A DNA stretch of 64,000 nt from positions 3,094,677 to 3,158,676 of the forward strand of contig BCIO01000003.1 in the NCBI GenBank assembly GCA_001599975.1, in the 5' to 3' direction. A program made the position numbers and the translations under genes. Below, piece after piece: positions 1 to 64,000 of the stretch. The notes under the pieces are model-generated. The model saw only the letters and a list, made by a program, of their open reading frames with translations. It had not been told where the DNA came from and did no database searches. This stretch comes from Cystobasidiopsis lactophilus. Lineage: Eukaryota; Basidiomycota; Agaricostilbomycetes; Agaricostilbales; Chionosphaeraceae. How positions within the stretch are numbered: position 1 is the stretch's first letter; each line of letters opens with the position of its first letter.

Positions 1-2565
1 AGGGGCGGTCGATGGCGGCCTCGAGCATCTTGAGCTTCTTCTCCCGGAAGGCGCCTTTGGACAGCGAGTTGGGGAAGGCGCTGCGGCACTTGACCGAGTC
101 GATGTCAATGTCGACGATCACGACTTCTTTCGGCGCGTGAGAGGCCAGAGGGCGGCACGAGTTCTGGAGGCCGAGCAGGTAAGGGCCGGTGTCTTCGACC
201 AAGATGGCGACGTCCCTCGCATGGCAGGACGAGAGCGCCATACCATGCCAGCCGCGGAGCTCGAGGATGTAGCGCATCGCTTCAATGGCCATCGAGAGCA
301 GGATAGGGTACTGGCTGAAGAAGATGACGCGGCCAAGAGGAGCAAGAGCCGCCTCGGCAATGGTCAAGAGGTTGTCGGCGGACAGACAGCTGAAAAGAGG
401 CCACAAGGTGGTGTTCGTCTCGACATGGCTCTCGCTTTGCAAGTTCATCAAGCCAGGGAACCGGGCGACGAAAGAGACAGAGTCCGACCCGGCGCTCACT
501 CGCAAGGTTTCGCCGGGGCGAGGCGCGGGTGTGTTGAGAAAGTTGGACACTGGGTGCATGCTATCAATTTCCGAAAGTCAAATTGGCTAGCAGTGATCGC
601 CTCTTACTTTCCAAAGAGTGGCGAGCAATCTCCGTGTGCCAGCGCGCATACGAGACGCGCAAAGTGTCCAAGAGGATGTCAAAGAGAGGGTAGCGGCTGA
701 CGATGGTCAACGTGTAAGGCAGCCAGAGCGGCAAGTCTTGCTTGGTGGGGAGTTGGGCAGCGGGCAGGTCGAACTCGCTTTCAGAGATGAAAGCCTCGGT
801 CTGTTCCGCATCGGTCTCGGCGCCGCTGAAGAAGCCAGAGGTGGCCGCGTTGTTCTGGATCTTTGACATGCGCGACTCGAGCTTTTGGCCAAACTTGCGG
901 CCCTGCGAAGCGGCCTTTAGCGCCTTGGCCATGTCCTTGGAAGAGCCGTGGTCCAGTGCCTTCTTGATGGCAGCCACGCGGGCCTTATCGGCGTGGGTCC
1001 AGATCGTCAACGAAGCTGCAAAGTAAGTGGTGGTGTCCTGCGTTAGAGACTGGCGGGTCGTTGTGGACTGGACGAAGACGTTCCAGGCCGCGCCGGTGCC
1101 ATGAGCTTGTGAGGTAGGGTCGATCTCGCTATTGGGCAGCTCGAAGGAGAAGTGATGGCATTGGGCCACCGGCGCCAAAGTCGAGGCAACCACTTCGACG
1201 TCGCCCGGGAACGAGAGCCTGTACAACAGATCCCGCCTGAGACGCTATGCAAAGGCCGCAAAGCATTGCAACATACTTCATGGCCTTGGCCGAGATGCGT
1301 GAAACATCAGAGGCCGAGAGCTCGGGCTGGCCCTTGGTGACGGCGCCCCTGCTTTTCTTGCTTTGCTTCTTGATCGCGCCAGACGGCCCGCGCCTGGTAG
1401 AGGTGCCGCCATCGAGCTCATTGAGATCGGAGACGAGCTTCTCGCCGACGACGCTGGTGCCGAGCACTTCGGGGCGGAAGAAGCGCTGAATGGCGCCCGT
1501 CATGTGCGCCGGCTGGTTCTCGTTGGGCTCCACGACGGACCACTGGGCTGGGTTCTTGGGCAGGCCGCAGACGAGGTAGACGCAGCCAAGCTGCGGGTGC
1601 ACGAGCCATCAGCACTAAATCTCGGTGGGCCGATTGAGCTAGATTGACGCACGGTGTTGGCGCCGCGAGCCGGCGAGGCTGAACGAGAGGCCTCCCTGGG
1701 CAGAGGCGAGCTGGGCTGGGACTTGGTGTAGAGGCCATTGGATGCCTTGGGCCGAACGATGGTCGAGACGGTGGAAGCCATGGAGGACTTCGTCTCGCGG
1801 GGCGGCATCGGATACATTTTGTGGCTGATCAGCTCTGAGGGAGTAGTGCTGGCTTGGCTGACGAGAAGCTTGCGAGTAGAGCTCCTGGCCGGGACGGGAG
1901 GGGGCGACGTGGGTGCTTCCGCGTCTGAGTAGGCCGACAGAGGCCGGTTGTCGTCCAAGCGACTCTTGCGCAAAGAGGTGTGAGAGCGAGACTTGGTGAT
2001 GTTGGTCGTTGGCGACTCGGCTTCCGGAGTAGAGGGCAAGGTTGGCGAGACCTTAATTCCAGTTAATGTTTCGCTGTGCACGGCCGCGCTGATCAGAAGG
2101 GGTCAGAGAACAGCAAAAAAGTTGTGGAGGGCGTACATCGCTTTGGGAGATTTGGTGGGCAGGCCGGTGAGGTTGAGCGCCCTGATAGAAGTGGTATCCC
2201 CGCCAGAAGGGTGCTGGCTGCCGCCCAGGAAGGCCGACAATCGATTGTAATCGGCGCCAGCGGATTGCTTGGAAGCGGGAAGCTCAAAGCTCTCGACTGT
2301 GGCCGAGCGGACGCTGCTGAGAGCACATCCTGTTTGAGGCACAACGCCACAACGCACCGTTGATGAAGCTCTTCTTGATGGGAGGGACGGCGGGGGCAAA
2401 AGCGTCTTGGGTCGGGCTGCCTGGTTGCAGGAGCTGTCCAGATCCCAGGCCGGAATTGGGCCCGTCTCGTGAGTGATTGGAGCGCAGGGACGCGCGTGAG
2501 CTGAGCTTGTGCTTGTAGATGGGCAAAGCTTGCTGTCGGTCCTTGGGGGCCGCCGAGAAAGCCAT
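1..2565 (-). CDS. DENN-domain protein, 3' end cut by window edge
   Basis: Probable Rab guanine-nucleotide exchange factor of membrane traffic. I start it at the ATG at 2565 (MAFSAAPKDRQQ). The first about 300 residues are Ser/Pro-rich and look disordered. A uDENN-like part follows (YLVCGLPKNPAQWSVVEPN, near 1580), then the core cDENN signature LPYTLTIVSRYPLFDILLD near 690. Beyond an intron near 555 comes more DENN sequence, including a block near 300-230 (YILELRGWHGMALSS) and the strand KEVVIVDIDIDSV near 120. The last two match the family pattern of a wall-facing loop followed by a VVVDLD strand. Introns are predicted near 2360-2310, 2143-2093, 1650-1605, 1250 and 560. Joining at 2143/2093 keeps the frame (SPKAIAAVHSET). 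The C-terminus lies left of base 1. The subfamily is not resolved. The DENN call itself is fairly secure; the exact start is less so. Confidence 0.75.
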
Positions 2566-3226
2566 TTCCTTCTCGCCTTCTCTTTGGAGCCTTCCGTGAG
2601 ACAAGGCCTTTGTTGATCGCGTCCGCTCTTTGGGCACGCAAGTCGCGCTGACCAAAAGGCTTTTGTGGACTGTTCAGGTGTTGGTGGAGGGCAGGAGAGA
2701 TAGGGCAAACGAGAGATCATCCCATGGCGCCCGAAACGCTCATTTAGCGAAAAGTTGGCGATGAAAGGTCAGAAGCTCCCCCAAGCGGGAGCCTATCCGG
2801 GCCAGTGAGCACACAGATACTCAAGCCATGGCTTCAGAGGAGCGTTGGACAAGCAAGAACGCGAGAACATGGTCAACAGTGGCAACAAGGCAAAGTGGCG
2901 AAAGTCGACGCCTCTCAGACCTGGACCGCGACGAGCTCTCTCCTTCCCCTTCAGAATGATGTTGGATGTACTTGCCACCGACGAGGGCCACAGAAGGTGT
3001 TTATCGAGAGCGTACGAGAATGTGTGCGGACGGTTTTACTCTGCGCCACTCATCCATCGGAGGGATTCCCTCCTTGTCTGTCTTTCGCTTTTCCCTCTCA
3101 TTCCATGCCCATTCTCCAGAGGAGATAGTCAGGTATGTGATTCGGAGGTATCCCGGTCTCAACCGCTGAGATCTGGTCGAACAGCGGCTTGACTGAGCAA
3201 GGCTCACAAACGACGTCTGCCGAAGA
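2566..3226. other. Intergenic region between divergent genes
   Basis: No convincing coding sequence. Short open frames on both strands lack codon bias and family similarity. It should hold the promoters of the DENN gene (minus) and of the secreted protein gene (plus). Confidence 0.5.
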
Positions 3227-4030
3227 ATGCTGTCGAAGACTGTCCTGGCCATCTCTTTGGCAGTCTTGACCCGTGCTCAGAACATAACGTCCGTCTTCTC
3301 GAGCAACGAGGTCGTTCTATGGACTTCGACGCTCTCCTCCTTTTCGACTTGGAAAGAAGTCACGACTTTCCTGTCAACAAGCGACCTCACGACCCACGCT
3401 GTTCTACACCAGACGAATACTATAGTGACCAGGGGCGGACCTGGTCAACCGGACTATACGCTCAGAATTGAGACCATCAACATCGACACGACGGAAATTG
3501 TCCCGGTGGTCACCACTCTTACCTCGACTCGCGAGGTCTCTACGGTCGTGCTCCAGACTGTCAGCGGGGTCTCCACCAAGGTGGACCTGATCACCTCCGT
3601 GTTTGCGGCTCCTGCTCCCCCGGCTCCTTCCGAAACAACACCACCTCCTCCAGCGCCGACTCCCCCGCCGCCTCCTCCAGCGCAGACTCCAGCGCAGACT
3701 CCCCCGCCGCCTCCAGCTACTTCTCAACAGAACTCTTCCACAACGCTCGCGGTCATGACCTCGCTTTCTACCAATATCGCGACGGTCCCAATTACATCCG
3801 CAGAAGAGGTCTCTGGCAGCAGCACCGAGATGCCGGCGCCGCAGAACATGGTGTTGACCCTCACTTCGACTCATTATGTATCCGACATCAATTCACAGGG
3901 CTCGACATCGTCCTCCTGGAGCCGCTTTCCTTCGAACTGCCTTCTTGTTTCTAGCTTGGCCCTCCTCTTTCTGAATGAGCTTGCGGCAAGGTCGTGCTTA
4001 TGGTATCTGTTCTATTGCAGGCGCTATTAA
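3227..4030 (+). CDS. Secreted Ser/Thr/Pro-rich protein, dispersed member of a five-gene family
   Basis: Single exon, 267 codons. A signal peptide (MLSKTVLAISLAVLTRAQ) is followed by a Thr/Ser-rich domain of about 110 residues (TSVFSSNEVVLWTSTLSS, VVLQTVSGVSTKVDLITSVF). Then comes a Pro-rich spacer with runs of PPPPP and AQTP repeats, a second Ser/Thr stretch, and a hydrophobic C-terminal part (NCLLVSSLALLFLNELAA). It is clearly paralogous to the gene at 36985-37692: both carry STW[EK]EV, THAV[IL]HQTN and STK[LV]DLITSVFAAP. It is more distantly related to the three other genes between 32.8 and 36.4 kb. The likely site is the cell wall or surface. Unlike its relatives the C-terminus ends with a polar tail after the hydrophobic stretch, so a GPI anchor is less clear here. 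I recognise no named family. Confidence 0.75.
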   Translation: MLSKTVLAISLAVLTRAQNITSVFSSNEVVLWTSTLSSFSTWKEVTTFLSTSDLTTHAVLHQTNTIVTRGGPGQPDYTLRIETINIDTTEIVPVVTTLTSTREVSTVVLQTVSGVSTKVDLITSVFAAPAPPAPSETTPPPPAPTPPPPPPAQTPAQTPPPPPATSQQNSSTTLAVMTSLSTNIATVPITSAEEVSGSSTEMPAPQNMVLTLTSTHYVSDINSQGSTSSSWSRFPSNCLLVSSLALLFLNELAARSCLWYLFYCRRY

Positions 4031-4136
4031 CGAGCTGGCATAAAGCCTCATAAAGTCCGGGTATTTGTGAAAGGATGGGGGGCGCAGCCGCGCGCCACCG
4101 CCGCTTGACATGCTACCGGACTAACAGTCTATCGCT

Positions 4137-5383
4137 TTACGAGCTCCTAGTCTCCCAGAGTATACTGAGTTTGGAAAAATTACGTTGACGAACGGAACAC
4201 ATGCGTACAGGTGCGAGTTGGTCGTTAGAGTTAGACAGCTCTTCTGGAGGAGCGATGTGAGGTCTGGTGGCAGTGAACTCGGGCTCGGGAGAAGGCGTGT
4301 TAGATGGTGTGGGAGAATAGGCGAACCATGCTGAACGCCCAAAGGCGGATTTGAGCCAGTCCGTGTATCGACTGACGTGGTCCGGCGCACATCCCTGTGC
4401 TTGACAGCTTTCTATGCAGGGGTGCGCTTCCATTCCTTCGACAGTGTCGTCGTCTTCGCCTTCGAGAGGAAGTTCAAAGTCGCAGTACCGATACCCGACC
4501 AAAGCGAATTCGGAGGTGTGAAAGCCTTTCACGCAAGGCCCTTCCAGCATAATGTCCTCGTCATACCGACTTTGGGCATTCGCCGTTCTACCGCAGCAAA
4601 AGTAGGTCCTGCTGAGGCCGGGTTCATAGTCGGTGTTTTGACCATCGTGGGGGATTTGGCACGACGAGGCCGTGTTCTGCAGCTCCGAGTACTGCTCGTG
4701 ACATCTACACGTCCATCAAGAATCCGATAGAAGATTGATCTGACGCATTTCGCATACCGGACATAGTGTAGTGAGTCGTTCGAGCCAGACGCCACCATCA
4801 AGAAGACTTCAGTCGACGCTTTGAACACCTTATCCGAGCGCATTCGATGGCGAACATTCTGCACAGCGATTTGAACTTCGGCGCGTCATTTGCAGCGACA
4901 AAATGCCTACCGCGGCCCATTTGGAGGGCAAGTGGTCAAGTAGCGAAGAAATTGCGGCTGCCTTTTCCGCCTTTGCACCCTTCGCTTTCTCCAGCGCGAC
5001 CTCCTTCTCAACTTCGTAGGCTTCCCGCAAGCGGTTTAGCTCTGCCTCGCGCTGTTGCGTTCGCTCGGCATTTCGTGCCTCGCGCTTTGCCCGCTGCTCA
5101 GGCGTAGTCTCGCGTCTCAAGCCCCGTCCCAGCGGTCGACATAAGTTAAGGGGGGGTGCCTCCCTTGCGGTCGGCATAACCCTATGAAAAATTCAAATTC
5201 GCTGCCCCGGCTTGTGTTATGCCGTCCGCTGGGACGAGGCTTGTGACATGAGTCTAGCTCAGGCGTCTCCGTCTTGACCCCTTCTTTTGTCGAGGCAAGA
5301 CGCTTGTGCGTTTCTTTGGCGGCCAGCAGTTTGCTGGGACCTTTGCCACCAGTGCCCTTGTATGTTTGCTTGGTTCTCGCCAT
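4137..5383 (-). CDS. Predicted protein with histone H3-tail-like N-terminus, charged helix and Cys-rich C-terminal part
   Basis: The ATG at 5383 opens MARTKQTYKGTGGKGPSKLL, then AAKETHKR. This follows the H3 tail ([28 protein letters not shown]) with one residue missing; the positions of K4, K9, K14, K18, K23 and K27 can all be matched. The histone fold does not follow. Instead there is a highly charged stretch (EQRAKREARNAERTQQREAE) that looks like a long helix or coiled coil, then after two predicted introns (4910-4859, 52 nt; 4757-4705, 53 nt; both keep frame) a Cys-rich region (CRTANAQ is out; visible pieces are SRTYFCCGRTANAQ, GPCVKGF, CIESCQAQGC) and a Ser/Pro-rich tail. A 151-bp TIR element with a 10-bp duplication (5096-5266) lies in the helix-coding part. 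Without it, or with splicing across it, the frame is open. I know no protein with this layout. It may be two genes, or a decaying copy; joining all parts into one product is inference. Confidence 0.45.
5096..5266. mobile_element. MITE-like TIR element with 10-bp target-site duplication
   Basis: A perfect direct repeat GCTCAGGCGT lies at 5096-5105 and 5257-5266. The 151 bp between are bounded by imperfect terminal inverted repeats, 5106-5144 and 5217-5255 (39 bp, about 32 matching), with the shared core CGTCCCAGCGG. A third copy of the inner repeat end (GCGGTCGGCATAA) lies at 5167-5179. The element has no coding capacity. A 9-11 bp duplication with long TIRs is typical of Mutator-type (MULE) non-autonomous elements, so that is the best guess. 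The arms differ by about 18 percent, so the insertion is not recent. It sits inside the H3-tail-like gene. Confidence 0.7.
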
Positions 5384-5471
5384 ATTTTGTGGTGAGGCGC
5401 GAACAAGCTTTTGTAAAGGGTTTTCGGGCGCGTCGCCAAGGTTCAAGTCAATGGTGGTGGACCAGCAGCTT

Positions 5472-8469
5472 CTAGCGAGCAATGGACACGTGTAGGGGTT
5501 GGTGTAATAGCAAATGAGAGGGTATTTCTACAGTTGTACATCCGACCGAGATGAGGCAGTCAGCCCTGGCGCAGGTGAGTCGATACCTCCTTGCGGCTCG
5601 GGCGTGTGCTGTGATCGCCTTTCCATTCAGCATCTCCTTAAGAGCTGAAGGGAAGTGGAAGCTCACCCCTTTAGGAATCCCTCGGCCACCCAACGGAGTC
5701 GACACGCCAGGAGTGCCTTCACCCAATGTCTCTGCCACGCTTGAATCTTCAAACGGTCTCGGGCCGATAAGCTTAGTGACGTCCTCTCTGAAAAGGAACG
5801 GCATTAGGAAGACCCAAGTGAATTGGTGGTAAACCGATCAACGCACCTCGAGATGACCTCCTTCTCCAAAAGCATTTTGGCGATCTGCTCCACTTGGTCC
5901 TTGTGGGTCGTCAACAGCTCAAACGTCCGTTGGTGCACGGTCGCCACCAGCTTGCGCACGGCCGCATCCAACATCTCGCCCGTCTTCTCACTGAACGGCT
6001 TTTGGAACGCCTCGCCGTCCCGGTTGCCATACGACACTGGCCCAATATCCGTATTCATGCCATCTGTGAAAAGAGTTCGAGCCCATCAGCTCAGGGTCGA
6101 ATTGACAGGGCCAAAGCACTCCACGCACAGTTGGCGCAAATCTCGAAAGCCATCTTGGTGATCCGCTGCAAGTCGTCCTGCGCGCCAGTCGTGATCTTGC
6201 CGAAGAAGATCTCCTCCGACACTCGCCCGCCGAGCGTCATGCACATTCGGTCCATGAGCTGCTCGGTGGTGTACAGGAAGCGCTCCTTCGGAAGGTAGCT
6301 GGCGTAACCCAGAGCGCCTGTGGGGAATCAAAGCTCAAGTCAGGCCTGGAAGTCCAAAGCAAAGAGATCGAGCAACGCACCGACGCCTCTCGGCACGATG
6401 GATACCTTGAGCAAGGGATCGGCGTGCTCCAAGAACCAGCCGCACACAGCGTGGCCGGCCTCGTGGTAGGCAACCGTCTTCTTCTCTTCTGGGCTGAGCA
6501 CACGGCTCTTCCTTTCCAAGCCGGCAATGACGCGCTCGATGGCCATGTCAAAGTGCTTCTCGCCCACGAACTGAGCATTGAGTCGGGCAGCCACCAAGGC
6601 GGCCTCGTTGCAGACGTTGGCAATGTCGGCTCCGCTGAAGCCGGGAGTGTGAGCAGCGAGCTTTTGAGACAGGTGGGCGATTAAGGGCGAGACCGGCACG
6701 TCGTCCGGCGTCGGGGTGGAGTACATAGATTCGAACTGAGAGGTGGATGGCCGTTGAGGTGTGTCCTCGTCTATTGCTGGAGCGGCAGAAGCTGCTACCG
6801 GAGCAACCTCGGGCGTGGTGGCGGCAGTTGCAGTTACGATGGGTGAGCCTTTAGCTGGGGTGGTGTCAGAAGAAGGAGTTGAGGTCGCGTCTCCCGACGA
6901 AGGTGCATCAGAAGAGGAGGCGGAAGGAGTGGGAGCATCTTCGGCAGGAGTGGCGGCGAGAATTAATGGTTTGAGGTGGACGCGGAAGATCTGCCGCCGC
7001 CCAGAGACATCCGGCAGGCCGATGGCGATTTGCCTGTCAAAGCGACCAGGTCGCATGAGAGCAGGGTCCAGGACGTCCGGCCTATTGGTGCCGGCCAAAA
7101 CGACGACGTGCTCCGAAGTGCCAAAGCCGTCCATCTCGACCAGCAGCTGGTTCAAAGTGGACTCGCGCTCGTCGTTGCCGCCGAACGAGGCCGACTTGCC
7201 GCGCGATTTGCCAATAGCGTCAATCTCGTCGACGAAAATGATGCAGGGAGCGTTCTTGCGGGCGTTGGAGAAGAGGTCGCGCACCCTCGAGGGGCCAACG
7301 CCGACGAACATCTCGACAAACTCTGAGCCAGAGACGGACAAGAACGGCACGCCAGCTTCGCCTGCTGTTGCTTTAGCCAGAAGCGTCTTGCCGGTGCCCG
7401 GTGGGCCAGAGATGATGGCGCCCCTTGGGATTTTGGCACCCAGCCGCTCGTACTTGGCCGGCTCCTTCAAAAACTTGACAAACTCCATGATCTCCTCCTT
7501 GGCCTCGTCCATGCCGGCCACATCGGCAAATTTGGTCTTGATGTTGGAGTCGGCAGTGAACATCTTGGCCCGCGATTTGCCAATGCCAAACAAGCCACCT
7601 CCACCACCACCGAATGGGCCTCCTCCTCCACCACCTGGCATGCCACCACCTGCAGCCCGACGAGAAATGAAGTAGAGGATGCCGACAATGAGCAAGGTGG
7701 GCGTAAAGTTGAGCAGGGTGGACAGCAGCGGCACTTCGTCGTGGTAGGCCACCGGGACGCGCTCGCTGGAGGGGATGCCGAGCTCGTGCTGGGCGTCGTC
7801 GAGCTTGCGCTCAAAGGCCTCAACGGAGCCGATGGAGAAGAAGTAGGTCGCCCGGCCATCGGCGGCCGGCGATTGGGGGTAGAGGACGCCGGTGGCGTTG
7901 GAGTGCAACTGGACGCGGACCTTTGAGCGGTTGACGACGACGAGCTTGTCGACCAAGCCCTTGTCGAGGAAAGCCGTGCGGAACTCTTGCCAGGTGATCT
8001 CCCTCGAGCCGGACTCGGAGTAGGCGGTTTGGAAGGCGAGGTAGGCGATCAAGCTGGCGATGACCAGCGCTGGGATAGGTGGGCCATTGTTTGGCGACGA
8101 GCCGTTGCTGTTGCTGTTGTCGGAGTTGTTGGAGGACTTGTCGTCCTTTTTGCTGTCCTTGGGCGAGGCATTGTCCGATGAGGCGGCCTTGTTGCCCGGC
8201 TTGGACTTTGACAAGCCGCCAAAGAACTCTTCCAGGCCTGTAAATCCCGACCAAGACCCTATGTAAGTGACTCGATCGAGCGCAGGCCAGCAAAGGCAGG
8301 GGAGCAACGCACCCGGTGGCACGGAATCCTGCTTCTCGGCTGCTGGCTTCTTATTGTTCTCGGTAGCAAAGCGCAGGAGCGAGAACGGCTGGCTGCTGAG
8401 GGCGAGCGCAGACCTTCTCAGCGTCGCCGCTGTCCGCAGAGCTGGCGCACGCCGGAGGACGGAGTGCAT
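5472..8469 (-). CDS. AFG3: Mitochondrial m-AAA protease subunit (Afg3/Yta10 type)
   Basis: ATP-dependent zinc metalloprotease of the inner mitochondrial membrane that degrades unfolded membrane proteins and matures some imported ones. The start [16 protein letters not shown] (8469) is an Arg-rich presequence. Two membrane segments follow ([35 protein letters not shown]) with an intermembrane-space domain between, then a Gly-rich linker. The AAA domain has Walker A GPPGTGKT, Walker [13 protein letters not shown] and the second region of homology [16 protein letters not shown]. The protease has HEAGH and a downstream acidic ligand in [12 protein letters not shown]. Introns are predicted at 8312-8259 (54 nt, in frame), and near 6357, 6131 and 5848; the joins restore [14 protein letters not shown] and [14 protein letters not shown]. 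About 85 Ser/Thr/Ala/Pro-rich residues are inserted between the AAA core and its helical lid (about 6958-6700). The last exon is uncertain: the stop may be at 5560 after one more intron, or at 5472. Confidence 0.93.
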
Positions 8470-8839
8470 CGAACAAAAAAGAACACGCAATTGGATGTGG
8501 CCGGCTGCCTCCAAGAAGGGGGATTCTAGTCAAAAGTGAGTCTCCGCGCCCGGCGAGCCTCGGTGAGTTGGCTGGGCTTCTTAGGCTCTCTGAATCAACA
8601 ACAAAGCAAAACCAGAGGGGCGTTGGCAGGACAACCATCGAGCACTCCGGACATCGAGTGCCGGCGAGCTTCGTCATTTGGGTGGCGATCCTGCCTCGCC
8701 CGATGCTGTTGAATTCGACCCAACCGTAAAGATTACAAGCATACAAGTGTGTACACAAAGATCCCCCAACAGAATTCTTACAGCAGGAGACTTATGCCAA
8801 AAATGCAGCGAAAAAGTCATGCGAGTACACCAGGTGGTT
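8470..8839. other. Intergenic region upstream of the m-AAA gene
   Basis: About 370 bp between the m-AAA start and the stop of the arrestin-like gene, both on the minus strand. No gene seen. It should hold the m-AAA promoter and the 3' end of the neighbour. Confidence 0.5.
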
Positions 8840-10250
8840 TCAATCCATCGCAGCATAGCCATCTTGCTCCTCTTCGACGTCGTAGGACGGCGGGACATTG
8901 TCAGGGAGGGTGGGCAACCCTTTGCGAGCGACGGGGTCGCGGAAGAGCCGGGCTGACAAGTGGAGCGGCTTGCTGAGCTCGCTTGATTTGGCCGACAGCA
9001 GCAGAACATCTGTCCATAAACATTCAGCGCAAGGCAAAGGAAGATAGGAAGGACGGACAATTGTTCTCCGCATCACAGGTGCTGATCCGCAAGACATTGT
9101 CCCGGGGTGTGGTCAGGATCCCATTGATGGTCACAGCCGCCACCTGCTCTTGCGCATCTTTTAAGTAGTGGATCGATCCCCGGTGCATCCTAGAGGGCAC
9201 TTCGAGCGGCTCGGACCCTTGTAAGCTGTCGTTGAAGCGCCGCCGCCGGATGAGACACCACAAGTCGAGCTTGAGCGAGTCCTCGCCGAGCAGTGTCTCT
9301 AAGACAGAGGAGCACTCTTCTTTTGTGAGGGGCTGAGCAAGGTGGAGATATAGCTGCTTAGCATGAATCAGCAAATTGGCTCCGTTGAGCTCATGAGACC
9401 TATGAGCTCATAGGATCTATGAGCGCACCTTCCAATTAATCAGCACTCGGTCGGTGTTGTAGGTGATAGCATAGCCAAGCTCGATGACTGAGATGTTGAG
9501 GGCCGGCTGCCGCGTTGCGCGGATGTCGACCTGATCTAAATATTCGTGGTCCCATCTGGCAACGAAGTCTTTGGTTGAGCCCTGCACCCAATCGAGTGGC
9601 ATTAAAAAAGGACTCACTTTCGAGAGAACATGGTCATGATGTTCTCGCGGTCGAGGTCGGAGGAGCGGGCTTCATCGGGCATGGGGAGCATCTTGAACAC
9701 CAGCTTGAGCCTCTTCTTGCTTTTGAACTTAGACGAATACGCCAAGTAGATGTTAAAGGCGTAGGTGATGTCCCACCGAGACAGGGTCGTACTCTGAGCC
9801 GAGGATCTGAAGGTGGAGGTCCAAGTCGGCGGCGCCAGCGAGCACTGGCAGCCTAGGGAGACCGGCAGCTGGAACCGAGTCTCGAAAGTGGTCGAGGTTT
9901 GAAGATCGGAGACGGGCTTGGTGACCTCGTAGAACTTGTGCCGGAGGAGGTTGGCGTCTGACATCGCGCTGTAGGACTGCCCTCGACACTGCACTTCGAT
10001 GGACTTGAGGCCCAGATCCCGAAAAGAGCGGCCATTAGAGGTCTTGATTCGAATGGCAACCGAATCGCCAGGATGAGTACCACTGTCAGGGTAATAGACT
10101 GCCACATCTCAAATGTCAGCCCACTCTGACTCTCGAGAAAGAGCGGGCTAAAATTGGCAGCGCACTGTCCAGTCCGTGCTTGCTGCAGCAGGCCAAGGAG
10201 TCTTGGTAGTCAGGCAAGACATCGCCTGCTCCCGGCGGTGGCGAGGACAT
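8840..10250 (-). CDS. Arrestin-fold protein with C-terminal PPxY motif
   Basis: Predicted start MSSPPPGAGDVLPDYQDS at 10250. A first intron (donor GTGCGC) joins in frame to DNVAVYYPDSGTHPGDSVAI. The body reads as two beta-sandwich halves: a GDSVAIRIKT-like opening strand, LKSIEVQCRGQSYS, FYEVTKPVSDL, ITYAFNIYLAYSSKFKSKKR, then in later exons VIELGYAITYNTDRVLINWK, the piece ending in TINGILTTPRDNVLRIST, and the acidic tail LPDNVPPSYDVEEEQDG. The pattern fits the alpha-arrestin group, which in fungi links membrane transporters to Rsp5-type ubiquitin ligases through PPxY motifs; PPSY here and the N-terminal PDY would fit that role. At about 390 residues it is short for an alpha-arrestin adaptor. 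An intron near 9424-9365 carries a 14-bp palindrome. Family placement rests on fold-like pattern only, so function is moderately sure. Confidence 0.55.
9400..9413. repeat. 14-bp perfect palindrome inside an intron of the arrestin-like gene
   Basis: CTATGAGCTCATAG equals its own reverse complement. It lies in a local near-duplicate of about 17 bp (GAGCTCATGAGACCTAT then GAGCTCATAGGATCTAT, 9387-9420), right after the 5' splice site on the coding strand. It could form a hairpin in the pre-mRNA or mark a replication-slippage event. Confidence 0.6.
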
Positions 10251-10861
10251 TGGCAGGAAGAATCGACCGTCAGCCAGGAATCCGGGGAACAGTGTGACGG
10301 CGGCAGAGTGATTTAGAGTTGGCGGGAGTCGATCTGGCTAGCAAGCAAGTCCAAGGTTGCTCTTGCCAGTGTGGCGAGGCGACCGAGCGCCGTTCGCGAC
10401 AAAACAACTCAAAGGCGGAGTGGAGACGGTCGACCAAGTCGAAGGAGAGAAAGGGCATGAATGCGGTTCGGATGACCTCAAATGGCTTTCGGATCCTCAG
10501 AGCAGGCGGAATGAGGTCTCCAAGCATGCCTGGAGGCTCTTGCAGGATGAAAAGGGCAAGCAGTGGCGTTCGGGCGGAAGCCGAGCGGGAGCAGCGAGCA
10601 GCGTCATGATGCTCTTAAATTTCAAGGACGGCTTCCCAGCTCTTTGGCCTCTTGCACGCCTTGCACTATAGATGTTATTAGACTGCAGCAAAGTCCGTGT
10701 CGGAGGAAAGAGGCCTCCACATTGACGTTGCTGGGCGCTTCTCGTCTGTGCCAGAACGATCTGGCACCTTCGACGCCGCCGTCGTCGCCTTCGCATTTCT
10801 GCTTCTTGTTCCACTTCTTCCATCCCACTTCACTTTTTCAAACTTATACCCACACACGAAT
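10251..10861. promoter_or_regulatory. Divergent promoter region, arrestin-like gene / HSP104
   Basis: 610 bp without a gene. The 60 bp before the HSP104 ATG are pyrimidine-rich (for example TTCTGCTTCTTGTTCCACTT). I looked for contiguous heat-shock elements (alternating GAA and TTC at 5-bp spacing) and found only gapped, weak matches around 10735-10773. Confidence 0.4.
10748..10767. promoter_or_regulatory. Perfect inverted repeat upstream of HSP104
   Basis: GTGCCAGA-ACGA-TCTGGCAC: 8-bp arms, 4-bp loop, 95 bp before the ATG. In 5-bp register it is flanked by CTTCT (about 10738) and CTTCG (about 10768), with AGAAC inside it, so it could be part of a gapped heat-shock element or a separate dimer-binding operator. 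It may lie in the 5' leader and form an RNA hairpin. Confidence 0.35.
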
Positions 10862-13800
10862 ATGTCGAAATCCTCGATGCAATTCACGGAGGCGACCGAG
10901 CAGTCCCTCGCAAAGGTGAGTCCAGTCGGAGCAAGCCTCGGAATTGGCGCTCACTCCTCTCTTAGGCCATTGAACTAGCGAAGGAAAACAGCAACAGTGT
11001 TGTTACCCCGATCCACTTGGCGAGCGCGCTGTTCCAGGACGCCTCTAAGGATAATCTCCTCCAAGTGAGTTCGACTTGTTGATCAGTGCTTTTTGACCAA
11101 CGCTGAAAGAGTTGCTCGCAGAATGTCGTCAACAAGGCTGGTGGCGATCCAACCGCTTTGGGACGAGCCCTTCAGCGCCTGCTGGTCCGCATCCCGTCCC
11201 AGGAGCCTCCCCCGGAGGAGCCGGAGCTGTCCCAGCAATCCCTCAAGGTCATTCGCAAAGCCCAAGAGATCATGAAGGACCGGTCCGACTCCTACATCTC
11301 GCAAGATGCTCTCATCCAAGCCTTGATTGTCGACCCCCAAGTGGCGGAAGCCTTCAAGCAGGCCAGCGTCACCGAAGCCTCGCTCAAGAAGGCCATCAAC
11401 GACGTCCGTGGCACCAAGCACGTTGATTCAAAGACTGGCGACCAAGGCTTTGAGGCTCTCAAGAAATACGCCCAAGATCTCACCCAGCTCGCGGAAGACG
11501 GCAAGATCGACCCAGTCATCGGCCGCGACAACGAAATCCGGCGTGTCATTCGCATTCTGTCTCGACGCACCAAGAACAACCCAGTCTTGATTGGCGAGCC
11601 CGGTGTTGGCAAGACCGCCATTGCCGAGGGCCTCGCCCTGCGCATCGTCAACCGCGACGTCCCTCCAAGCCTCATCGCCCGCCTATACTCCTTGGATATG
11701 GGTGCCCTCATGGCCGGTGCCAAATACAAGGGCGAATATGAGGAGCGCATCAAGGACGTTCTCAACGAGGTCGAAAAGGCTGAGGGCAGCGTCATCCTCT
11801 TTGTGGATGAATTGCACCTGATCATGTCAGGCCAAGGAAGTAGTATGTCTCTTTCTCTCTTTTATCGATGCTCTGGGTTCCTTTTTGACAAATTTTGTGC
11901 AGGCGGGGGAGGAATGGATGCAGCCAACCTTTTGAAGCCGGCGCTGGCTCGTGGCAAGCTCAGGTGCATTGTGAGTCTCTCTCTCTTGTTTGCTTGCAGT
12001 GAGAGAGAACAGGTGTTGACATGCAACCTTATTTTTACAGGGTGCCACCACACTGAACGAGTACCGCAAGCATATCGAAAAGGACTCGGCCTTCGAGCGC
12101 CGCTTCCAGCAAGTCTTGGTCAACGAGCCTTCCGTCGCTGAGGCCATTTCCATATTGCGCGGCATCAAAGAAAAGTACGAGGTCTTCCACGGTGTCGACA
12201 TCACCGATGCGGCCATCGTCTCTGCCGCCCAGCTGGCCCACCGCTACCTCACCTCCAGAAAGCTGCCGGACTCTGCCATCGACCTGATCGACGAAGCAGC
12301 CTCGGCCGTTCGAGTGGCGCGCGACTCTCAACCCGAAGCGATCGATCAACTCGAGCGGGCCAAACTTCAACTCGAAGTCGAAATCCGGGCTTTGTCGAAG
12401 GAGAAAGACGACGCCTCCAAGGAGCGCCTGCAGGTCGCAAAGGCCGACGTGCGGACCATCGAAGACAAGCTTGCGCCACTCAAAGCTGCGCACGAAGCCG
12501 GCAAGCAATCTGCCGACCACATCCAGTCTATGTAAGCTTTCTTTCCTGTTCATAGCTCGCACGCTGACTTTGGACTATTCAGCCGCCAACGTATCGACGA
12601 CCTCAAGTCGAAGGCTGAACGAGCCGAGCGCGCCTACGATCTCGCCACCGCCGCCGATCTGAGGCATTACGCAATCCCGGACCTGCAGGCCAAGCTGGAA
12701 AAGCTCGAAGCTCAAAAGCGATCGGACGACGCTACGAAAGGCGAACTCAGCTCTTCGGATGCTGTGACGCCCGATGCTATCGGCGAAATAGTGGCTCGCT
12801 GGACCGGTATGTTACGACCTGTCTTTGTTGGTGGCAGTTTACTGAACCCATGTGTCTACGTCAGGCATTCCTGCGGCCCGGCTGAAGTCTACTGAGAAGG
12901 AAAAGCTGTTGAAGATGGAGAGAGTCCTCTCAGCGGAAATTGTCGGCCAGCCGGAAGCCATCAAGGCGGTCTCCAATGCCATCCGACTGTCTCGGTCTGG
13001 TCTGGCTAGCCAAGACAAGCCTCTGGCTAGCTTTCTTTTCGCCGGTCCCTCTGGTACGGGCAAGACGCAGCTCACCAAAGCCTTGGCCCGTTTTCTGTTC
13101 GACTCGGAATCCGCATTGTTCCGCATCGACAGCAGCGAGTACACCGAAAAGCACGCCGTTTCTCGTCTGATCGGAGCAGCCCCTGGATATGTTGGCTATG
13201 AGGAAGGCGGCGCTGTACGTTTGAACCCTCCGTCCGCTTCATACTCGATACTGACAAGCTGGCTTCGCAGCTCACCGAATGGGTCAGGCGCAAACCCTAC
13301 TCTGTCATCTTGGTCGACGAAATCGAAAAGGCGTCCCGCGAGTTCCAGACGGTGTTCCTCCAGGTGCTGGATGCCGGTCGCCTCACCGACGGCCAAGGGC
13401 GCATCGTCAACTTTAAGAACACGGTCATCATCTTCACAAGCAACCTCGGCGCTCAGCAGTATGTTTGCCTCTCTTCGTTCATTCTGGATTTACGCTCATG
13501 TTGTTCGTTCGTCAGCTTGAATGCCGCACCGGAAGGCCCGATCTCGACCGCCACCAAAAATCTCGTGCTGGAGTCTATCCGAGCCCACTTCTTGCCCGAG
13601 TTCATCGGCAGGCTGGACAGTCTGGTCATCTTCAACAAGCTGGGCCTGACTCAAGTCCGCGACATCGTCAACATCCGCCTCAAGGAGGTCCAGAAACGGC
13701 TCGAGGACAATGGCCGCAAGATCACCATCGACGTTGACGATGCTGCCCGAGACTGGCTCGGTGCTGCCGGCGTGTCGCCTCTCTACGGCGCGCGACCCTT

Positions 13801-14014
13801 GGCTTCGGTCATTCAGCAAAACCTCTTGGTCCCCCTCTCACGGCTCATCATCGAAGAAGCCGTCCGCGATGGCGAGGTGGCAAGAGTGCGCTTCGATGGA
13901 CCTCGCAACCGCATCGTGGTGCTGCCCAACCACGAAATCGCCGGTCCAGGCATGGACTTGGATGACGATGATTTCGGCGTCGATGACATCGAGATTGAGC
14001 CCGTTGACGATTGA
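10862..14014 (+). CDS. HSP104: Hsp104/ClpB disaggregase
   Basis: Hexameric AAA+ chaperone that threads aggregated proteins through its pore together with Hsp70. Start at 10862 ([18 protein letters not shown]), with no presequence, so cytosolic or nuclear. Order: Clp N domain (exons to about 11330), NBD1 with Walker A GEPGVGKT and Walker [12 protein letters not shown], pore loop KYKGEYEER, arginine finger ERRFQQV, middle coiled coil (about 12300-12700), NBD2 with Walker [18 protein letters not shown] pore loop and Walker [11 protein letters not shown], sensor-2 GARPL. Introns are predicted near 10916-10966, 11065-11120, 11844-11903, 11970-12040, 12534-12581, 12807-12864, 13215-13270 and 13460-13515; each join restores a conserved block ([37 protein letters not shown]). 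The C-terminus is acidic ([17 protein letters not shown]) like Hsp104 and unlike mitochondrial Hsp78. Length about 900 residues, normal for the family. The gene is complete. Confidence 0.96.
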
Positions 14015-14262
14015 CTACATGGTGGCGATAGGGAACCAAAGCGGCCGCGATTAGAGTAAAAGGACTTTCCAGGAACGGAAATTGTACATAAGAGACCACA
14101 CTTTTGGATTGTACACATTCACACTTCTTTGTCTGGATAGAAGCACATCCGAGCAACCACTCTGCCTGCCTTCATCTCTTCGATCCAAAACGGCAGCGTC
14201 GACATTGGGGCCGATCTGTTCAAATCCGCTGAGCCAAACTACCTGCGCAAGCGCACGACAAC

Positions 14263-15468
14263 CTACTTATAAATGGGCTTTAGACGGCCTTGCACAATGT
14301 GTTCGAGTAGTTCACCGATCTCTTGCTTGGTGCCCCAATACGAGTTCATTGCGCGAAGCTCCCGAGTAAGCCCAACGACTGTCACATTGCGTTCAGAAAG
14401 AACTCAGAACAGAAGCAATTGCTCAACTCACGGGTGCTGAAAGGGAGTGAGCGCTGCTCCAGGCCGCACACAACAACCTGTTGGCCCTTGGTCAAATGGC
14501 TGCTGGCAATCACTGAGAAAAGAGAAAACTCTTACCGTGCCTCCAACGGCGAGCAGCTTTTGTGCGTCTGAGAAGGTCGTTGCTGAACCAAAGCAGTCGA
14601 CTACCAGGTTGACGGCAATCTTCTCCTTCAGCACCTTCGCCTTGAGTTCGTCCATTGTCATGCCTCGTACTCCGATACCATTTGCCAGTTCAATGGCCGC
14701 TGACTAAGAGTGTAATTGTTAGCGCATAGACACGCTTTGCGGGCGTCCGCGTACCTTGACGTCCACGCCAAAAGTTGCTGCTCCCAACATCTTTCCCAGA
14801 GCGCATGCATTGAGCCCCAGACCGCCAAGACCGATCACCACAAGCGTCTGGCCAGCTTGCAGCTGTCCAATCGTTTTGATCGCATGGTAGGGTGTCACCT
14901 AGGCCGTGTCAGTCAGACGAAGACTTGCAGGCCGGTCGGCTCACCAGTGCATCAGCGACAGAGGCGGCTTGCTCTGGTGTGATCTTTGGTGGCACAAGGA
15001 CCAGCGCTGCTTCTCTGACGCAGGCATACTGAGCGAATCCTTTGCGGGAAGAGGTGTGAATTGAGAAGACCGTGAGCGAGGGCGAGACTGACCGCCATCT
15101 GCGCCACTACCAATATGAGGTCGATCCGTTTGGCAAAGGTTGTCACGGCCAACCAAACACATCTCGCACTTCATACAAGGATTTGTGCCCGCTGAGACGT
15201 ACATTCGCCCCAGCTGCGCTGACGATCCTGGACCATTGAGCACGGCTTCCCCCGCGAACTCGTGTCCTTGCGTAAAGACTCCTTCATCAATCATCGCGTA
15301 ACCGGTGGAATGCTCGAGGATGAGGACGTCGGAGTGGCACAAGCCAGACGCGAGGACCTTGAGCAAGACTTCGCCGGGTTTCGGTGTTGGCACTGGCACG
15401 ATCTCGTGGCAGATCACGTCACTCGTAGGTCTATGCCTGTAGGCATGCATTTCTGAAGGTATAAACAT
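14263..15468 (-). CDS. Zinc-dependent alcohol dehydrogenase (MDR family)
   Basis: NAD(P)-dependent oxidoreductase of the medium-chain dehydrogenase/reductase superfamily. The catalytic zinc motif LASGLCHSDV and GHEFAGE are visible, then the structural-zinc loop NPCMKCEMCLVGRDNLC (four Cys). After an intron the reading continues GFAQYACVREAAL, the Rossmann strand TLVVIGLGGLGLNALGM, VDCFGSATTF, and a C-terminus WGTKQEIGELLEHIVQGRL ending at the TAG at 14263. Introns are predicted near 15108-15045, 14945-14895, 14755-14705 and in the 14540-14360 region. The start may be MFIPSEMHAYRHRP at 15468 or the second Met (15450), which matches the usual MxAYR opening better. The gene runs tail to tail with HSP104 (248 bp between stops). 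Substrate unknown; context gives no clue. Confidence 0.85.
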
Positions 15469-15858
15469 GCTTGCCAAGGGGACAAGGTCGACAAGAAATT
15501 CAAGCGGGGTGCAGCTGGCAACGAAGTGTTCTTGGCCGCCTTCGAACCTGGCAACTAGCGGGCAGAAAGCTGTCTGGCTGGACGGTGGTTCCGAAATGAG
15601 GCTGACAGGATCCCGGCGGCGACCACCAATCGCGGCAGTCCCCACGGCCCGCAAGCCAGCACATCGGAAGAAAGGCAAGTGCAGTCTGGAGAGCCCCATC
15701 CACGCAGCCGGCAGCCAATTGGTCCTGATCTCGCTTTCCACGACATCGGCACGCCAGTGCCGAGATGCAATGCCTGACTGCAGCACTAAGATGGGGAACA
15801 GGCCAAGCGGCGGGGGCAATTGGAAGCCAGCCGTGAATTGGTCGACCGAACCGCCAAG
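15469..15858. other. Divergent intergenic region, ADH / cyclase
   Basis: 390 bp. The ADH frame stays open upstream of its start through this region (to about 15819) but has no similarity or good start there. Probably a shared promoter. Confidence 0.4.
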
Positions 15859-17136
15859 ATGCCTTCATTCACGCTGCCAACGTGGGAAGATATTCCTCCT
15901 GTGGAGGGACAAGGACATGGGTGCGCATGGGGTGTAATGGGCGACCTCTTCGACAAGGACGGAGAGCAAGAGCAGCTCGGCAGTAAGTCGACATTGCTCA
16001 GCTGCTCTGAGTCTGGCTGATTTTCCCCAGGTCTCAACTTTCTGACTGCTGAAAACACCAAGGAAGCGGCCAAAGAGATCCTGACCGGTGAAAGAGTCTC
16101 ACTGGATTGGTGCGCGAGCTTTCTACCAGTTGCCTGGTCGACAACATTCTAACAGGGTTGACGTCCATTCCTCTCTCAATCATTATCAGGTCTCTGGATG
16201 CCATCCAAGCACACGGCGTCGGTCGCCAGGCTTTCGAACAGAAGCTCATCGACATGGGTCCCAAGGGCTTTGTAGCTTGGGACGACGAGATCCATATCAA
16301 CACTCAAGGCAGCTCTCAGTGGGATGGATTCCTGCATTACGGCGACCAAGCCTCGGGTCTGTACTATCGGGGAATCAAACATGAAGATGTGGCGAGCCGC
16401 GCCATCGGCAAGCGGATGGGCATTCAGAAATGTGAGCCCTTGCTCGAAGTTGACTAGGCACGATGAATTGAAGCGTCGATACAGGGGTTGAGGCTGGCGG
16501 CATTACCGGTCGCGGCGTCCTGCTCGACTGGGCTGGCTGGATGGAGGATCAAGGGCGCGAGCTCCCGTCTCCTGTGACTCCCTATGCCATCACCTTGGCC
16601 GATTTGCTTGCAGGTGAGTTACCACAAACTGCCATCGGCAACGACACTGACATCCATGCAGTTGCCAAAGCGCAAGGAACCGAATTTCGGATCGGCGACA
16701 TTCTCTTTGTGCGCACGGGCTTCTTGCGGTGGTACGAAGACCACAGGTCCCAGCCTGAAGTTCTGGACCAATGTGTTGCCAAGCGGCTCCAGTACATTGG
16801 TGTCGAGACCACCGAGGAATCGGTCAAATGGTTCTGGGAGAGACATTTCGCTGCTGTGGCCGCCGACAACCCTGGCTTCGAGGCTTGTGACGCAAAGCTG
16901 CCATTTCACGGCTATCTGTTGGCGTACTGGGGCACGCCGATTGGCGAGTTCTTCGACCTGGAAGCGCTTGCAAGACTCGCCCGCAAGGAGAAGAGGTGGA
17001 GGTGGGCTTGGGCTTGGATCCTCTCTTCCCTTAGACCAGACACTCACGGTCGTCTTACAGCTTCTTTCTGTCGAGCAATCCTCTCAGCATCCCAGGGGGC
17101 ATCGCCAGCCCGCCAAATGCGGTGGCTATCTTTTAG
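15859..17136 (+). CDS. Cyclase-family hydrolase (kynurenine-formamidase fold, PF04199 type)
   Basis: Metal-dependent hydrolase related to bacterial kynurenine formamidase; fungal members are mostly uncharacterised. Start MPSFTLPTWEDIPPVEGQ at 15859. Six exons are predicted with introns near 15982-16029, 16110-16165, 16431-16483, 16612-16660 and 16997-17059, each keeping the frame. Family blocks: HINTQGSSQWDGFLHYG (metal-site HxxT..DxxxH-like region), GGITGRGVLLDWAGW, RIGDILFVRTGFLRWY, YIGVETTEESVKWFWERHF, LPFHGYLLAYWGTPIGEFFD. The last exon reads SFFLSSNPLSIPGGIASPPN then AVAIF and stop (17134-17136), a typical C-terminal ending of this family. It is divergent from the zinc ADH, with a possible shared promoter, but the pair does not define a pathway I can name. 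Confidence 0.85.
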
Positions 17137-17703
17137 AGCATTCGTCTGCCTTTCGCCTGGGAACCCGTAAAATCGGTCTTGTGTCATAATGGCTTTCAAA
17201 GGAGCCACAAGGAACTCCGCTCTCGCAACGGAGCATGTTCAGGGCAGGCCCTGCGCCACCGCAATTTCACGTGCAGCTTGCCCCTTTTCTCCTTTCTCCA
17301 TCGATTGACCTGAGAAGGCCGCGCTCGCGGAGGCTGGCAGTGCCGAATGTTCCCTTGCCGACACGGACTCTCGAATCGCTGCCCTGACGGGCGGAGGACG
17401 CCCCGTGAATTTTTGCCTTTTCAAGAGAGATCGCCCACAGGCAAAGCCTAATCGGTCCCTCCAAGACGCCCAACAACACAAATGGCAGGGCTGGGCAACA
17501 GACAGGACCTGCTTCGAGGGTTGAAACTGCTCCACGACAGCTTGGATTCCTTTGGCCTCTTCCTTCCACATGATCATGCGACTCGGAGCAGACGCGCCCT
17601 AGACTCTTCTGCTTCCTTCGACAAACGCCTAATGCTCGCAGACTCTGCCTTTCCTTGACAACGAGACAAGTACTGCTTCTTACGCGCAACCAATAAGGCC
17701 GCA
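17137..17703. other. Intergenic region
   Basis: 567 bp between the cyclase gene and the receptor-like gene. I see no gene, repeat or RNA here. It should hold the receptor promoter. Confidence 0.45.
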
Positions 17704-19587
17704 ATGGCCACTACGTTCACGAGCGGGTCGCTGGATCGGTTCGACGCCCTTGTCAATGCGGTCACCGTCCTCGAGATCGCGAGCATCGTCGTCTTTCCCT
17801 TAACGCTCTTCGTCTTCCGGAAAAGAAGACTCATCGAAGCCCGGCTGCCATACATGGTGAGTAGCATGGAATAGGCGCTGCGCCGACGAAAGGTTGACTC
17901 CCGTTTTTTGGCTAGATCATAACAGAGGTCATTGCGACTTTGCTCTGTGGCATCCTTCTAAACTTCACTCAAGACACGCCGTCATCCAAAGCCTGGCTTC
18001 AAGAGGATCAAACAGGCTACAATTGCGCGTGAGTCGCTATCCGTACTCAAGCAAAGCTCGCCAATGGCTGACTCGCTGTGAACCAGCTACGGCAACTTCG
18101 TCTACACTTTGATTCTTGTGGCGCCGTGGCAAATTACCATCGCCCGCATTGCGACCTTTTACCGAGTGGCGCAGGCTAACACCTGGTGGGCTCGAGATTT
18201 TTCAGACTGGGGCACGGAGCTAACTGGTGCTGCGCTTCAGGAACAACGGAGTGTCGAGACATACTCGCTTTGACAAGCTAATCTACTGGATTGGCTGCCT
18301 TTGGGGGCCAAAAGACTTCCGCCGCGCCGATTTGCGGTTTCGCCTGCTACAGCACCTCCAAAACAACTCGGTCGCCCGCCTCAGCAACGAGCGAGAAGGT
18401 GCTATCCGCTCTGTCCTAGACTTTCACGATGACCTTTCGGCTTCACCGCATCACGACCACTCCACGTCCGGCTCCTCCGTTCGCTCTCACGGCACGTATT
18501 GGCGGCAGCGGCTGACCTTTTTCGTCGAGTGTGGATCTTGGATCTTGAAGATTGGGATATGGTCGTGCTTCTGGGGTGCTTGCTGCATCCTGTGCATGAC
18601 TTTTACAGCAAGCCAAAGGCGGGCGATCGACCAAAACACGGAGACGGGCATGGCGCTCTATGGCCCAAGTTTCGACTGCGGCGTGGTGAGTGGCTCACAC
18701 GTCCTCTCAAATCCAATTGTCGAAACTAATGCTAGAGCTAGCTGACCTGGAACTGCTTCGTGCAAAGTTTTCTCCTCGCCTGGAATTTGGCGCAGCTCGC
18801 CATCGTCCTCGTGGCCGTCCGGCGCATCCGCCGCGACTCGCTCGGCATCGCCAACGAGCTGCTCGTCATCCAAGCCTTCTTCTCGGTGCTGTGGACCTGC
18901 GTGGCGATCGGTCTGTTCCTCAAGTCGCCCGGCAATTTGCTCGGCGAGGACGCCCAGCACGGAGTGGTCGCGCTCAAGCTGGTCGCCATCTACGCGCATG
19001 CCTGTGTCGTTTTCGGCTACCCCATGACCTTGACGGCCTTCCTCTACTTCCAGGCCCGCAAGCTCTCGCGCACGACGACCTTCAACTGCGTCAAGGACAT
19101 CCAGACCTTTTGGAGCACCTCTTACGGCTGCCAGTGCATCCAACGCATTTGCCGGGAGGCTCTTTGCTTGGAGATCCCGCTCTTCCTCAAGGCGACGGAC
19201 GACGTCAAGCTGACGGACCAAAAGTTTCGGCGGCTGTACGCCCAGTTCGTGGGCGCCGAGGCCCCCTTCGAACTCAACTTGACCGCCGTCCTCCAAAAGC
19301 AGTGGAAGGAAGCGATGAACGACCCGGACGGGCGGCTCGAAGTGGTGGCCGAGTCGCGGCGGGAGCTCTGCAAGCTGCTCCTCGCCAACTTCCGCTTCCA
19401 GCTCTCCGAAACCCTCCACCATTCCACCTCCCGCTCCACCTACGCCGCAGACACTACGCAGCGGCTTCCATCAGCGACAAAAGAAAAGGAAAAGGCGGCA
19501 CCGGACGAAGCGCAAGGCCAGGCTTTCGCGGTGTCTTTGGACATTTCGAAGGAGGACGAGGACCAGTTTCTGTCGGCGCTAGTGTAG
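17704..19587 (+). CDS. Seven-TM-like membrane protein with C-terminal RGS domain
   Basis: Start MATTFTSGSLDRFDALVNAV at 17704. Several hydrophobic helices are visible: VTVLEIASIVVFPLTLFVF, then in later exons TEVIATLLCGILLNF, NFVYTLILVAPWQITIARI, WILKIGIWSCFWGACCILCM, FVQSFLLAWNLAQLAIVLVA, ELLVIQAFFSVLWTCVAIGL, GVVALKLVAIYAHACVVFGY. This gives about seven. The cytoplasmic C-terminal part then reads as an RGS box: CIQRICREALCLEIPLFLKA, KFRRLYAQFVGAEAPFELNL, TAVLQKQWKEAMND. This layout matches the fungal GprK-type receptors, in which a GPCR-like membrane part carries its own GTPase-activating domain for G-alpha. Introns are predicted near 17856-17915, 18026-18085, 18185-18240 and 18685-18742. 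The tail is Lys/Glu-rich. Ligand and partner are unknown; the RGS call is from pattern and fairly good. Confidence 0.75.
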
Positions 19588-19822
19588 ATAGCCTTCTTAT
19601 GTTCCCATGTCTAGAATGTACTTGTTCAATGTGAGGGGCATCTATTTGGCTATGTCATGGCTACGAGTGCCAGCGAAAGGGTATGAGTGCAAGGGTACTA
19701 AAACGGGCAACAAAGAGGCGCGAAGAGCAAGAGGAGCAAGAGAGCTGTAGCACGTGGCGCTGTGATGACACGATTAGACCAAGTGCAAGATGAAAGACGA
19801 TGGGGATGCAGAAGCGCACCTA

Positions 19823-20188
19823 CTAGCAGGGGAGGCCGATGAAACGTGCCAGCAATTGATGTCGCTGATCGCTGTTCGTTTGGGCAGTTACCACGAGGCC
19901 ATATGCTTCCAGCAAGGTGTCGATCTCGGCGGCTGTTGCCAAGCTGGCTTTCGATGGTGAAGCAATCAACAACGCGGCAAGTGACGGACTGTTGAGGCGC
20001 GACAAAGCCTCGCGCGGGGCAGGGAATGCGGCAGGAGCAGAAGGGACAGACACAGCTTGAGTACGAGGCTCGTTCAGAGGGCCGGGCTTGAAAGTGCCCG
20101 CGTAGCCTTGACTGTTGGCAAGACGAGCCAAGCTCCATTCTCGGTCGTCTTGGATCTGCTCTTCTTCAAGCTCTCGCTTGTAGAACAT
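19823..20188 (-). CDS. Hypothetical small protein
   Basis: Open frame of about 121 codons from the ATG at 20188 (MFYKRELEEEQIQDDREWSL) to a stop at 19823. The first 40 residues are acidic and helical, followed by a Pro/Ser/Ala-rich middle and a C-terminal helical piece (IDTLLEAYGLVVTAQTN). I recognise no family. Upstream, 20370-20230 holds another short open piece (MALPTSAHRLAQSPTQFAHK) that could be a first exon, but no clean splice joins them. The real start is uncertain. Its stop lies 236 bp from that of the receptor-like gene (convergent). Confidence 0.4.
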   Translation of the reverse strand: MFYKRELEEEQIQDDREWSLARLANSQGYAGTFKPGPLNEPRTQAVSVPSAPAAFPAPREALSRLNSPSLAALLIASPSKASLATAAEIDTLLEAYGLVVTAQTNSDQRHQLLARFIGLPC

Positions 20189-20555
20189 ATGTACGGAGGA
20201 CAAACCTTCCTTTCCAATGCGTCAAAGCGGTCAATCAGCCCTATTCCAGGTCAAAGGCCCATTGAGGCTGAGAGCAACTCCCTGCCCGGCTCTCCGATGC
20301 TCAGCTTGTATTTTGTGGGCGAATTGGGTGGGCGACTGAGCCAGACGGTGAGCAGAAGTTGGTAAAGCCATTGCTGGTGGCCGGAAACAAGACGTTGAAA
20401 ACCAGAAGCCAAACTTCATGCTGAGCACAGACCCTCTCAAAGGCGGGCGCCATTGTTGGCCTGGCCCAACGACACCGAGCGGCCTCTGAGCCCTGGCCAG
20501 CGCGATGGAGAGGTCAATAAGAAGCTAGGATAGCCAACAAGCACAACCGAGAGAG
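20189..20555. other. Divergent intergenic region
   Basis: 367 bp before the Byr4/Bfa1-like gene. It holds the possible extra 5' exon of the small minus-strand gene and the promoter of the plus-strand gene. No other feature seen. Confidence 0.35.
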
Positions 20556-23500
20556 ATGGAGGATTGGGCAGACGAGTTTGAGCTTCCTGCTGTGCGAGCG
20601 GGAGCGCCGCTGGTGCTGGCCGCCTCTACGAATACGGGCTCTGGCACGAGCGACACGCAGTCCGACAGCTCCCAGCTCTTCTCTGACCGCGATGACAAGG
20701 ACTGGTCGGTGAGTCGACTGGCACGCGTCCCTCGCCACTCAGCCAATTTAACGGGCTTGGCTGCAGAGCGGCATGCTCGACGACGAGCCGGCCTTCAAAG
20801 TCTCCCAGCCCTTGTCTGGCTTCAGTAGCAACATCATCGACGACGACGAGGACAAGTCGAGCACCCTCAAGCCCGGCCATTCCACCGTCTCCGCCGAGGC
20901 CTTGAGGCAGCTCGCCAGCCTGACCTCCGCCAAAGGCAAGGTCCACCTGCTCGGCACCACCAAGCGGGTGCTCGCAGACTACGGCGACGACGGCCTCGAC
21001 GTGCCACAGGGCCAGGACCTCCACCGCGTCTTGCGCCAAAAGGCCTCCTTCGCCTCGCACCTGTCCATCGACGATGACGGCGACTACAACCACGGCGGCG
21101 CGCTCAGGCCGGCGCCGTCTAGGAACCCAAAGTCGTCCGTCTCCAGCCTGGCCTCCCACCACGAGCAGCAAGAGGATGACGACTTTGAGGGCGCCTTTGA
21201 CCTGCCCGCCGACGTGGACAAGGTCGTCTTGACCAGCAGCACCCGGGCCCGCGCCGGCTCCCTCGTCCACTCCCGCGCCTCCAGCTCCGTCTCAGCCACC
21301 TCCTCCTCGGGCACCGGCACGTCCAAGACCTCGTCCGCCTCAGCGCTCCTCCGGCCCGCCCACTCCAAGCCGCCCAAGCCGCGCACCTCGGCAGCCACCA
21401 CCGTCTTCTCCGGCTCCTCCTCCAAGGACCCGTTCAGCGACGAGAACACACAGGACGACGACGACGCCTTCTTTGAAGACCTGGAGGTGCCGGCCTTTTT
21501 TGGCGCGGCAGCCGCCGGGCGCATGTCGCCCGTCCCTTTTGCTGCCGTCGCCCTCACCGCAGAAGGCAAGCGGCCCGACCTCAAGGCCATCGTTCAAAAC
21601 ACGCTGCAGAGCCGGGCGGCCACAGTGGGCGGCGCCGCGCCGGCTGATCTGCCCGGGCCCACCGATACCAAGCGGTGGCACCACGAAAGGCGGCTGGAGG
21701 TGTTCGAGGAAGGCCTGGAGATCGACGACACCTCGTTCATGAAGGAGAGAGTGGGCGTTCGGCCGACTCCTTCTCCAGCGCCGCCCACTCGCACCTGGCG
21801 GACGCTCATCCACTCGCGAAGCTTTGTCCGAGCCGTTTCGGATGCCTCTGGCTCGGCCCCGCCGCCACCACCGATGCCAACGCCAGCGAGGACGCACCTC
21901 TCAAAATCGCCGTCCGCGACCGTCCTGCCTTCCGCTCCCACCGAGGCCACCAAGATTGGCGGCCGATCCCCTTCCATGCCTACCTTCAAGCCGCCCGCTA
22001 GGACCGAGGCCATCTCCAACCGGACGCTCAAGTACAAAAAGTCGACCCCGCACCTCCAGCAAGCGTCGTCGGAGCACGGCGACACGGCCAGATCCTTGGC
22101 CCGCAAGCGCTCCATGCCCGCTTTGCCTAGGCTCGACCTCGAGCCCGTCGCGTCGACCTCTCGCTTGCCTTCCTTTCCCATCAAAGGCACCCCAAGGCGG
22201 CCGTCACAGCCTCACACCTCCCCGCCTCGGGTGCTCTCTTGGGCGCAAGAGCAGCGAGAGGCCTTGGCTTCACCGGGCATCCCACCGGCCAGGCCTTCCA
22301 CTCCAGCGGGCATGTCGGCTGCCGTTCGCCTCACTTTGCCCACCCTTTCGTCGAAAGCCAAGCAAAAGATGAACTCGGTGGCGGCTGCCGACCCCACTGG
22401 CCGAACCTCGGCGGCTTTGATTGGCACCACCTTTCCTCGAAGCCGCACCCTATCCCTAATCACTCCTACCACTAGCACCTCTTCTTCCTCATTAGCATCA
22501 CCTCTGCCAGCATCCAACATGGTCCGCAAACCCAAGCGGAATCGGACCTATGGCGACGGCACCGAGCTGGACGACTTTGACGACCTGCCCACCAACAAGG
22601 ACACCGAGCGCAGGTTCACCCGGCGGCCGCTCAACAACCGGGCCGCCTCACTAGATACGCTGTCCTTCGCCTCCTCGCCCTCCTCAAAACAGCTCGCGGC
22701 GCAGCACAGCCGGACCATGTCCGCCGCCGTGCCGCCTTCGAACCTCCAATTCACCAGCGTCACCCCGCGCCCGCGGAAGCTGTCAAGCAAGAAGTCGGGC
22801 ATGGCGTTAGGCGCCAACCAAGAGGCGGCCGCCAAGGCGCACAAGAAGAAGTCGGCCATCAAGCCTCAGCTCATCCGCAATCTTGGCAACTCCACCAACA
22901 CCAGAGGTGTGTGACACCCTCTCTTTGAAGTCGATTTCGTTGCTGACTTTTCGATCATCTTCTTCCACAGTCGAGGGCGACATGGTGTGGAACCCGATTT
23001 CGATGAAGTGGGAGGGCAACGAGGTCGCCTTGCAAGCGTTTGACAACGTCCTGGCCTCTTCAGCTCGACCAGCGCTCATCACTCAATATCCTGGCATGGT
23101 CTCGCCGACGTCGACTCGAGGCACGCCTGGCTCCGCCACCACCGCTGGGCTCGGCGGCGTGCGGGTGGTCGGCAACATGATGTTCGATCCCGTTCGCATG
23201 TGCTGGATCAACCTGGACAGCGACGCGGCGGAAGAGGACGAGCTGGACTTTGGTGACGACGAGTCGGAGGCCCCGCTCTCCCACCGTCCCGCTTCCCGCA
23301 CGGCCGACTGGACCACCGCTGCCGACACCGTCAAGCTCAAGGGCAAGGCGTCGTTTGCCTCGACGGCCGGAGCTTCCTTGACTGAAAATCAAGCCGCGGA
23401 GGACAACTTCTCGCGGGCATGTTACGAGGCGGAACAGCGGCATCGGCAGGAGGTCAAGAACTGGCCCGCGCTCACCCACGAGCAAGAGGACGACCACACT

Positions 23501-23668
23501 TATTTATGGGCTATCCGCAAGGTCGGTCGCCGTTCCTTACATTTTGCTCGGATGCTAAGTGGAAACGGCTCGACAGATCATAATGAACGAGCAGTGACTT
23601 TCGACTTTCCGCAGGGCTTTGCCACCATTCTAGAACCGTTTTTATGCACGCTGCACTGTAGACCCTAG
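20556..23668 (+). CDS. byr4: Byr4/Bfa1-like two-component GAP scaffold of the septation/mitotic-exit network
   Basis: Byr4 (fission yeast) and Bfa1 (budding yeast) form, with Cdc16/Bub2, the GTPase-activating complex that holds Spg1/Tem1 inactive at spindle poles. Start MEDWADEFELPAVRAGAPL at 20556, with a first intron near 20709-20765. A very long Ser/Pro/Thr/Ala-rich exon follows, with acidic clusters (NIIDDDEDK, HEQQEDDDFEGAFDLP). The conserved C-terminal part reads AIKPQLIRNLGN, after an intron (22913-22971) VEGDMVWNPISMKWEGNE, VVGNMMFDPVRMCWINLD, LDFGDD, and the charged helix EAEQRHRQEVKNWPALTHEQ then EDDHTYLWAIRK. The two M[VM][WF][ND]P...W blocks are the family hallmark. The last predicted intron (23521 to about 23619) leads to a short tail and stop at 23668, and reading through it stays in frame to the same stop. 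Length about 1,000 residues, larger than Bfa1 or Byr4. Confidence 0.8.
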
Positions 23669-24189
23669 TTACCACGCATTCCTGACCGCGCTCGGGTCTT
23701 TGTCCAATCCGTTCGATGGTTCGGTCGGTATTCGTTCTTCTGCCTCGACCAACTCGTTGGCTTGCGTCTGTTCATCTCTCTCCCTTCGGAGGACTTCTGT
23801 CGCTGGTCTTTCTTTCTTGTCTTCAAGGGATCGACTTGGGTTTGCTGGTCCCGCCGCTGTCCGCGTGCCAACCATTCTTGCGCTCTGGATTATCCTCACT
23901 GCGCTTGTCTGACTGTTTGCTTTTTGCTCCTTTGCCATCAGTCTTCATCTGTTTACAGGCCTCGGCGTCATCCAGTCCGACTGGTTTGGAGCAAGGCCCA
24001 GGTCAAAGACCAGATTACGTCCTCTCGGCCTTTCACCTAGCTAGGCAACTTGCACTACTGCGACAGCTCTTTAAGGTCGAATCGGTACACACTTTACGCA
24101 TGCCAAGCCACGGATGCCCAGCTAGGCAGCCTACTACACGTCAGCGCTGGCTGCTCTTGCTCCAACGATGCTAGGCCGCTCACAACGAA
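23669..24189. other. Intergenic or untranslated region
   Basis: About 520 bp downstream of the Byr4/Bfa1-like gene. Several short open frames exist but none has conserved sequence or good splice structure. It could be long 3' UTR plus upstream exon(s) of the next small gene. Confidence 0.35.
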
Positions 24190-24608
24190 GTCAGAGGACA
24201 TCTGGTGGGGATTAGCAGGTCTGGCGACGACCAAAGCCATTCATGCCATCGAAAATTCCGGCAACCGAAGACCTGGCAAGACCGCCCAGCAACATCAGCT
24301 CGAACAACAGATTTCGCAAAAACTTACCCACGACGCAACCTATGTGGCGACTAGGCATATCGTACAGGCGTTCAAGCAATCTCACTCTCCAAGACCGGTG
24401 CCTCCTGCAGTCGGCCGCATCAAAAGCCGAGGCGAGGCAATGCAAGGGAGTCGGACTCGCAGAAGCGAGCGATCGCCCGCTGTAGATCGAGCTATTTCGC
24501 CGTCATACTCGTCAGGCCAATACTGTGAGTGGCATCGTTTCTAAGATAACCGGTTGATTGACGCTGCCGCGGCCAGCATCGACCCCTTATTCTCGCCACC
24601 AGTACTAA
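24190..24608 (+). CDS. Possible small gene, two 3' exons visible
   Basis: A frame rich in Gln, Arg and Ser (TAQQHQLEQQISQKLTHDA, SRTRRSERSPAVDRAI) runs to a GTGAGT donor at 24525. A 52-nt intron ending in GGCCAG (24576), with a TTGAC branch-like site, joins it in frame to a short exon and the stop at 24608. The join reads SPSYSSGQYSSTPYSRHQY, a continuous Ser/Tyr-rich tail across the splice, which supports a real transcript. I cannot find its 5' end: the only ATG in this frame is at 24440. No family recognised. Confidence 0.3.
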
Positions 24609-24975
24609 ATTAACCTGCTGTTCGATTCCAACCCCTCTTCTCTTGCGGCCTTCTCCATTCCTTCGACCGGCTTCAAGGGCTCCGCAGTCAGGCTGCGATG
24701 GGTGTTTGAGCGGGCAGCAAGCGAGAGGCTTTCGGGAGATGCCACATGCTTGGTGGCGTTCGGCGTTTATCTGCGCAGCTTTGGCGGCCTAATCCAATTG
24801 CAATTCATCTGTCCATTTTCACAGTCTGAAAACCTCAAAGTCAATCTGGACGAGTTGACCGCAGTGCCGCTCCGGCACCAGACCGGTCTTCCAATTTCAT
24901 TACCCCTCGCTTGAAATGCACGCTTCCATTTTCTTGTTTGGTCCATCGACCAGTCCGTGTATATTTTAAAACAAG

Positions 24976-27519
24976 AATGGACGCCCTCAGGACGTGCAGG
25001 ACCCTGAAGCAAGGCGCGAGCCGGATCGCCCAGCAGGTGAAGAACTCTCCCCTTCTGCGCGTCTTCAATTGACCAACTCGATCGATGAACTTTTCTGCAG
25101 AGCAAGACTGTTGCTCTGGCTCCCAAAACGGCAGTGGCACTACAACAGCGTCGAAACTATGGCCGTGTGTTCTCCAGCTTTACCCCGCTCGCTTTGATCT
25201 TGAGCGTGTCTCCGTCCTTCTCTGGTGCTGATGCTCGCCAATGCAGTGCCAGTTGGAACAGACAAGACCACTGCCTTACCCAAGCACTTCATGCTGGACT
25301 TCCTGCCCAACTGCTACCCGGACTTTGACGACTCGATGAAGATGGTCCGCGAGGAAATCAGCAAGATCGTTAGCAAGGTGATTTCCACGCTTATGCACGA
25401 CTTCTATGAGCCATTATTGAACATACTTGTCCTATAGTACCCCGACGACTACTGGAAGGAGAAGGATGACAAGGTGAGCTTCAAGGTGTGCCTGGCTCTC
25501 GGCCACTCGCTGATACCATGGACAGCACGAGTTTCCACACGATCTGACTCGTGATCTGGCTGCTTCTGGCTGGTTTGTTCTGTCTCATTGCCACCCCGCC
25601 TAGCAAAGATTCTGATAAGAAGCTTGCAGGCTGGGTATTGTCATGCCTGAAGGTGACCTGAGTTTCCCCCCTTTCAACCGACCGTAATGCTCAATAAACG
25701 CGTATTTAGAATACGGCGGAGCTGGTAAGATCATCTTCTATGCGGGTATTAAGAGACTGGACTGATTTGCCACCCAAAAGGTTTGGGCATTCGCCACGCT
25801 TGCGTCATGATGCAGACCATTGCAGGCAAGCAGATCCGCTATTTTACTTTTGCTGAACTTTCTGATGCCGCTTTTAACAGAAAGCGGAGGCTCCCTGGCT
25901 GCGGCCTCGTAGGTTCAAATTCGCATTAGCTGGCTCCCCTATGCCTGACGCCCTGTCCAGCTCTGTGCATATGAATATCTTTGGCTTGGAGCCTGTCGTC
26001 CGTTTTGGCACAAAGGAGCAGAAGGACCGCATGCTTCCCGGCATCATCAATGGCACAGAGCGCGCCTGCTTTGGCGTCACCGAACCAGACGCCGGCTCGG
26101 ATACTCTCAAGCTCACGACTAAGGCTGTTCGCAAGGGTGACCGTTACGAGATTACTGGTCGCAAAGTAAGCGTCTAACCGCCAAATGCCGTCGTCGGCTC
26201 ATGCTGACCCTTCTCCCAGATGTGGATTTCGACTGCTCAACAAGCACACAAAATCCTTTTGCTCGCTCGTACTAGTGAGTGTGAAAGAGAGGTTGACCAA
26301 ACCGGATCCTCAGCTCAAGTTATGCTGCAGCTGCTATCGAGGATGTCAAGAAGCCGACCCAGGGCCTTTCGCTCTTTTACACCGACTTCGATCGCACCCA
26401 AGTCGAGACCAGAGAGATTCCCAAGATGGGCCGCGCAGCTGTTGACACTAACTTGCTCTTCTTCGATGGTTGGTCAATTCCGGCCGAAGATCGCATTGGC
26501 GAAGAAGGCGACGGCTTCAAGATGTAGGCGGTTGCTCGAAGAGAAGACAGCAGAGAACTGACCATTGGACCAGTATTATGCACGGCATGAACGCTGAGCG
26601 GGCATTGGTCGCGGTTGAAGCCCTTGGTGTCGGCTACGCTGCACTCCGCAAGGCCGCCATCTACACTCGCGACCGTCATGTGTTTGGGCGACCGATTGTT
26701 CGTCTGTATCATCCTTGAAATATAGCTCTTACTGACGAGCTTGCAACAGGGCAAGAACCAAGGCATCCAGCATCCCCTCGCCGAGGCATGGATGGGCCTT
26801 GAAGCTGCTCGGCTGATGGCCTACACCTCCGCCAAGATGTATGACGATGGAGTCTCTAGCGGTGAATACGCCAACGCGTAGGCCATTTTGTTGTTCCTCC
26901 TTTGTGCTGCGGCGGGCTGATTTGTGACTTAGTGGCAAATACCTGGCGTAGGTCCCGAGAGTGATGCAGCTGCCTATGACTGACTGACACTCGTCATATA
27001 GTGGCGAAGCCGCTTTTACTGTCAGTGTTTTTCTCCGAGCGAAGTCTTTGCAAATTGACATCTTCTGCAGGCGGTTGAGCGAGCCATCCTTTCCCATGGT
27101 GGTGTGGGATATGCGAAGGGTATGCTTTTGATGATGTGAACAGACCTTAGACTGAATTTGGGTCCAGAGTATCACCTGGAGCGCTACGTGAGTTACTGTC
27201 GCTTGACCACGAAACCGTCTCACGCTGATCGGCCGGTCATTTCCACAGTTCCGAGAGGTGTGTTCATCTTTTACCATTGTCTTGCAGCTGCTCATGCTGT
27301 CCGCCCTTCCAGATCATGCTGCCGAGGTCAGACTGTTGGTTCAAAAGGTGTCTGAAGAGGTACTAATCGCTCCTGCTCACAGATTGACCCCAGTATCGGC
27401 TCAAATGGTTCGATCGTACATAGCGCAGGAACTTCTCTTTTCCCTCTTGTTACCAAAGGCTAAAGCTGACCGTCGTGAGATTTATGCAGACGGTTCTCGG
27501 TCAACCCAAGAGTTATTAA
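24976..27519 (+). CDS. Mitochondrial acyl-CoA dehydrogenase
   Basis: FAD enzyme catalysing the first step of fatty-acid or branched acyl-CoA beta-oxidation. Start MDALRTCRTLKQGASRIAQQ at 24976; after an intron the presequence continues to VALQQRRNYG, a basic stretch with an RRxY cleavage-like site, so mitochondrial. The N-terminal helical part (KHFMLDFLPNCYPDFDDSM, YPDDYWKEKDDK) and the central beta domain (FGVTEPDAGSDTLKLTTKAV, ITGRKMWISTAQQAHKILLL) follow. The flavin-binding C-terminal helices read HGMNAERALVAVEALGVGYA, RDRHVFGRPI, LAEAWMGLEAARLMAYTSAK and ILSHGGVGYAKEYHLERYFR. It is split into more than a dozen small exons with 50-80 nt introns. The final exon TVLGQPKSY-stop (27490-27519) matches the usual fungal ending, but the intron before it lacks a GT donor in the right phase; a GC donor near 27422 would work. 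Substrate length class unresolved. Confidence 0.88.
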
Positions 27520-27691
27520 TCACCTCAAGGGCAAGGTATCTGCAAGAAAGGGACACGCGGCGTGCATTGCATCTATATCTAGCATGTCCAGTCGCCAGGA
27601 GACGTGCGAAGGAAGCGTACCACAGAGACGCGCCACTGAGCCCCCCGTCGCCTCAAAATTGGCAGTCTGCGTGTTGCCGGTCTACCGCCAA

Positions 27692-28679
27692 ATGCAAACC
27701 CCCAACCGCTCGCCTGGGCGCGCCATTATCAAGACTCCATCGAAACCTGAGCCCGTCAACTTCGCGCCAGCTCTCCCGACCGCTGTTTTCGCGGCGGACC
27801 CAGCTTTGAAGGCGACTCTTCATGCAGACCAATCCTCGCTGGACTTCGCCCTGCGGAACCTCATAACGGCTAAGCATGAACGCAAAAGAGCACACGAGAG
27901 CACGCTAGCCGAGCTAGCGGAAGAGGGGCGGCGGATGGCGAAGGAGCAGGACCGGCTTTCACAACAGCAGCGGGAAATCGAGGCGACGATAGCCAAGGAA
28001 GGGCAGGAGCGCGACACGGCCTCCCAAAAGGTCAAACAGCTGGAGAGTCGCCAGAGGACGCTTCAAGAGCAGGTTAACACGCTCCAAACGGACATCTCGG
28101 AGTGGAAAGCAAAGGTCAACAATGCCCAGCAGGGTGAGTTTTGTCTTAGTTTCCTGCCCATTCACCATAATAAAACTTGGTCTTCAATCAGAATACGAAG
28201 CCATCAAGCAGTCCATCAAGGAGCAAGAGGCTCGGAATGGGCCAGAGGTCGCGTTGTTTGAAGCTGCACTGGGAGTCAAGCTGCGAGGAAAAGCTCGTCC
28301 GTCTTCTCTCTTCTACCTATCACATTCACTCAGCATGCTCATTCTGAGGGTCAGGCGACCTGGTTTCCTTCACGTTTGTCAACATTGACGCGACGTCCTT
28401 TCATCGCCCTTTTTCTTTCGACCTCGACTTGGCACACGATAGCTTCACAGGTGTGCTCTCACGAACCAAATGTGGTGACATTGTTGATGGGCGAAAGCAG
28501 TGCCCAATTGCTCGCCGTCTCTCCCGCCGACTGTCCTGCAAGCTCAAGTCCACGCGCTCAACGAGTCTAAAGACTTCAGCGCCTTCATCAAGGGGATGCG
28601 CCAGGCCTTCATCGCCTCTCTAGGGACATCAGCGAGCAACACCCGCAAAGCCGCATTAGGCTCCTCGCAGTCGCAGTGA
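27692..28679 (+). CDS. SPC25: Kinetochore Ndc80-complex subunit Spc25
   Basis: Part of the globular Spc24-Spc25 head that ties the Ndc80 complex to the inner kinetochore. Start MQTPNRSPGRAIIKTPSKPE at 27692; the frame is open further upstream but without similarity. A disordered N-terminus is followed by a long coiled coil (about residues 60-170: LAELAEEGRRMAKEQDRLSQ, QREIEATIAKEGQER). The C-terminal RWD-like head reads LFEAALGVKLRGKGDLVSFT, FVNIDATSFHRPFSFDLDL, VTLLMGE, and the last helix LNESKDFSAFIKGMRQAFI. Introns are predicted near 28132-28190, 28293-28353 and 28450-28470, with one further join near 28525-28545 that I cannot place exactly. Stop at 28679. The stop of the AP-3 sigma gene is only 52 bp away on the other strand. 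Confidence 0.85.
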
Positions 28680-28731
28680 GGCAGCAGTAGACCTTGTAAT
28701 CTGTAATTGTTTTATCGCCAGCTTCTCCTCC

Positions 28732-29535
28732 TCACACCCTAGCCCGACTTAATACATTCCCAAACCGGCTGAACTTTTGCCACGACGTGCTGTTGGCCGA
28801 GGAAAGCGCGCCGCCGCCCGACATGAGCCCACCGGTGAGGTCCTCGCTCTGGATGCTCTGCCGCCGCGCCTTCATTTGCATCTTGAAGTTGGCCGCTATT
28901 GCTTCGATCGACGTTTCTAGCACCATGCCGCCCACAATGATGCAGCCCAGCAACAAGTGGACCTGTTGACCGAATGACGCGAAGTGAGCGATCCGCTTGA
29001 AAGCAAGAAAGCTCAGCGAGGACGCACCTCGTCAAAGTGGAAAATGAGATCTAGCTCGCAGACGTTCTCAAAGCAGCGGTCCAGGGACTCGACAAAGACC
29101 TGGAAGCAAAGCTCTCAGCAAAAGGCGAAGGCGACGGACTGTAAGAGCGCTGACCTGAATCAAATCCAGGATGCCGAGCTCTGATTCCGCTTCGTCGACC
29201 ACAAAACAAAAGTAGAGGGTGGCATAGTGGCGATAGACGACCCGGAGCGTGTTGTCCGACTGAGAGGTGGCCTTCGCTTTGCCTTTGCCCGATGTTAGGA
29301 GGTCATAGCCGCCCGGGATGTCGACAAAGTTGCACAGGTCGTCCGACCGAGTGGAGATGAGCTGGAAGACCTTGTTCGTGAGGGCCACCCGGGCGTGCGT
29401 GGGCGGGTAAGGGTCGTAGAACTTGGTGAGCCTGGCTTTCCCCAGGTTGTTCACTGTGGGCAAACTCGGTCAGTGAGAACTGATCTTCTACACAGTAGCC
29501 CTGTCCTCACCTATTAAGACCCCAAGAATCGCCAT
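28732..29535 (-). CDS. APS3: AP-3 complex sigma subunit
   Basis: Small subunit of the AP-3 clathrin-independent adaptor, which sorts cargo from Golgi to vacuole. First exon MAILGVLI, joined across a GTGAGG intron to VNNLGKARLTKFY, the typical sigma opening. Further on come VFQLISTRSDDLCNFVDIPG, a small Lys/Gly/Ser insert (TSGKGKAKATSQSDNT), LRVVYRHYATLYFCFVVDEA, ESELGILDLIQVFVESLDRC, FENVCELDLIFHFDEVHLLL and GCIIVGGMVLETSIEAI. The IPGGYDL loop and LDLIQVFVE[ST]LD are AP-3 sigma features. An extension of about 45 residues after the core (QMKARRQSIQSEDLTGGLMS) is common in AP-3 sigma. Introns are predicted near 29514-29457, 29155-29098 and 29031-28975. Confidence 0.92.
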
Positions 29536-29883
29536 GTCTTCGCTGCTGCAGGCCAAAATGCTCTTGCGCACTGGACGACTTGCTTGTGATTGCTCGCAGA
29601 GCTGTCACGTTGTGAACTCTGTGAAAGACCGAAATGGACCCCCTTGATGATCCCCCTGGTTTCTCCAAACCGCGATTTTGTGCCTGACGGGCGTGGATTG
29701 AGATGTCTAGGCGACGAGACGAGCTAAATGGCTGGCAAACGTGACGATCGGCTGCCGTTGCCTGGGAGCGACAATCTCTCAAGCAGAGACCTCATTTGCC
29801 ACTCGAAATGTCTTTCGAATTGCCCTTGAAGCTTGGCTTTTGTTTGATGCTCTGGTTCTTTGTTGCTCTCTCACCACCAAGAC
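29536..29883. other. Divergent intergenic region
   Basis: 348 bp between AP-3 sigma and the two-TM gene. No gene or repeat seen; presumably a shared promoter. Confidence 0.4.
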
Positions 29884-31010
29884 TATGCGGTTGCTGAGAG
29901 CCGGCAAGCATGCTGTCCACTACACCGCTCTGCTTTTCTTTCTCTATGTCGCCTGCGCCGTGCTATATGCAACCTTGCCAAATTTAGGCGACGAGGATCC
30001 TGCCTCTGCAGCAGTAACACTACGACGGAGAGGCACAGTCTCTCGTGTTTTCCTGTGAGTGCCAAAGCGGGTTAGCAGGTTTATCTGAGTGCTCACGAAT
30101 GCAACGCAGAACGGATCGATTCTTCGCCGGTCCCAGCTACCGCCTGACTTCTAGAGCCTGGCAAGACCGCTACTACAGCATCCTCGAGTTCCAGCCGCAG
30201 AGCAAGTCGCTGGAGAAGTTCCGCGTGAGCGACGCGACTTTCAATTTGGCCCAGCTCCTCCTCCAAGCCACGCCCCTTGAACCCGCCAAGACTGACTTTG
30301 TGGTTACTGTCCCAACCGGTGATTCTGAAGGTAAACCTTAATCGCCTCCCTCCTGTTGTAGCGAATTGCTGAATTTGCATTGTAGGAGTCGGCTTCCCTT
30401 GGTTCTTGCCGTCCGACGCTGTCTATTTTTTCCACCTCGTGTCAGTGAGACATCTGCCCCCCTTCTCTTTCACTATACTGACAATGCTCTGAACAGACAC
30501 CACGACCATGTCCAGCTTGGCATCCAAGTCCGAGTCGATGTTAAATCTGACCTGCTCTACCAGGCGACTTTCCACCCGATCGGCGTGCCCTACTCCCCCA
30601 TCCTCACCCTATCCGTCTCTCGCCAGTCCTTACAAATAGTCGACGCCGAGTTCCCCAGCTCGCCGAGCTCGCTCTCCTTCTCGCGCACCTTCTTCTTCCG
30701 CTCCATCCTCTTCCAAATCGTCCTCGTCCTCCTCTTCTTCGCCCCGCCTCTGGACAACTTCCTCCAGCCTTGGTTGGTTTGGCTCTTACCTCGCTTCATC
30801 ACCTTTTGCGCCTTGCTGTCCATCACCTACGCCCTCAAGCTCGCTTTCGAATCTTGCCACCAACCCCGCCCCGCCGCCCGCGTCTACTTGCCGGAGCACG
30901 ACTCGTCGGAGGAGGAGAAGATCTTTTGGGGCAACCTGTCGTCCCCTTCAGAAGTGGGCAGCGACTCGCCACTGCTAGGCAAACCTCGCATAGAGATCTT
31001 CCACGTCTGA
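29884..31010 (+). CDS. Two-transmembrane-region membrane protein of unknown function
   Basis: Start MRLLRAGKHAVHYTALLFFL at 29884, a membrane helix near the N-terminus. A lumenal or extracellular domain follows: SYRLTSRAWQDRYYSILEFQ, FNLAQLLLQATPLEPAKTDF, then after introns near 30331-30385 and 30443-30498 VQLGIQVRVDVKSDLLYQAT, FHPIGVPYSPILTLSV. A second hydrophobic block (FFRSILFQIVLVLLFFAPPL; WLLPRFITFCALLSITYALK) holds two close helices. The cytoplasmic tail is acidic (EHDSSEEEKIFWGNL). I considered seipin, which also has two TM ends and a lumenal beta domain, but the conserved seipin strand motifs are not visible. Family not recognised. The exon structure near 30056-30110 is predicted. 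Confidence 0.65.
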
Positions 31011-31271
31011 CTTGGCTTCGGCACACATTGTACTTGTATTTGATTCACAGCATAGGGGGGCTCAGGGTGCATTGGGACTTGTCAAGATCATCAAAGGGAA
31101 AGCAAACTGGGAGTTGCGATGGGTCGTCTAGAACATTTCAAAGAGCCAAAACCCCTTGGTCCATGCCCTGTCCAACACACCAAGCCGGCTCCAAGATGCC
31201 ACCCCCAAAGAAGTATAGAACCGTGGTTGAGAAGTCGAAAGAGAAGTGCAAGAGGTGGAGGAGAGGGGAAA

Positions 31272-32282
31272 TCAGTACGCAGCCTCCTGGGAGACTGGCA
31301 CGCCTTGCGCTGCTGCCGGAGGGGGAATCTCTTGGGGCTGCTTGGACTCGGAAACGGGTTGGGCACCGTGGCCAGTCTCTTCTTTTGGTTCGGCAACTGT
31401 TGCGGGAAGCCTTGTGAGCAGAAAGACTACGAGGTCAAGAGGGTGAAGGCAAAAACGCACTGAGGACCTTGTCCGGCAAATCGTGAGTCGGGCCGCTGCG
31501 TCCTTCCGGATCCCACCCGTGCATACTGTGCGTGCCGTCATTCATCAGATCCACTGTAACAATCTAAAAGGAGGAAAAGCGGCGCACATCTTGACCTTGA
31601 TGCCGAGCACACCCTGGCGGAGGAGGACGTGGCGGACGGCGGTGTCGACAAAGTCCTTGGCGGGCTGGCCGGAGTGGATCATGAAGCCGTCGGTGAACTT
31701 CATCGACTTTGCGCGGGCGGCCCGGAGCTTGCCCGACACGACAACCTCGCAGCCCTTAGCGCCCGACTCCATGATGAAGCGGAGAACACCGTAGCAGGCT
31801 CTGTGTCATCGAAACGGCTTTGAGCACTGAAATGTGGGTGCTTAAAGGAGGGCAGCCAACGCACCTGCGGACGGCCAGACCACCCAAAAGCTTGTATCGC
31901 AGGGACTCGCACTGGGCGACGGCGGACAGACCACGCATGGCGACCTGTGCACAAAACATGGCTGTCAGTCACACATTATAGATCTACCAAAGGCAAGGGC
32001 ACAACGCACCTTCTCGGCGTAGAGCTCGACGGAGCCCTCTGAGAACTTGAAGCGCTTTTGGACCAAAGCGGTGAGCTCGCGGATGCGCCTGCCCTTCTCG
32101 CCGAGGACCTCCTGGGTGTGGGTGGCGCGGATGATGATCTCGGTGCGGGCGTGGGTGACGCGCACCTCGCAGCCGGAGTAGCCCTCAGAGGAGAGCTCGC
32201 GCATGAGGAACTCGGACAGCTCGGCGTAGAAGACGCCGTCGGCCACGAACTTTCTGCGCTTGGAGATGACTGAGGAGGCCAT
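31272..32282 (-). CDS. RPS3: 40S ribosomal protein uS3 (Rps3)
   Basis: Small-subunit protein at the mRNA entry channel. Start [20 protein letters not shown] at 32282. KH domain with GEKG in [20 protein letters not shown]. Then [80 protein letters not shown]. The C-terminal part is split across two more introns and reads [25 protein letters not shown], then a Glu/Gln/Pro-rich tail ([20 protein letters not shown]) to the stop at 31272. Introns are predicted near 32010-31945, 31866-31806, 31595-31525 and 31460-31398. The divergent tail after PDKVL is longer than average. The leader on the coding strand is pyrimidine-rich (CTTCGCTCCCTCTCTCCTCC near 32320), as usual for ribosomal protein genes. 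Confidence 0.96.
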
Positions 32283-32834
32283 TGTTGGTAAGAATCGGGT
32301 GGGAGGAGGAGAGAGGGAGCGAAGTCGTCTGGGAAACTTGCAGAGAGGCGGCCAAACTTTGGGCTTTGAAACTTGCGGTGCCACCAGCGCGCGCTTTTTC
32401 AAGCAGGCAGAATTTTTTGGCCACGAACGACGTTAGGGTCATCCTCTAATATCATTCTGATGATGGCCAAGCAATGTCGGATCGAAGTTGCCAGCTTGGA
32501 AGGCCGCCATCGCCCAGCCTGCCGCCTGCCAAACCTGCCTCAAAATTCAGGCCAAACCTCGAGTGCCTTGGCTGTGGCTAAATGTCTTTCCTCGGCGCTT
32601 GGACTTCTCGTTTTTTCAAGGCATTCACGAACACTGGGACCAGCCTGCGCGCCTGACCATTCTGAAAGGCTCTGAAATCCCTTTGCCTTTGTTTTTGCTC
32701 CCTGCCCAACACCCAGGTCGGCCACGCCCTGCCTTGTACTCTTCAGACGACCTTTGGATCTGCATTTGGAGGTCGGCAGCCAGGACTTTGTAGCCAAAGC
32801 GGGTTGCTTTGCTTCTGGCCTTTTTCGCGCGGCC
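32283..32834. promoter_or_regulatory. Divergent promoter region, RPS3 / secreted family
   Basis: 552 bp. The RPS3 side carries a pyrimidine tract on the coding strand (32299-32326). The other side carries a block at 32649-32681 that is repeated before the paralogue at 34480 (see separate entry). Confidence 0.45.
32649..32681 (+). promoter_or_regulatory. Upstream block shared by two tandem secreted-protein genes, copy 1
   Basis: CGCCTGACCATTCT then AGGCTCTGAAA, about 155 bp before the presumed start at 32835. The same block, with a few changes, lies at 34314-34348 about 130 bp before the ATG at 34480. Both are followed by a pyrimidine-rich leader (TTTGCCT...). Either it is a leftover of the gene duplication or a kept promoter element. 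Confidence 0.5.
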
Positions 32835-33513
32835 ATGCGACCGACGTTCGCCTTCTGTTTATTGCCTGGCCATCGACACCAGCCGGGCGCAATCCGTCTC
32901 CTACTGGACTTCTACCATTCAGCAAACCACCACGATAACCCGAGTGGCAACTCACCTGCGAACGGCCTACCTTGCCACCGACATCCAGGCGCTCTCGACG
33001 ACCACGCTCTCCACTGCCCTTGACTTCGCTGACGGGGTGATGAATATGGGCCCGGTCATCGTCGAAGTGCCGTACACCACCGAGACGCTGACCTCGCATT
33101 CGACCAAGACGACCGGCACCAAGGTCCTCACTGACCTGTCGACCGGTCTTGTCGCGGCCACCGCCGTTCAGACCTTGACTGGCGCTATCACCTTCACCCC
33201 TCCTCCTCCTTCCTCGAACGCGTCCGCGTCCACGCCTGCATCGTCTGCCGCAGCCAGAGGCACAACTGGATCACCTCAAGAAGTCGTCTCTACCCTTCTG
33301 TCCTCTTCCGACTTGGTAGTCACCACCACCGAGAGCCCCCCCCCCCCTACCCAATCCAACGCGCCTCCGCCCGCTCATCTAGGACTGCGCACTGTCACGT
33401 CCACCAGCCTCTACTACCCACCGCCCGCTCCCGCTGACAACTCGGCTCGCACTGCCGCCCCTTTCGCTCTTGGACCCTTCATCTGCCCCTGGTTCATCTT
33501 CGTCCTTCTATGA
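32835..33513 (+). CDS. Secreted Ser/Thr-rich family member with damaged 5' end
   Basis: Clear paralogue of the next gene (34480): SVSYWTSTIQQTTTITRVAT, TDIQALSTTTLST, YTTETLTSHSTKTTG, VLTDLSTGLVAAT, then Pro/Ser-rich sequence with a C-run-coded PPPP, the family motif LGLRTVTSTSLYY, and a hydrophobic C-terminus (FALGPFICPWFIFVLL) fit for a GPI signal. The main frame has no ATG between the last upstream stop (32791) and the mature part. The ATG at 32835 opens MRPTFAFCLLPGH, a signal-like start in another frame; it is 2 nt shorter than the matching stretch of the 34480 gene. A 37-nt splice could reconnect the frames but would remove the signal. So either a 5' frameshift or an unseen upstream exon. 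Confidence 0.5.
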
Positions 33514-34479
33514 AAGTAGCGTCTACCTCTGGGCCGTGAACTCGTGAGTTTCTTACCCTCCTCTTCTCTCGCTCCTCTTTCCACCTGCACAAACAACAAC
33601 ATGATGTTTTCCAATTGCATTTTTCTGGCACCTCTTGTCACCGGTCTGCTTTTCCTTCTTTCTTCCTCCCCTTTATGGCTCGCTCTTCAGCGGACGATTG
33701 GAGAGGGGGGAAGTTGGAGAGGCAGCAATGGTACAAAACTCCGGACTCTTCTGAAATTTCCCCCCTCTGCTGTTCAAGCTTTGCCTTTTTCGATTTTGGA
33801 GGATTGGAAATACTAACTTTGATGCTTTCTTGTCTTTAGGTTTGTCGTAGGACTGATGGGAAGCGGAGGGCTCAAGTTGTTTGGGGGCGGGCAGTCGTGT
33901 TCGCATTTTGTAGATGGCGGCTCGCTGAAGCGCAGGTTATATTATTATTATTGCAGCATACGACCTCTGCTTGATCGGCTCGCGCGAGGGTCATTTGCCC
34001 GCTTGTGCCTTCCCGCGCTGGTGGCGTCCGGCGCTCGGCCGCCGAAGCCCCTTGTTCCAGCTCCCTCCGCCAATTTTCGTTAGCACCCACTAATACGGAT
34101 AACCCTACTTCTTACTGATTGTCAGTTGTGGCCTCTTGTTGCCCAAGCGGCGCCTGCCTTGCTTTTCGCTGCGGCTGCGACTCTTGTCAGCATCCGCACT
34201 TGTCGCCGCCCTGAGCACTCGCCTCCCGCAAAACTCTGCCTCCCTCCCTTCTAGAGCATGCTTTCCGTACTTCGAATGACAATGGCCTCTTTGCCGTCTA
34301 CGTGAACCATTCTGGCGCCTGACCATTCTCAGAGGCTCTGAAACGCCCATTTGCCTCCGTCTTTCTCTGCCCGCGCCCATTGTCCGCCATCTAGGTCTTG
34401 CGTACCTACTTTTATTGCGAAAAGAGAGCGCTGGCACTGCGCCGCGATACGTCTCTGGCTCTCCCGGATCAAAGGCCAG
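33514..34479. other. Intergenic region within the secreted-protein array
   Basis: 966 bp, with CT-rich stretches near 33550-33680 and no coding signal. Its right end holds the second copy of the shared upstream block (34314-34348). Confidence 0.45.
34314..34348 (+). promoter_or_regulatory. Upstream block shared by two tandem secreted-protein genes, copy 2
   Basis: GGCGCCTGACCATTCTCAGA then GGCTCTGAAA, matching the block at 32649-32681, with the gap to the start codon about 130 bp. Confidence 0.5.
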
Positions 34480-35160
34480 ATGCGGTTTTCGACCTTCGTT
34501 GTCGTCGGGCCGCTGGCGTTCGGTGGCAGTCATGCCCAGTCCGTCTCGTTTTGGACTTCGAGCATACAGCACGTCAGAACGATAACGCAGGTGGCGACGA
34601 GCCTGCAGACGTCCTGGTTGGTGACAGACATCGAGTCGCTGTCGACAACCACGCTCTCCACTCTAGTCGTCATGGGTGTCGGCTACTACAATGCCCAGGT
34701 GGAAGTTGAAGAAGCCTACACCACCCAGACGCTCACTTCGCATTCGACCAAAACGACGGGTTCGAACGTTCTCACCGACCTCTCCACCAGCCTCATCCTG
34801 TCCACATCTTTGGAGACCTTAAGCGGCGCTGTCACCTTCCAACCTGAACCTGCTACGACCAAGCCTGCACCTACGCCTACGCCGGCGCCAAAGGCGTCCG
34901 ACAGTGCAACAGGCACGATGCAAGAAGTCGTCTCGACCATTCTATCCTCTTCTGACTCTGTCTATGTCGTTAGCGAGTCCTCCCCGCCTATTACCTCTAC
35001 GCCATCGCCGGCTCAGCCTCTAGGGGTCTTGACCATGACTTCTACGAGCACGTACTACCTCACTCCACCGCCCGCTGATGATTCGGCTCGATCCTGCACC
35101 ATTTCTTCGGCCATCGGCTTCCTCGTCATCTTTACTTCGCTTATTGGCATTGCTCTGTAA
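34480..35160 (+). CDS. Secreted, probably GPI-anchored Ser/Thr-rich protein
   Basis: Single exon, 226 codons. Signal peptide MRFSTFVVVGPLAFGGSHAQ. Domain of about 110 residues: SVSFWTSSIQHVRTITQVAT, WLVTDIESLSTTTLST, AYTTQTLTSHSTKTTGSNVL, LETLSGAVTF. Spacer rich in Pro, Thr and Ala (KPAPTPTPAPKA). Conserved late motif VLTMTSTSTYYLTPP. The C-terminus SSAIGFLVIFTSLIGIAL is hydrophobic to the last residue, after a small-residue site (DDSARS), as in GPI-anchored wall proteins. Closest relative is the neighbouring damaged copy at 32835. Likely cell-wall or surface protein; no known family named. Confidence 0.75.
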   Translation: MRFSTFVVVGPLAFGGSHAQSVSFWTSSIQHVRTITQVATSLQTSWLVTDIESLSTTTLSTLVVMGVGYYNAQVEVEEAYTTQTLTSHSTKTTGSNVLTDLSTSLILSTSLETLSGAVTFQPEPATTKPAPTPTPAPKASDSATGTMQEVVSTILSSSDSVYVVSESSPPITSTPSPAQPLGVLTMTSTSTYYLTPPPADDSARSCTISSAIGFLVIFTSLIGIAL

Positions 35161-35584
35161 AAGAGTCGCTCTGTGACAGGACGCGCGCCCGACAGGGCCT
35201 CCAAAGTGCGCTTTTTTTGGGCTCCGGGCTGTCCCCTTCCGTGCCTCATAATGCGAGAAGGGACTCAGCAGTACGATGACGCAAATCGAATCTCTCGATA
35301 TCTGGGGCTTTGGCTGATCTTACATCTTGTTGCGTCGAAATGGACGGCTTCTGTAATCGCGTCCGAGTTCTGTTCACCGTATAAGAAGTCGTCCTTCTCG
35401 CTTTGGCTGTTGCCTCTCTCCCACGAAAAGCTTTCTGGTTCATTGGCTTACGTTTAACTTGTGAGATGACTCTTTCCTTGCCACTTTGAAAGGCTTGGGG
35501 ACTGACGGCCGTGGCAAGGATTGCGCCTCGTCTCGGGCCTGTTCAGCTGAAGCCCCTTCTGTGCTTTTTTGGTCACTTGTTTCG
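35161..35584. other. Intergenic region within the secreted-protein array
   Basis: 424 bp. No gene seen. A stretch near 35490-35520 (TTTGAAAGGCTTGGGGACTG) is faintly like the shared upstream block of its neighbours. Confidence 0.35.
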
Positions 35585-36361
35585 ATGAGAGAGGGAACGC
35601 TTGCTGTCCTTCTGGGCTACCTTTTGGTTGCCGTTTCGGCGGACGTGTCTTATTGGACTTCAACTATCCCGATGGCCACTACCGAATTCCCCCAAACAAC
35701 TACACAGGTCTTTACCGCATTGATTGTCAAAGTGCTTTCCCTTCACGAAACGCATACCCTCTATAGTGGCAAAACGCCCTATACGACCGTGGTTTACGAC
35801 GAGGCCCAGTCAACACCGGCCACCGTCATGAACTTCTTCACCAACGTCCAGACGCTTATTGTCACCTCAACATCTTTCAGTGTCCAAACCGGCGCGGTCA
35901 CTTTGCCGCCTGTTCAAGCTCCTCCGGCAGAAACTAGTCCACCTCCTCCACCCATCACCACTCCCCCTGCTCCCGGTACTCCTCCTGTCCCTGCTCCCAC
36001 TCCTACCCTCACGTCTCCTCCATCCTCGCGGGATACGGTGTCCTTTCCATCTACCTCAGACAGCACCACGGAAGCAGCGTTTGATACCAACAGCACCCAC
36101 CCAGCCTCAATGGAAGTCAGTCTATCCACCCTCGTCTCCGTCCTTAACACGACCCTCATCAGTAGTGAAGCTGAACCTAATGTTCTGACTATCTACTCAA
36201 CCCACACCTTCTACATCAGCCCTCCCACTCCGCCGACCACCCCGCCAGCAAATGAAAGCAGCGGCGGCGGAAGCGAGGTTGGTAACGAAGGTGCTCGTGT
36301 ACGCTTCCTGGATTGGAGCATTTGCTGTTCTCTGGTGCTGTGCTGGTATAGCTTGTTTTGA
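35585..36361 (+). CDS. Secreted Ser/Thr/Pro-rich protein, divergent family member
   Basis: Single exon, 258 codons. Strong signal peptide MREGTLAVLLGYLLVAVSA before DVSYWTSTI, the same mature start seen in the other copies (SVSYWTSTI). Then TTTQVFTALIVKVLSLHETH, YTTVVYDEAQ, NVQTLIVTSTSFSVQTGAVT, a Pro-rich linker (PPPPPITTPPAPGTPPVPAP), a Ser/Thr stretch and the family motif VLTIYSTHTFYISPP. The C-terminus has Gly/Ser (ESSGGGSEVGNEG) and then a hydrophobic stretch (SICCSLVLCWYSLF), so a GPI signal is possible. Probably cell-surface. It stands between the two subfamilies in the array. Confidence 0.7.
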   Translation: MREGTLAVLLGYLLVAVSADVSYWTSTIPMATTEFPQTTTQVFTALIVKVLSLHETHTLYSGKTPYTTVVYDEAQSTPATVMNFFTNVQTLIVTSTSFSVQTGAVTLPPVQAPPAETSPPPPPITTPPAPGTPPVPAPTPTLTSPPSSRDTVSFPSTSDSTTEAAFDTNSTHPASMEVSLSTLVSVLNTTLISSEAEPNVLTIYSTHTFYISPPTPPTTPPANESSGGGSEVGNEGARVRFLDWSICCSLVLCWYSLF

Positions 36362-36984
36362 AGGTGAGATTTCCGATTTCTGTGCTGAGCCCGTCTTCAA
36401 TTCAGTGGTTTCCAGGAGCCGATGCGTGTCGTTCTGGGTGGCGAGTGGGCGGGCATATTTGTGTTCATATATATCAAGCTATAGAGTGTCACCAATCGAG
36501 CTGCCACTGGTGGCGTCCCAGAAAGCGCGCCTCCAACCGGGGGCGGCCCGCTGCCTTTTGGAGTTAACCTCTCATTCTTCCCTCCCCTGCCTTGAAGGCT
36601 CTCCGTACGAATATGTTTGAGACTATCACAGTGCTGTATCGCCTTCTTCGGTGGACTTTCACCTTGTGGTTTCAGACTTGGCTGCTCGCTCTGTTCTCGC
36701 TTGGGACCTGTTGTCAGCCTGTCGTGCCTCAAGCTTCCGCTGTCACTTGGCGATGTCTTGATGTAGTATACTGAGACTGGCAGAGAAACTCTTAGACTAT
36801 GTCAGGGTGCTCCAGAACTCCCAGAACGTCCAAGAATCCGTCTTCCGAGTCCCAGGGGCCATTTCGCTTCGAGCACCTCCTCCTCCCTCGGCCGCCATCC
36901 TTCAATCCTCCAAGCTGTCAGTCCCTGCATTCACTTAAGCAGGCAGCGAAGACTGAACTGAACTTATTGCCAGCAGCCCTTCAA
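36362..36984. other. Intergenic region within the secreted-protein array
   Basis: 623 bp, no gene seen; open frames here lack coding character. Confidence 0.4.
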
Positions 36985-37692
36985 ATGATCTTGAAGGCAA
37001 TGGTCTCCGCGGCGATGGCTGGGCTGGCCCACTCCCAGAGCCTGACCTCTGTCTTATCCAGTAACGAGCTTGTGCCATGGACATCTACTCTCTCGTCGGT
37101 TTCCACCTGGGAAGAGGTCTCAACATCATTGTCGACCAGTTATTCTCTCACGCATGCAGTGATCCACCAAACCAACGAGTTATGGACCGATTCCAACAAA
37201 GACACACCCTATTTCCATGTCTACACGACAGAAACCATCAATGTTGATGAAACTCTGACTGTTCTCACTTCGACTATCACCTCTTTGTTCACCCAAACGC
37301 TCTCCACAGTCGTCCTTCAGACTATCAGTGGCACCTCCACTAAACTTGACTTGATCACTTCCGTTTTTGCCGCCCCTACGCCACCACCAGACCCGACTTC
37401 CTCCTTACCGCTGCCACCGGCTACGTCAACCTCCTCGGACCCTTCTGTCTCTACTTCATTGTTTAGCCTCGTCGTAGATCCTTCGACGTCGACGTCGACG
37501 TTCACCGGAGAAGTATCAACCAATGACGAACAGGCCTCGTCGACCCCGCCTAATGGAGTGCTGACTCTTACATCGACATCGACCGCTTATGCGCCCGCCT
37601 CTCATTCCTCTAATCTCTCCCCTTCTCCCTTGGTCCTATTGTTTACTGCCTTTTCGATCTGGCTGATGGTTCTGGATCAAGTGCTGGAGTAG
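36985..37692 (+). CDS. Secreted, probably GPI-anchored Ser/Thr-rich protein
   Basis: Single exon, 235 codons from the ATG at 36985. Signal peptide MILKAMVSAAMAGLAHSQS. Mature part: LTSVLSSNELVPWTSTLSS, STWEEVSTSLSTS, THAVIHQTNELW, ETINVDETLTVLTSTITSLF, TLSTVVLQTISGTSTKLDLI, TSVFAAP. A Pro/Ser/Thr region follows, with a CGACGT triplet-like run coding STSTSTFT near 37488. The late motif is NGVLTLTSTSTAYAP, and the C-terminus SPLVLLFTAFSIWLMVL ends with a short tail (DQVLE): a GPI-like signal. Best match in the window is the gene at 3227, 33 kb away, not its direct neighbours, so the family spread by more than simple tandem copying. Confidence 0.75.
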   Translation: MILKAMVSAAMAGLAHSQSLTSVLSSNELVPWTSTLSSVSTWEEVSTSLSTSYSLTHAVIHQTNELWTDSNKDTPYFHVYTTETINVDETLTVLTSTITSLFTQTLSTVVLQTISGTSTKLDLITSVFAAPTPPPDPTSSLPLPPATSTSSDPSVSTSLFSLVVDPSTSTSTFTGEVSTNDEQASSTPPNGVLTLTSTSTAYAPASHSSNLSPSPLVLLFTAFSIWLMVLDQVLE

Positions 37693-38108
37693 GCTTGGTC
37701 TGCTGGCACCAGAAAGTGGTGGCGCTCGCAAGGATGAAGTGATTAGTCGCTGGAACGCTCAACACGCGGGGCGCGGACAGCGTTTCATCCAAAAAGCCAT
37801 ATAATGCATTAGAGCTTGTAGCAGGTGTTCTAAAGTAATCCAAGGTCGTTAACATTTTCGCTTCTTCTCCCCATCTTGTTGCTTCGGGTCCAGCCTCGAT
37901 GATGCCTCGCTGCCCCAACCGCGTCCTTTCCCCGAGGTGAAAATCCATCCTGAAACTGCGTGCGATCTCAGAATAGGGCTCCTCACCTGCGGGGAGGGGT
38001 TAATGTCCGCCCCACTAGACCCAAGGCAGGGCCAGGATCGAGCCAGCTTCCCCAGATTATTCCGTCCGATTGGGTTTTGCTCCCTTCCCAGCACACTCAT
38101 TCGTCAAG
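37693..38108. other. Intergenic region
   Basis: 416 bp between the array and the FAD oxidoreductase gene. No feature seen. Confidence 0.4.
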
Positions 38109-40083
38109 ATGTCGACTGTTCTGCAGGTGCTGGCTGCGCTGGTGCTTCTGCTCGCTCTGCCTCCCGTCAGACGCGCCGTCCATAGCCTTTTCATGGAGGC
38201 CACGACCGGCGTCCCGGACATCGAGCGAGCTGCTGCGCCCAGGAAGGCTCCTAAGCTGTCTGGGACAGCTGTCATCGCTGGCGGATCCTACACTGGGCTG
38301 GTAACCAGCAAAATCCTCTCCGCGCACTTCGACAAGGTCGTGATCATTGAGTCCGAGACCCTTCGCACGCCCAATCAGCAAAGGAAGAACGTCGCCCAGT
38401 ACAACCAAGTGCACACAATCTTGCAGTTCACCTACTGGGCTTTGAAGAGCCTCTTCCCCGAGATCGATGAAGCGATGCTTGCGGCCAATGGCAGGTGAGT
38501 TGTTCTCAGTGTTGCTGAACCCTCGTACACGGTCGATGAACTCAGCGCAACTGCAGGCTATCGCGGCAGTTGAAGAACTACAACTCAAAGGGAAAGCCGG
38601 TGAAAATGAGCCCGGACTTGATCACTTCACCTTGGCTCTGCATGTCGCGTAAGTCCTCCACACCCATCGTTATCAGCTTACTGGTTCTTATTCTTCAATT
38701 TAGGTCCTGGATTCGAGCCCATGATTAGGCGCATGATCATGGAAGGCACCCAAGTCGAGTTCATCAACGGAGTTGTCAGCGGCTTTGAGGTTGACGCTTC
38801 TCGCAACTATGTCAACAAAGTCAAGTACCGAACGAAGACCGATGCTGGCGAGCTCTCTGAAGAGAAGACAATGGACACTGTCTTTTTTGCGGACTGCACG
38901 GGCCCTGCCTGCGCCGGAGCTAAGTGGCTGAAGAACCAGGGGTCGGTGCCTATCTTCTTATTGCACCACACGCTCGCTCTAACAACTCCAATCAGCTTCC
39001 CGGTCCCATCTAAACAACAATACTCGCCATCTATTAACTACATGACGATGACCTTCCCTACTTCCGAGAAATTGAGAAAAGAAACCGTGGGTTGACACGA
39101 CTGCAAATGCACTCGGAAGCAGAGCTGACGTCCAGGCCCAAAGGTTTGGCCTGATGAGACTCGCTGGGGCGATGGAGAAGTCCTCCTCTACGCCAACGCC
39201 GCCGACTCCCACAGCGGTCGCGACTACGGCGTCTACTTGCAGCAGACCGAAGAGAAGAGGCTCATGTTCGCCTTGATGGGATGGGGCAACGGTTCGATCC
39301 CCAACACGGATGCCAGCATTGAAGAGCTCGTCGACTTCGCGGCCCGAGACCCCAAGCTTCACAACTTTTCCGAGATCGGCCGTGCACACATCGAAGAAGC
39401 AGCTCGCCTGGGCGAGACTCTGAAGCCGAATCGCCTCATCGTCCAGAACTGCTGGCGCTACGCCTACGACGCCACGCCGGGGCTCCCAGCCAACTTTGTC
39501 GTTATGGGAGATTCTCGAGAGCGCGTCAACCCCACGGTAAGTCCCTCGGTCTACGTTACGAATGGCTTATAGATGCTGAACCTGGTGCAGTATGGCCAAG
39601 GAATCACAAAAGCCACAGTTGGTGCGGTCACTTTGGGAGCGCTCCTCAACAAGAAGACCTTGCGTGGCAAAGTTCCCCTGGACTTTGCCAGCTCTTACTT
39701 CAAGGCTGAAGCCAAGCGCACCAATGGGTTCTATGACGGCACCAAGATCGAGGTGGGCCTGATTCATCATTCGGCTTTTTGCCAGCTGACGAAAGACCTC
39801 TCCATGCAGGATTACGCCTTCGAGTCGACTGTGCCAGAATCTGGCGAGACACTTTCATACGGTGCTCTTACGCGACGCTACATGCACACCCTGATCAAGG
39901 CCGCCCACAACGATCCTGTCATTGGCAGCAGATTCTGGGAGGCAACTAACGCCAGTATGTGACTGCACATTTTAGTTCTTTGGGGATCTCGCTGACTACT
40001 CTCTCGCAACAGTGCGTCCTGCGACCGATTTGTTCGGTCCCCGAGTGCTCTTCTCCCTTCTCAAGAGCCAAGTGTTCTCGTAG
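38109..40083 (+). CDS. Membrane-anchored FAD-dependent monooxygenase-like protein
   Basis: Start MSTVLQVLAALVLLLALPPV at 38109, a single N-terminal membrane anchor. The dinucleotide-binding strand reads AVIAGGSYTGLVTSKIL (a GxxxxG form), ending in an acidic residue (VVIIESE). Further blocks: FEPMIRRMIMEGTQVEFING, TVFFADCTGPACAGAKWL, and the second FAD motif NFVVMGDSRERVNPTYGQG, the GD motif of flavoprotein hydroxylases. C-terminal helical part to DLFGPRVLFSLLKSQVFS and stop at 40083. Introns are predicted near 38495-38555, 38649-38705, 38943-39000, 39090-39137, 39538-39591 and 39956-40011. The fold fits group A flavin monooxygenases; substrate unknown. It converges with the aminopeptidase gene, stops 54 bp apart, and a dienelactone hydrolase-like gene follows. 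Confidence 0.75.
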
Positions 40084-40136
40084 TCTCGGCGACCGAAGAC
40101 CTCATCCAACCTGTAACGTGCAATGCATCTCTATGT

Positions 40137-41899
40137 TCAGTCTTGGCCTCTAGCGGACAATTCGAAGAGCTTGTCCACCACTTCCTTCGAATGCTTCGAG
40201 AGTGCGTTGTGCTGCCACCCGTTCGTGATGAATTGCTTCACATTGGGTATGAAGTTTGCCGTCTCTTGGGCTAACTGGAATGACACGTAGAGGTCGCTGT
40301 AGTATGTGACTGCTGAGACCTTGACAGTGTTGCGCTTCAGGACATTGAGGTTGTAGAGCTCTGGCCAGTCCGCCTTTTCGGCCAGGATGCCAGCGGCTTC
40401 TTTGAGCGGGCGCAAGACGCTCAAGTCGTCGAAGAGATTTGGTAAGATCTAGGCACTGGCGGGTTAGGGCCCAGCAGTGCAGTGAAGGCAAAGGATTGCT
40501 TACATATTCGCCCGTGAAGAAGATGTGCGGCAAGTCTGGCGTAGTGGTGACAAAGCTGCCCAAAATTCTTGACGCTGCCCACCGTGATGCTGATTTGTAG
40601 CAGTAGATGGATTCGTGCAGGATTGCATATCTAAGCACGCGACATCAACGCATAGTTAGTGGATTTCGGCCGAAGAAGGACGAACAATGGGTTTCGAGGA
40701 AACGAGATCATGGAAGCCACGTCAATCAAAGAAGCGTCTGTAAGATCTCCGAACAAGTTGATGTCGTTGAAGACCTGAAGGACCAGTTGATGAACATTGT
40801 CAATGCCGCCTTTGCCAGCTTCAGCCATCATGTGTGCAGTGGCCGACTTCAAAGTGATAGCTCACCATGTACGCCGAAAGCAATACCAAGGGAGCGAAAG
40901 ATTGCGGGGGTGAGGTGGGAGCCGTCTGGAAGATAGGTGGGTGTCATTTGCAGGTGGTCAATAATTTGTTGCATCTGCTCTCGAATGACCTCGCGTGCTT
41001 AGTGAGAACGACTTTCAAAACGTACTCTCGGCTTGTCGGCAGGCCACTTCTCGTAGTAGATATTATTTCGTTCGACCAGTCTTGTGAAGCATTCGCGGTA
41101 CACTCGATCGGGCACCTTCTCAAGGACTGGGGCGAGACCTCCGGTTAGGAAAATCTCTTCTAGTGCTTCTGGAAAGAAGGAGAGGTAGGTGAGGGCGCAG
41201 AAGCCGCCGAATGATTGGCCCAAGACGGTCCACTTCTTGACCGTGCCGTCCGAGCCAGCCAGCAGGTGATGCCTCGCCGCCTCCATGTCCCGCACAATGT
41301 TGTCTGCTCTGAAGTGCGCCAAGAACGTCGCTTGCTCCCTGGGTGGTTTGCGGCTGAGAATGTTGGCAGAGATAGGGCTGGATAAGCCGGTCCCCCGTTG
41401 ATCCACCAGGTAGAGTCGATATCCTCTATCGAGAAACTGGTATTCTGCATAAGACAGAAGCATTCTGCGCAGAAAGAGGGCGAGGCAGCTACCTCTTTCC
41501 CAAAGCCGTCTATCACGCTGCACTTGACACTGAAACCCGGCCCGCCTTGGAGGTACAGCAGATTCTTGTCCGAGGGGGCGTCATCGTCTGTTCGTTTTGC
41601 TTTGACTTCGCGAACGAACAGCTGGATCTTGTCGGGCAGGGCAGACGTTGGATCCAGCGGCACCGAGAGGAAATGATCCCGAACCCATCGCGAATTGTAC
41701 TCGTACCAGCCGGCCATCCGCAATGGCGATGCTTGTGTACTTGGTGTACAGAACCAGAAATGACCAAATTGGCGAACTTGCTTGGCGCCGGCTGCTGCGG
41801 TGGAACTTCGAGCTTTATCGTTCCTCTTGCGCTCACACGACCTCCGCCTAACTCCGCATTCGGCTTGAGCTGCTGTCGTATGAGCCAATCCTTCGGCAT
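40137..41899 (-). CDS. Prolyl aminopeptidase (proline iminopeptidase), alpha/beta hydrolase
   Basis: Serine peptidase of the S33 family that removes N-terminal proline. N-terminal strand region WVRDHFLSVPLDP, LFVREVKA, oxyanion block NLLYLQGGPGF, then YRLYLVDQRGTGLSSPI (the DQRGTG motif typical of the family), nucleophile elbow VLGQSFGGFCALTYLSFF (GQSFGG), EEIFLTGGLAPVLEKVPDRV. After introns: EVIREQMQQIIDHL, IFRSLGIAFGVHG, VLQVFNDINLFGDLTDASLI, PHIFFTGEY, and the C-terminal part with the charge-relay region VSAVTYYSDLYVSFQLAQET and NGWQHNALSKHSKEVVDKLF (His candidate). The start is either MPKDWLIRQQLKP at 41899, joined over a 38-nt intron, or MAGWYEYNSRW at 41717. It is divergent from the next gene with only 113 bp between starts. 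Confidence 0.85.
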
Positions 41900-42012
41900 G
41901 TGCCGTTCTGGGATCTGTACTGAGCCCGTGGCCTTGGGGTTGGCCAGGATTCGCGCCGCCCGATTTTACACCCGAAAGCCTTTCAAGCAAGGAGGAGGCA
42001 GCACAGCCCAAA

Positions 42013-43222
42013 ATGATCACCCATGAGACAGTCGAGACTGTTCAGACAAGCTCTGGACCAATGGAGGTGAAGGCCAAGCTCAATTCGACGCCACTGTGGG
42101 CGCATTGACCAAACTTGCATCCTTGGCTCCAGGTGACAATCATCAAGCCCAATCTGCCGGCCTACCCCAATGCCAAGTTCCCTGGCGTGGTCGTACATAG
42201 TGAAATCTATCAAGTGACCGCGCCAGTCAAGCGCTTCGCGACGTTGATCGCCTCGCAAGGTGAGAGCCAGCTGCTCCCGCTCTAGCTTATTGCCCAAGTT
42301 GACCCCACTGCAGGCTACATCGTCGCCGCTCCTGCCATTTACCACGAGTTTCCCGAAGGGTCAGCACCCTACGCATACGATACGGCGGGCACCGACCTCG
42401 GAAATGATTACAAGGTCAAGAAGCTGCTCAAGAACTACGACGAAGACTGCAAGGTTACCCTAGACCTGTTGGCTAACCACAAAAACTGCAATGGTCGGCT
42501 GGGTGCTACAGGGTAAGTTCATAATCAGGCTGTTGGCCTGGGACAGGTTAACCAATCTTCTTGGGTTTTGAACCAGGATGTGCCTCGGAGGGCATACTGC
42601 TTTCAGGACGGCGTTTGACCCAAGAGTTCTGGCCACGCAATGCTATTTCCCGACCGATATTCACTCAGAGACGCTGGGTCCTGGTTCCGATTCGCTAGTC
42701 CGGGCGAAGGAGATCAAGGGCGAGGTTGTCTTGATCTTTGGACTGGATGACAATGTGTGTCCCCCGCCTGGGATAGCTCTGAAACGATTTGACTCAAGCG
42801 TCCCGCAGCATGTGCCATTCGAAGGCCGGACCCAAATTCGCGAGACTCTTCAAGCGCTGAATGTTCGAACATCGTTTTTGGAACTGGTAGGTTCTACCGT
42901 CGGGGATATGATGAAAAGGCTCTGAAGAAGTCTGGATTGACGGTACAAACAGCCTGCAGCCCAGTGAGCAACGTCGCTTTGAAGTCGGGAGACCACCCTA
43001 ATCTCGGAGTTCGGCAGCGCCTTCATCAGGGACGAGTCTTCGAAAGGCAGATACGACGCGGCACTGTCCTCTCTATGCTGTGCGTGCGGCCAGCCCAGTC
43101 TGATAGAGCCCAGCTCACTGCCCGATGCAGTCGATCTGCTCATGAACCTCTTCGACCGGACCCTCTGCCGGGACCTGGGCGAGAAGGCGGACGTGGAAAT
43201 CAAACAGGACAAGGTTTGCTAG
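42013..43222 (+). CDS. Dienelactone hydrolase-like protein, catalytic His apparently replaced
   Basis: Alpha/beta hydrolase of the carboxymethylenebutenolidase group. Exons: MITHETVETVQTSSGPME; VTIIKPNLPAYPNAKFPGVV, VHSEIYQV; GYIVAAPAIYHEFPEGSAPY, GNDYKVKKLLKNYDEDCKVT; MCLGGHTAFRTAFDP with the Cys nucleophile; VVLIFGLDDNVCPPPG with the Asp; then FGSAFIRDESSKGRYDAALS and LLMNLFDRTLCRDLGEKADV to the stop at 43222. Introns are near 42070-42132, 42260-42313, 42513-42575, about 42888-43010 and 43089-43139. In relatives I know the residue right before AFIRDE is His; here it is Ser, and no His stands near in the same frame. So the triad Cys-Asp-His may be incomplete, or the long fifth intron is wrongly placed. 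VPS13 ends 68 bp away on the other strand. Confidence 0.8.
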
Positions 43223-43289
43223 TGACATTGCGGTAAGGGGATATTAAAGTACAACCGGGTATGAATGCGGGTTTGGGTTTGTCAAAATT

Positions 43290-46200
43290 CTAGCGCCCCG
43301 TGCGTGAGTTGTAGGCTCTGACGACTCGCTCCATCTGCATCACGTCGATACTTCAGCTATGACGCCTGGAAAGACTGTTAACGACTCACGTGTGAGAAGA
43401 TCCAAAGACGAGCACTTTGAGAGGGAAGAGCCAGGAAGGGGCCGGGCACGTTTTTCCTCAAGCGAAGGGCAATGCCCTTGGGCTCGAGGGAGATGGTTTG
43501 GAGGTCGGACAGGGGGACGTCCCATTGGACTTTGAGCTTGAGCGAGCGGATAAGGAGGATGCGGTTCTCGGTGAGCAGGACGACCATGTCGTGCTCTTGG
43601 CCCTCCTCTTGCTGGATGTCGAGGTGTGCGACGTAATGCTCGGTAAAGTATTGGCCGTTTTCTAGCGATTTAAGCCAAGACTGTCCCATCGCTTCGCGCT
43701 CCTGGAAAGGACGGAGCACGCCGTCCGAGGCGATGAAACGCGGCAGGCGGACGCGGTCAATCGCAGAGGCCTCGAAAACCGTCGTGGTGTTCCGGATGCC
43801 CTCTGTGACGCTGTTTGCTAGGTCGAAGATGCCGACCGCGGGCTTGGTGACCACTCTGAAGGCCGCGCTCTGAGCGATGTGCGCCGTGAACCGAGATGAA
43901 AGGGACACACCCAACAAGGCCTTTGCCAAATCCCTTGAAGAAGCCGGCTGCACCTTCGCGTTCAGCACCCTCAAGCGGTTTCCTCTGCGCATCTACATTG
44001 AAGCTGTGGCCAATCTGATCTGCAAAAGAAGGGACTCACTGCCAATCCTTCGACACCCGATGCCACGCTGGAGAACAATGATGAAGCGCCGTTGGTGACC
44101 CCATACAGCGCATGCTTCGGGCGGTTGCGAGCTTGTCGCATTCGCCGCTGCGTCTGGAACTCCCGATCCAAGGTGGCCGCGGAAAGACCTGTGCAGATGC
44201 TGTTTCAGTGACAATTTAGGAATGTTCAATAAAAGGCTTGCTCGCCTTTGCCGATGCTTCCCGTCACCTTGGAGACACTGTCGCTGACGCCAAAGACTGT
44301 CTTGCGGACAAAGCTGGTGGCACCCTTTGCGATCGAATAGCCGAGCTCGCGGCTGCCGTGGACGACAAGGCCCTCGTAGGGAGCGTAGAAAATGTCGCCA
44401 ATGCCGCTGCTGACGTTCTGGAACAGGCCGATTGGGTTGCCCAAGAAATCGGCCGACCCCAGCAAGCGATACAGCTGTCCGGTGAACTGAGCATTGTAAT
44501 AGGCGATGATTCGTTCCATCAAAACTGGAATGGAGGCACGCGTGTCTTGGAGCATCAGACTGCTCAGCTGGATGGGCGCGTCGTTGATGTTGCCCAGTGC
44601 CATAGTCAGCGCGTTCAGGAACCAGGCGGCGAAGTTTCGGTTGTCCAAAAAGGTCTGGTTCTCGCTGGAGTTGACTTTATCGGTTCGCATGAACGACAAA
44701 TCGAGTTGAATGGGCTGGAGGTGCAAGAGCTCGAAGTAGATGTCGCTGGCCTCTTTGCTTGGCACCGGCTCGGGAATCTCGGTGAGAGGCTCGTCGAAAA
44801 GCAGATCCTCCACTTTGGAGACCGAGCGCGTGAGGTCGGAAACGAACTCCATCAAGGCGAAGACGAAGTCCTCGTCGATTTCGATTGACATTTGTTGGAG
44901 GAGGAAGGAGGCGTATTTAAAGTACATAACGCCGTGAGCTGTAGCAAGGAGGATGAGGCCTGGCTATCTGGCGAGCGGAAGTGCAACGCACATTGGTCCT
45001 TCATGAGCACCACGGAAGATTGGAGGGAAGGGTGGGCTTCCAAGTCTTTGCCGTCCTTCGGAATGACACTGGGGTAGAGGAGCAGTGGAAACACGCCACC
45101 GAAGCTGAGGGATGTAGATTCGTCAGTTCAGCATTTGGGTCAACAATGGAGATCAGCACGAACAGCTGATTGTCGATCTGGATCCACTTGCAGTCGAGCG
45201 TCACTTGCTGAGACACAGCCGTATCCACAAATTTGAACAAAAATCCGCGGAAGCTGGCGTAAAACAGCTCGTGCATGCCCTTGTTGACCAAAGACAGGCC
45301 TAGGCCTTCGTCCATCTTGACCTGAACGGTGAATTGGACGGGCGCCTCGGGCTCTGCGACCTCGAAATCAAAGTCGCGCAGAGAGGCCACGGACTGCTGG
45401 CGCGCAGGGACGCTGCCAGCGGTTGGACGGCGCTGCAGCTTGAAGATGTTGTCCTCCTCGACGTAGTCTACGAACGTCACAACCTGGGTGTCCTTTTCTG
45501 CCTTGATGTCTCCGCTGACCAACTGTGGCCCAGCATTGATCCGGACCTCGAAGGGGCGGATGGGCCCAATTTCCAGGATGTTGAGGTGATGCGCATTCTG
45601 GTTCTTGCTCTGCTGAATAGAAAGAGTCTTAGCCCTGTCGATCGGGTCGTCCCAGGTGTACAGAAGCTCATCGCCTTGCTTGAGCGTGTACTTCACAGCG
45701 GGCGGGAGCTGTCGAGGCGCCGAGCCAGGCTCGCGTGGTGGGTCGGATTGCCACAACACAAGCTCGACTTCTGATTCGTTGCGCAGGGTGAACGGCCAGC
45801 TCGATGTGGCCTCCGAGATCTGCAGATGGACACAAGCCGCATCCAAGAGCGTTTCGACCCGAAGCAGACTCTCTGTCACTTGGTCGGCCGAAGGGCAGCG
45901 CAAGGAAACGCTGCCAACGTCGGACATTTTGAAGTGCGCTGTCCATTGATTTGAATCGGCCAAAGAGATTTGCATCTCTGCCGGTTGCCCTTGGAGAAAG
46001 TCCATGAATGGAACGCGCTCGCCAGGTGCAACGACGCAAACTTCGGTCGCGCCTCGTTGCCGCACCTTGATGGCCACGTCCATGCGGTTGGCGATGAGGT
46101 AGCGCGGATAAAGAGTAAGCACTTTGGTCAGCACGTACTGAAGGGAATGCATGAGCGCGGATCCAGCGGCAGAGCGAGCAGCCACCCACAATGCCTGTGC

Positions 46201-49200
46201 CCTCCGAGACCCTCAAGCCGACACGATACTCCATGCCGCAGCTGGAGCCGTCTTGGGTCTTCTGAATTCGACTGTTCTTCAAGGCGACTTCGGTGATGGT
46301 CCCGACGGCTTCGAAACTTAAGGGCGTTGACCACTCGGACTCGCGGACGCGGAGGAGCGTGCGATTGCGACGATCATCGCTGGGGTAGGCAAAGAGATAG
46401 GCCTTCTCTTCGTCTGGAATCGTCGAATCGTTCTCGGCCTTTTTGCCGTGGCGCTTGAAGACGTTGAGACCGGCGGCATTCTTCGCTTGAGAGTAGGCCT
46501 CCTTGAACTTGAGGGAGAACGGGCCGCCAGTCTTGTTCACGAAGACGAAAGGCGAGTACACTTGCACCTTGAAGGTGCCACCTGAGCGAGGATAGCGAAC
46601 GTAGTTGAGGCGAAGGGGCAGCGTGAGATCGTCCTTGTCGGTCAAAGGCAAGGTGGCCTCGATGGGCAGGTCGTCTGTGAGACATTGCGTTAGCCATCTT
46701 TGTACCTTTTTCAGTGGGATTGCACTGACCTGGATTGTCAGTGTTGATAATTGAAAATTCCGAGCGGTTGTACCACTCGTGCTCCAAGTCGATGCTCAGC
46801 AAAACCAAATGGCGAAGGTCAGCCACATGGATGGGCGAGATGCCGCCCTTCCGCAGATAGGACCGATAGTTGTGCTCCTTTGCCTTGTCGTAGATCCGGA
46901 AATTGAAGTTGAAAGGAAGGCAATTTTCTACTTCGATGGGCGGCCGTAGGCGCAACGAGAGGCGAGGGTAGCTCTTGAGGAGCGGGTCCTCGCGATCATG
47001 CGAAGCGAAAGCTTGCAGAAGAAAAGGTTGCTTTTGGCGTTCGCCTTCGCCGGGAGGGCAGGTGAGAGTCCGGGCCGGGCGCCTGATCAGGTCCTGCCAG
47101 TGGAAGGCTTGGGTCGACCAGCCGTACTTGAACCCAGCGTCAGGACGGATCCGTATACGGTCGTGGTAGGCCGCCTCAATGGGAACAAAGCCTTCCTGGC
47201 CGGGCGCAATTTTGAAGACCAGCTTGGGTTTGGCGGAGGCGCCTTCCGAGGCGGCAGGGACGATGGCCATCTCGATCGGTACCAGTGTCTCGTTCTCGAC
47301 TTTGATAGTCGATCGGAAGGTGACCACCTTGACGTTATCCTTCAGCTCCACCTGGCAGCAGAGCCGATGCAGAACTTTGTCCAACTTCGGCTTGAGCGGA
47401 TGAATGTGTTCGCCTTCGCGGTCGACTGAGATGTGACGGAGGTCGTCCCAGCCCATGTCAGGGATCGAGATGGAAAGCGAGTTGTGGCTCGTTGCCATAA
47501 CGTTCTGTGGCCGCGATTCAGTAAGCCTGCTCGGGGGCAAAGCGAATTGCGCACCTCTCGCATGGTCCGCCAATCGTCAAAGCGCCAGGGCGTGTCTTTT
47601 CCGCTCTTCACTTCGACAGGCGCTTGGTCAGTGTGGCTGTCATTTCGAAGCTTGAGCGTGTGGCCCGTTCGATTGCGGATCAAAAATGGCGCATTGGCTC
47701 CGCGGTTCTTCTTGAGTACCGCTTCGCCTTGCGCATTCCAAATCGCTAGGGTGGAGCCCGCCAGGTCGATGAAGGTCGCTGTTAGGTTGACTTCCAAGCG
47801 CTTGGTCGACTCCAAAGCCAGCGACCACTTTCCGTCTGATCGCGAGGCATTGACTTGGAATTCCCAGGGGTCGACCAATGGCTCCCAATGAGAGGTGGAG
47901 AGGTTGAAGAAGTTGATGAAAGGTTGCAAGATGACGCCGGCGCGCAGCTGGTAGAGACAGGTGAGATAGGGTCGGCTTAGATGGGAGAGCATTTATCTCA
48001 CATCGCTTGACCAATCCGTCGCTCTGAACATGAACTTCTGGGTCTTCAAGTCCAACATCGGCAGCTCGTGCATGTCCCCGATGAGAATGAGCTGGAAGCC
48101 GTCAAAAGTGGCCTTCAACTGCGCAGATGCAGATGGAGGGAGGTCAAGTAGTGATTAAATTGGAACACAAGGAGTTGCCTACGTTCTCGCGGGCCATGAT
48201 GACCTTTGGGCGCAAGGCGATGCTGCTGGTCCTGCCTCGGTGCGCAGTTGATTTTCGAGTGGTGGGCGGAACGGCCAACTTATCGGTGTTTGCCGGCGAT
48301 GGCTGAGTTGCTACCGAGCCGGATAGCTCGATGGCCCGATTGACAATGGTTTTGGCCAGCATGATATCTCGGTAGCTGACGCGTAAGACGATTTCGGTCA
48401 CCGCCACTTCGATGGACATCCCCTTATTGCCAGCCGTGGCTCGGCTGTCGGAGCTGAGGGTGATCTCCATGGGATCCAGGAAGCGGACCCGATTCTTCAT
48501 GTCGTCCATCTTGGCCAGAGCCATGCCAAGCTTGCTGATGTTCAGCACCAGGATGCTTTGTTGAGCAAGTTCCAGCTGGCTGACGGAAAGGACGATAGCC
48601 TCCGAGTCGGAACGAGTAGGATCGGCAAGCAAAAAGACCCTGGCGTCCACAATGTTGACCCTGAATGCGAATGTCATGGCCGAGTCAGACTCGGGGGCGG
48701 GCGTCACGGCAACTGTCAAGAGTTCTTCGTCGGCCACCGCTGTCTCTTGGTCTTCGCCACTGGGCTCCGCGCCGAGTTCAGCCTCTACTACTGGCGGGGT
48801 GAAGAAGTTCGCAAGAGCAAAAAGCGGGTCAAGCGAAAAGATCAAAGTTGGCGTGTCGAGGGTGACGTTGGCTACCGCCGCCCGTTCCTTGCCAGCCGAC
48901 ATGCTGAAGCTGAGCATGAGCTGGTCAGTCTTGTGGTGACTGTCGGCGTGCTTCCCGTCGTCGGCAAGTTGGGCGTTAAGTGGCTCGTAGTGCGAGGCGC
49001 TTCGGTGGTGCTTGCTGGCAGGAATGATCTCCCGCCACTTGGTCGTCCGCGCATAATTTGTGTCGACCATGCGGAATGCTCCGATGCCAACTTCGGCCTC
49101 CATGCTGCCGTCGTTGAGCATTTTGAGGTGCGCGTGCGTGCCGTTGAAGGCAAAGCGAGCCAAGCCGGACTGCTTGAGAGAAGCTGGCGTGGTAGCATTG

Positions 49201-52200
49201 GCACCATACAGGTCCAAGGAGACGGTGTCGACTTTGAAAGTCACTTCCATGGAGGAATGAAGGGCGACGTTGTCGCCGGCAGCGTTGTGACCGACGACCG
49301 GCAATTCGGGAAGAAGGTCGACCGTCAAGTCTGGCGACGAAGAACCCGCTTTCGGGGTCATAGCCCGGCTTGGCGGCTGAGTTCGCGCCAGCAGGATGTC
49401 GTCCTCTTCTCGCTCTGCGTCGCTTGTCGAAAAGACCGCCGGAATGCTCTGCGACAAGGCCAAAAGGAAGGCGTATTGCTGTTGCGTGAGCGTCATCTTC
49501 ACATCTTCCAGGCTCGATGTGACCTGTTGGCTTATGAGACTTTTGTCTCCAAGGGCGAATTTGGGAAGCGTACCATCATGCCCGGCTTCAGCTGGTGCTT
49601 CTCCCCAGTGTCATCTTCCATGACGACATTGATGCCCAAATTGAGGTCTTCTAGCATGTCCAGTGTGTCCTGGCCAATGTGCGAGGCCAGCTTGATGGAG
49701 TTCAAGCCCGCCTCGATGATCTGTTCGCCGCCATCTTTGAAAGCGTTGTGGGCGAAGATCTCGCCGAGGTGGGCCGTCACGAGATCTGTTGACGTGGAGT
49801 TTCTAGGGAAGAGCACGATGGGAGTGTTGATGATAACGTCGTAGGACATTTTGGTGGCGACTGCGGCCTGATTGGTGGCGGCCATTCGAGCGGCATCCAG
49901 GACAGCCTTCATGCGCGCAAACTGGGTCAGAAAGCGCAGCAGACGATGCACCGGCTCTTCTAGGAATGTGAACTGAAGCGAGCCAGTCCGGAGCTGGAAG
50001 TGGGCGTCGTAGCCGGGGTAAGGCTGGCCGTTGCCTTCCAGCTGGGAGAAGGTCTCGTAGGTGAAGTCGGCGACTTGATCGCCTTTGATTTGCAGCAGTC
50101 GGCAGAAGTCATCGTGCTGAGAAGAGTGGGCGTTCAAGTCGTCGGCGAAAAAGAGATTGCCGAGTCGCCCGTTGACTCGCATTGTTGGTCCTCGCAGCAA
50201 GACCGAGACGTCGCCGGCGGATAGTTCCAGGGTCCCCAGGCGCTCTCCGTCATTGTTGAGGATGAGGACGATACTGTTAAGCTTAACCTTGACGCGCAGC
50301 TTCTCGCTCGCCGGTTGAGGCACCACCGTGAGGTCCGCCTCGGCATCTTTCTCCTTGTCATCCGGTGAGGGCAGAGGCGCTGCATCTTGTGGATTCGTGA
50401 ATGTAGCAAGGATGAAGTCGAACAGCATGAGCTGTACAAAGGGCGTCGTGAGTCTCGACGCTCCCGAAGCCACCTAAACAAGCGAAGCGCGACTGACAAT
50501 GCTGCCCCTCGTGACAATGATGTTCAATGTCGACATGCGGACGTCGACGCTCTGCGTAGAAGGTCAGCATACCCATCTTTGGGCCAAAGGTTGCAGGCCA
50601 ACCAACCTGATTGAAGCCTTCGTAGACGGTCATGAATTCGGGGCTGTCAGGGTCGCACTTGGAGTAGCGAATGGTGACCAGGTCTTCGTGGTCGTGCGAG
50701 CCCTCAGCCGAATCGGCTGCCTCGGAACTGACCAGCTGCTTGAAGTTGGCTTGGTCCGCGTTCACCATCTTGTTTTGCACCTCGAGCGAGCGAAGGGCAA
50801 TGTCGACCGACATGTCGTAGTTCCGTAGCGTAAAATTGAGGCGCGAGTCGGAAAGCACTGCGACAGCCAGTAGGAGGTCCGCTTCGCCATTGGGGTGAGA
50901 TTTTGAGATTGCCACACTGAGCCGATGCACCGAGAAATCGACTTGAAACTTCTTTTGCGCCGCCGTCGCCGCTTGCTATGATTTGGCCAGCTGCTTTAGT
51001 ACAAAGCCACCTGGAAGAAGTCATGGCTCACCGAGTCGGGCAGATCTGGCACGTCAAAGAACTGGTCCTGCTCTCCGTCTTTGCCTTTGTCCCCATCGCC
51101 CTGATCCGAATCATCGTCGCTAAGTTCGATCTCATCTTCGTCAGGGTACATGGGCGCTTGGGAGAACGACATGCTTTTCCGCCGCTCCTTGAGCTGCGGC
51201 TTGGCAGGGTCCGGCTGCTCCTTTGGTGCCTCCTCTTCAACGGGCGGCAAAGAGAAGCGGGGGATGGCACAATCCAAGATCTTCATCAAAGCGCGGTACT
51301 TGGTGTCCGAAAAGTCAATGGCCAAGTCGGGCAGGTGGCCAGAGACCTTGAAGGCAGTCAGGCTGGGGATCTGCGGGACGATGCAGCGCTCGGCCAGCCA
51401 GCTCATATTGATGCGCTCGAGGATGTGCAGCGTCGAATCGACCTTCTCAGATGCCAACGCATCCATGCATGCTTGTAGTGAATTGCCCAAGAGGACCTAT
51501 TAGTCGCCAAGTCAATGCACAGAATGAGGTTTCGAAGCTCAAGGATGTAAATGAACAACCAACCTGAGTGTCGGTGAGCTCGACGTGGAACTTGTCGTAC
51601 ATGAGGTCCTCCAGCCGCTGCCAGTCCTCCTCCGAGTACTGCTCGCTCTGCTTCTCGCGCACAATCTTCAAGCTGTTCTTATCCGCCATCTCGGAAGTGA
51701 CGGAGATGTGACCGGCGTCGACAACGGCGTGGATGCAGTTGTCCTGGGTGATATCCTCGGGGATGATGATGATGGGTGCGTTCATGTCGATGCGCAGGTC
51801 GACCGTCTTGTGCTGTTGCAGCGCATACTCCAGCCCCGCCCGCGTCTCTTTCCGGATGCCTTCGAGCGTTTCCGACGCCACGTCGACCAAAGCGGTAACC
51901 GACTCGAGCTGCGAAGCCGGCGGGCGGAAGAACTCGACGATGCTCTCCACGTAGCCGGCGTGGTAAAAGATCTCCATGTACCTCAGCCGCACCGTCAGCG
52001 CCGTGTCCGCCCGCTCGTCCAAAGGGTTGTTCTCAAACTTGACGAAGAAGAACGGCTTTTGCTGCGCGCCATCCTCAAGCAGCGCAGGGGAGGAATCGCC
52101 TGACTTGTCGGCTTTGACGGCGACGATCTGGGCGTGCTTGGTGTTGGGCCTGGTGCCGTCGTAGACGCGCATGCCGCCAAGTGCGCACTCGGCTTCCAAG

Positions 52201-54085
52201 TTGTCCGGCCTTTGCAAGACGTCGGCTGAGAAACTGTCGAACAAAATGGACATCATGTCGTTGTTGCTTCCGTGCGGGTCCTGTCGCAGGACAAAAGAGC
52301 CCGTGTCGAGCTTGGCGTTGACGCGGAGCTTCAAGGCGTCTCTGGGCAAGTCGATGGCCTGGGTGACGGCCGCATTCTTCTCCTCGTCCCAGTCTATCGT
52401 CTCGTACAGCTCTTTGCGCTGCTCGTCGGAGAGCAAGTCTTGCGGCTGCTCTGTTGATGACGAATTGGCGGTGGAAGTGGGCCAGATCCAGCCGATCCAC
52501 CCGCGGTTGACGGGCTGAGAGGAGGGTGGGTTGAGCTTTTGCTGCTCCTCGGTCTGCTTGGCGGCGATGGCCTTTTCCTTGCGCATGTCCGATCTGGCGA
52601 TGGAGCGGTAAAATCGCAGATCCCTATAGGACAGCTTCTTCTCCAGTTCATCCAATGCGGTTTGATCGGCGGCTGGAAAAGTGGTGGGTTCGGTGGCGTG
52701 GTGCTTGAAGAGGTCGACGTAGCGCTTGCGGTCGTCCCTCCGCTGCTTGAAGTGGTCCCAGGACCAGACCTTGTGCTTCTCATGCACTTCGGCGAGGATT
52801 GCCTGGGTGGCAAACTTGAAAAGCGCGCGGGGCCGGTTCTCGGCGTACTCTGCTTCTGGCGGCCGGAAGCGGCGGTACTGGTGCTGGCGGGTGTAGAAGT
52901 GAAAGAGGTCGACCATAGACAGGGCGTCGCGGTACTGGTCGGAGTCGAGGACGAAGCCGAGCTCCTTGAAGAGCAGCTCGGCGTCCGTCTTGGGTGAAGT
53001 GGCCGAGATGTGCTTGTTGAGGATCAAACGGCCCTCCCCGGAAACGGGTTTCAAGATGAACTGGTGGGGCGGGTGGTGCGAGTCGGTGGCGATGAGGTCG
53101 ATGAACTTGGCCTTGGCGGCATCGATGCCCAAGCCGGCGATGGACGGCGCATCGGTGTCAAAGTAGATGGCGAGGGACTCGAGCTTGGCTAATTTGTGCA
53201 CGCCAGTGGCGTTGTTGACCAAGAAAGTAGGCACCCAGTTCTGGTCGGTGGATTGGGCAGAAAAGCCGCCCAAGGTGAAGCCGGCCGCGAAAGGGTGGCC
53301 GGGCACGGAGAGCTTGTCCTCGTAGCGAAGATGCACGTTGGAGACGGAGATCTGCAAGTTGTCGATGACGCGGGTGGCCAGGGAAGCAATGAAGGACTGG
53401 TTCTGCAAGTCATCCTCCTGGCTAAAGCCGGTCGTCGGCTGGGCGGTGAGCAGCTCGGCGGTGGACAGCTTTTCCATCTTGGCCAGCTGGGCGCGGCGGG
53501 CGTCCTCATCCGGGTTGTAGGGCGATTCCGCGGCGGGCACGGCCAGGAGGTAAATGTTGTCGATGGTGACTTTAACCGGCTTGCCCTTGAGCTGTGGCCT
53601 CCGAGTCAGCAGGCTGGTTGACTAATCAAATGTAGAGGCAAACGCACGTTAGACCAAGGGATGCTCAGTGTGAGCGTGCCGAGGTAGCCCTCGATGACAT
53701 CGACCGGCTTGCGGAGCAGTCTGAGCTGTGCACTTCGCATTGGCCAAAGGGCAGCGACGCACCAGTCTGAACTTGTCTAGAGCCTCTCGCTTGAGCCTTA
53801 GATTGTGCAGGACGACATCGCCGCCCCAAATGCCGACGTTGAGCTGCCTGTGTTGTGCGCCGGCGGAGTGAGCCAGCAGCTTGGGCCACAGCTGCGCGGA
53901 ATGGACTCGCCTGTTGTCCAGGTTGTCCACGTATGCATTCAGGTCTGTCCACAGCGGTTCAGGCAAGGCTACTGGGGCCTCCAAAAGCCACGCACAGCGG
54001 TTCAAGATGGGCGCAATCACGCTCTCGCTGTCCGGTTGGCTTCAGCTCTTGGCCTCGAAGCTCGCAGAGGAGCTACTCACAGCAT
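43290..54085 (-). CDS. VPS13: Vps13 bridge-like lipid transfer protein
   Basis: Giant rod-shaped protein that carries bulk lipid at organelle contact sites. The start at 54085 is spread over tiny exons: ML, ESVIAPILNR, YLNAYVDNLDN, then RQLNVGIWGGDVVLHNLRLK, the chorein signature. Next come VDVIEGYLGTLTLSIPWSNL, KGKPVKVTIDNIYLL, and repeated beta-rich groove modules through 53.5-48 kb (SVSNVHLRYEDKLSVPGHPF, LEKKLSYRDLRFYRSIAR). The VAB (beta-propeller adaptor-binding) region is about 47.9-45.7 kb. The DUF1162/APT1-like part near 45-44.2 kb (YFELLHLQPIQLDLSFMR) is followed by helical repeats (NSVTEGIRNTTTVFEASAID) and a PH domain near 43.6-43.3 kb (NRILLIRSLKLKVQWDVPLS), with a short last exon after a GTGAGT intron. 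The second intron from the ATG side that splits NR from QL uses a GC-AG pair (53910-53848). Over 3,000 residues, normal for the family; about 20 introns. No break seen. Confidence 0.95.
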
Positions 54086-54739
54086 CTTGGCCTTGTTGTT
54101 CTTGGAGAGAAGCTAGAAGTTAGTTATTCGTGCAGTCCACAATGCATTACCTCGTTATTCCCATTGGGCGCAAAGACGCTGGGACGGGAGCAAAACAAGC
54201 GGCCAACGAACTGACGTCGGCCACCGGACTGGAGCCGATGGTCAAGCTTCGTCGCTGGTGTCTTGGAATAGGCACTCAGGGCAAGAGAAGTGCATTTCAA
54301 CGGGCCTGGCCGAGATCCTACGCTGACGAGGCTTCGAGCGAGGCGGACGCGCAAGGAGTGCCGAACGCCACCAGACCATCCCCTCTAGAACTCCGCTTGC
54401 TTCAAGCCCAGGCTTTTCGCTATATATTTCCTGTCGTACCGGATTCAGCTTAAAGCGGAAAGAGCCAGAATTGACAAGTTCACCTGCAACACCAATGAAG
54501 ACCGGACAACGAAGTATGAGGTGGGACAAGCCGGCGCCGAAAGGGCCTAGGAAGGGTGAAGCACCAGAAAACAAATCGAATGATTTAAAGAGAAGGAAAG
54601 AGAAGGGTGGGCCAAGGCTGGAGTGCGGGTCAAGGCCCGGCATCAGACAAAGCAAACGGTATATCAATGGCTCCTGCAGGCGAAGGCTGATGAGAACAAT
54701 CAAGTAGGCAGCTAAAATTGAGGATCAAGCCCACAAGAT
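54086..54739. other. Intergenic region upstream of VPS13
   Basis: 654 bp between the MYND gene stop and the VPS13 start, both on the minus strand. No gene seen. The left part should hold the VPS13 promoter; the right end carries half of a 35-bp tandem duplication. Confidence 0.4.
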
Positions 54740-54785
54740 CTACAAGAAGCCTGGCTGGATCAAGCCCACAAGATCTACAAGAAGC
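54722..54785. repeat. Tandem duplication, 29 bp repeated with 35-bp period
   Basis: Identical 29-bp copies at 54722-54750 and 54757-54785, starting GGATCAAGCCCACAAGATCT. It overlaps the 3' end of the MYND gene. Because 35 is not a multiple of three, the second copy (in reading order) is read in another frame and supplies the stop codon at 54742-54740. Confidence 0.8.
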
Positions 54786-55870
54786 TTTCTTTGTAGAATG
54801 TAAGGGACGACGGTGGGATCAGCTTCGAGCGCTTTGATGTCAGAATGAACGACCTCGAAATCAACGTCCGAGCTGACAATATCCAGGAGGGTGTTGGGCA
54901 CAGGGATGGGCTGATAGTGATTGATGTCTGCGATGGTGTAGCAGAGGAAGACCCAGCCAGCGTTGGAGGAGTGCCGGCTCGGAGTGTTCAATTCCTCGAT
55001 CTGCGGCTTCAACCAGTCTGCCGTGGCGCTATCCAGTTGATCTGTGGTGCGGATCTCCAACTTCTCGACGCGGGCGACGCGCCTGCCAGGGTGGTGGGCG
55101 GCGATGCCGGTTGGTTCCAGCTCCAGCGTCACCATGACGATGGCATTGACAGATATGGCAGCCCGCCACAACATCTGCAGGCACGAGTTGTCGTCCATGG
55201 AAAAGGCTTCGGAGCCGACTTGCAGACACAAGCCGAGCCAAGCCAGGTGGACCGGCGAAGTTGGACCCATTTCTTCCACGAGCTGAATGAAAATGCGCCT
55301 TTGCACAAGACAAGATCTGTCCGCTCCTGCCCTCAAGAGGGTGCCGAGAAACTTGCAATTGATTTTGCTGTGTTCATCCACCAGAAGCCAACGGATGAGC
55401 AGCGTCCAGAGTCCAGTCGCGAGAGTGCTCCGACGCACTGGGCTTTCCAATCTGACCTCTGACACGTTGTGTTCTGTCTACGTGCATTAGATGTCTGGGA
55501 TGTTGGTCCGCGCCACGGTGGGAGCGGATGCGTGCACGCACGCAATAGCCAACGACTGAATTGGCCCAGGTTTAGCGGTCATTTGGGCCATCTCCACACT
55601 ATGGCGAGGTACAGACCTGTGCAAGCAGAGCAAAGTCTCAGTTGGACTCCTGGAACGTCTTCATTGGCCTTGCACGTCGGGCAGCATTGAGCTGATAAAT
55701 GCGGGTCAGCTCTTCGTTGGAGAGGTTTCCCAGAGCCTGATCCATAATAAGAAAGCTTCCAGGGGTGGAAAGAGGCAAGACACGATGCCAGTTCGAGAAC
55801 AACCCTCACTCAGCGCAATTTGGGCGCGGAAGCCCAAAGGCAGGGCGAATCGGTGGTGCGCTCGCCTCAT
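54740..55870 (-). CDS. MYND zinc-finger protein
   Basis: The finger, built over several small exons, reads CPTCKANEDVPGVQLRLCSA, CTVVGYCNTTCQRSDWKAHK, INC. It is a full C-x2-C ... C-x2-C ... YC-x3-CQ-x3-W-x2-H-x3-C set. Introns: 55616-55556, 55541-55474 and 55438-55368, leaving exons of 14 nt (55555-55542) and 35 nt (55473-55439); all joins keep frame and each adds expected finger residues. N-terminal to it, after one more intron (about 55796-55728), is an Arg-rich piece from MRRAHHRFALPLGFRAQIAL (55870). C-terminal to it are about 200 residues without a known domain (FIQLVEEMGPTSPVHLAWL, VDFEVVHSDIKALEADPTVV), a type common in fungal MYND proteins. MYND fingers bind proline-rich peptides. 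The start is uncertain. The C-terminus ends in the 35-bp tandem duplication. Confidence 0.75.
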
Positions 55871-56493
55871 TGCGTCCGAGCCGTCCCAAGATGCTCCAGA
55901 GTAGACTGAAGTAACGGCGTACGCGAACGCTAGGCCATTGGACCGCGATGGGTGCACTGCGAGCGGAACAAGGCCAGACCGGGTGGCAAATTTGGCAATG
56001 CGCAATGAAGTATATTTAAAGCAGAAGACCCGTCCCCTGAGACCTCCAACGCTGGAGCCAAGAGTCGTGGGTGGCGAACAGGAGAGGGCGAAGTTTTGAA
56101 AAGGCGAAAAAGGAGAAAATGATGAGGGGGAATATTACGAGCCGCGCAGTGAATTTATGAGGGGAAGGGAGAAGCACAGCGAAGTATGCTAAAAGATGTA
56201 GGTAGAGAGAAAAAAACACAGAAAGGAAAGTACGGAGGATGGAGAGCGAAAGGCGAATTTAAAATGTGTGGGTGGTGAGGATGTGGTGGCGGGAGTGATT
56301 GAATCCTGCGCGCCCGTCAGCGATAGGCCCGAGTGTTGTCCGGATGTAGGCCCACCTTATTTGCCACCTCCCTCATTGGCGACAAATCCGAACCCTGTGC
56401 ACCACCCGCGACTCACTTCAGCGCTCTGCCCAAGACGGCTGGCGGACAACGCACCATGTCTCCCAAATTTTCTAGAAATAGAGTATGGTAGAT
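55871..56493. other. Intergenic region
   Basis: About 620 bp; the MYND frame stays open to about 56005 but without an ATG. A TTTAAATATA stretch on the minus strand (about 56011-56020) could be a TATA-like site. The rest is purine-rich and holds nothing else I can support. Confidence 0.35.
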
Positions 56494-58306
56494 CTATTCA
56501 GTCTTGGTGCCAGGCAAGCCAGCGGACGGCGCGGGCCCAGAGCCGGAAGCAACCTTCTTGGCGGCCTTGAGGGCCGACTTGGTCTTTTGTTCTGATTTGT
56601 AGGTGCGTTGGTAGCTGTGCATCACGGCAGCCCACCTCAGCTTGACCTCGAGCTGGGGTAAGAAGATCACGCACAAGGCCACAAACTGTCAATCCCGCAG
56701 TTGCGAAAATCAGCAAGATCAACTGCGCAAGCAGGCCACAAAACCGACCAGGAACAGGTAGGAGGTGAGCAAGGTGCAGCCGAAGATGGCGGCGCCCTCA
56801 GAGCCGGCGCACGAGCCGTAAGTCGGAGCCCAGGGGAAGTAGGTCGAGGCGAAGCTGTCAAAGTTTCACAGGATGAGCCTCAAGATGCGGCCAAGCGAGG
56901 AAAAAAAACTGACTAGGAGTAGGAGGCGAAGTAGATCACGACCAGCTGTGAGTTACGCGATGTTTGGGAGATCAGAACGGGCAGACTCTGATGCGCTGCA
57001 CGCAATTCCTCACATCAATCAAGAACTGTGCGTCACCAAATGGCCAGATCAGCACACAATTGAGGAGACGCTGTAGGCAAGTGGACGCACCTGGGAGATC
57101 TGGAGGGAAGTCAGGTACTTCTTCCACCAGAGCTTGATGCCAGGGGAGAGGGTGGTGATGAAGTAGTAGTAGTCTGTTCGAACACCACCGTGAAGAATCT
57201 AAGCGTCTTGTAGGTAGAGGGCAGAGGGACGCAAACGAACACATGATGACGTGCACGGTCAAGTTCAAGGTGATGGGCACCCAGGAGACGGATGTCCGGC
57301 CGTTCAATTGGGTGTAGCACAGGACGCTGTATGTCGCATTTGTTCCTCAGTTCAATGGAATAATGTAAGCGAGCAAGACACATACGCAGTGGCGGTGTCT
57401 GTAAATACGTCGACTTCAAGCAAGACCGCATGGTCTAAGGGAATGAGAACGCCTTACGGTGGAAGACGTGCAAGAATTGCAATGGCTGTTCAAATACGCC
57501 CATCTTGATCAGACAGGTAGTGTCTAAAGTAGAGTCGCGCGGACGAACCTTCTTCTTGAAGACCAAGAACACGGTGTCGGCCAGCTCCCAGTACTTGAAC
57601 AGGTAGTTGATGATGTACAGCGTCTAATCGGTGCGCGTTAGCTCTTGGACTTCCACAGCAGACTATTAAGAAGACACTGACCTCTCTGTAAGGCCGCGAG
57701 ACTGATGAGAACACAAAGCACGTTTTCTAGACTTGGCCTGAAGTTCGCCCTTACAATCTCTGTGGGACCCATATACGTTAGAACTACGCGCTTTTGGACA
57801 GATCTGAAGGTAGAGGGTAACGCACCGGAGTCCAGCTCTCGTTGGCGCAAATACCGGCGAAGATGCCGTCCCTCCAGAGGATGGGCAGGAGCTATTGTAA
57901 ACCTTCGTTCGGACATGGTTCCCCCCTGTAACCTTGAGCGGCGGGCGCTCACCTCTTCCAGCATGAGGGCCAAGAGCAACGCAGAGCCAGAGGAGAGGAG
58001 GACGTTGTGGAGCATGAACAAATGCCTGAAGCCTGCGCTCGCTCAACAAATTTTGTCGGTCAAAGCGCGTCCTCCGATAACCCCAGTGGAGGCCGACGCA
58101 CGCAGTGGCTTCTGGCGCTGCATCAAGGATTGCAGGCCAAAGATGGTGATCAAGTAGGAGGCCATCGCTCCGCCAACGACGGCGTGCGTCGAGAAAGGCG
58201 ACACGGTCTGCTCCCATTTCAGGAAGCCCGCGAGCAGAGGCTTGACCTGGTCGGGCAGGACCGCGTCGCCGAATGTGGCCACCGCGTCCCAGATTGGCGT
58301 CTTCAT
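56494..58306 (-). CDS. Very-long-chain fatty-acid elongase (ELO family)
   Basis: ER membrane condensing enzyme (3-ketoacyl-CoA synthase) that extends fatty acids for sphingolipids. Start MKTPIWDAVATFGDAVLPDQ at 58306. Membrane helix VVGGAMASYLITIFGLQSLM, HNVLLSSGSALLLALMLEE, then YIINYLFKYWELADTVFLVF, KKK, the HxxHH box FLHVFHHTATA (split by an intron with donor GTAAGG), LNGRTSVSWVPITLNLTVHV, IMYYYYFITTL, KYLTSLQISQ, and the last helices with SCAGSEGAAIFGCTLLTSYL. The C-terminal tail is Lys-rich and cytosolic (QKTKSALKAAKKVASGSGPA). All ELO hallmarks are there (KxxExxDTxF-like, HxxHH, HxxMYxYY-like). About ten short introns. The gene is divergent from the uL4m gene. The subtype (Elo2/Fen1 or Elo3/Sur4) is not resolved. 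Confidence 0.9.
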
Positions 58307-58462
58307 TGCTGTTAACTGGTGCGAAGGTTGGAGCGTGCTGGATTGAGAACAAAACAAAAAGCTGGCAACATGCGCGCCTGTTGGCCTCGGCCCGAAGTTC
58401 AACCGAACCGAGAGGTGCATTGGCACCAGAGCGCTCTCATCCGCTTCCCACGAAGTCTCAAA

Positions 58463-59363
58463 ATGCTCAGTTTAAGACGAGGACTGGCAACTGAAATCGC
58501 TCGGCCGGGCATCAACCCATTTGAAGCCGTCAATTACTTCCTTCAATCCCTCCGTTCGTTCTTCAAAATTTCAGGCTTGCCAAACCCTGACCAGTGTGTG
58601 AACAGCTCAAGAGTCCGAGATCCCAAGCCACGTCCACCTTCCTCTGGACTCGCTCCTTCCCAAGTCTAAAGCGGAAGAGCTCGTTCCCTTGCCCTCCGGA
58701 ATTTTCGCGCACCCCGTCCACCCCTCCCTCTTCCACCTGTTGGTCCGCCAACACCTGGCCTCCTTGCGGCAAGGCACCGCGTCCACAAAATCCAGACATG
58801 AAGTGGCCTATTCGAACAAGAAGATCCGGCGCCAAAAGGGCACCGGCATGGCTCGCTTGGGAGATCGAGGCTCTCCGATGCTGCGAGGCGGCGGACGGGC
58901 GTTCGCGAAGAAGCCTAAAGATTGGAGCTTCCACGTGCCTTCGAAAATGGTTGCGAAGGGGGTGAAGGGAGCCTTGAGCGTGAGATGGGCGATGGGGGAA
59001 TTGGGGGTGATTGACTCGCCCTCTTTGGCTTGGGATGGGGACGAAGGGAAGACTCGAGTGGTGGAGAAGGTTCTAGGGGAGAAGGGGTGGCTGGAAGGGA
59101 GAGGCACGTTGATTTATTTGGGCCAAGAGTCGCTGGCGTCGAGCGAGGGCAGGATGTTGGAGCGGGCCACCAGGAACTTGCCAGGCGCGACGGTGGTGGA
59201 CACGGTCTCCCATCTGAGGGTGTACGACCTGCTCAAGCCTTCAAAAGTGGTGATGGACCTCAATGCGCTGGAGGAGGTGCTGGAACACTTTGACAGGCTG
59301 GATCTCAAGTGGGACAAGAAGGCGGCTGGATCCACACCGGAGCCTTTGGAGCTTGTAGACTGA
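58463..59363 (+). CDS. Mitochondrial large-subunit ribosomal protein uL4m
   Basis: Start MLSLRRGLATEIARPGINPF at 58463, an Arg-containing mitochondrial presequence. After an intron in the 58560-58625 region the main exon gives AEELVPLPSGIFAHPVHPSL, FHLLVRQHLASLRQGTASTK, SNKKIRRQKGTGMARLGDRG, SPMLRGGGRAFAKKPKDWSF. The RQKGTGxAR...SPxxRGGG run is the uL4 signature that contacts 23S-type rRNA at the exit tunnel. Then MVAKGVKGALSVRWAMGELG, TLIYLGQESLASSEGRMLER, ATRNLPGATVVDTVSHLRVY, DLLKPSKVVMDLNALEEVLE. Stop at 59363. The 5' exon border is uncertain, but the body is secure. Divergent from the elongase gene with 156 bp between starts. Confidence 0.9.
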
Positions 59364-59582
59364 AATCACACTCCCACTGTCTCATGGCAAGTACAGCGGT
59401 GGTTTCGCAGCCAAAAAGTGGAAATCATGGCTCCGCAGAGCGATCTTTAAGAGTTGCAAAAACACACACATGGTGCGCCCCTTGGCTTTGCGAATGAATT
59501 AAAAGCAAGGTGACTGCGTCGTCAAACAAACGAGGAAGAGATCTAGGAGTCTCTAGTCTCGGGCAGGCAAAAAAATCGGGGT

Positions 59583-60323
59583 TTAGGTGTGCTGCCAGGA
59601 ATCGCCCTCGGCATGCTCCATCGAGAATCCCTGTGTGCGTACAGTCAAGCGGAATCCCACCAAGTGAATAAGGGGGACAGAGTCGCACCTTCTGGTCCAT
59701 GAGCATCTTGCTCTTGAGCTGCCCTAAGCGACGCTGGTGCTCCTCCTCCTGCTTGACCAGCTTGGCCACCTGCTCGACCGACGTCTGCTCCAGCCCTGGC
59801 ACCGGCATGTCCTCTTGCTCCAAATCCTGTTCATCACACATCGCCATCAAATCAGCCAGGCCAGGTCGATCAAGGGCAGGGAAATGACGAACGACCTCGC
59901 CGAGCAAGACGACGTTCTCGCCTCTGACCAAATAGATGCCGCGGTCGGCCTTGGCGAAGAACTTGCCGCAGTACATCATCTCAACCGCTTTTTGCAGCAC
60001 CAGGTTGGCTGATCGACGCCCCAGTCAGCCAGTGGGCACGACAGGGCAAAGCAGAGCGCGGACCATATTGATCATACGAACGCAGGACGCCAGTAATCTT
60101 GCGGTTGTCCCGGAGCACGATCAGCACCTTTTCTGTGGTGTCCCTCGCATTCAATCAACAGCCCAGGCGAGCTAGAGGGGCAGAACAAACTGTCGACTAG
60201 TTCTTGCAGCGCTCCGCTCGTCGTGAACGCCGCATTCTCGGACCTGTACTCCGCCAATACATGAGCTAGCGTTAAGTAACACCAGCGCAAGGAGGCAGCA
60301 TACGCAGCAGCGGTGTAGCTCAT
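59583..60323 (-). CDS. LSM1: Lsm1, mRNA-decay Sm-like protein
   Basis: Subunit of the cytoplasmic Lsm1-7 ring that binds oligoadenylated mRNA 3' ends and promotes decapping. Start MSYTAAA at 60323, intron, then SENAAFTTSGALQELVD, intron, KKVLIVLRDNRKITGVLRSY, DQY, intron, ANLVLQKAVEMMYCGKFFAK, ADRGIYLVRGENVVLLGE (Sm2), intron, DLEQEDMPVPGLEQTSVEQV, a charged helix (KQEEEHQRRLGQLKSKMLMD), and after a last intron (about 59691-59637) the tail GFSMEHAEGDSWQHT and stop at 59583. Both Sm motifs and the Lsm1-type C-terminal helix are there. Length about 165 residues, as expected. Confidence 0.9.
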
Positions 60324-60708
60324 TCAACCACAGGCTTCGTCAGAGCCACATTCGTCTTCGCGCTCCAAGAGGCACTTTGGCCGAAGACGTCCAGCTCTCT
60401 AAACTTTTGCCGGCCTCAGACTGCTTCTTGCTACTGCAGGTCAACCCTTAGAACCTGTTTTGATCGTGCGCTTGGGGTTTGAGGGATAGCGCGGCCTGTG
60501 CTGCAGCCTGTTCACCTTCGAAGGGTTGATCGCTTGGCGTGAAGGTATGGCACTCTCGTTGACTGTTGCTCTCCATAAAGTGCCAACTGTGTATCGCAGA
60601 GTAACGTGTGCTGGTGCCTGCGAGTCGAAGACAATAGCAGCTTGCGTGCAAAGGTTGGTCTCTCGTCGCCTTTCGGACTGGGCTGGTGCCCACACTTGCA
60701 GACATAGA
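60324..60708. other. Divergent intergenic region
   Basis: 385 bp between LSM1 and the first F-box-like gene. The F-box-like frame stays open back to an in-frame ATG at 60547, so an N-terminal extension of 54 residues cannot be excluded. Confidence 0.35.
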
Positions 60709-62001
60709 ATGTCGCTGAACGACCTGCCGAATGAACTGCTGGAGAATATCGCTCGCCATTTGGAATGGGAGCTGAAATGTCCAGCGATCGTCTTCATCGA
60801 TCCGCTCTGGGACCTCAAACTGCCCTCCGGCTATTCTATCGCTCAAGTCAACCGCAGACTCAATACGTTGCTCGGCCTTCTCCTGTGGAAACGCCTTCGA
60901 GTGGAATTTACAGGGATTGAGACGACAAGCGCTGAGGAGTTGAGCGAATTCAGAATGCTCATCTGCTCCCTGCAACGCCCACTTGGACACGTGAAGCGTC
61001 TGGAAATCGAAATGATCGGGTTGGCGGCTTTAGATCTTTTGAATGCCTTGCTCTCGTCTCCGGGCATCGTAGCAAGCGGCCCCATCAGCTTGGGGATGAG
61101 TCTTATTGAAATCAGCTACCGCCAATTCCTCGACTTGTTTTCAAGCGCGGTATGGGACCGTGCCTGGGTGGCGGATTTGGCTCTTTGCGAATGCGGAGCA
61201 GAGGACAACTTCGCTCTAGATCGAATGCCCCTCTTGAAGTCTTTCTCTCTCAGCTTCACCGCTTGCATCTCGGTGCTCTATCGTGGTACCTCTTACATCA
61301 CAAGCTCGACGGACGCTTATGACTGGGAAGTGGGAGCGACAACACTGCAGCTCAACAGCGCCACATTCGTTGTGGACGATCATCACCCCCTTCTTCAGCA
61401 GCAAGGGCAGAATTGGCTGAAGGAAACGCTCAAACCGCATTCTCGCGGGCCAACAGACGCCTCTTTCTGTTTTGAAGAGGTGGTGGCTACCCAGCTGGAC
61501 TGGCGGCAAACATTATCGATCCTCCCAGTCACAATGGTCACGCTCTCCCTCGTTTTATGTCACATTTCGGGCAACCTCGATACGCTGGCATTTTCAGACA
61601 TTCGAGACTGGAGCACCCTTTCGCACCTTACCGCGTTGAAAGAGCTCAGAGTTAGCCTCGTCCCCCGAGAGGACGACCACCACCTGGACCTCACTTCTAT
61701 GACCCCGTCTGCCAACGACGGCATTCTGGCCATTGATACGCTGTCCCTCCCCAACCTCCGGAAGCTCCAGTTCCAGCATCCGACGTCCCGTGGACACCTG
61801 CCCCTTGCGCACGCCAAAGCCCTGGCCCAAGCTCTCGTGCGCATGCTCCAACAGCCGCCTCGCCTGCCACTCCTTCATCACCTCCATTTGGGGACCACCA
61901 TTTTTCGCCCTGAGAACAATTTGCAGCAAGAGCAGGCGGACGTCGAGTCGGCTGTCCAAGTGCGAGGAATCGAGCTAAAGTGGACGGATTCGTACTACTG
62001 A
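60709..62001 (+). CDS. F-box-like / leucine-rich protein, tandem copy 1
   Basis: Start MSLNDLPNELLENIARHLEW at 60709, an F-box-type opening (LNDLPNELLxxI) that in the family binds Skp1 in an SCF ubiquitin ligase. After it: YSIAQVNRRLNTLLGLLLWK, completing the F-box-like helices. The remaining about 370 residues are leucine-rich with irregular repeats (LSHLTALKELRVSLVP, IDTLSLPNLRKLQFQHP, LPLLHHLHLGTTIFRPENNL) that fit a degenerate LRR substrate-binding part. Single exon. The tail is VRGIELKWTDSYY. Same layout and start as the next gene, 480 bp downstream. Basidiomycete genomes hold many such genes; the substrate is unknown. Confidence 0.75.
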   Translation: MSLNDLPNELLENIARHLEWELKCPAIVFIDPLWDLKLPSGYSIAQVNRRLNTLLGLLLWKRLRVEFTGIETTSAEELSEFRMLICSLQRPLGHVKRLEIEMIGLAALDLLNALLSSPGIVASGPISLGMSLIEISYRQFLDLFSSAVWDRAWVADLALCECGAEDNFALDRMPLLKSFSLSFTACISVLYRGTSYITSSTDAYDWEVGATTLQLNSATFVVDDHHPLLQQQGQNWLKETLKPHSRGPTDASFCFEEVVATQLDWRQTLSILPVTMVTLSLVLCHISGNLDTLAFSDIRDWSTLSHLTALKELRVSLVPREDDHHLDLTSMTPSANDGILAIDTLSLPNLRKLQFQHPTSRGHLPLAHAKALAQALVRMLQQPPRLPLLHHLHLGTTIFRPENNLQQEQADVESAVQVRGIELKWTDSYY

Positions 62002-62480
62002 AGGTGCGCCACTGTCTCATGTTCGGTCTCACCATACTCATCGATCGCTCAGCCCCCGCCTCACGATGGCGAAGACGGTGGCGAGCGCGTTGAAATGGAT
62101 GGTGGCAAGGCGCAATGCATTTCCACAATTATGACCTGCCTACCTGGCTCTCGGGCGTTGTACTTCAGACACGGGGACGAGCTCATATTCCACGTTATGA
62201 CTGTGGCCGATGTGCACCAAGAGCGTCACTAGGGAGCCAACTCCGAGTCCACCGAAGACAGACCTCGATGCGCAAAAAGCACTTTGCCCAGCAACGTTGT
62301 GCCTCGACTTTGCTTTGAGGAACCCAGCAAAGTTTTCCCATTATCTCTGGACTCCCAGCGCTGCGTCAAAATTTGTGCTGTTGTCTGGCTGCAGCCGATC
62401 CCGACGAGTTCGAAGTTGAACCCAAAGTAGGCGCGTTCTTGCCTTGGACATTAGCCAGGCTGAGATGCGGCGAGCACAGC
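62002..62480. other. Intergenic region between the F-box-like copies
   Basis: 479 bp without a gene. The last about 10 bp before the start codon partly match the sequence before copy 1, as part of a near-identical block that runs into the coding region. Confidence 0.4.
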
Positions 62481-63776
62481 ATGTCGCTGAACGACCTGCC
62501 GAATGAATTGCTGGAGAGCATCGGTCGCTGCTTGGACGCGGGGGCTCGAATCTCTCGCGGTGACACTGAATGGAGTTTTAAGCCACCCCGACACGGCCAT
62601 ATCCTCTCCGTCAATCGCAAACTCCGCAGAGTGCTTGCGCCGTTGTTGTGGAAGCATCTCCGGGTCTCCATGGCAGATGCGACTGGGCCGACCACTGCCG
62701 ACGAGCTGTTCGCCTTCCGACGACTCTTGTCCGCCCTGCGGCGCCCACTTCAGAACGTTAAACAAATGACTCTGCGATTCGTCCAATGTGCGCCTATGGA
62801 ACTTGTCAATGCTCTACTTTCTTCGCCGTCTTTCGCCGAGAGGGCTTTCATCGACCTACGTTTCGAGGTGTTCAGCTTGCCCGAAGATGAATGGGATGGA
62901 CTTTTTGCAAGCGTAGTGTGGAACAAGAAGTGTCTGACGCATCTGGACATCAGCAACTACCCCTTGCCACCGTCCTTCTCTTTAGCACCATTTCCAGCTT
63001 TGGAGACATTTGATTTCGCGAACAGCGCCGCCGCCGCCGTCGTGCATCATAATAGCATGTATCACACGGGTCACGACGATGAATATTCTTGGTTTGTTGG
63101 AGCCACAGGATTGGAGCTCAGGGCGGCGGTCATTCTGGTGGACGCCGAGCATCCGCTGATGGAACCGCGAGGGCAAGAGTGGTTCAAGAACTTGGTAAAA
63201 GCGCACTCTAACGGGCCAAGATCAATCACCCTCGTCATGAATGACGACGTCGATCACCCCATCGGATGGCACCAGACTCTGGGCGCTCTGCCTCCTACCC
63301 TGACCAAGTTGAAGCTTGAGCTCGATTATTCACTAGGCGATCTCGATACCCTATCGTTCTCCAATATTTCAGGATGGGCTATTGTATCTCATCTCTCGGC
63401 ATTGGAAGAATTGGACGTGCGCTTCTGGGCGACACAAGGGCCCGACATCGATCACACTTCAGCTGCGGCTTCCGACAACGAGCCGATCTTGTCCATCGAT
63501 ACTCTGGCTCTGCCCAATCTGCGCAGGCTTATCTTTCGGCACACAGTCCACCTCTACGGTCTCGGTAGACCAGATGATGCAGGACCTCATGTTTCGCACG
63601 CCTCACGCCTCGCCACTTCTTTCGTGCGCTTACTACAACAGCCACTTCGTCTTCCACTTCTACGAAACTTGTCTTTGTCTTCACACATCTTCCATCCGAA
63701 GAACAAGCTGGAGGAAGAGCAGGAAGTCATCCAGTGGGCAGCGCAAGAGCGAGGGATTGAGCTCGAATGGGAGTGA
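62481..63776 (+). CDS. F-box-like / leucine-rich protein, tandem copy 2
   Basis: Start MSLNDLPNELLESIGRCLDA at 62481; the first 45 nt are nearly identical to copy 1, with mostly silent changes, while the rest has diverged to the level of conserved motifs. Shared blocks: SVNRKLRRVLAPLLWKHLRV, LRRPLQNVKQMTLRF, GHDDEYSWFVGATGLELRAA, HPLMEPRGQEWFKNLVKAHS, GWHQTLGALPPTLTKLKLEL, GDLDTLSFSNISGWAIVSHL, IDTLALPNLRRLIFRH, and the tail ERGIELEWE. Single exon, 432 codons from this Met. Likely an SCF substrate receptor or a derived relative. The frame is open for 36 codons upstream without an ATG. Confidence 0.75.
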   Translation: MSLNDLPNELLESIGRCLDAGARISRGDTEWSFKPPRHGHILSVNRKLRRVLAPLLWKHLRVSMADATGPTTADELFAFRRLLSALRRPLQNVKQMTLRFVQCAPMELVNALLSSPSFAERAFIDLRFEVFSLPEDEWDGLFASVVWNKKCLTHLDISNYPLPPSFSLAPFPALETFDFANSAAAAVVHHNSMYHTGHDDEYSWFVGATGLELRAAVILVDAEHPLMEPRGQEWFKNLVKAHSNGPRSITLVMNDDVDHPIGWHQTLGALPPTLTKLKLELDYSLGDLDTLSFSNISGWAIVSHLSALEELDVRFWATQGPDIDHTSAAASDNEPILSIDTLALPNLRRLIFRHTVHLYGLGRPDDAGPHVSHASRLATSFVRLLQQPLRLPLLRNLSLSSHIFHPKNKLEEEQEVIQWAAQERGIELEWE

Positions 63777-64000
63777 CCTGCTGGTCAGTTATCGCTTCGT
63801 CCTCAACCTCTCTCATTCAAATTTCGCATTTCGCAGTGAACGGTGGCGTAAAGAGTGCGAACCGACGTGATCGAGGACAACAACATTCTCACTGCAAATC
63901 TCAGGCACTTCAGGTGAGGACGAAAACCCGTCTCATGAGAGCATATCGTTCTTAATCGTGTTAAGACAGCGTGATCAATAAGAGCTGGCTCTCTCGAAGA
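63777..64000. other. Downstream of the F-box-like pair
   Basis: 224 bp to the window end; no gene seen. Confidence 0.4.

Follow-up and report, generated by a model that had tools for sequence, protein, structure and literature searches.

Organization of the locus

The window, which is the whole 64-kb stretch of DNA that was analysed, contains a minus-strand open reading frame (ORF) that starts at an ATG at 5383 and encodes a protein whose residues 1–38 match histone H3. The features of the locus are listed in Table 1. An earlier preliminary description presented 5383–4137 as one gene in which the H3-like tail is followed by a charged segment and a Cys-rich part over two in-frame introns. The charged segment, the Cys-rich part and both introns are retained here at the level of the sequence, however, the locus is not a single continuous gene, because a MITE-like insert that the preliminary description overlooked separates the tail from the frame of the body. 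The insert is located after codon 42, between the tail and the helix.

Table 1. Features of the H3-tail-like locus, in window positions
Feature	Position	Strand	Description
ORF as assembled	5117..5383	-	88 aa; tail and element-coded residues, then stop
Exon 1	5257..5383	-	H3-tail-like N-terminus; codons 1–42 plus one base; includes one copy of the 9-bp duplication
Target site duplication, copy 1	5257..5265	.	9 bp
MITE-like element	5105..5256	. (unassigned)	152 bp; 52-nt terminal inverted repeats (77% complementary); Mutator-like form
Target site duplication, copy 2	5096..5104	.	9 bp
Exon 2	4911..5095	-	Charged, probably helical segment
Putative intron 1	4859..4910	-	52 nt; GTAGGC..GTGCAG
Exon 3	4758..4858	-	101 nt
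Putative intron 2	4705..4757	-	53 nt; GTATGC..GTGTAG; branch motif not found
Exon 4	4137..4704	-	Cys/His-rich, putative zinc-binding stretch, then low-complexity C-terminus; stop at 4137–4139

Several other genes lie in the window. The minus strand features an FtsH/m-AAA-type protease ORF at 6340–8469 (Pfam AAA, E 8.6e-44; Peptidase_M41, E 2.6e-15), in which a Ser/Thr/Ala/Pro-rich stretch of ~117 residues separates the AAA domain, ending at 484, from the AAA lid, starting at 602; this stretch may be an unrecognised in-frame intron. The same strand carries a multi-exon VPS13-like gene at 44226–53621, of which the two scanned ORFs match VPS13_N (E 2.9e-150) and VPS13_M (E 2.2e-20). Ser/Thr-rich, probably secreted proteins are encoded on the plus strand at 3227–4030, 32794–33513, 34342–35160, 35465–36361 and 36796–37692. 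Two clear pairs are found among them, 3227 with 36796 (51–54% identical) and 32794 with 34342 (54–55%), and 35465 is weakly linked (27%, E 4e-4); no Pfam match was found in the two members that were scanned. The plus strand also contains a tandem ORF pair at 60490–62001 and 62319–63776, which share 41% identity over ~437 residues and have an F-box-like start by eye, with no Pfam match at E 0.001. An Rfam scan returned nothing at gathering scores and no tRNA was found.

The H3-like N-terminus

A phmmer search of the tail against the PDB gave a best E of 9.2e-4, and at E ≤10 it returned 126 distinct sequences, the best 60 of which are all H3-type chains. The BLOSUM62 score of the tail against yeast-type H3 is 83. 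In a comparison of the 983 ATG starts of the 64-kb window that are followed by at least 25 open codons, the tail's own included, the next-best start scored 38. Shuffling the residues of the tail gave a mean of 27.2 (sd 5.3) and a maximum of 57, and 0 of 20,000 shuffles reached 83. The copy of the H3 tail claimed for the start of the protein is therefore real, based on the phmmer E value and on a score far above the shuffle maximum. Basic N-termini are common and the phmmer E is modest, but a chance resemblance of such an N-terminus to the H3 tail can hardly be credited when neither the 20,000 shuffles (≤57) nor the 982 other ATG starts (≤38) come near the observed score, and this explanation was rejected.

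The H3-like stretch covers ~37 residues and represents the conserved H3 N-terminal tail in a divergent form, with 23 of the 38 H3 positions identical when the Met is counted. The identical residues are A1, R2, T3, K4, Q5, T6, K9, T11, G12, G13 and K14 as well as P16, K18, L20, A21, K23, K27, S31, T32, G34, V35 and K36. The alignment to yeast-type H3 has a single gap at A7/R8 and a single added residue ahead of G33. Seven of the eight H3 lysines are retained (K4, K9, K14, K18, K23, K27, K36) and K37 is lost; all four threonines are kept. Only one of four arginines remains, with R8, R17 and R26 absent, and likewise one of four serines, with S10 and S28 absent. The substitutions include S10 to G, R17 to S, R26 to H and S28 to R. 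Retention of 7 of 8 lysines was matched by none of 200,000 permutations, with the alignment held fixed and optimised beforehand. A Fisher test of lysines (7/8) against arginines (1/4) gives p 0.067, and against all non-lysines p 0.11; the lysine-over-arginine contrast is suggestive and is not significant alone. The ATG at 5383 has A at -3 and G at +4.

The body of the protein

The preliminary description stated that the H3 core does not follow the tail, and the searches bear this out. No histone domain was found after the tail in Pfam, either with the separate pieces or when the exons were joined and the first 260 residues searched. The top PDB H3-chain score is 22.5 bits for the tail alone and is the same for the first 260 joined residues. 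A few H3 chains gain ~2 bits when the body is included, for example 7by0_A, which rises from 19.6 to 21.9 bits in an alignment that extends to residue 84; this slight gain is not counted as a histone core. A histone-fold core downstream of the tail was rejected on the basis of the empty Pfam result and the unchanged top score.

The two putative introns are supported by the sequence in that both are short, maintain one consistent frame, and feature GTANGC-type donors with CAG or TAG acceptors. Intron 2 has alternative acceptors further on, which would give introns of 66 and 81 nt, and the 53-nt acceptor was chosen by frame.

The training set for the codon scores consisted of eleven long ORFs from the window, three of which have a Pfam match, the rest being unscanned or matchless. 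The coding mean of 0.32 (sd 0.19) comes from those same ORFs, and wrong frames average -0.21. Exons 1–4 score 0.14, 0.18, 0.15 and -0.04, respectively, and in every case the gene's own frame outscores the other five. The signal of exon 4 is uneven. When exon 4 is divided into six 31-codon pieces, the scores range from 0.26 to -0.38, and two pieces that start at 4610 and 4424, both of which contain cysteines, are not best in frame. Length alone proves little: of 20,000 placements made at random in the window, genes included, 951 had a stop-free run of 189 codons. Our reading is that the gene is real and weakly biased in its codon use, its C-terminal part being the least certain. The scores, which are lower than typical, may mean that the gene is weakly expressed, fast-evolving or decaying.

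Exon 4 features a Cys/His stretch that we regard as a putative zinc module. With regard to zinc-domain identity, searches by sequence gave 0 matches in the PDB and 0 in NCBIfam, and Pfam gave 0 for exon 4 as well as for a 72-residue piece. A match of the 260-residue piece to Imm2 (Pfam, E 0.079) is far below the cut-off of that family and was taken as chance. An AlphaFold prediction of exon 4 that was run without an alignment has a mean pLDDT of 31.3, too low to be informative. By eye, the order of Cys and His residues is similar to the CHORD zinc domain pattern, with a CC pair and, at the end, C-x4-H; however, the spacing of the first pair differs. No CHORD profile match was found in Pfam at E ≤10, a search in which the HMMER filters can drop weak matches.

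The insert between tail and body

A 9-bp target duplication together with long terminal inverted repeats is typical of MITEs of the Mutator superfamily. The element has both of the features by which MULE-type MITEs are commonly defined, and its shape fits a Mutator-type MITE. The 9-bp duplication is exact and abuts the ends of the inverted repeats directly. As single-stranded DNA the element folds back on itself, with a z of -7.0 relative to 200 shuffles, and no coding signal was found in its three gene-strand frames. The 64-kb window contains no second full copy; the matches consist of the element itself, its own arms, and three stretches of 12–13 nt. An 11-nt piece of the repeat, allowing one mismatch, occurs at four sites in the window, two of which are the element's own, and this is no more than expected by chance.

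The insert adds 161 bp, which is not a multiple of 3, and this shifts the frame and leads to a stop after codon 88, so that tail and body are in different frames in this assembly. When the empty site is reconstructed by removing the element and one copy of the duplication, the frame of the tail enters exon 2 without a stop, and all four exons together amount to 326 codons.

Alternatively, this strain could also make the full protein if the element were removed or bridged by splicing. Introns derived from TEs have been described (PMC9860276), and on paper 128 in-frame GT/GC-AG pairs extend across or into the element; they include a 65-nt GT-AG pair (5180–5116) and eight pairs of 44–101 nt that share a donor at 5140. 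Both putative introns of the gene pass a simple cut on the donor and acceptor scores, whereas none of the 45–100-nt candidates that begin in or near the element passes it, which makes splicing of the element very improbable. It follows that, at least as assembled here, the gene is probably broken by the element.

Relatives and control loci

No paralogue was found in the window, where the joined protein gave self matches and one 15-residue match with an E of 4.6. In genome contigs from a collection without fungal genomes, 11 stretches were retrieved with the joined protein and 0 were confirmed as relatives. A search of viral contigs with exon 4, in a collection that is likewise without fungal genomes, gave three pattern-matching stretches and 0 confirmed relatives, and a pattern of the start plus two residues gave 0 in viral contigs.

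The base rate of the H3 start was determined with a DNA pattern for MA(R/S)TKQT, which retrieved 115 viral and at least 119 prokaryote loci from non-fungal collections. Four of these at least 234 control loci are H3 genes (L134, L167, L186 and L204). The remaining 230 score ≤52 against the H3 tail, well short of the 83 of the tail described here, and many of them are short chance ORFs. No other H3-like tail on a foreign body was found among the best 25 of the at least 234 loci, where the ceiling is 52. The four H3 genes are eukaryotic, one of them with an intron after K14, and are found in records labelled as bacterial MAGs; they are probably misbinned eukaryote contigs. A viral protein starting MARTKQTRTNATPGF is present in at least 5 of the 115 viral loci (L024, L028, L050, L069 and L087) and is H3-like in its first seven residues, not beyond. 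Among the literature matches listed, neither the titles nor the starts of the abstracts describe a fungal protein other than a histone that bears an H3 tail, which is weak evidence of novelty.

The locus could also be a neutral chimera or a dying gene, formed when an H3-tail fragment happened to join another gene, with the MITE as one more lesion in a decaying sequence. We consider this unlikely. Insert aside, the two-intron reading has no stop or frameshift, the lysines are retained at 7 of 8 positions, and the gene's own frame is the best for every exon, although the broken frame, the low and uneven codon scores of exon 4, the result from the viral and genome contigs (non-fungal collections) and the frequency of 189-codon open frames among random placements are all what a dying chimera would give. 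The simpler version offered by the preliminary description, a decaying H3 fragment that lies beside unrelated sequence, fits less well, as there is no H3 core and the frame is stop-free once the insert is removed.

Interpretation of the tail

The best explanation of the locus, which we hold tentatively and at a little short of even confidence, is that the gene specifies a fungal protein that is directed to chromatin and carries a mimic of the H3 tail, which would combine an H3-type nuclear-import signal with a K4/K14-type ligand. A fungal origin of the gene is probable, and the short introns and the gene content suggest a basidiomycete. The uninterrupted form would encode a nuclear-gene product, a chromatin-directed non-histone protein. 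The Ala at position 2 suggests that Met1 would be removed, giving a mature N-terminus of ARTKQT as in H3. The tail may then stand in for that of H3, with a Kap123-type import consensus and with K4 and K14 offered to the enzymes and readers of H3, and the body would consist of the charged segment and the putative zinc module. With the MULE-like MITE after codon 42, this allele would most likely yield the 88-residue product or nothing. A non-histone protein with an H3-tail-like peptide, as a histone mimic would be, is found in the sequence, with the body joined to the tail only in the empty-site reading.

The residues R8, S10, R26 and S28 shape the chemistry of K9 and K27. Because these residues are lost, the retained ones appear to favour K4/K14 ligands and H3-type import over K9/K27 methylation. 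The GGKGP block of the tail resembles the context of K14 acetylation, and K4 is located within an intact ARTKQT. Crystal structures and binding tests have defined the Kap123 consensus as small-K-small-(X)6 or more-K (PMC5677370); by eye, the tail agrees with it, as G-K-G occupies the K14 position and another lysine follows nine residues later.

The same consensus raises the alternative that the tail is a borrowed nuclear-import signal alone, derived by copying of, or convergence with, the part of H3 that binds Kap123, and that it serves neither as substrate nor as decoy for histone-modifying enzymes. This is rather unlikely, because ARTKQT, K4, K9, K27 and K36 are also retained though they are unneeded for import; it does account for the agreement with the consensus (PMC5677370), under which R8, S10 and S28 are dispensable for import, and for the retention of K14 and K23, the two Kap123-binding positions.

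Returning to the H3-tail mimic, the preliminary reading of the protein in these terms survives in part. The tail on a non-histone architecture, the lysine register, and exon frames that are the best of six (unevenly so in exon 4) agree with it. As the assembled allele carries the MITE-like insert, the proposal that the protein, if made, could be a decoy would hold for a different allele, for an ancestral one or for a spliced form that is unproved.

A bolder and doubtful extension is that the gene represents a putative fungal family in which a near-full-length, lysine-preserving copy of the H3 tail is placed on a zinc-type body. Such proteins would be soluble or tethered stand-ins for the K4/K14 axis, free of the R8/R17/R26 and S10/S28 controls, that load or titrate chromatin enzymes, and a strain-polymorphic MITE would uncouple the tail and free an 88-residue tail peptide. 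If true, the tail would be a natural separation-of-function tail that could show which marks can act off the nucleosome. A tail that keeps lysines and drops arginines and phospho-serines would offer a simple system in which to set an import signal against a mimic of the histone code. For this strain the claim is limited by the insert that parts the tail from the body, which at the same time would allow a natural comparison should both interrupted and empty alleles exist.

Comparison with known systems

The element resembles Mutator-like MITEs, as that class is commonly defined, in its length of 152 bp, its 52-nt inverted repeats, its exact 9-bp duplication and its non-coding character in the gene-strand frames; one full copy is present in the 64-kb window. 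Introners with terminal inverted repeats and target site duplications exist, but those of fungi reportedly carry neither (PMC9860276); as an introner, the present element has only weak in-frame splice candidates. In Dothideomycetes, hAT transposons have captured H3-like genes or fragments between their inverted repeats and amplified them (PMC6710886, PMC3538342). The locus is similar to these in having H3-derived coding sequence outside an ordinary H3 gene and tied to mobile DNA, however, a core-less tail lies here outside a small element that is inserted in the gene. A transposon-captured H3 was rejected for the 152-bp element, because the tail is outside its repeats.

Compared to histone H3 itself, the protein has an identical ARTKQT start and shares 23 of 38 positions and 7 of 8 lysines, whereas the tail is not followed by a histone domain. 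The SNAG domain is short and is not a colinear copy of H3, unlike the copy at this locus, which covers ~37 residues. The SNAG-domain factors Snail1 and GFI1 recruit LSD1 with an imitation of the H3 tail (PMC12612597), and they share with the protein described here a non-histone N-terminal peptide that resembles the start of H3. The known histone mimics named in the cited papers copy a short stretch only, whereas the tail at this locus is a colinear copy.
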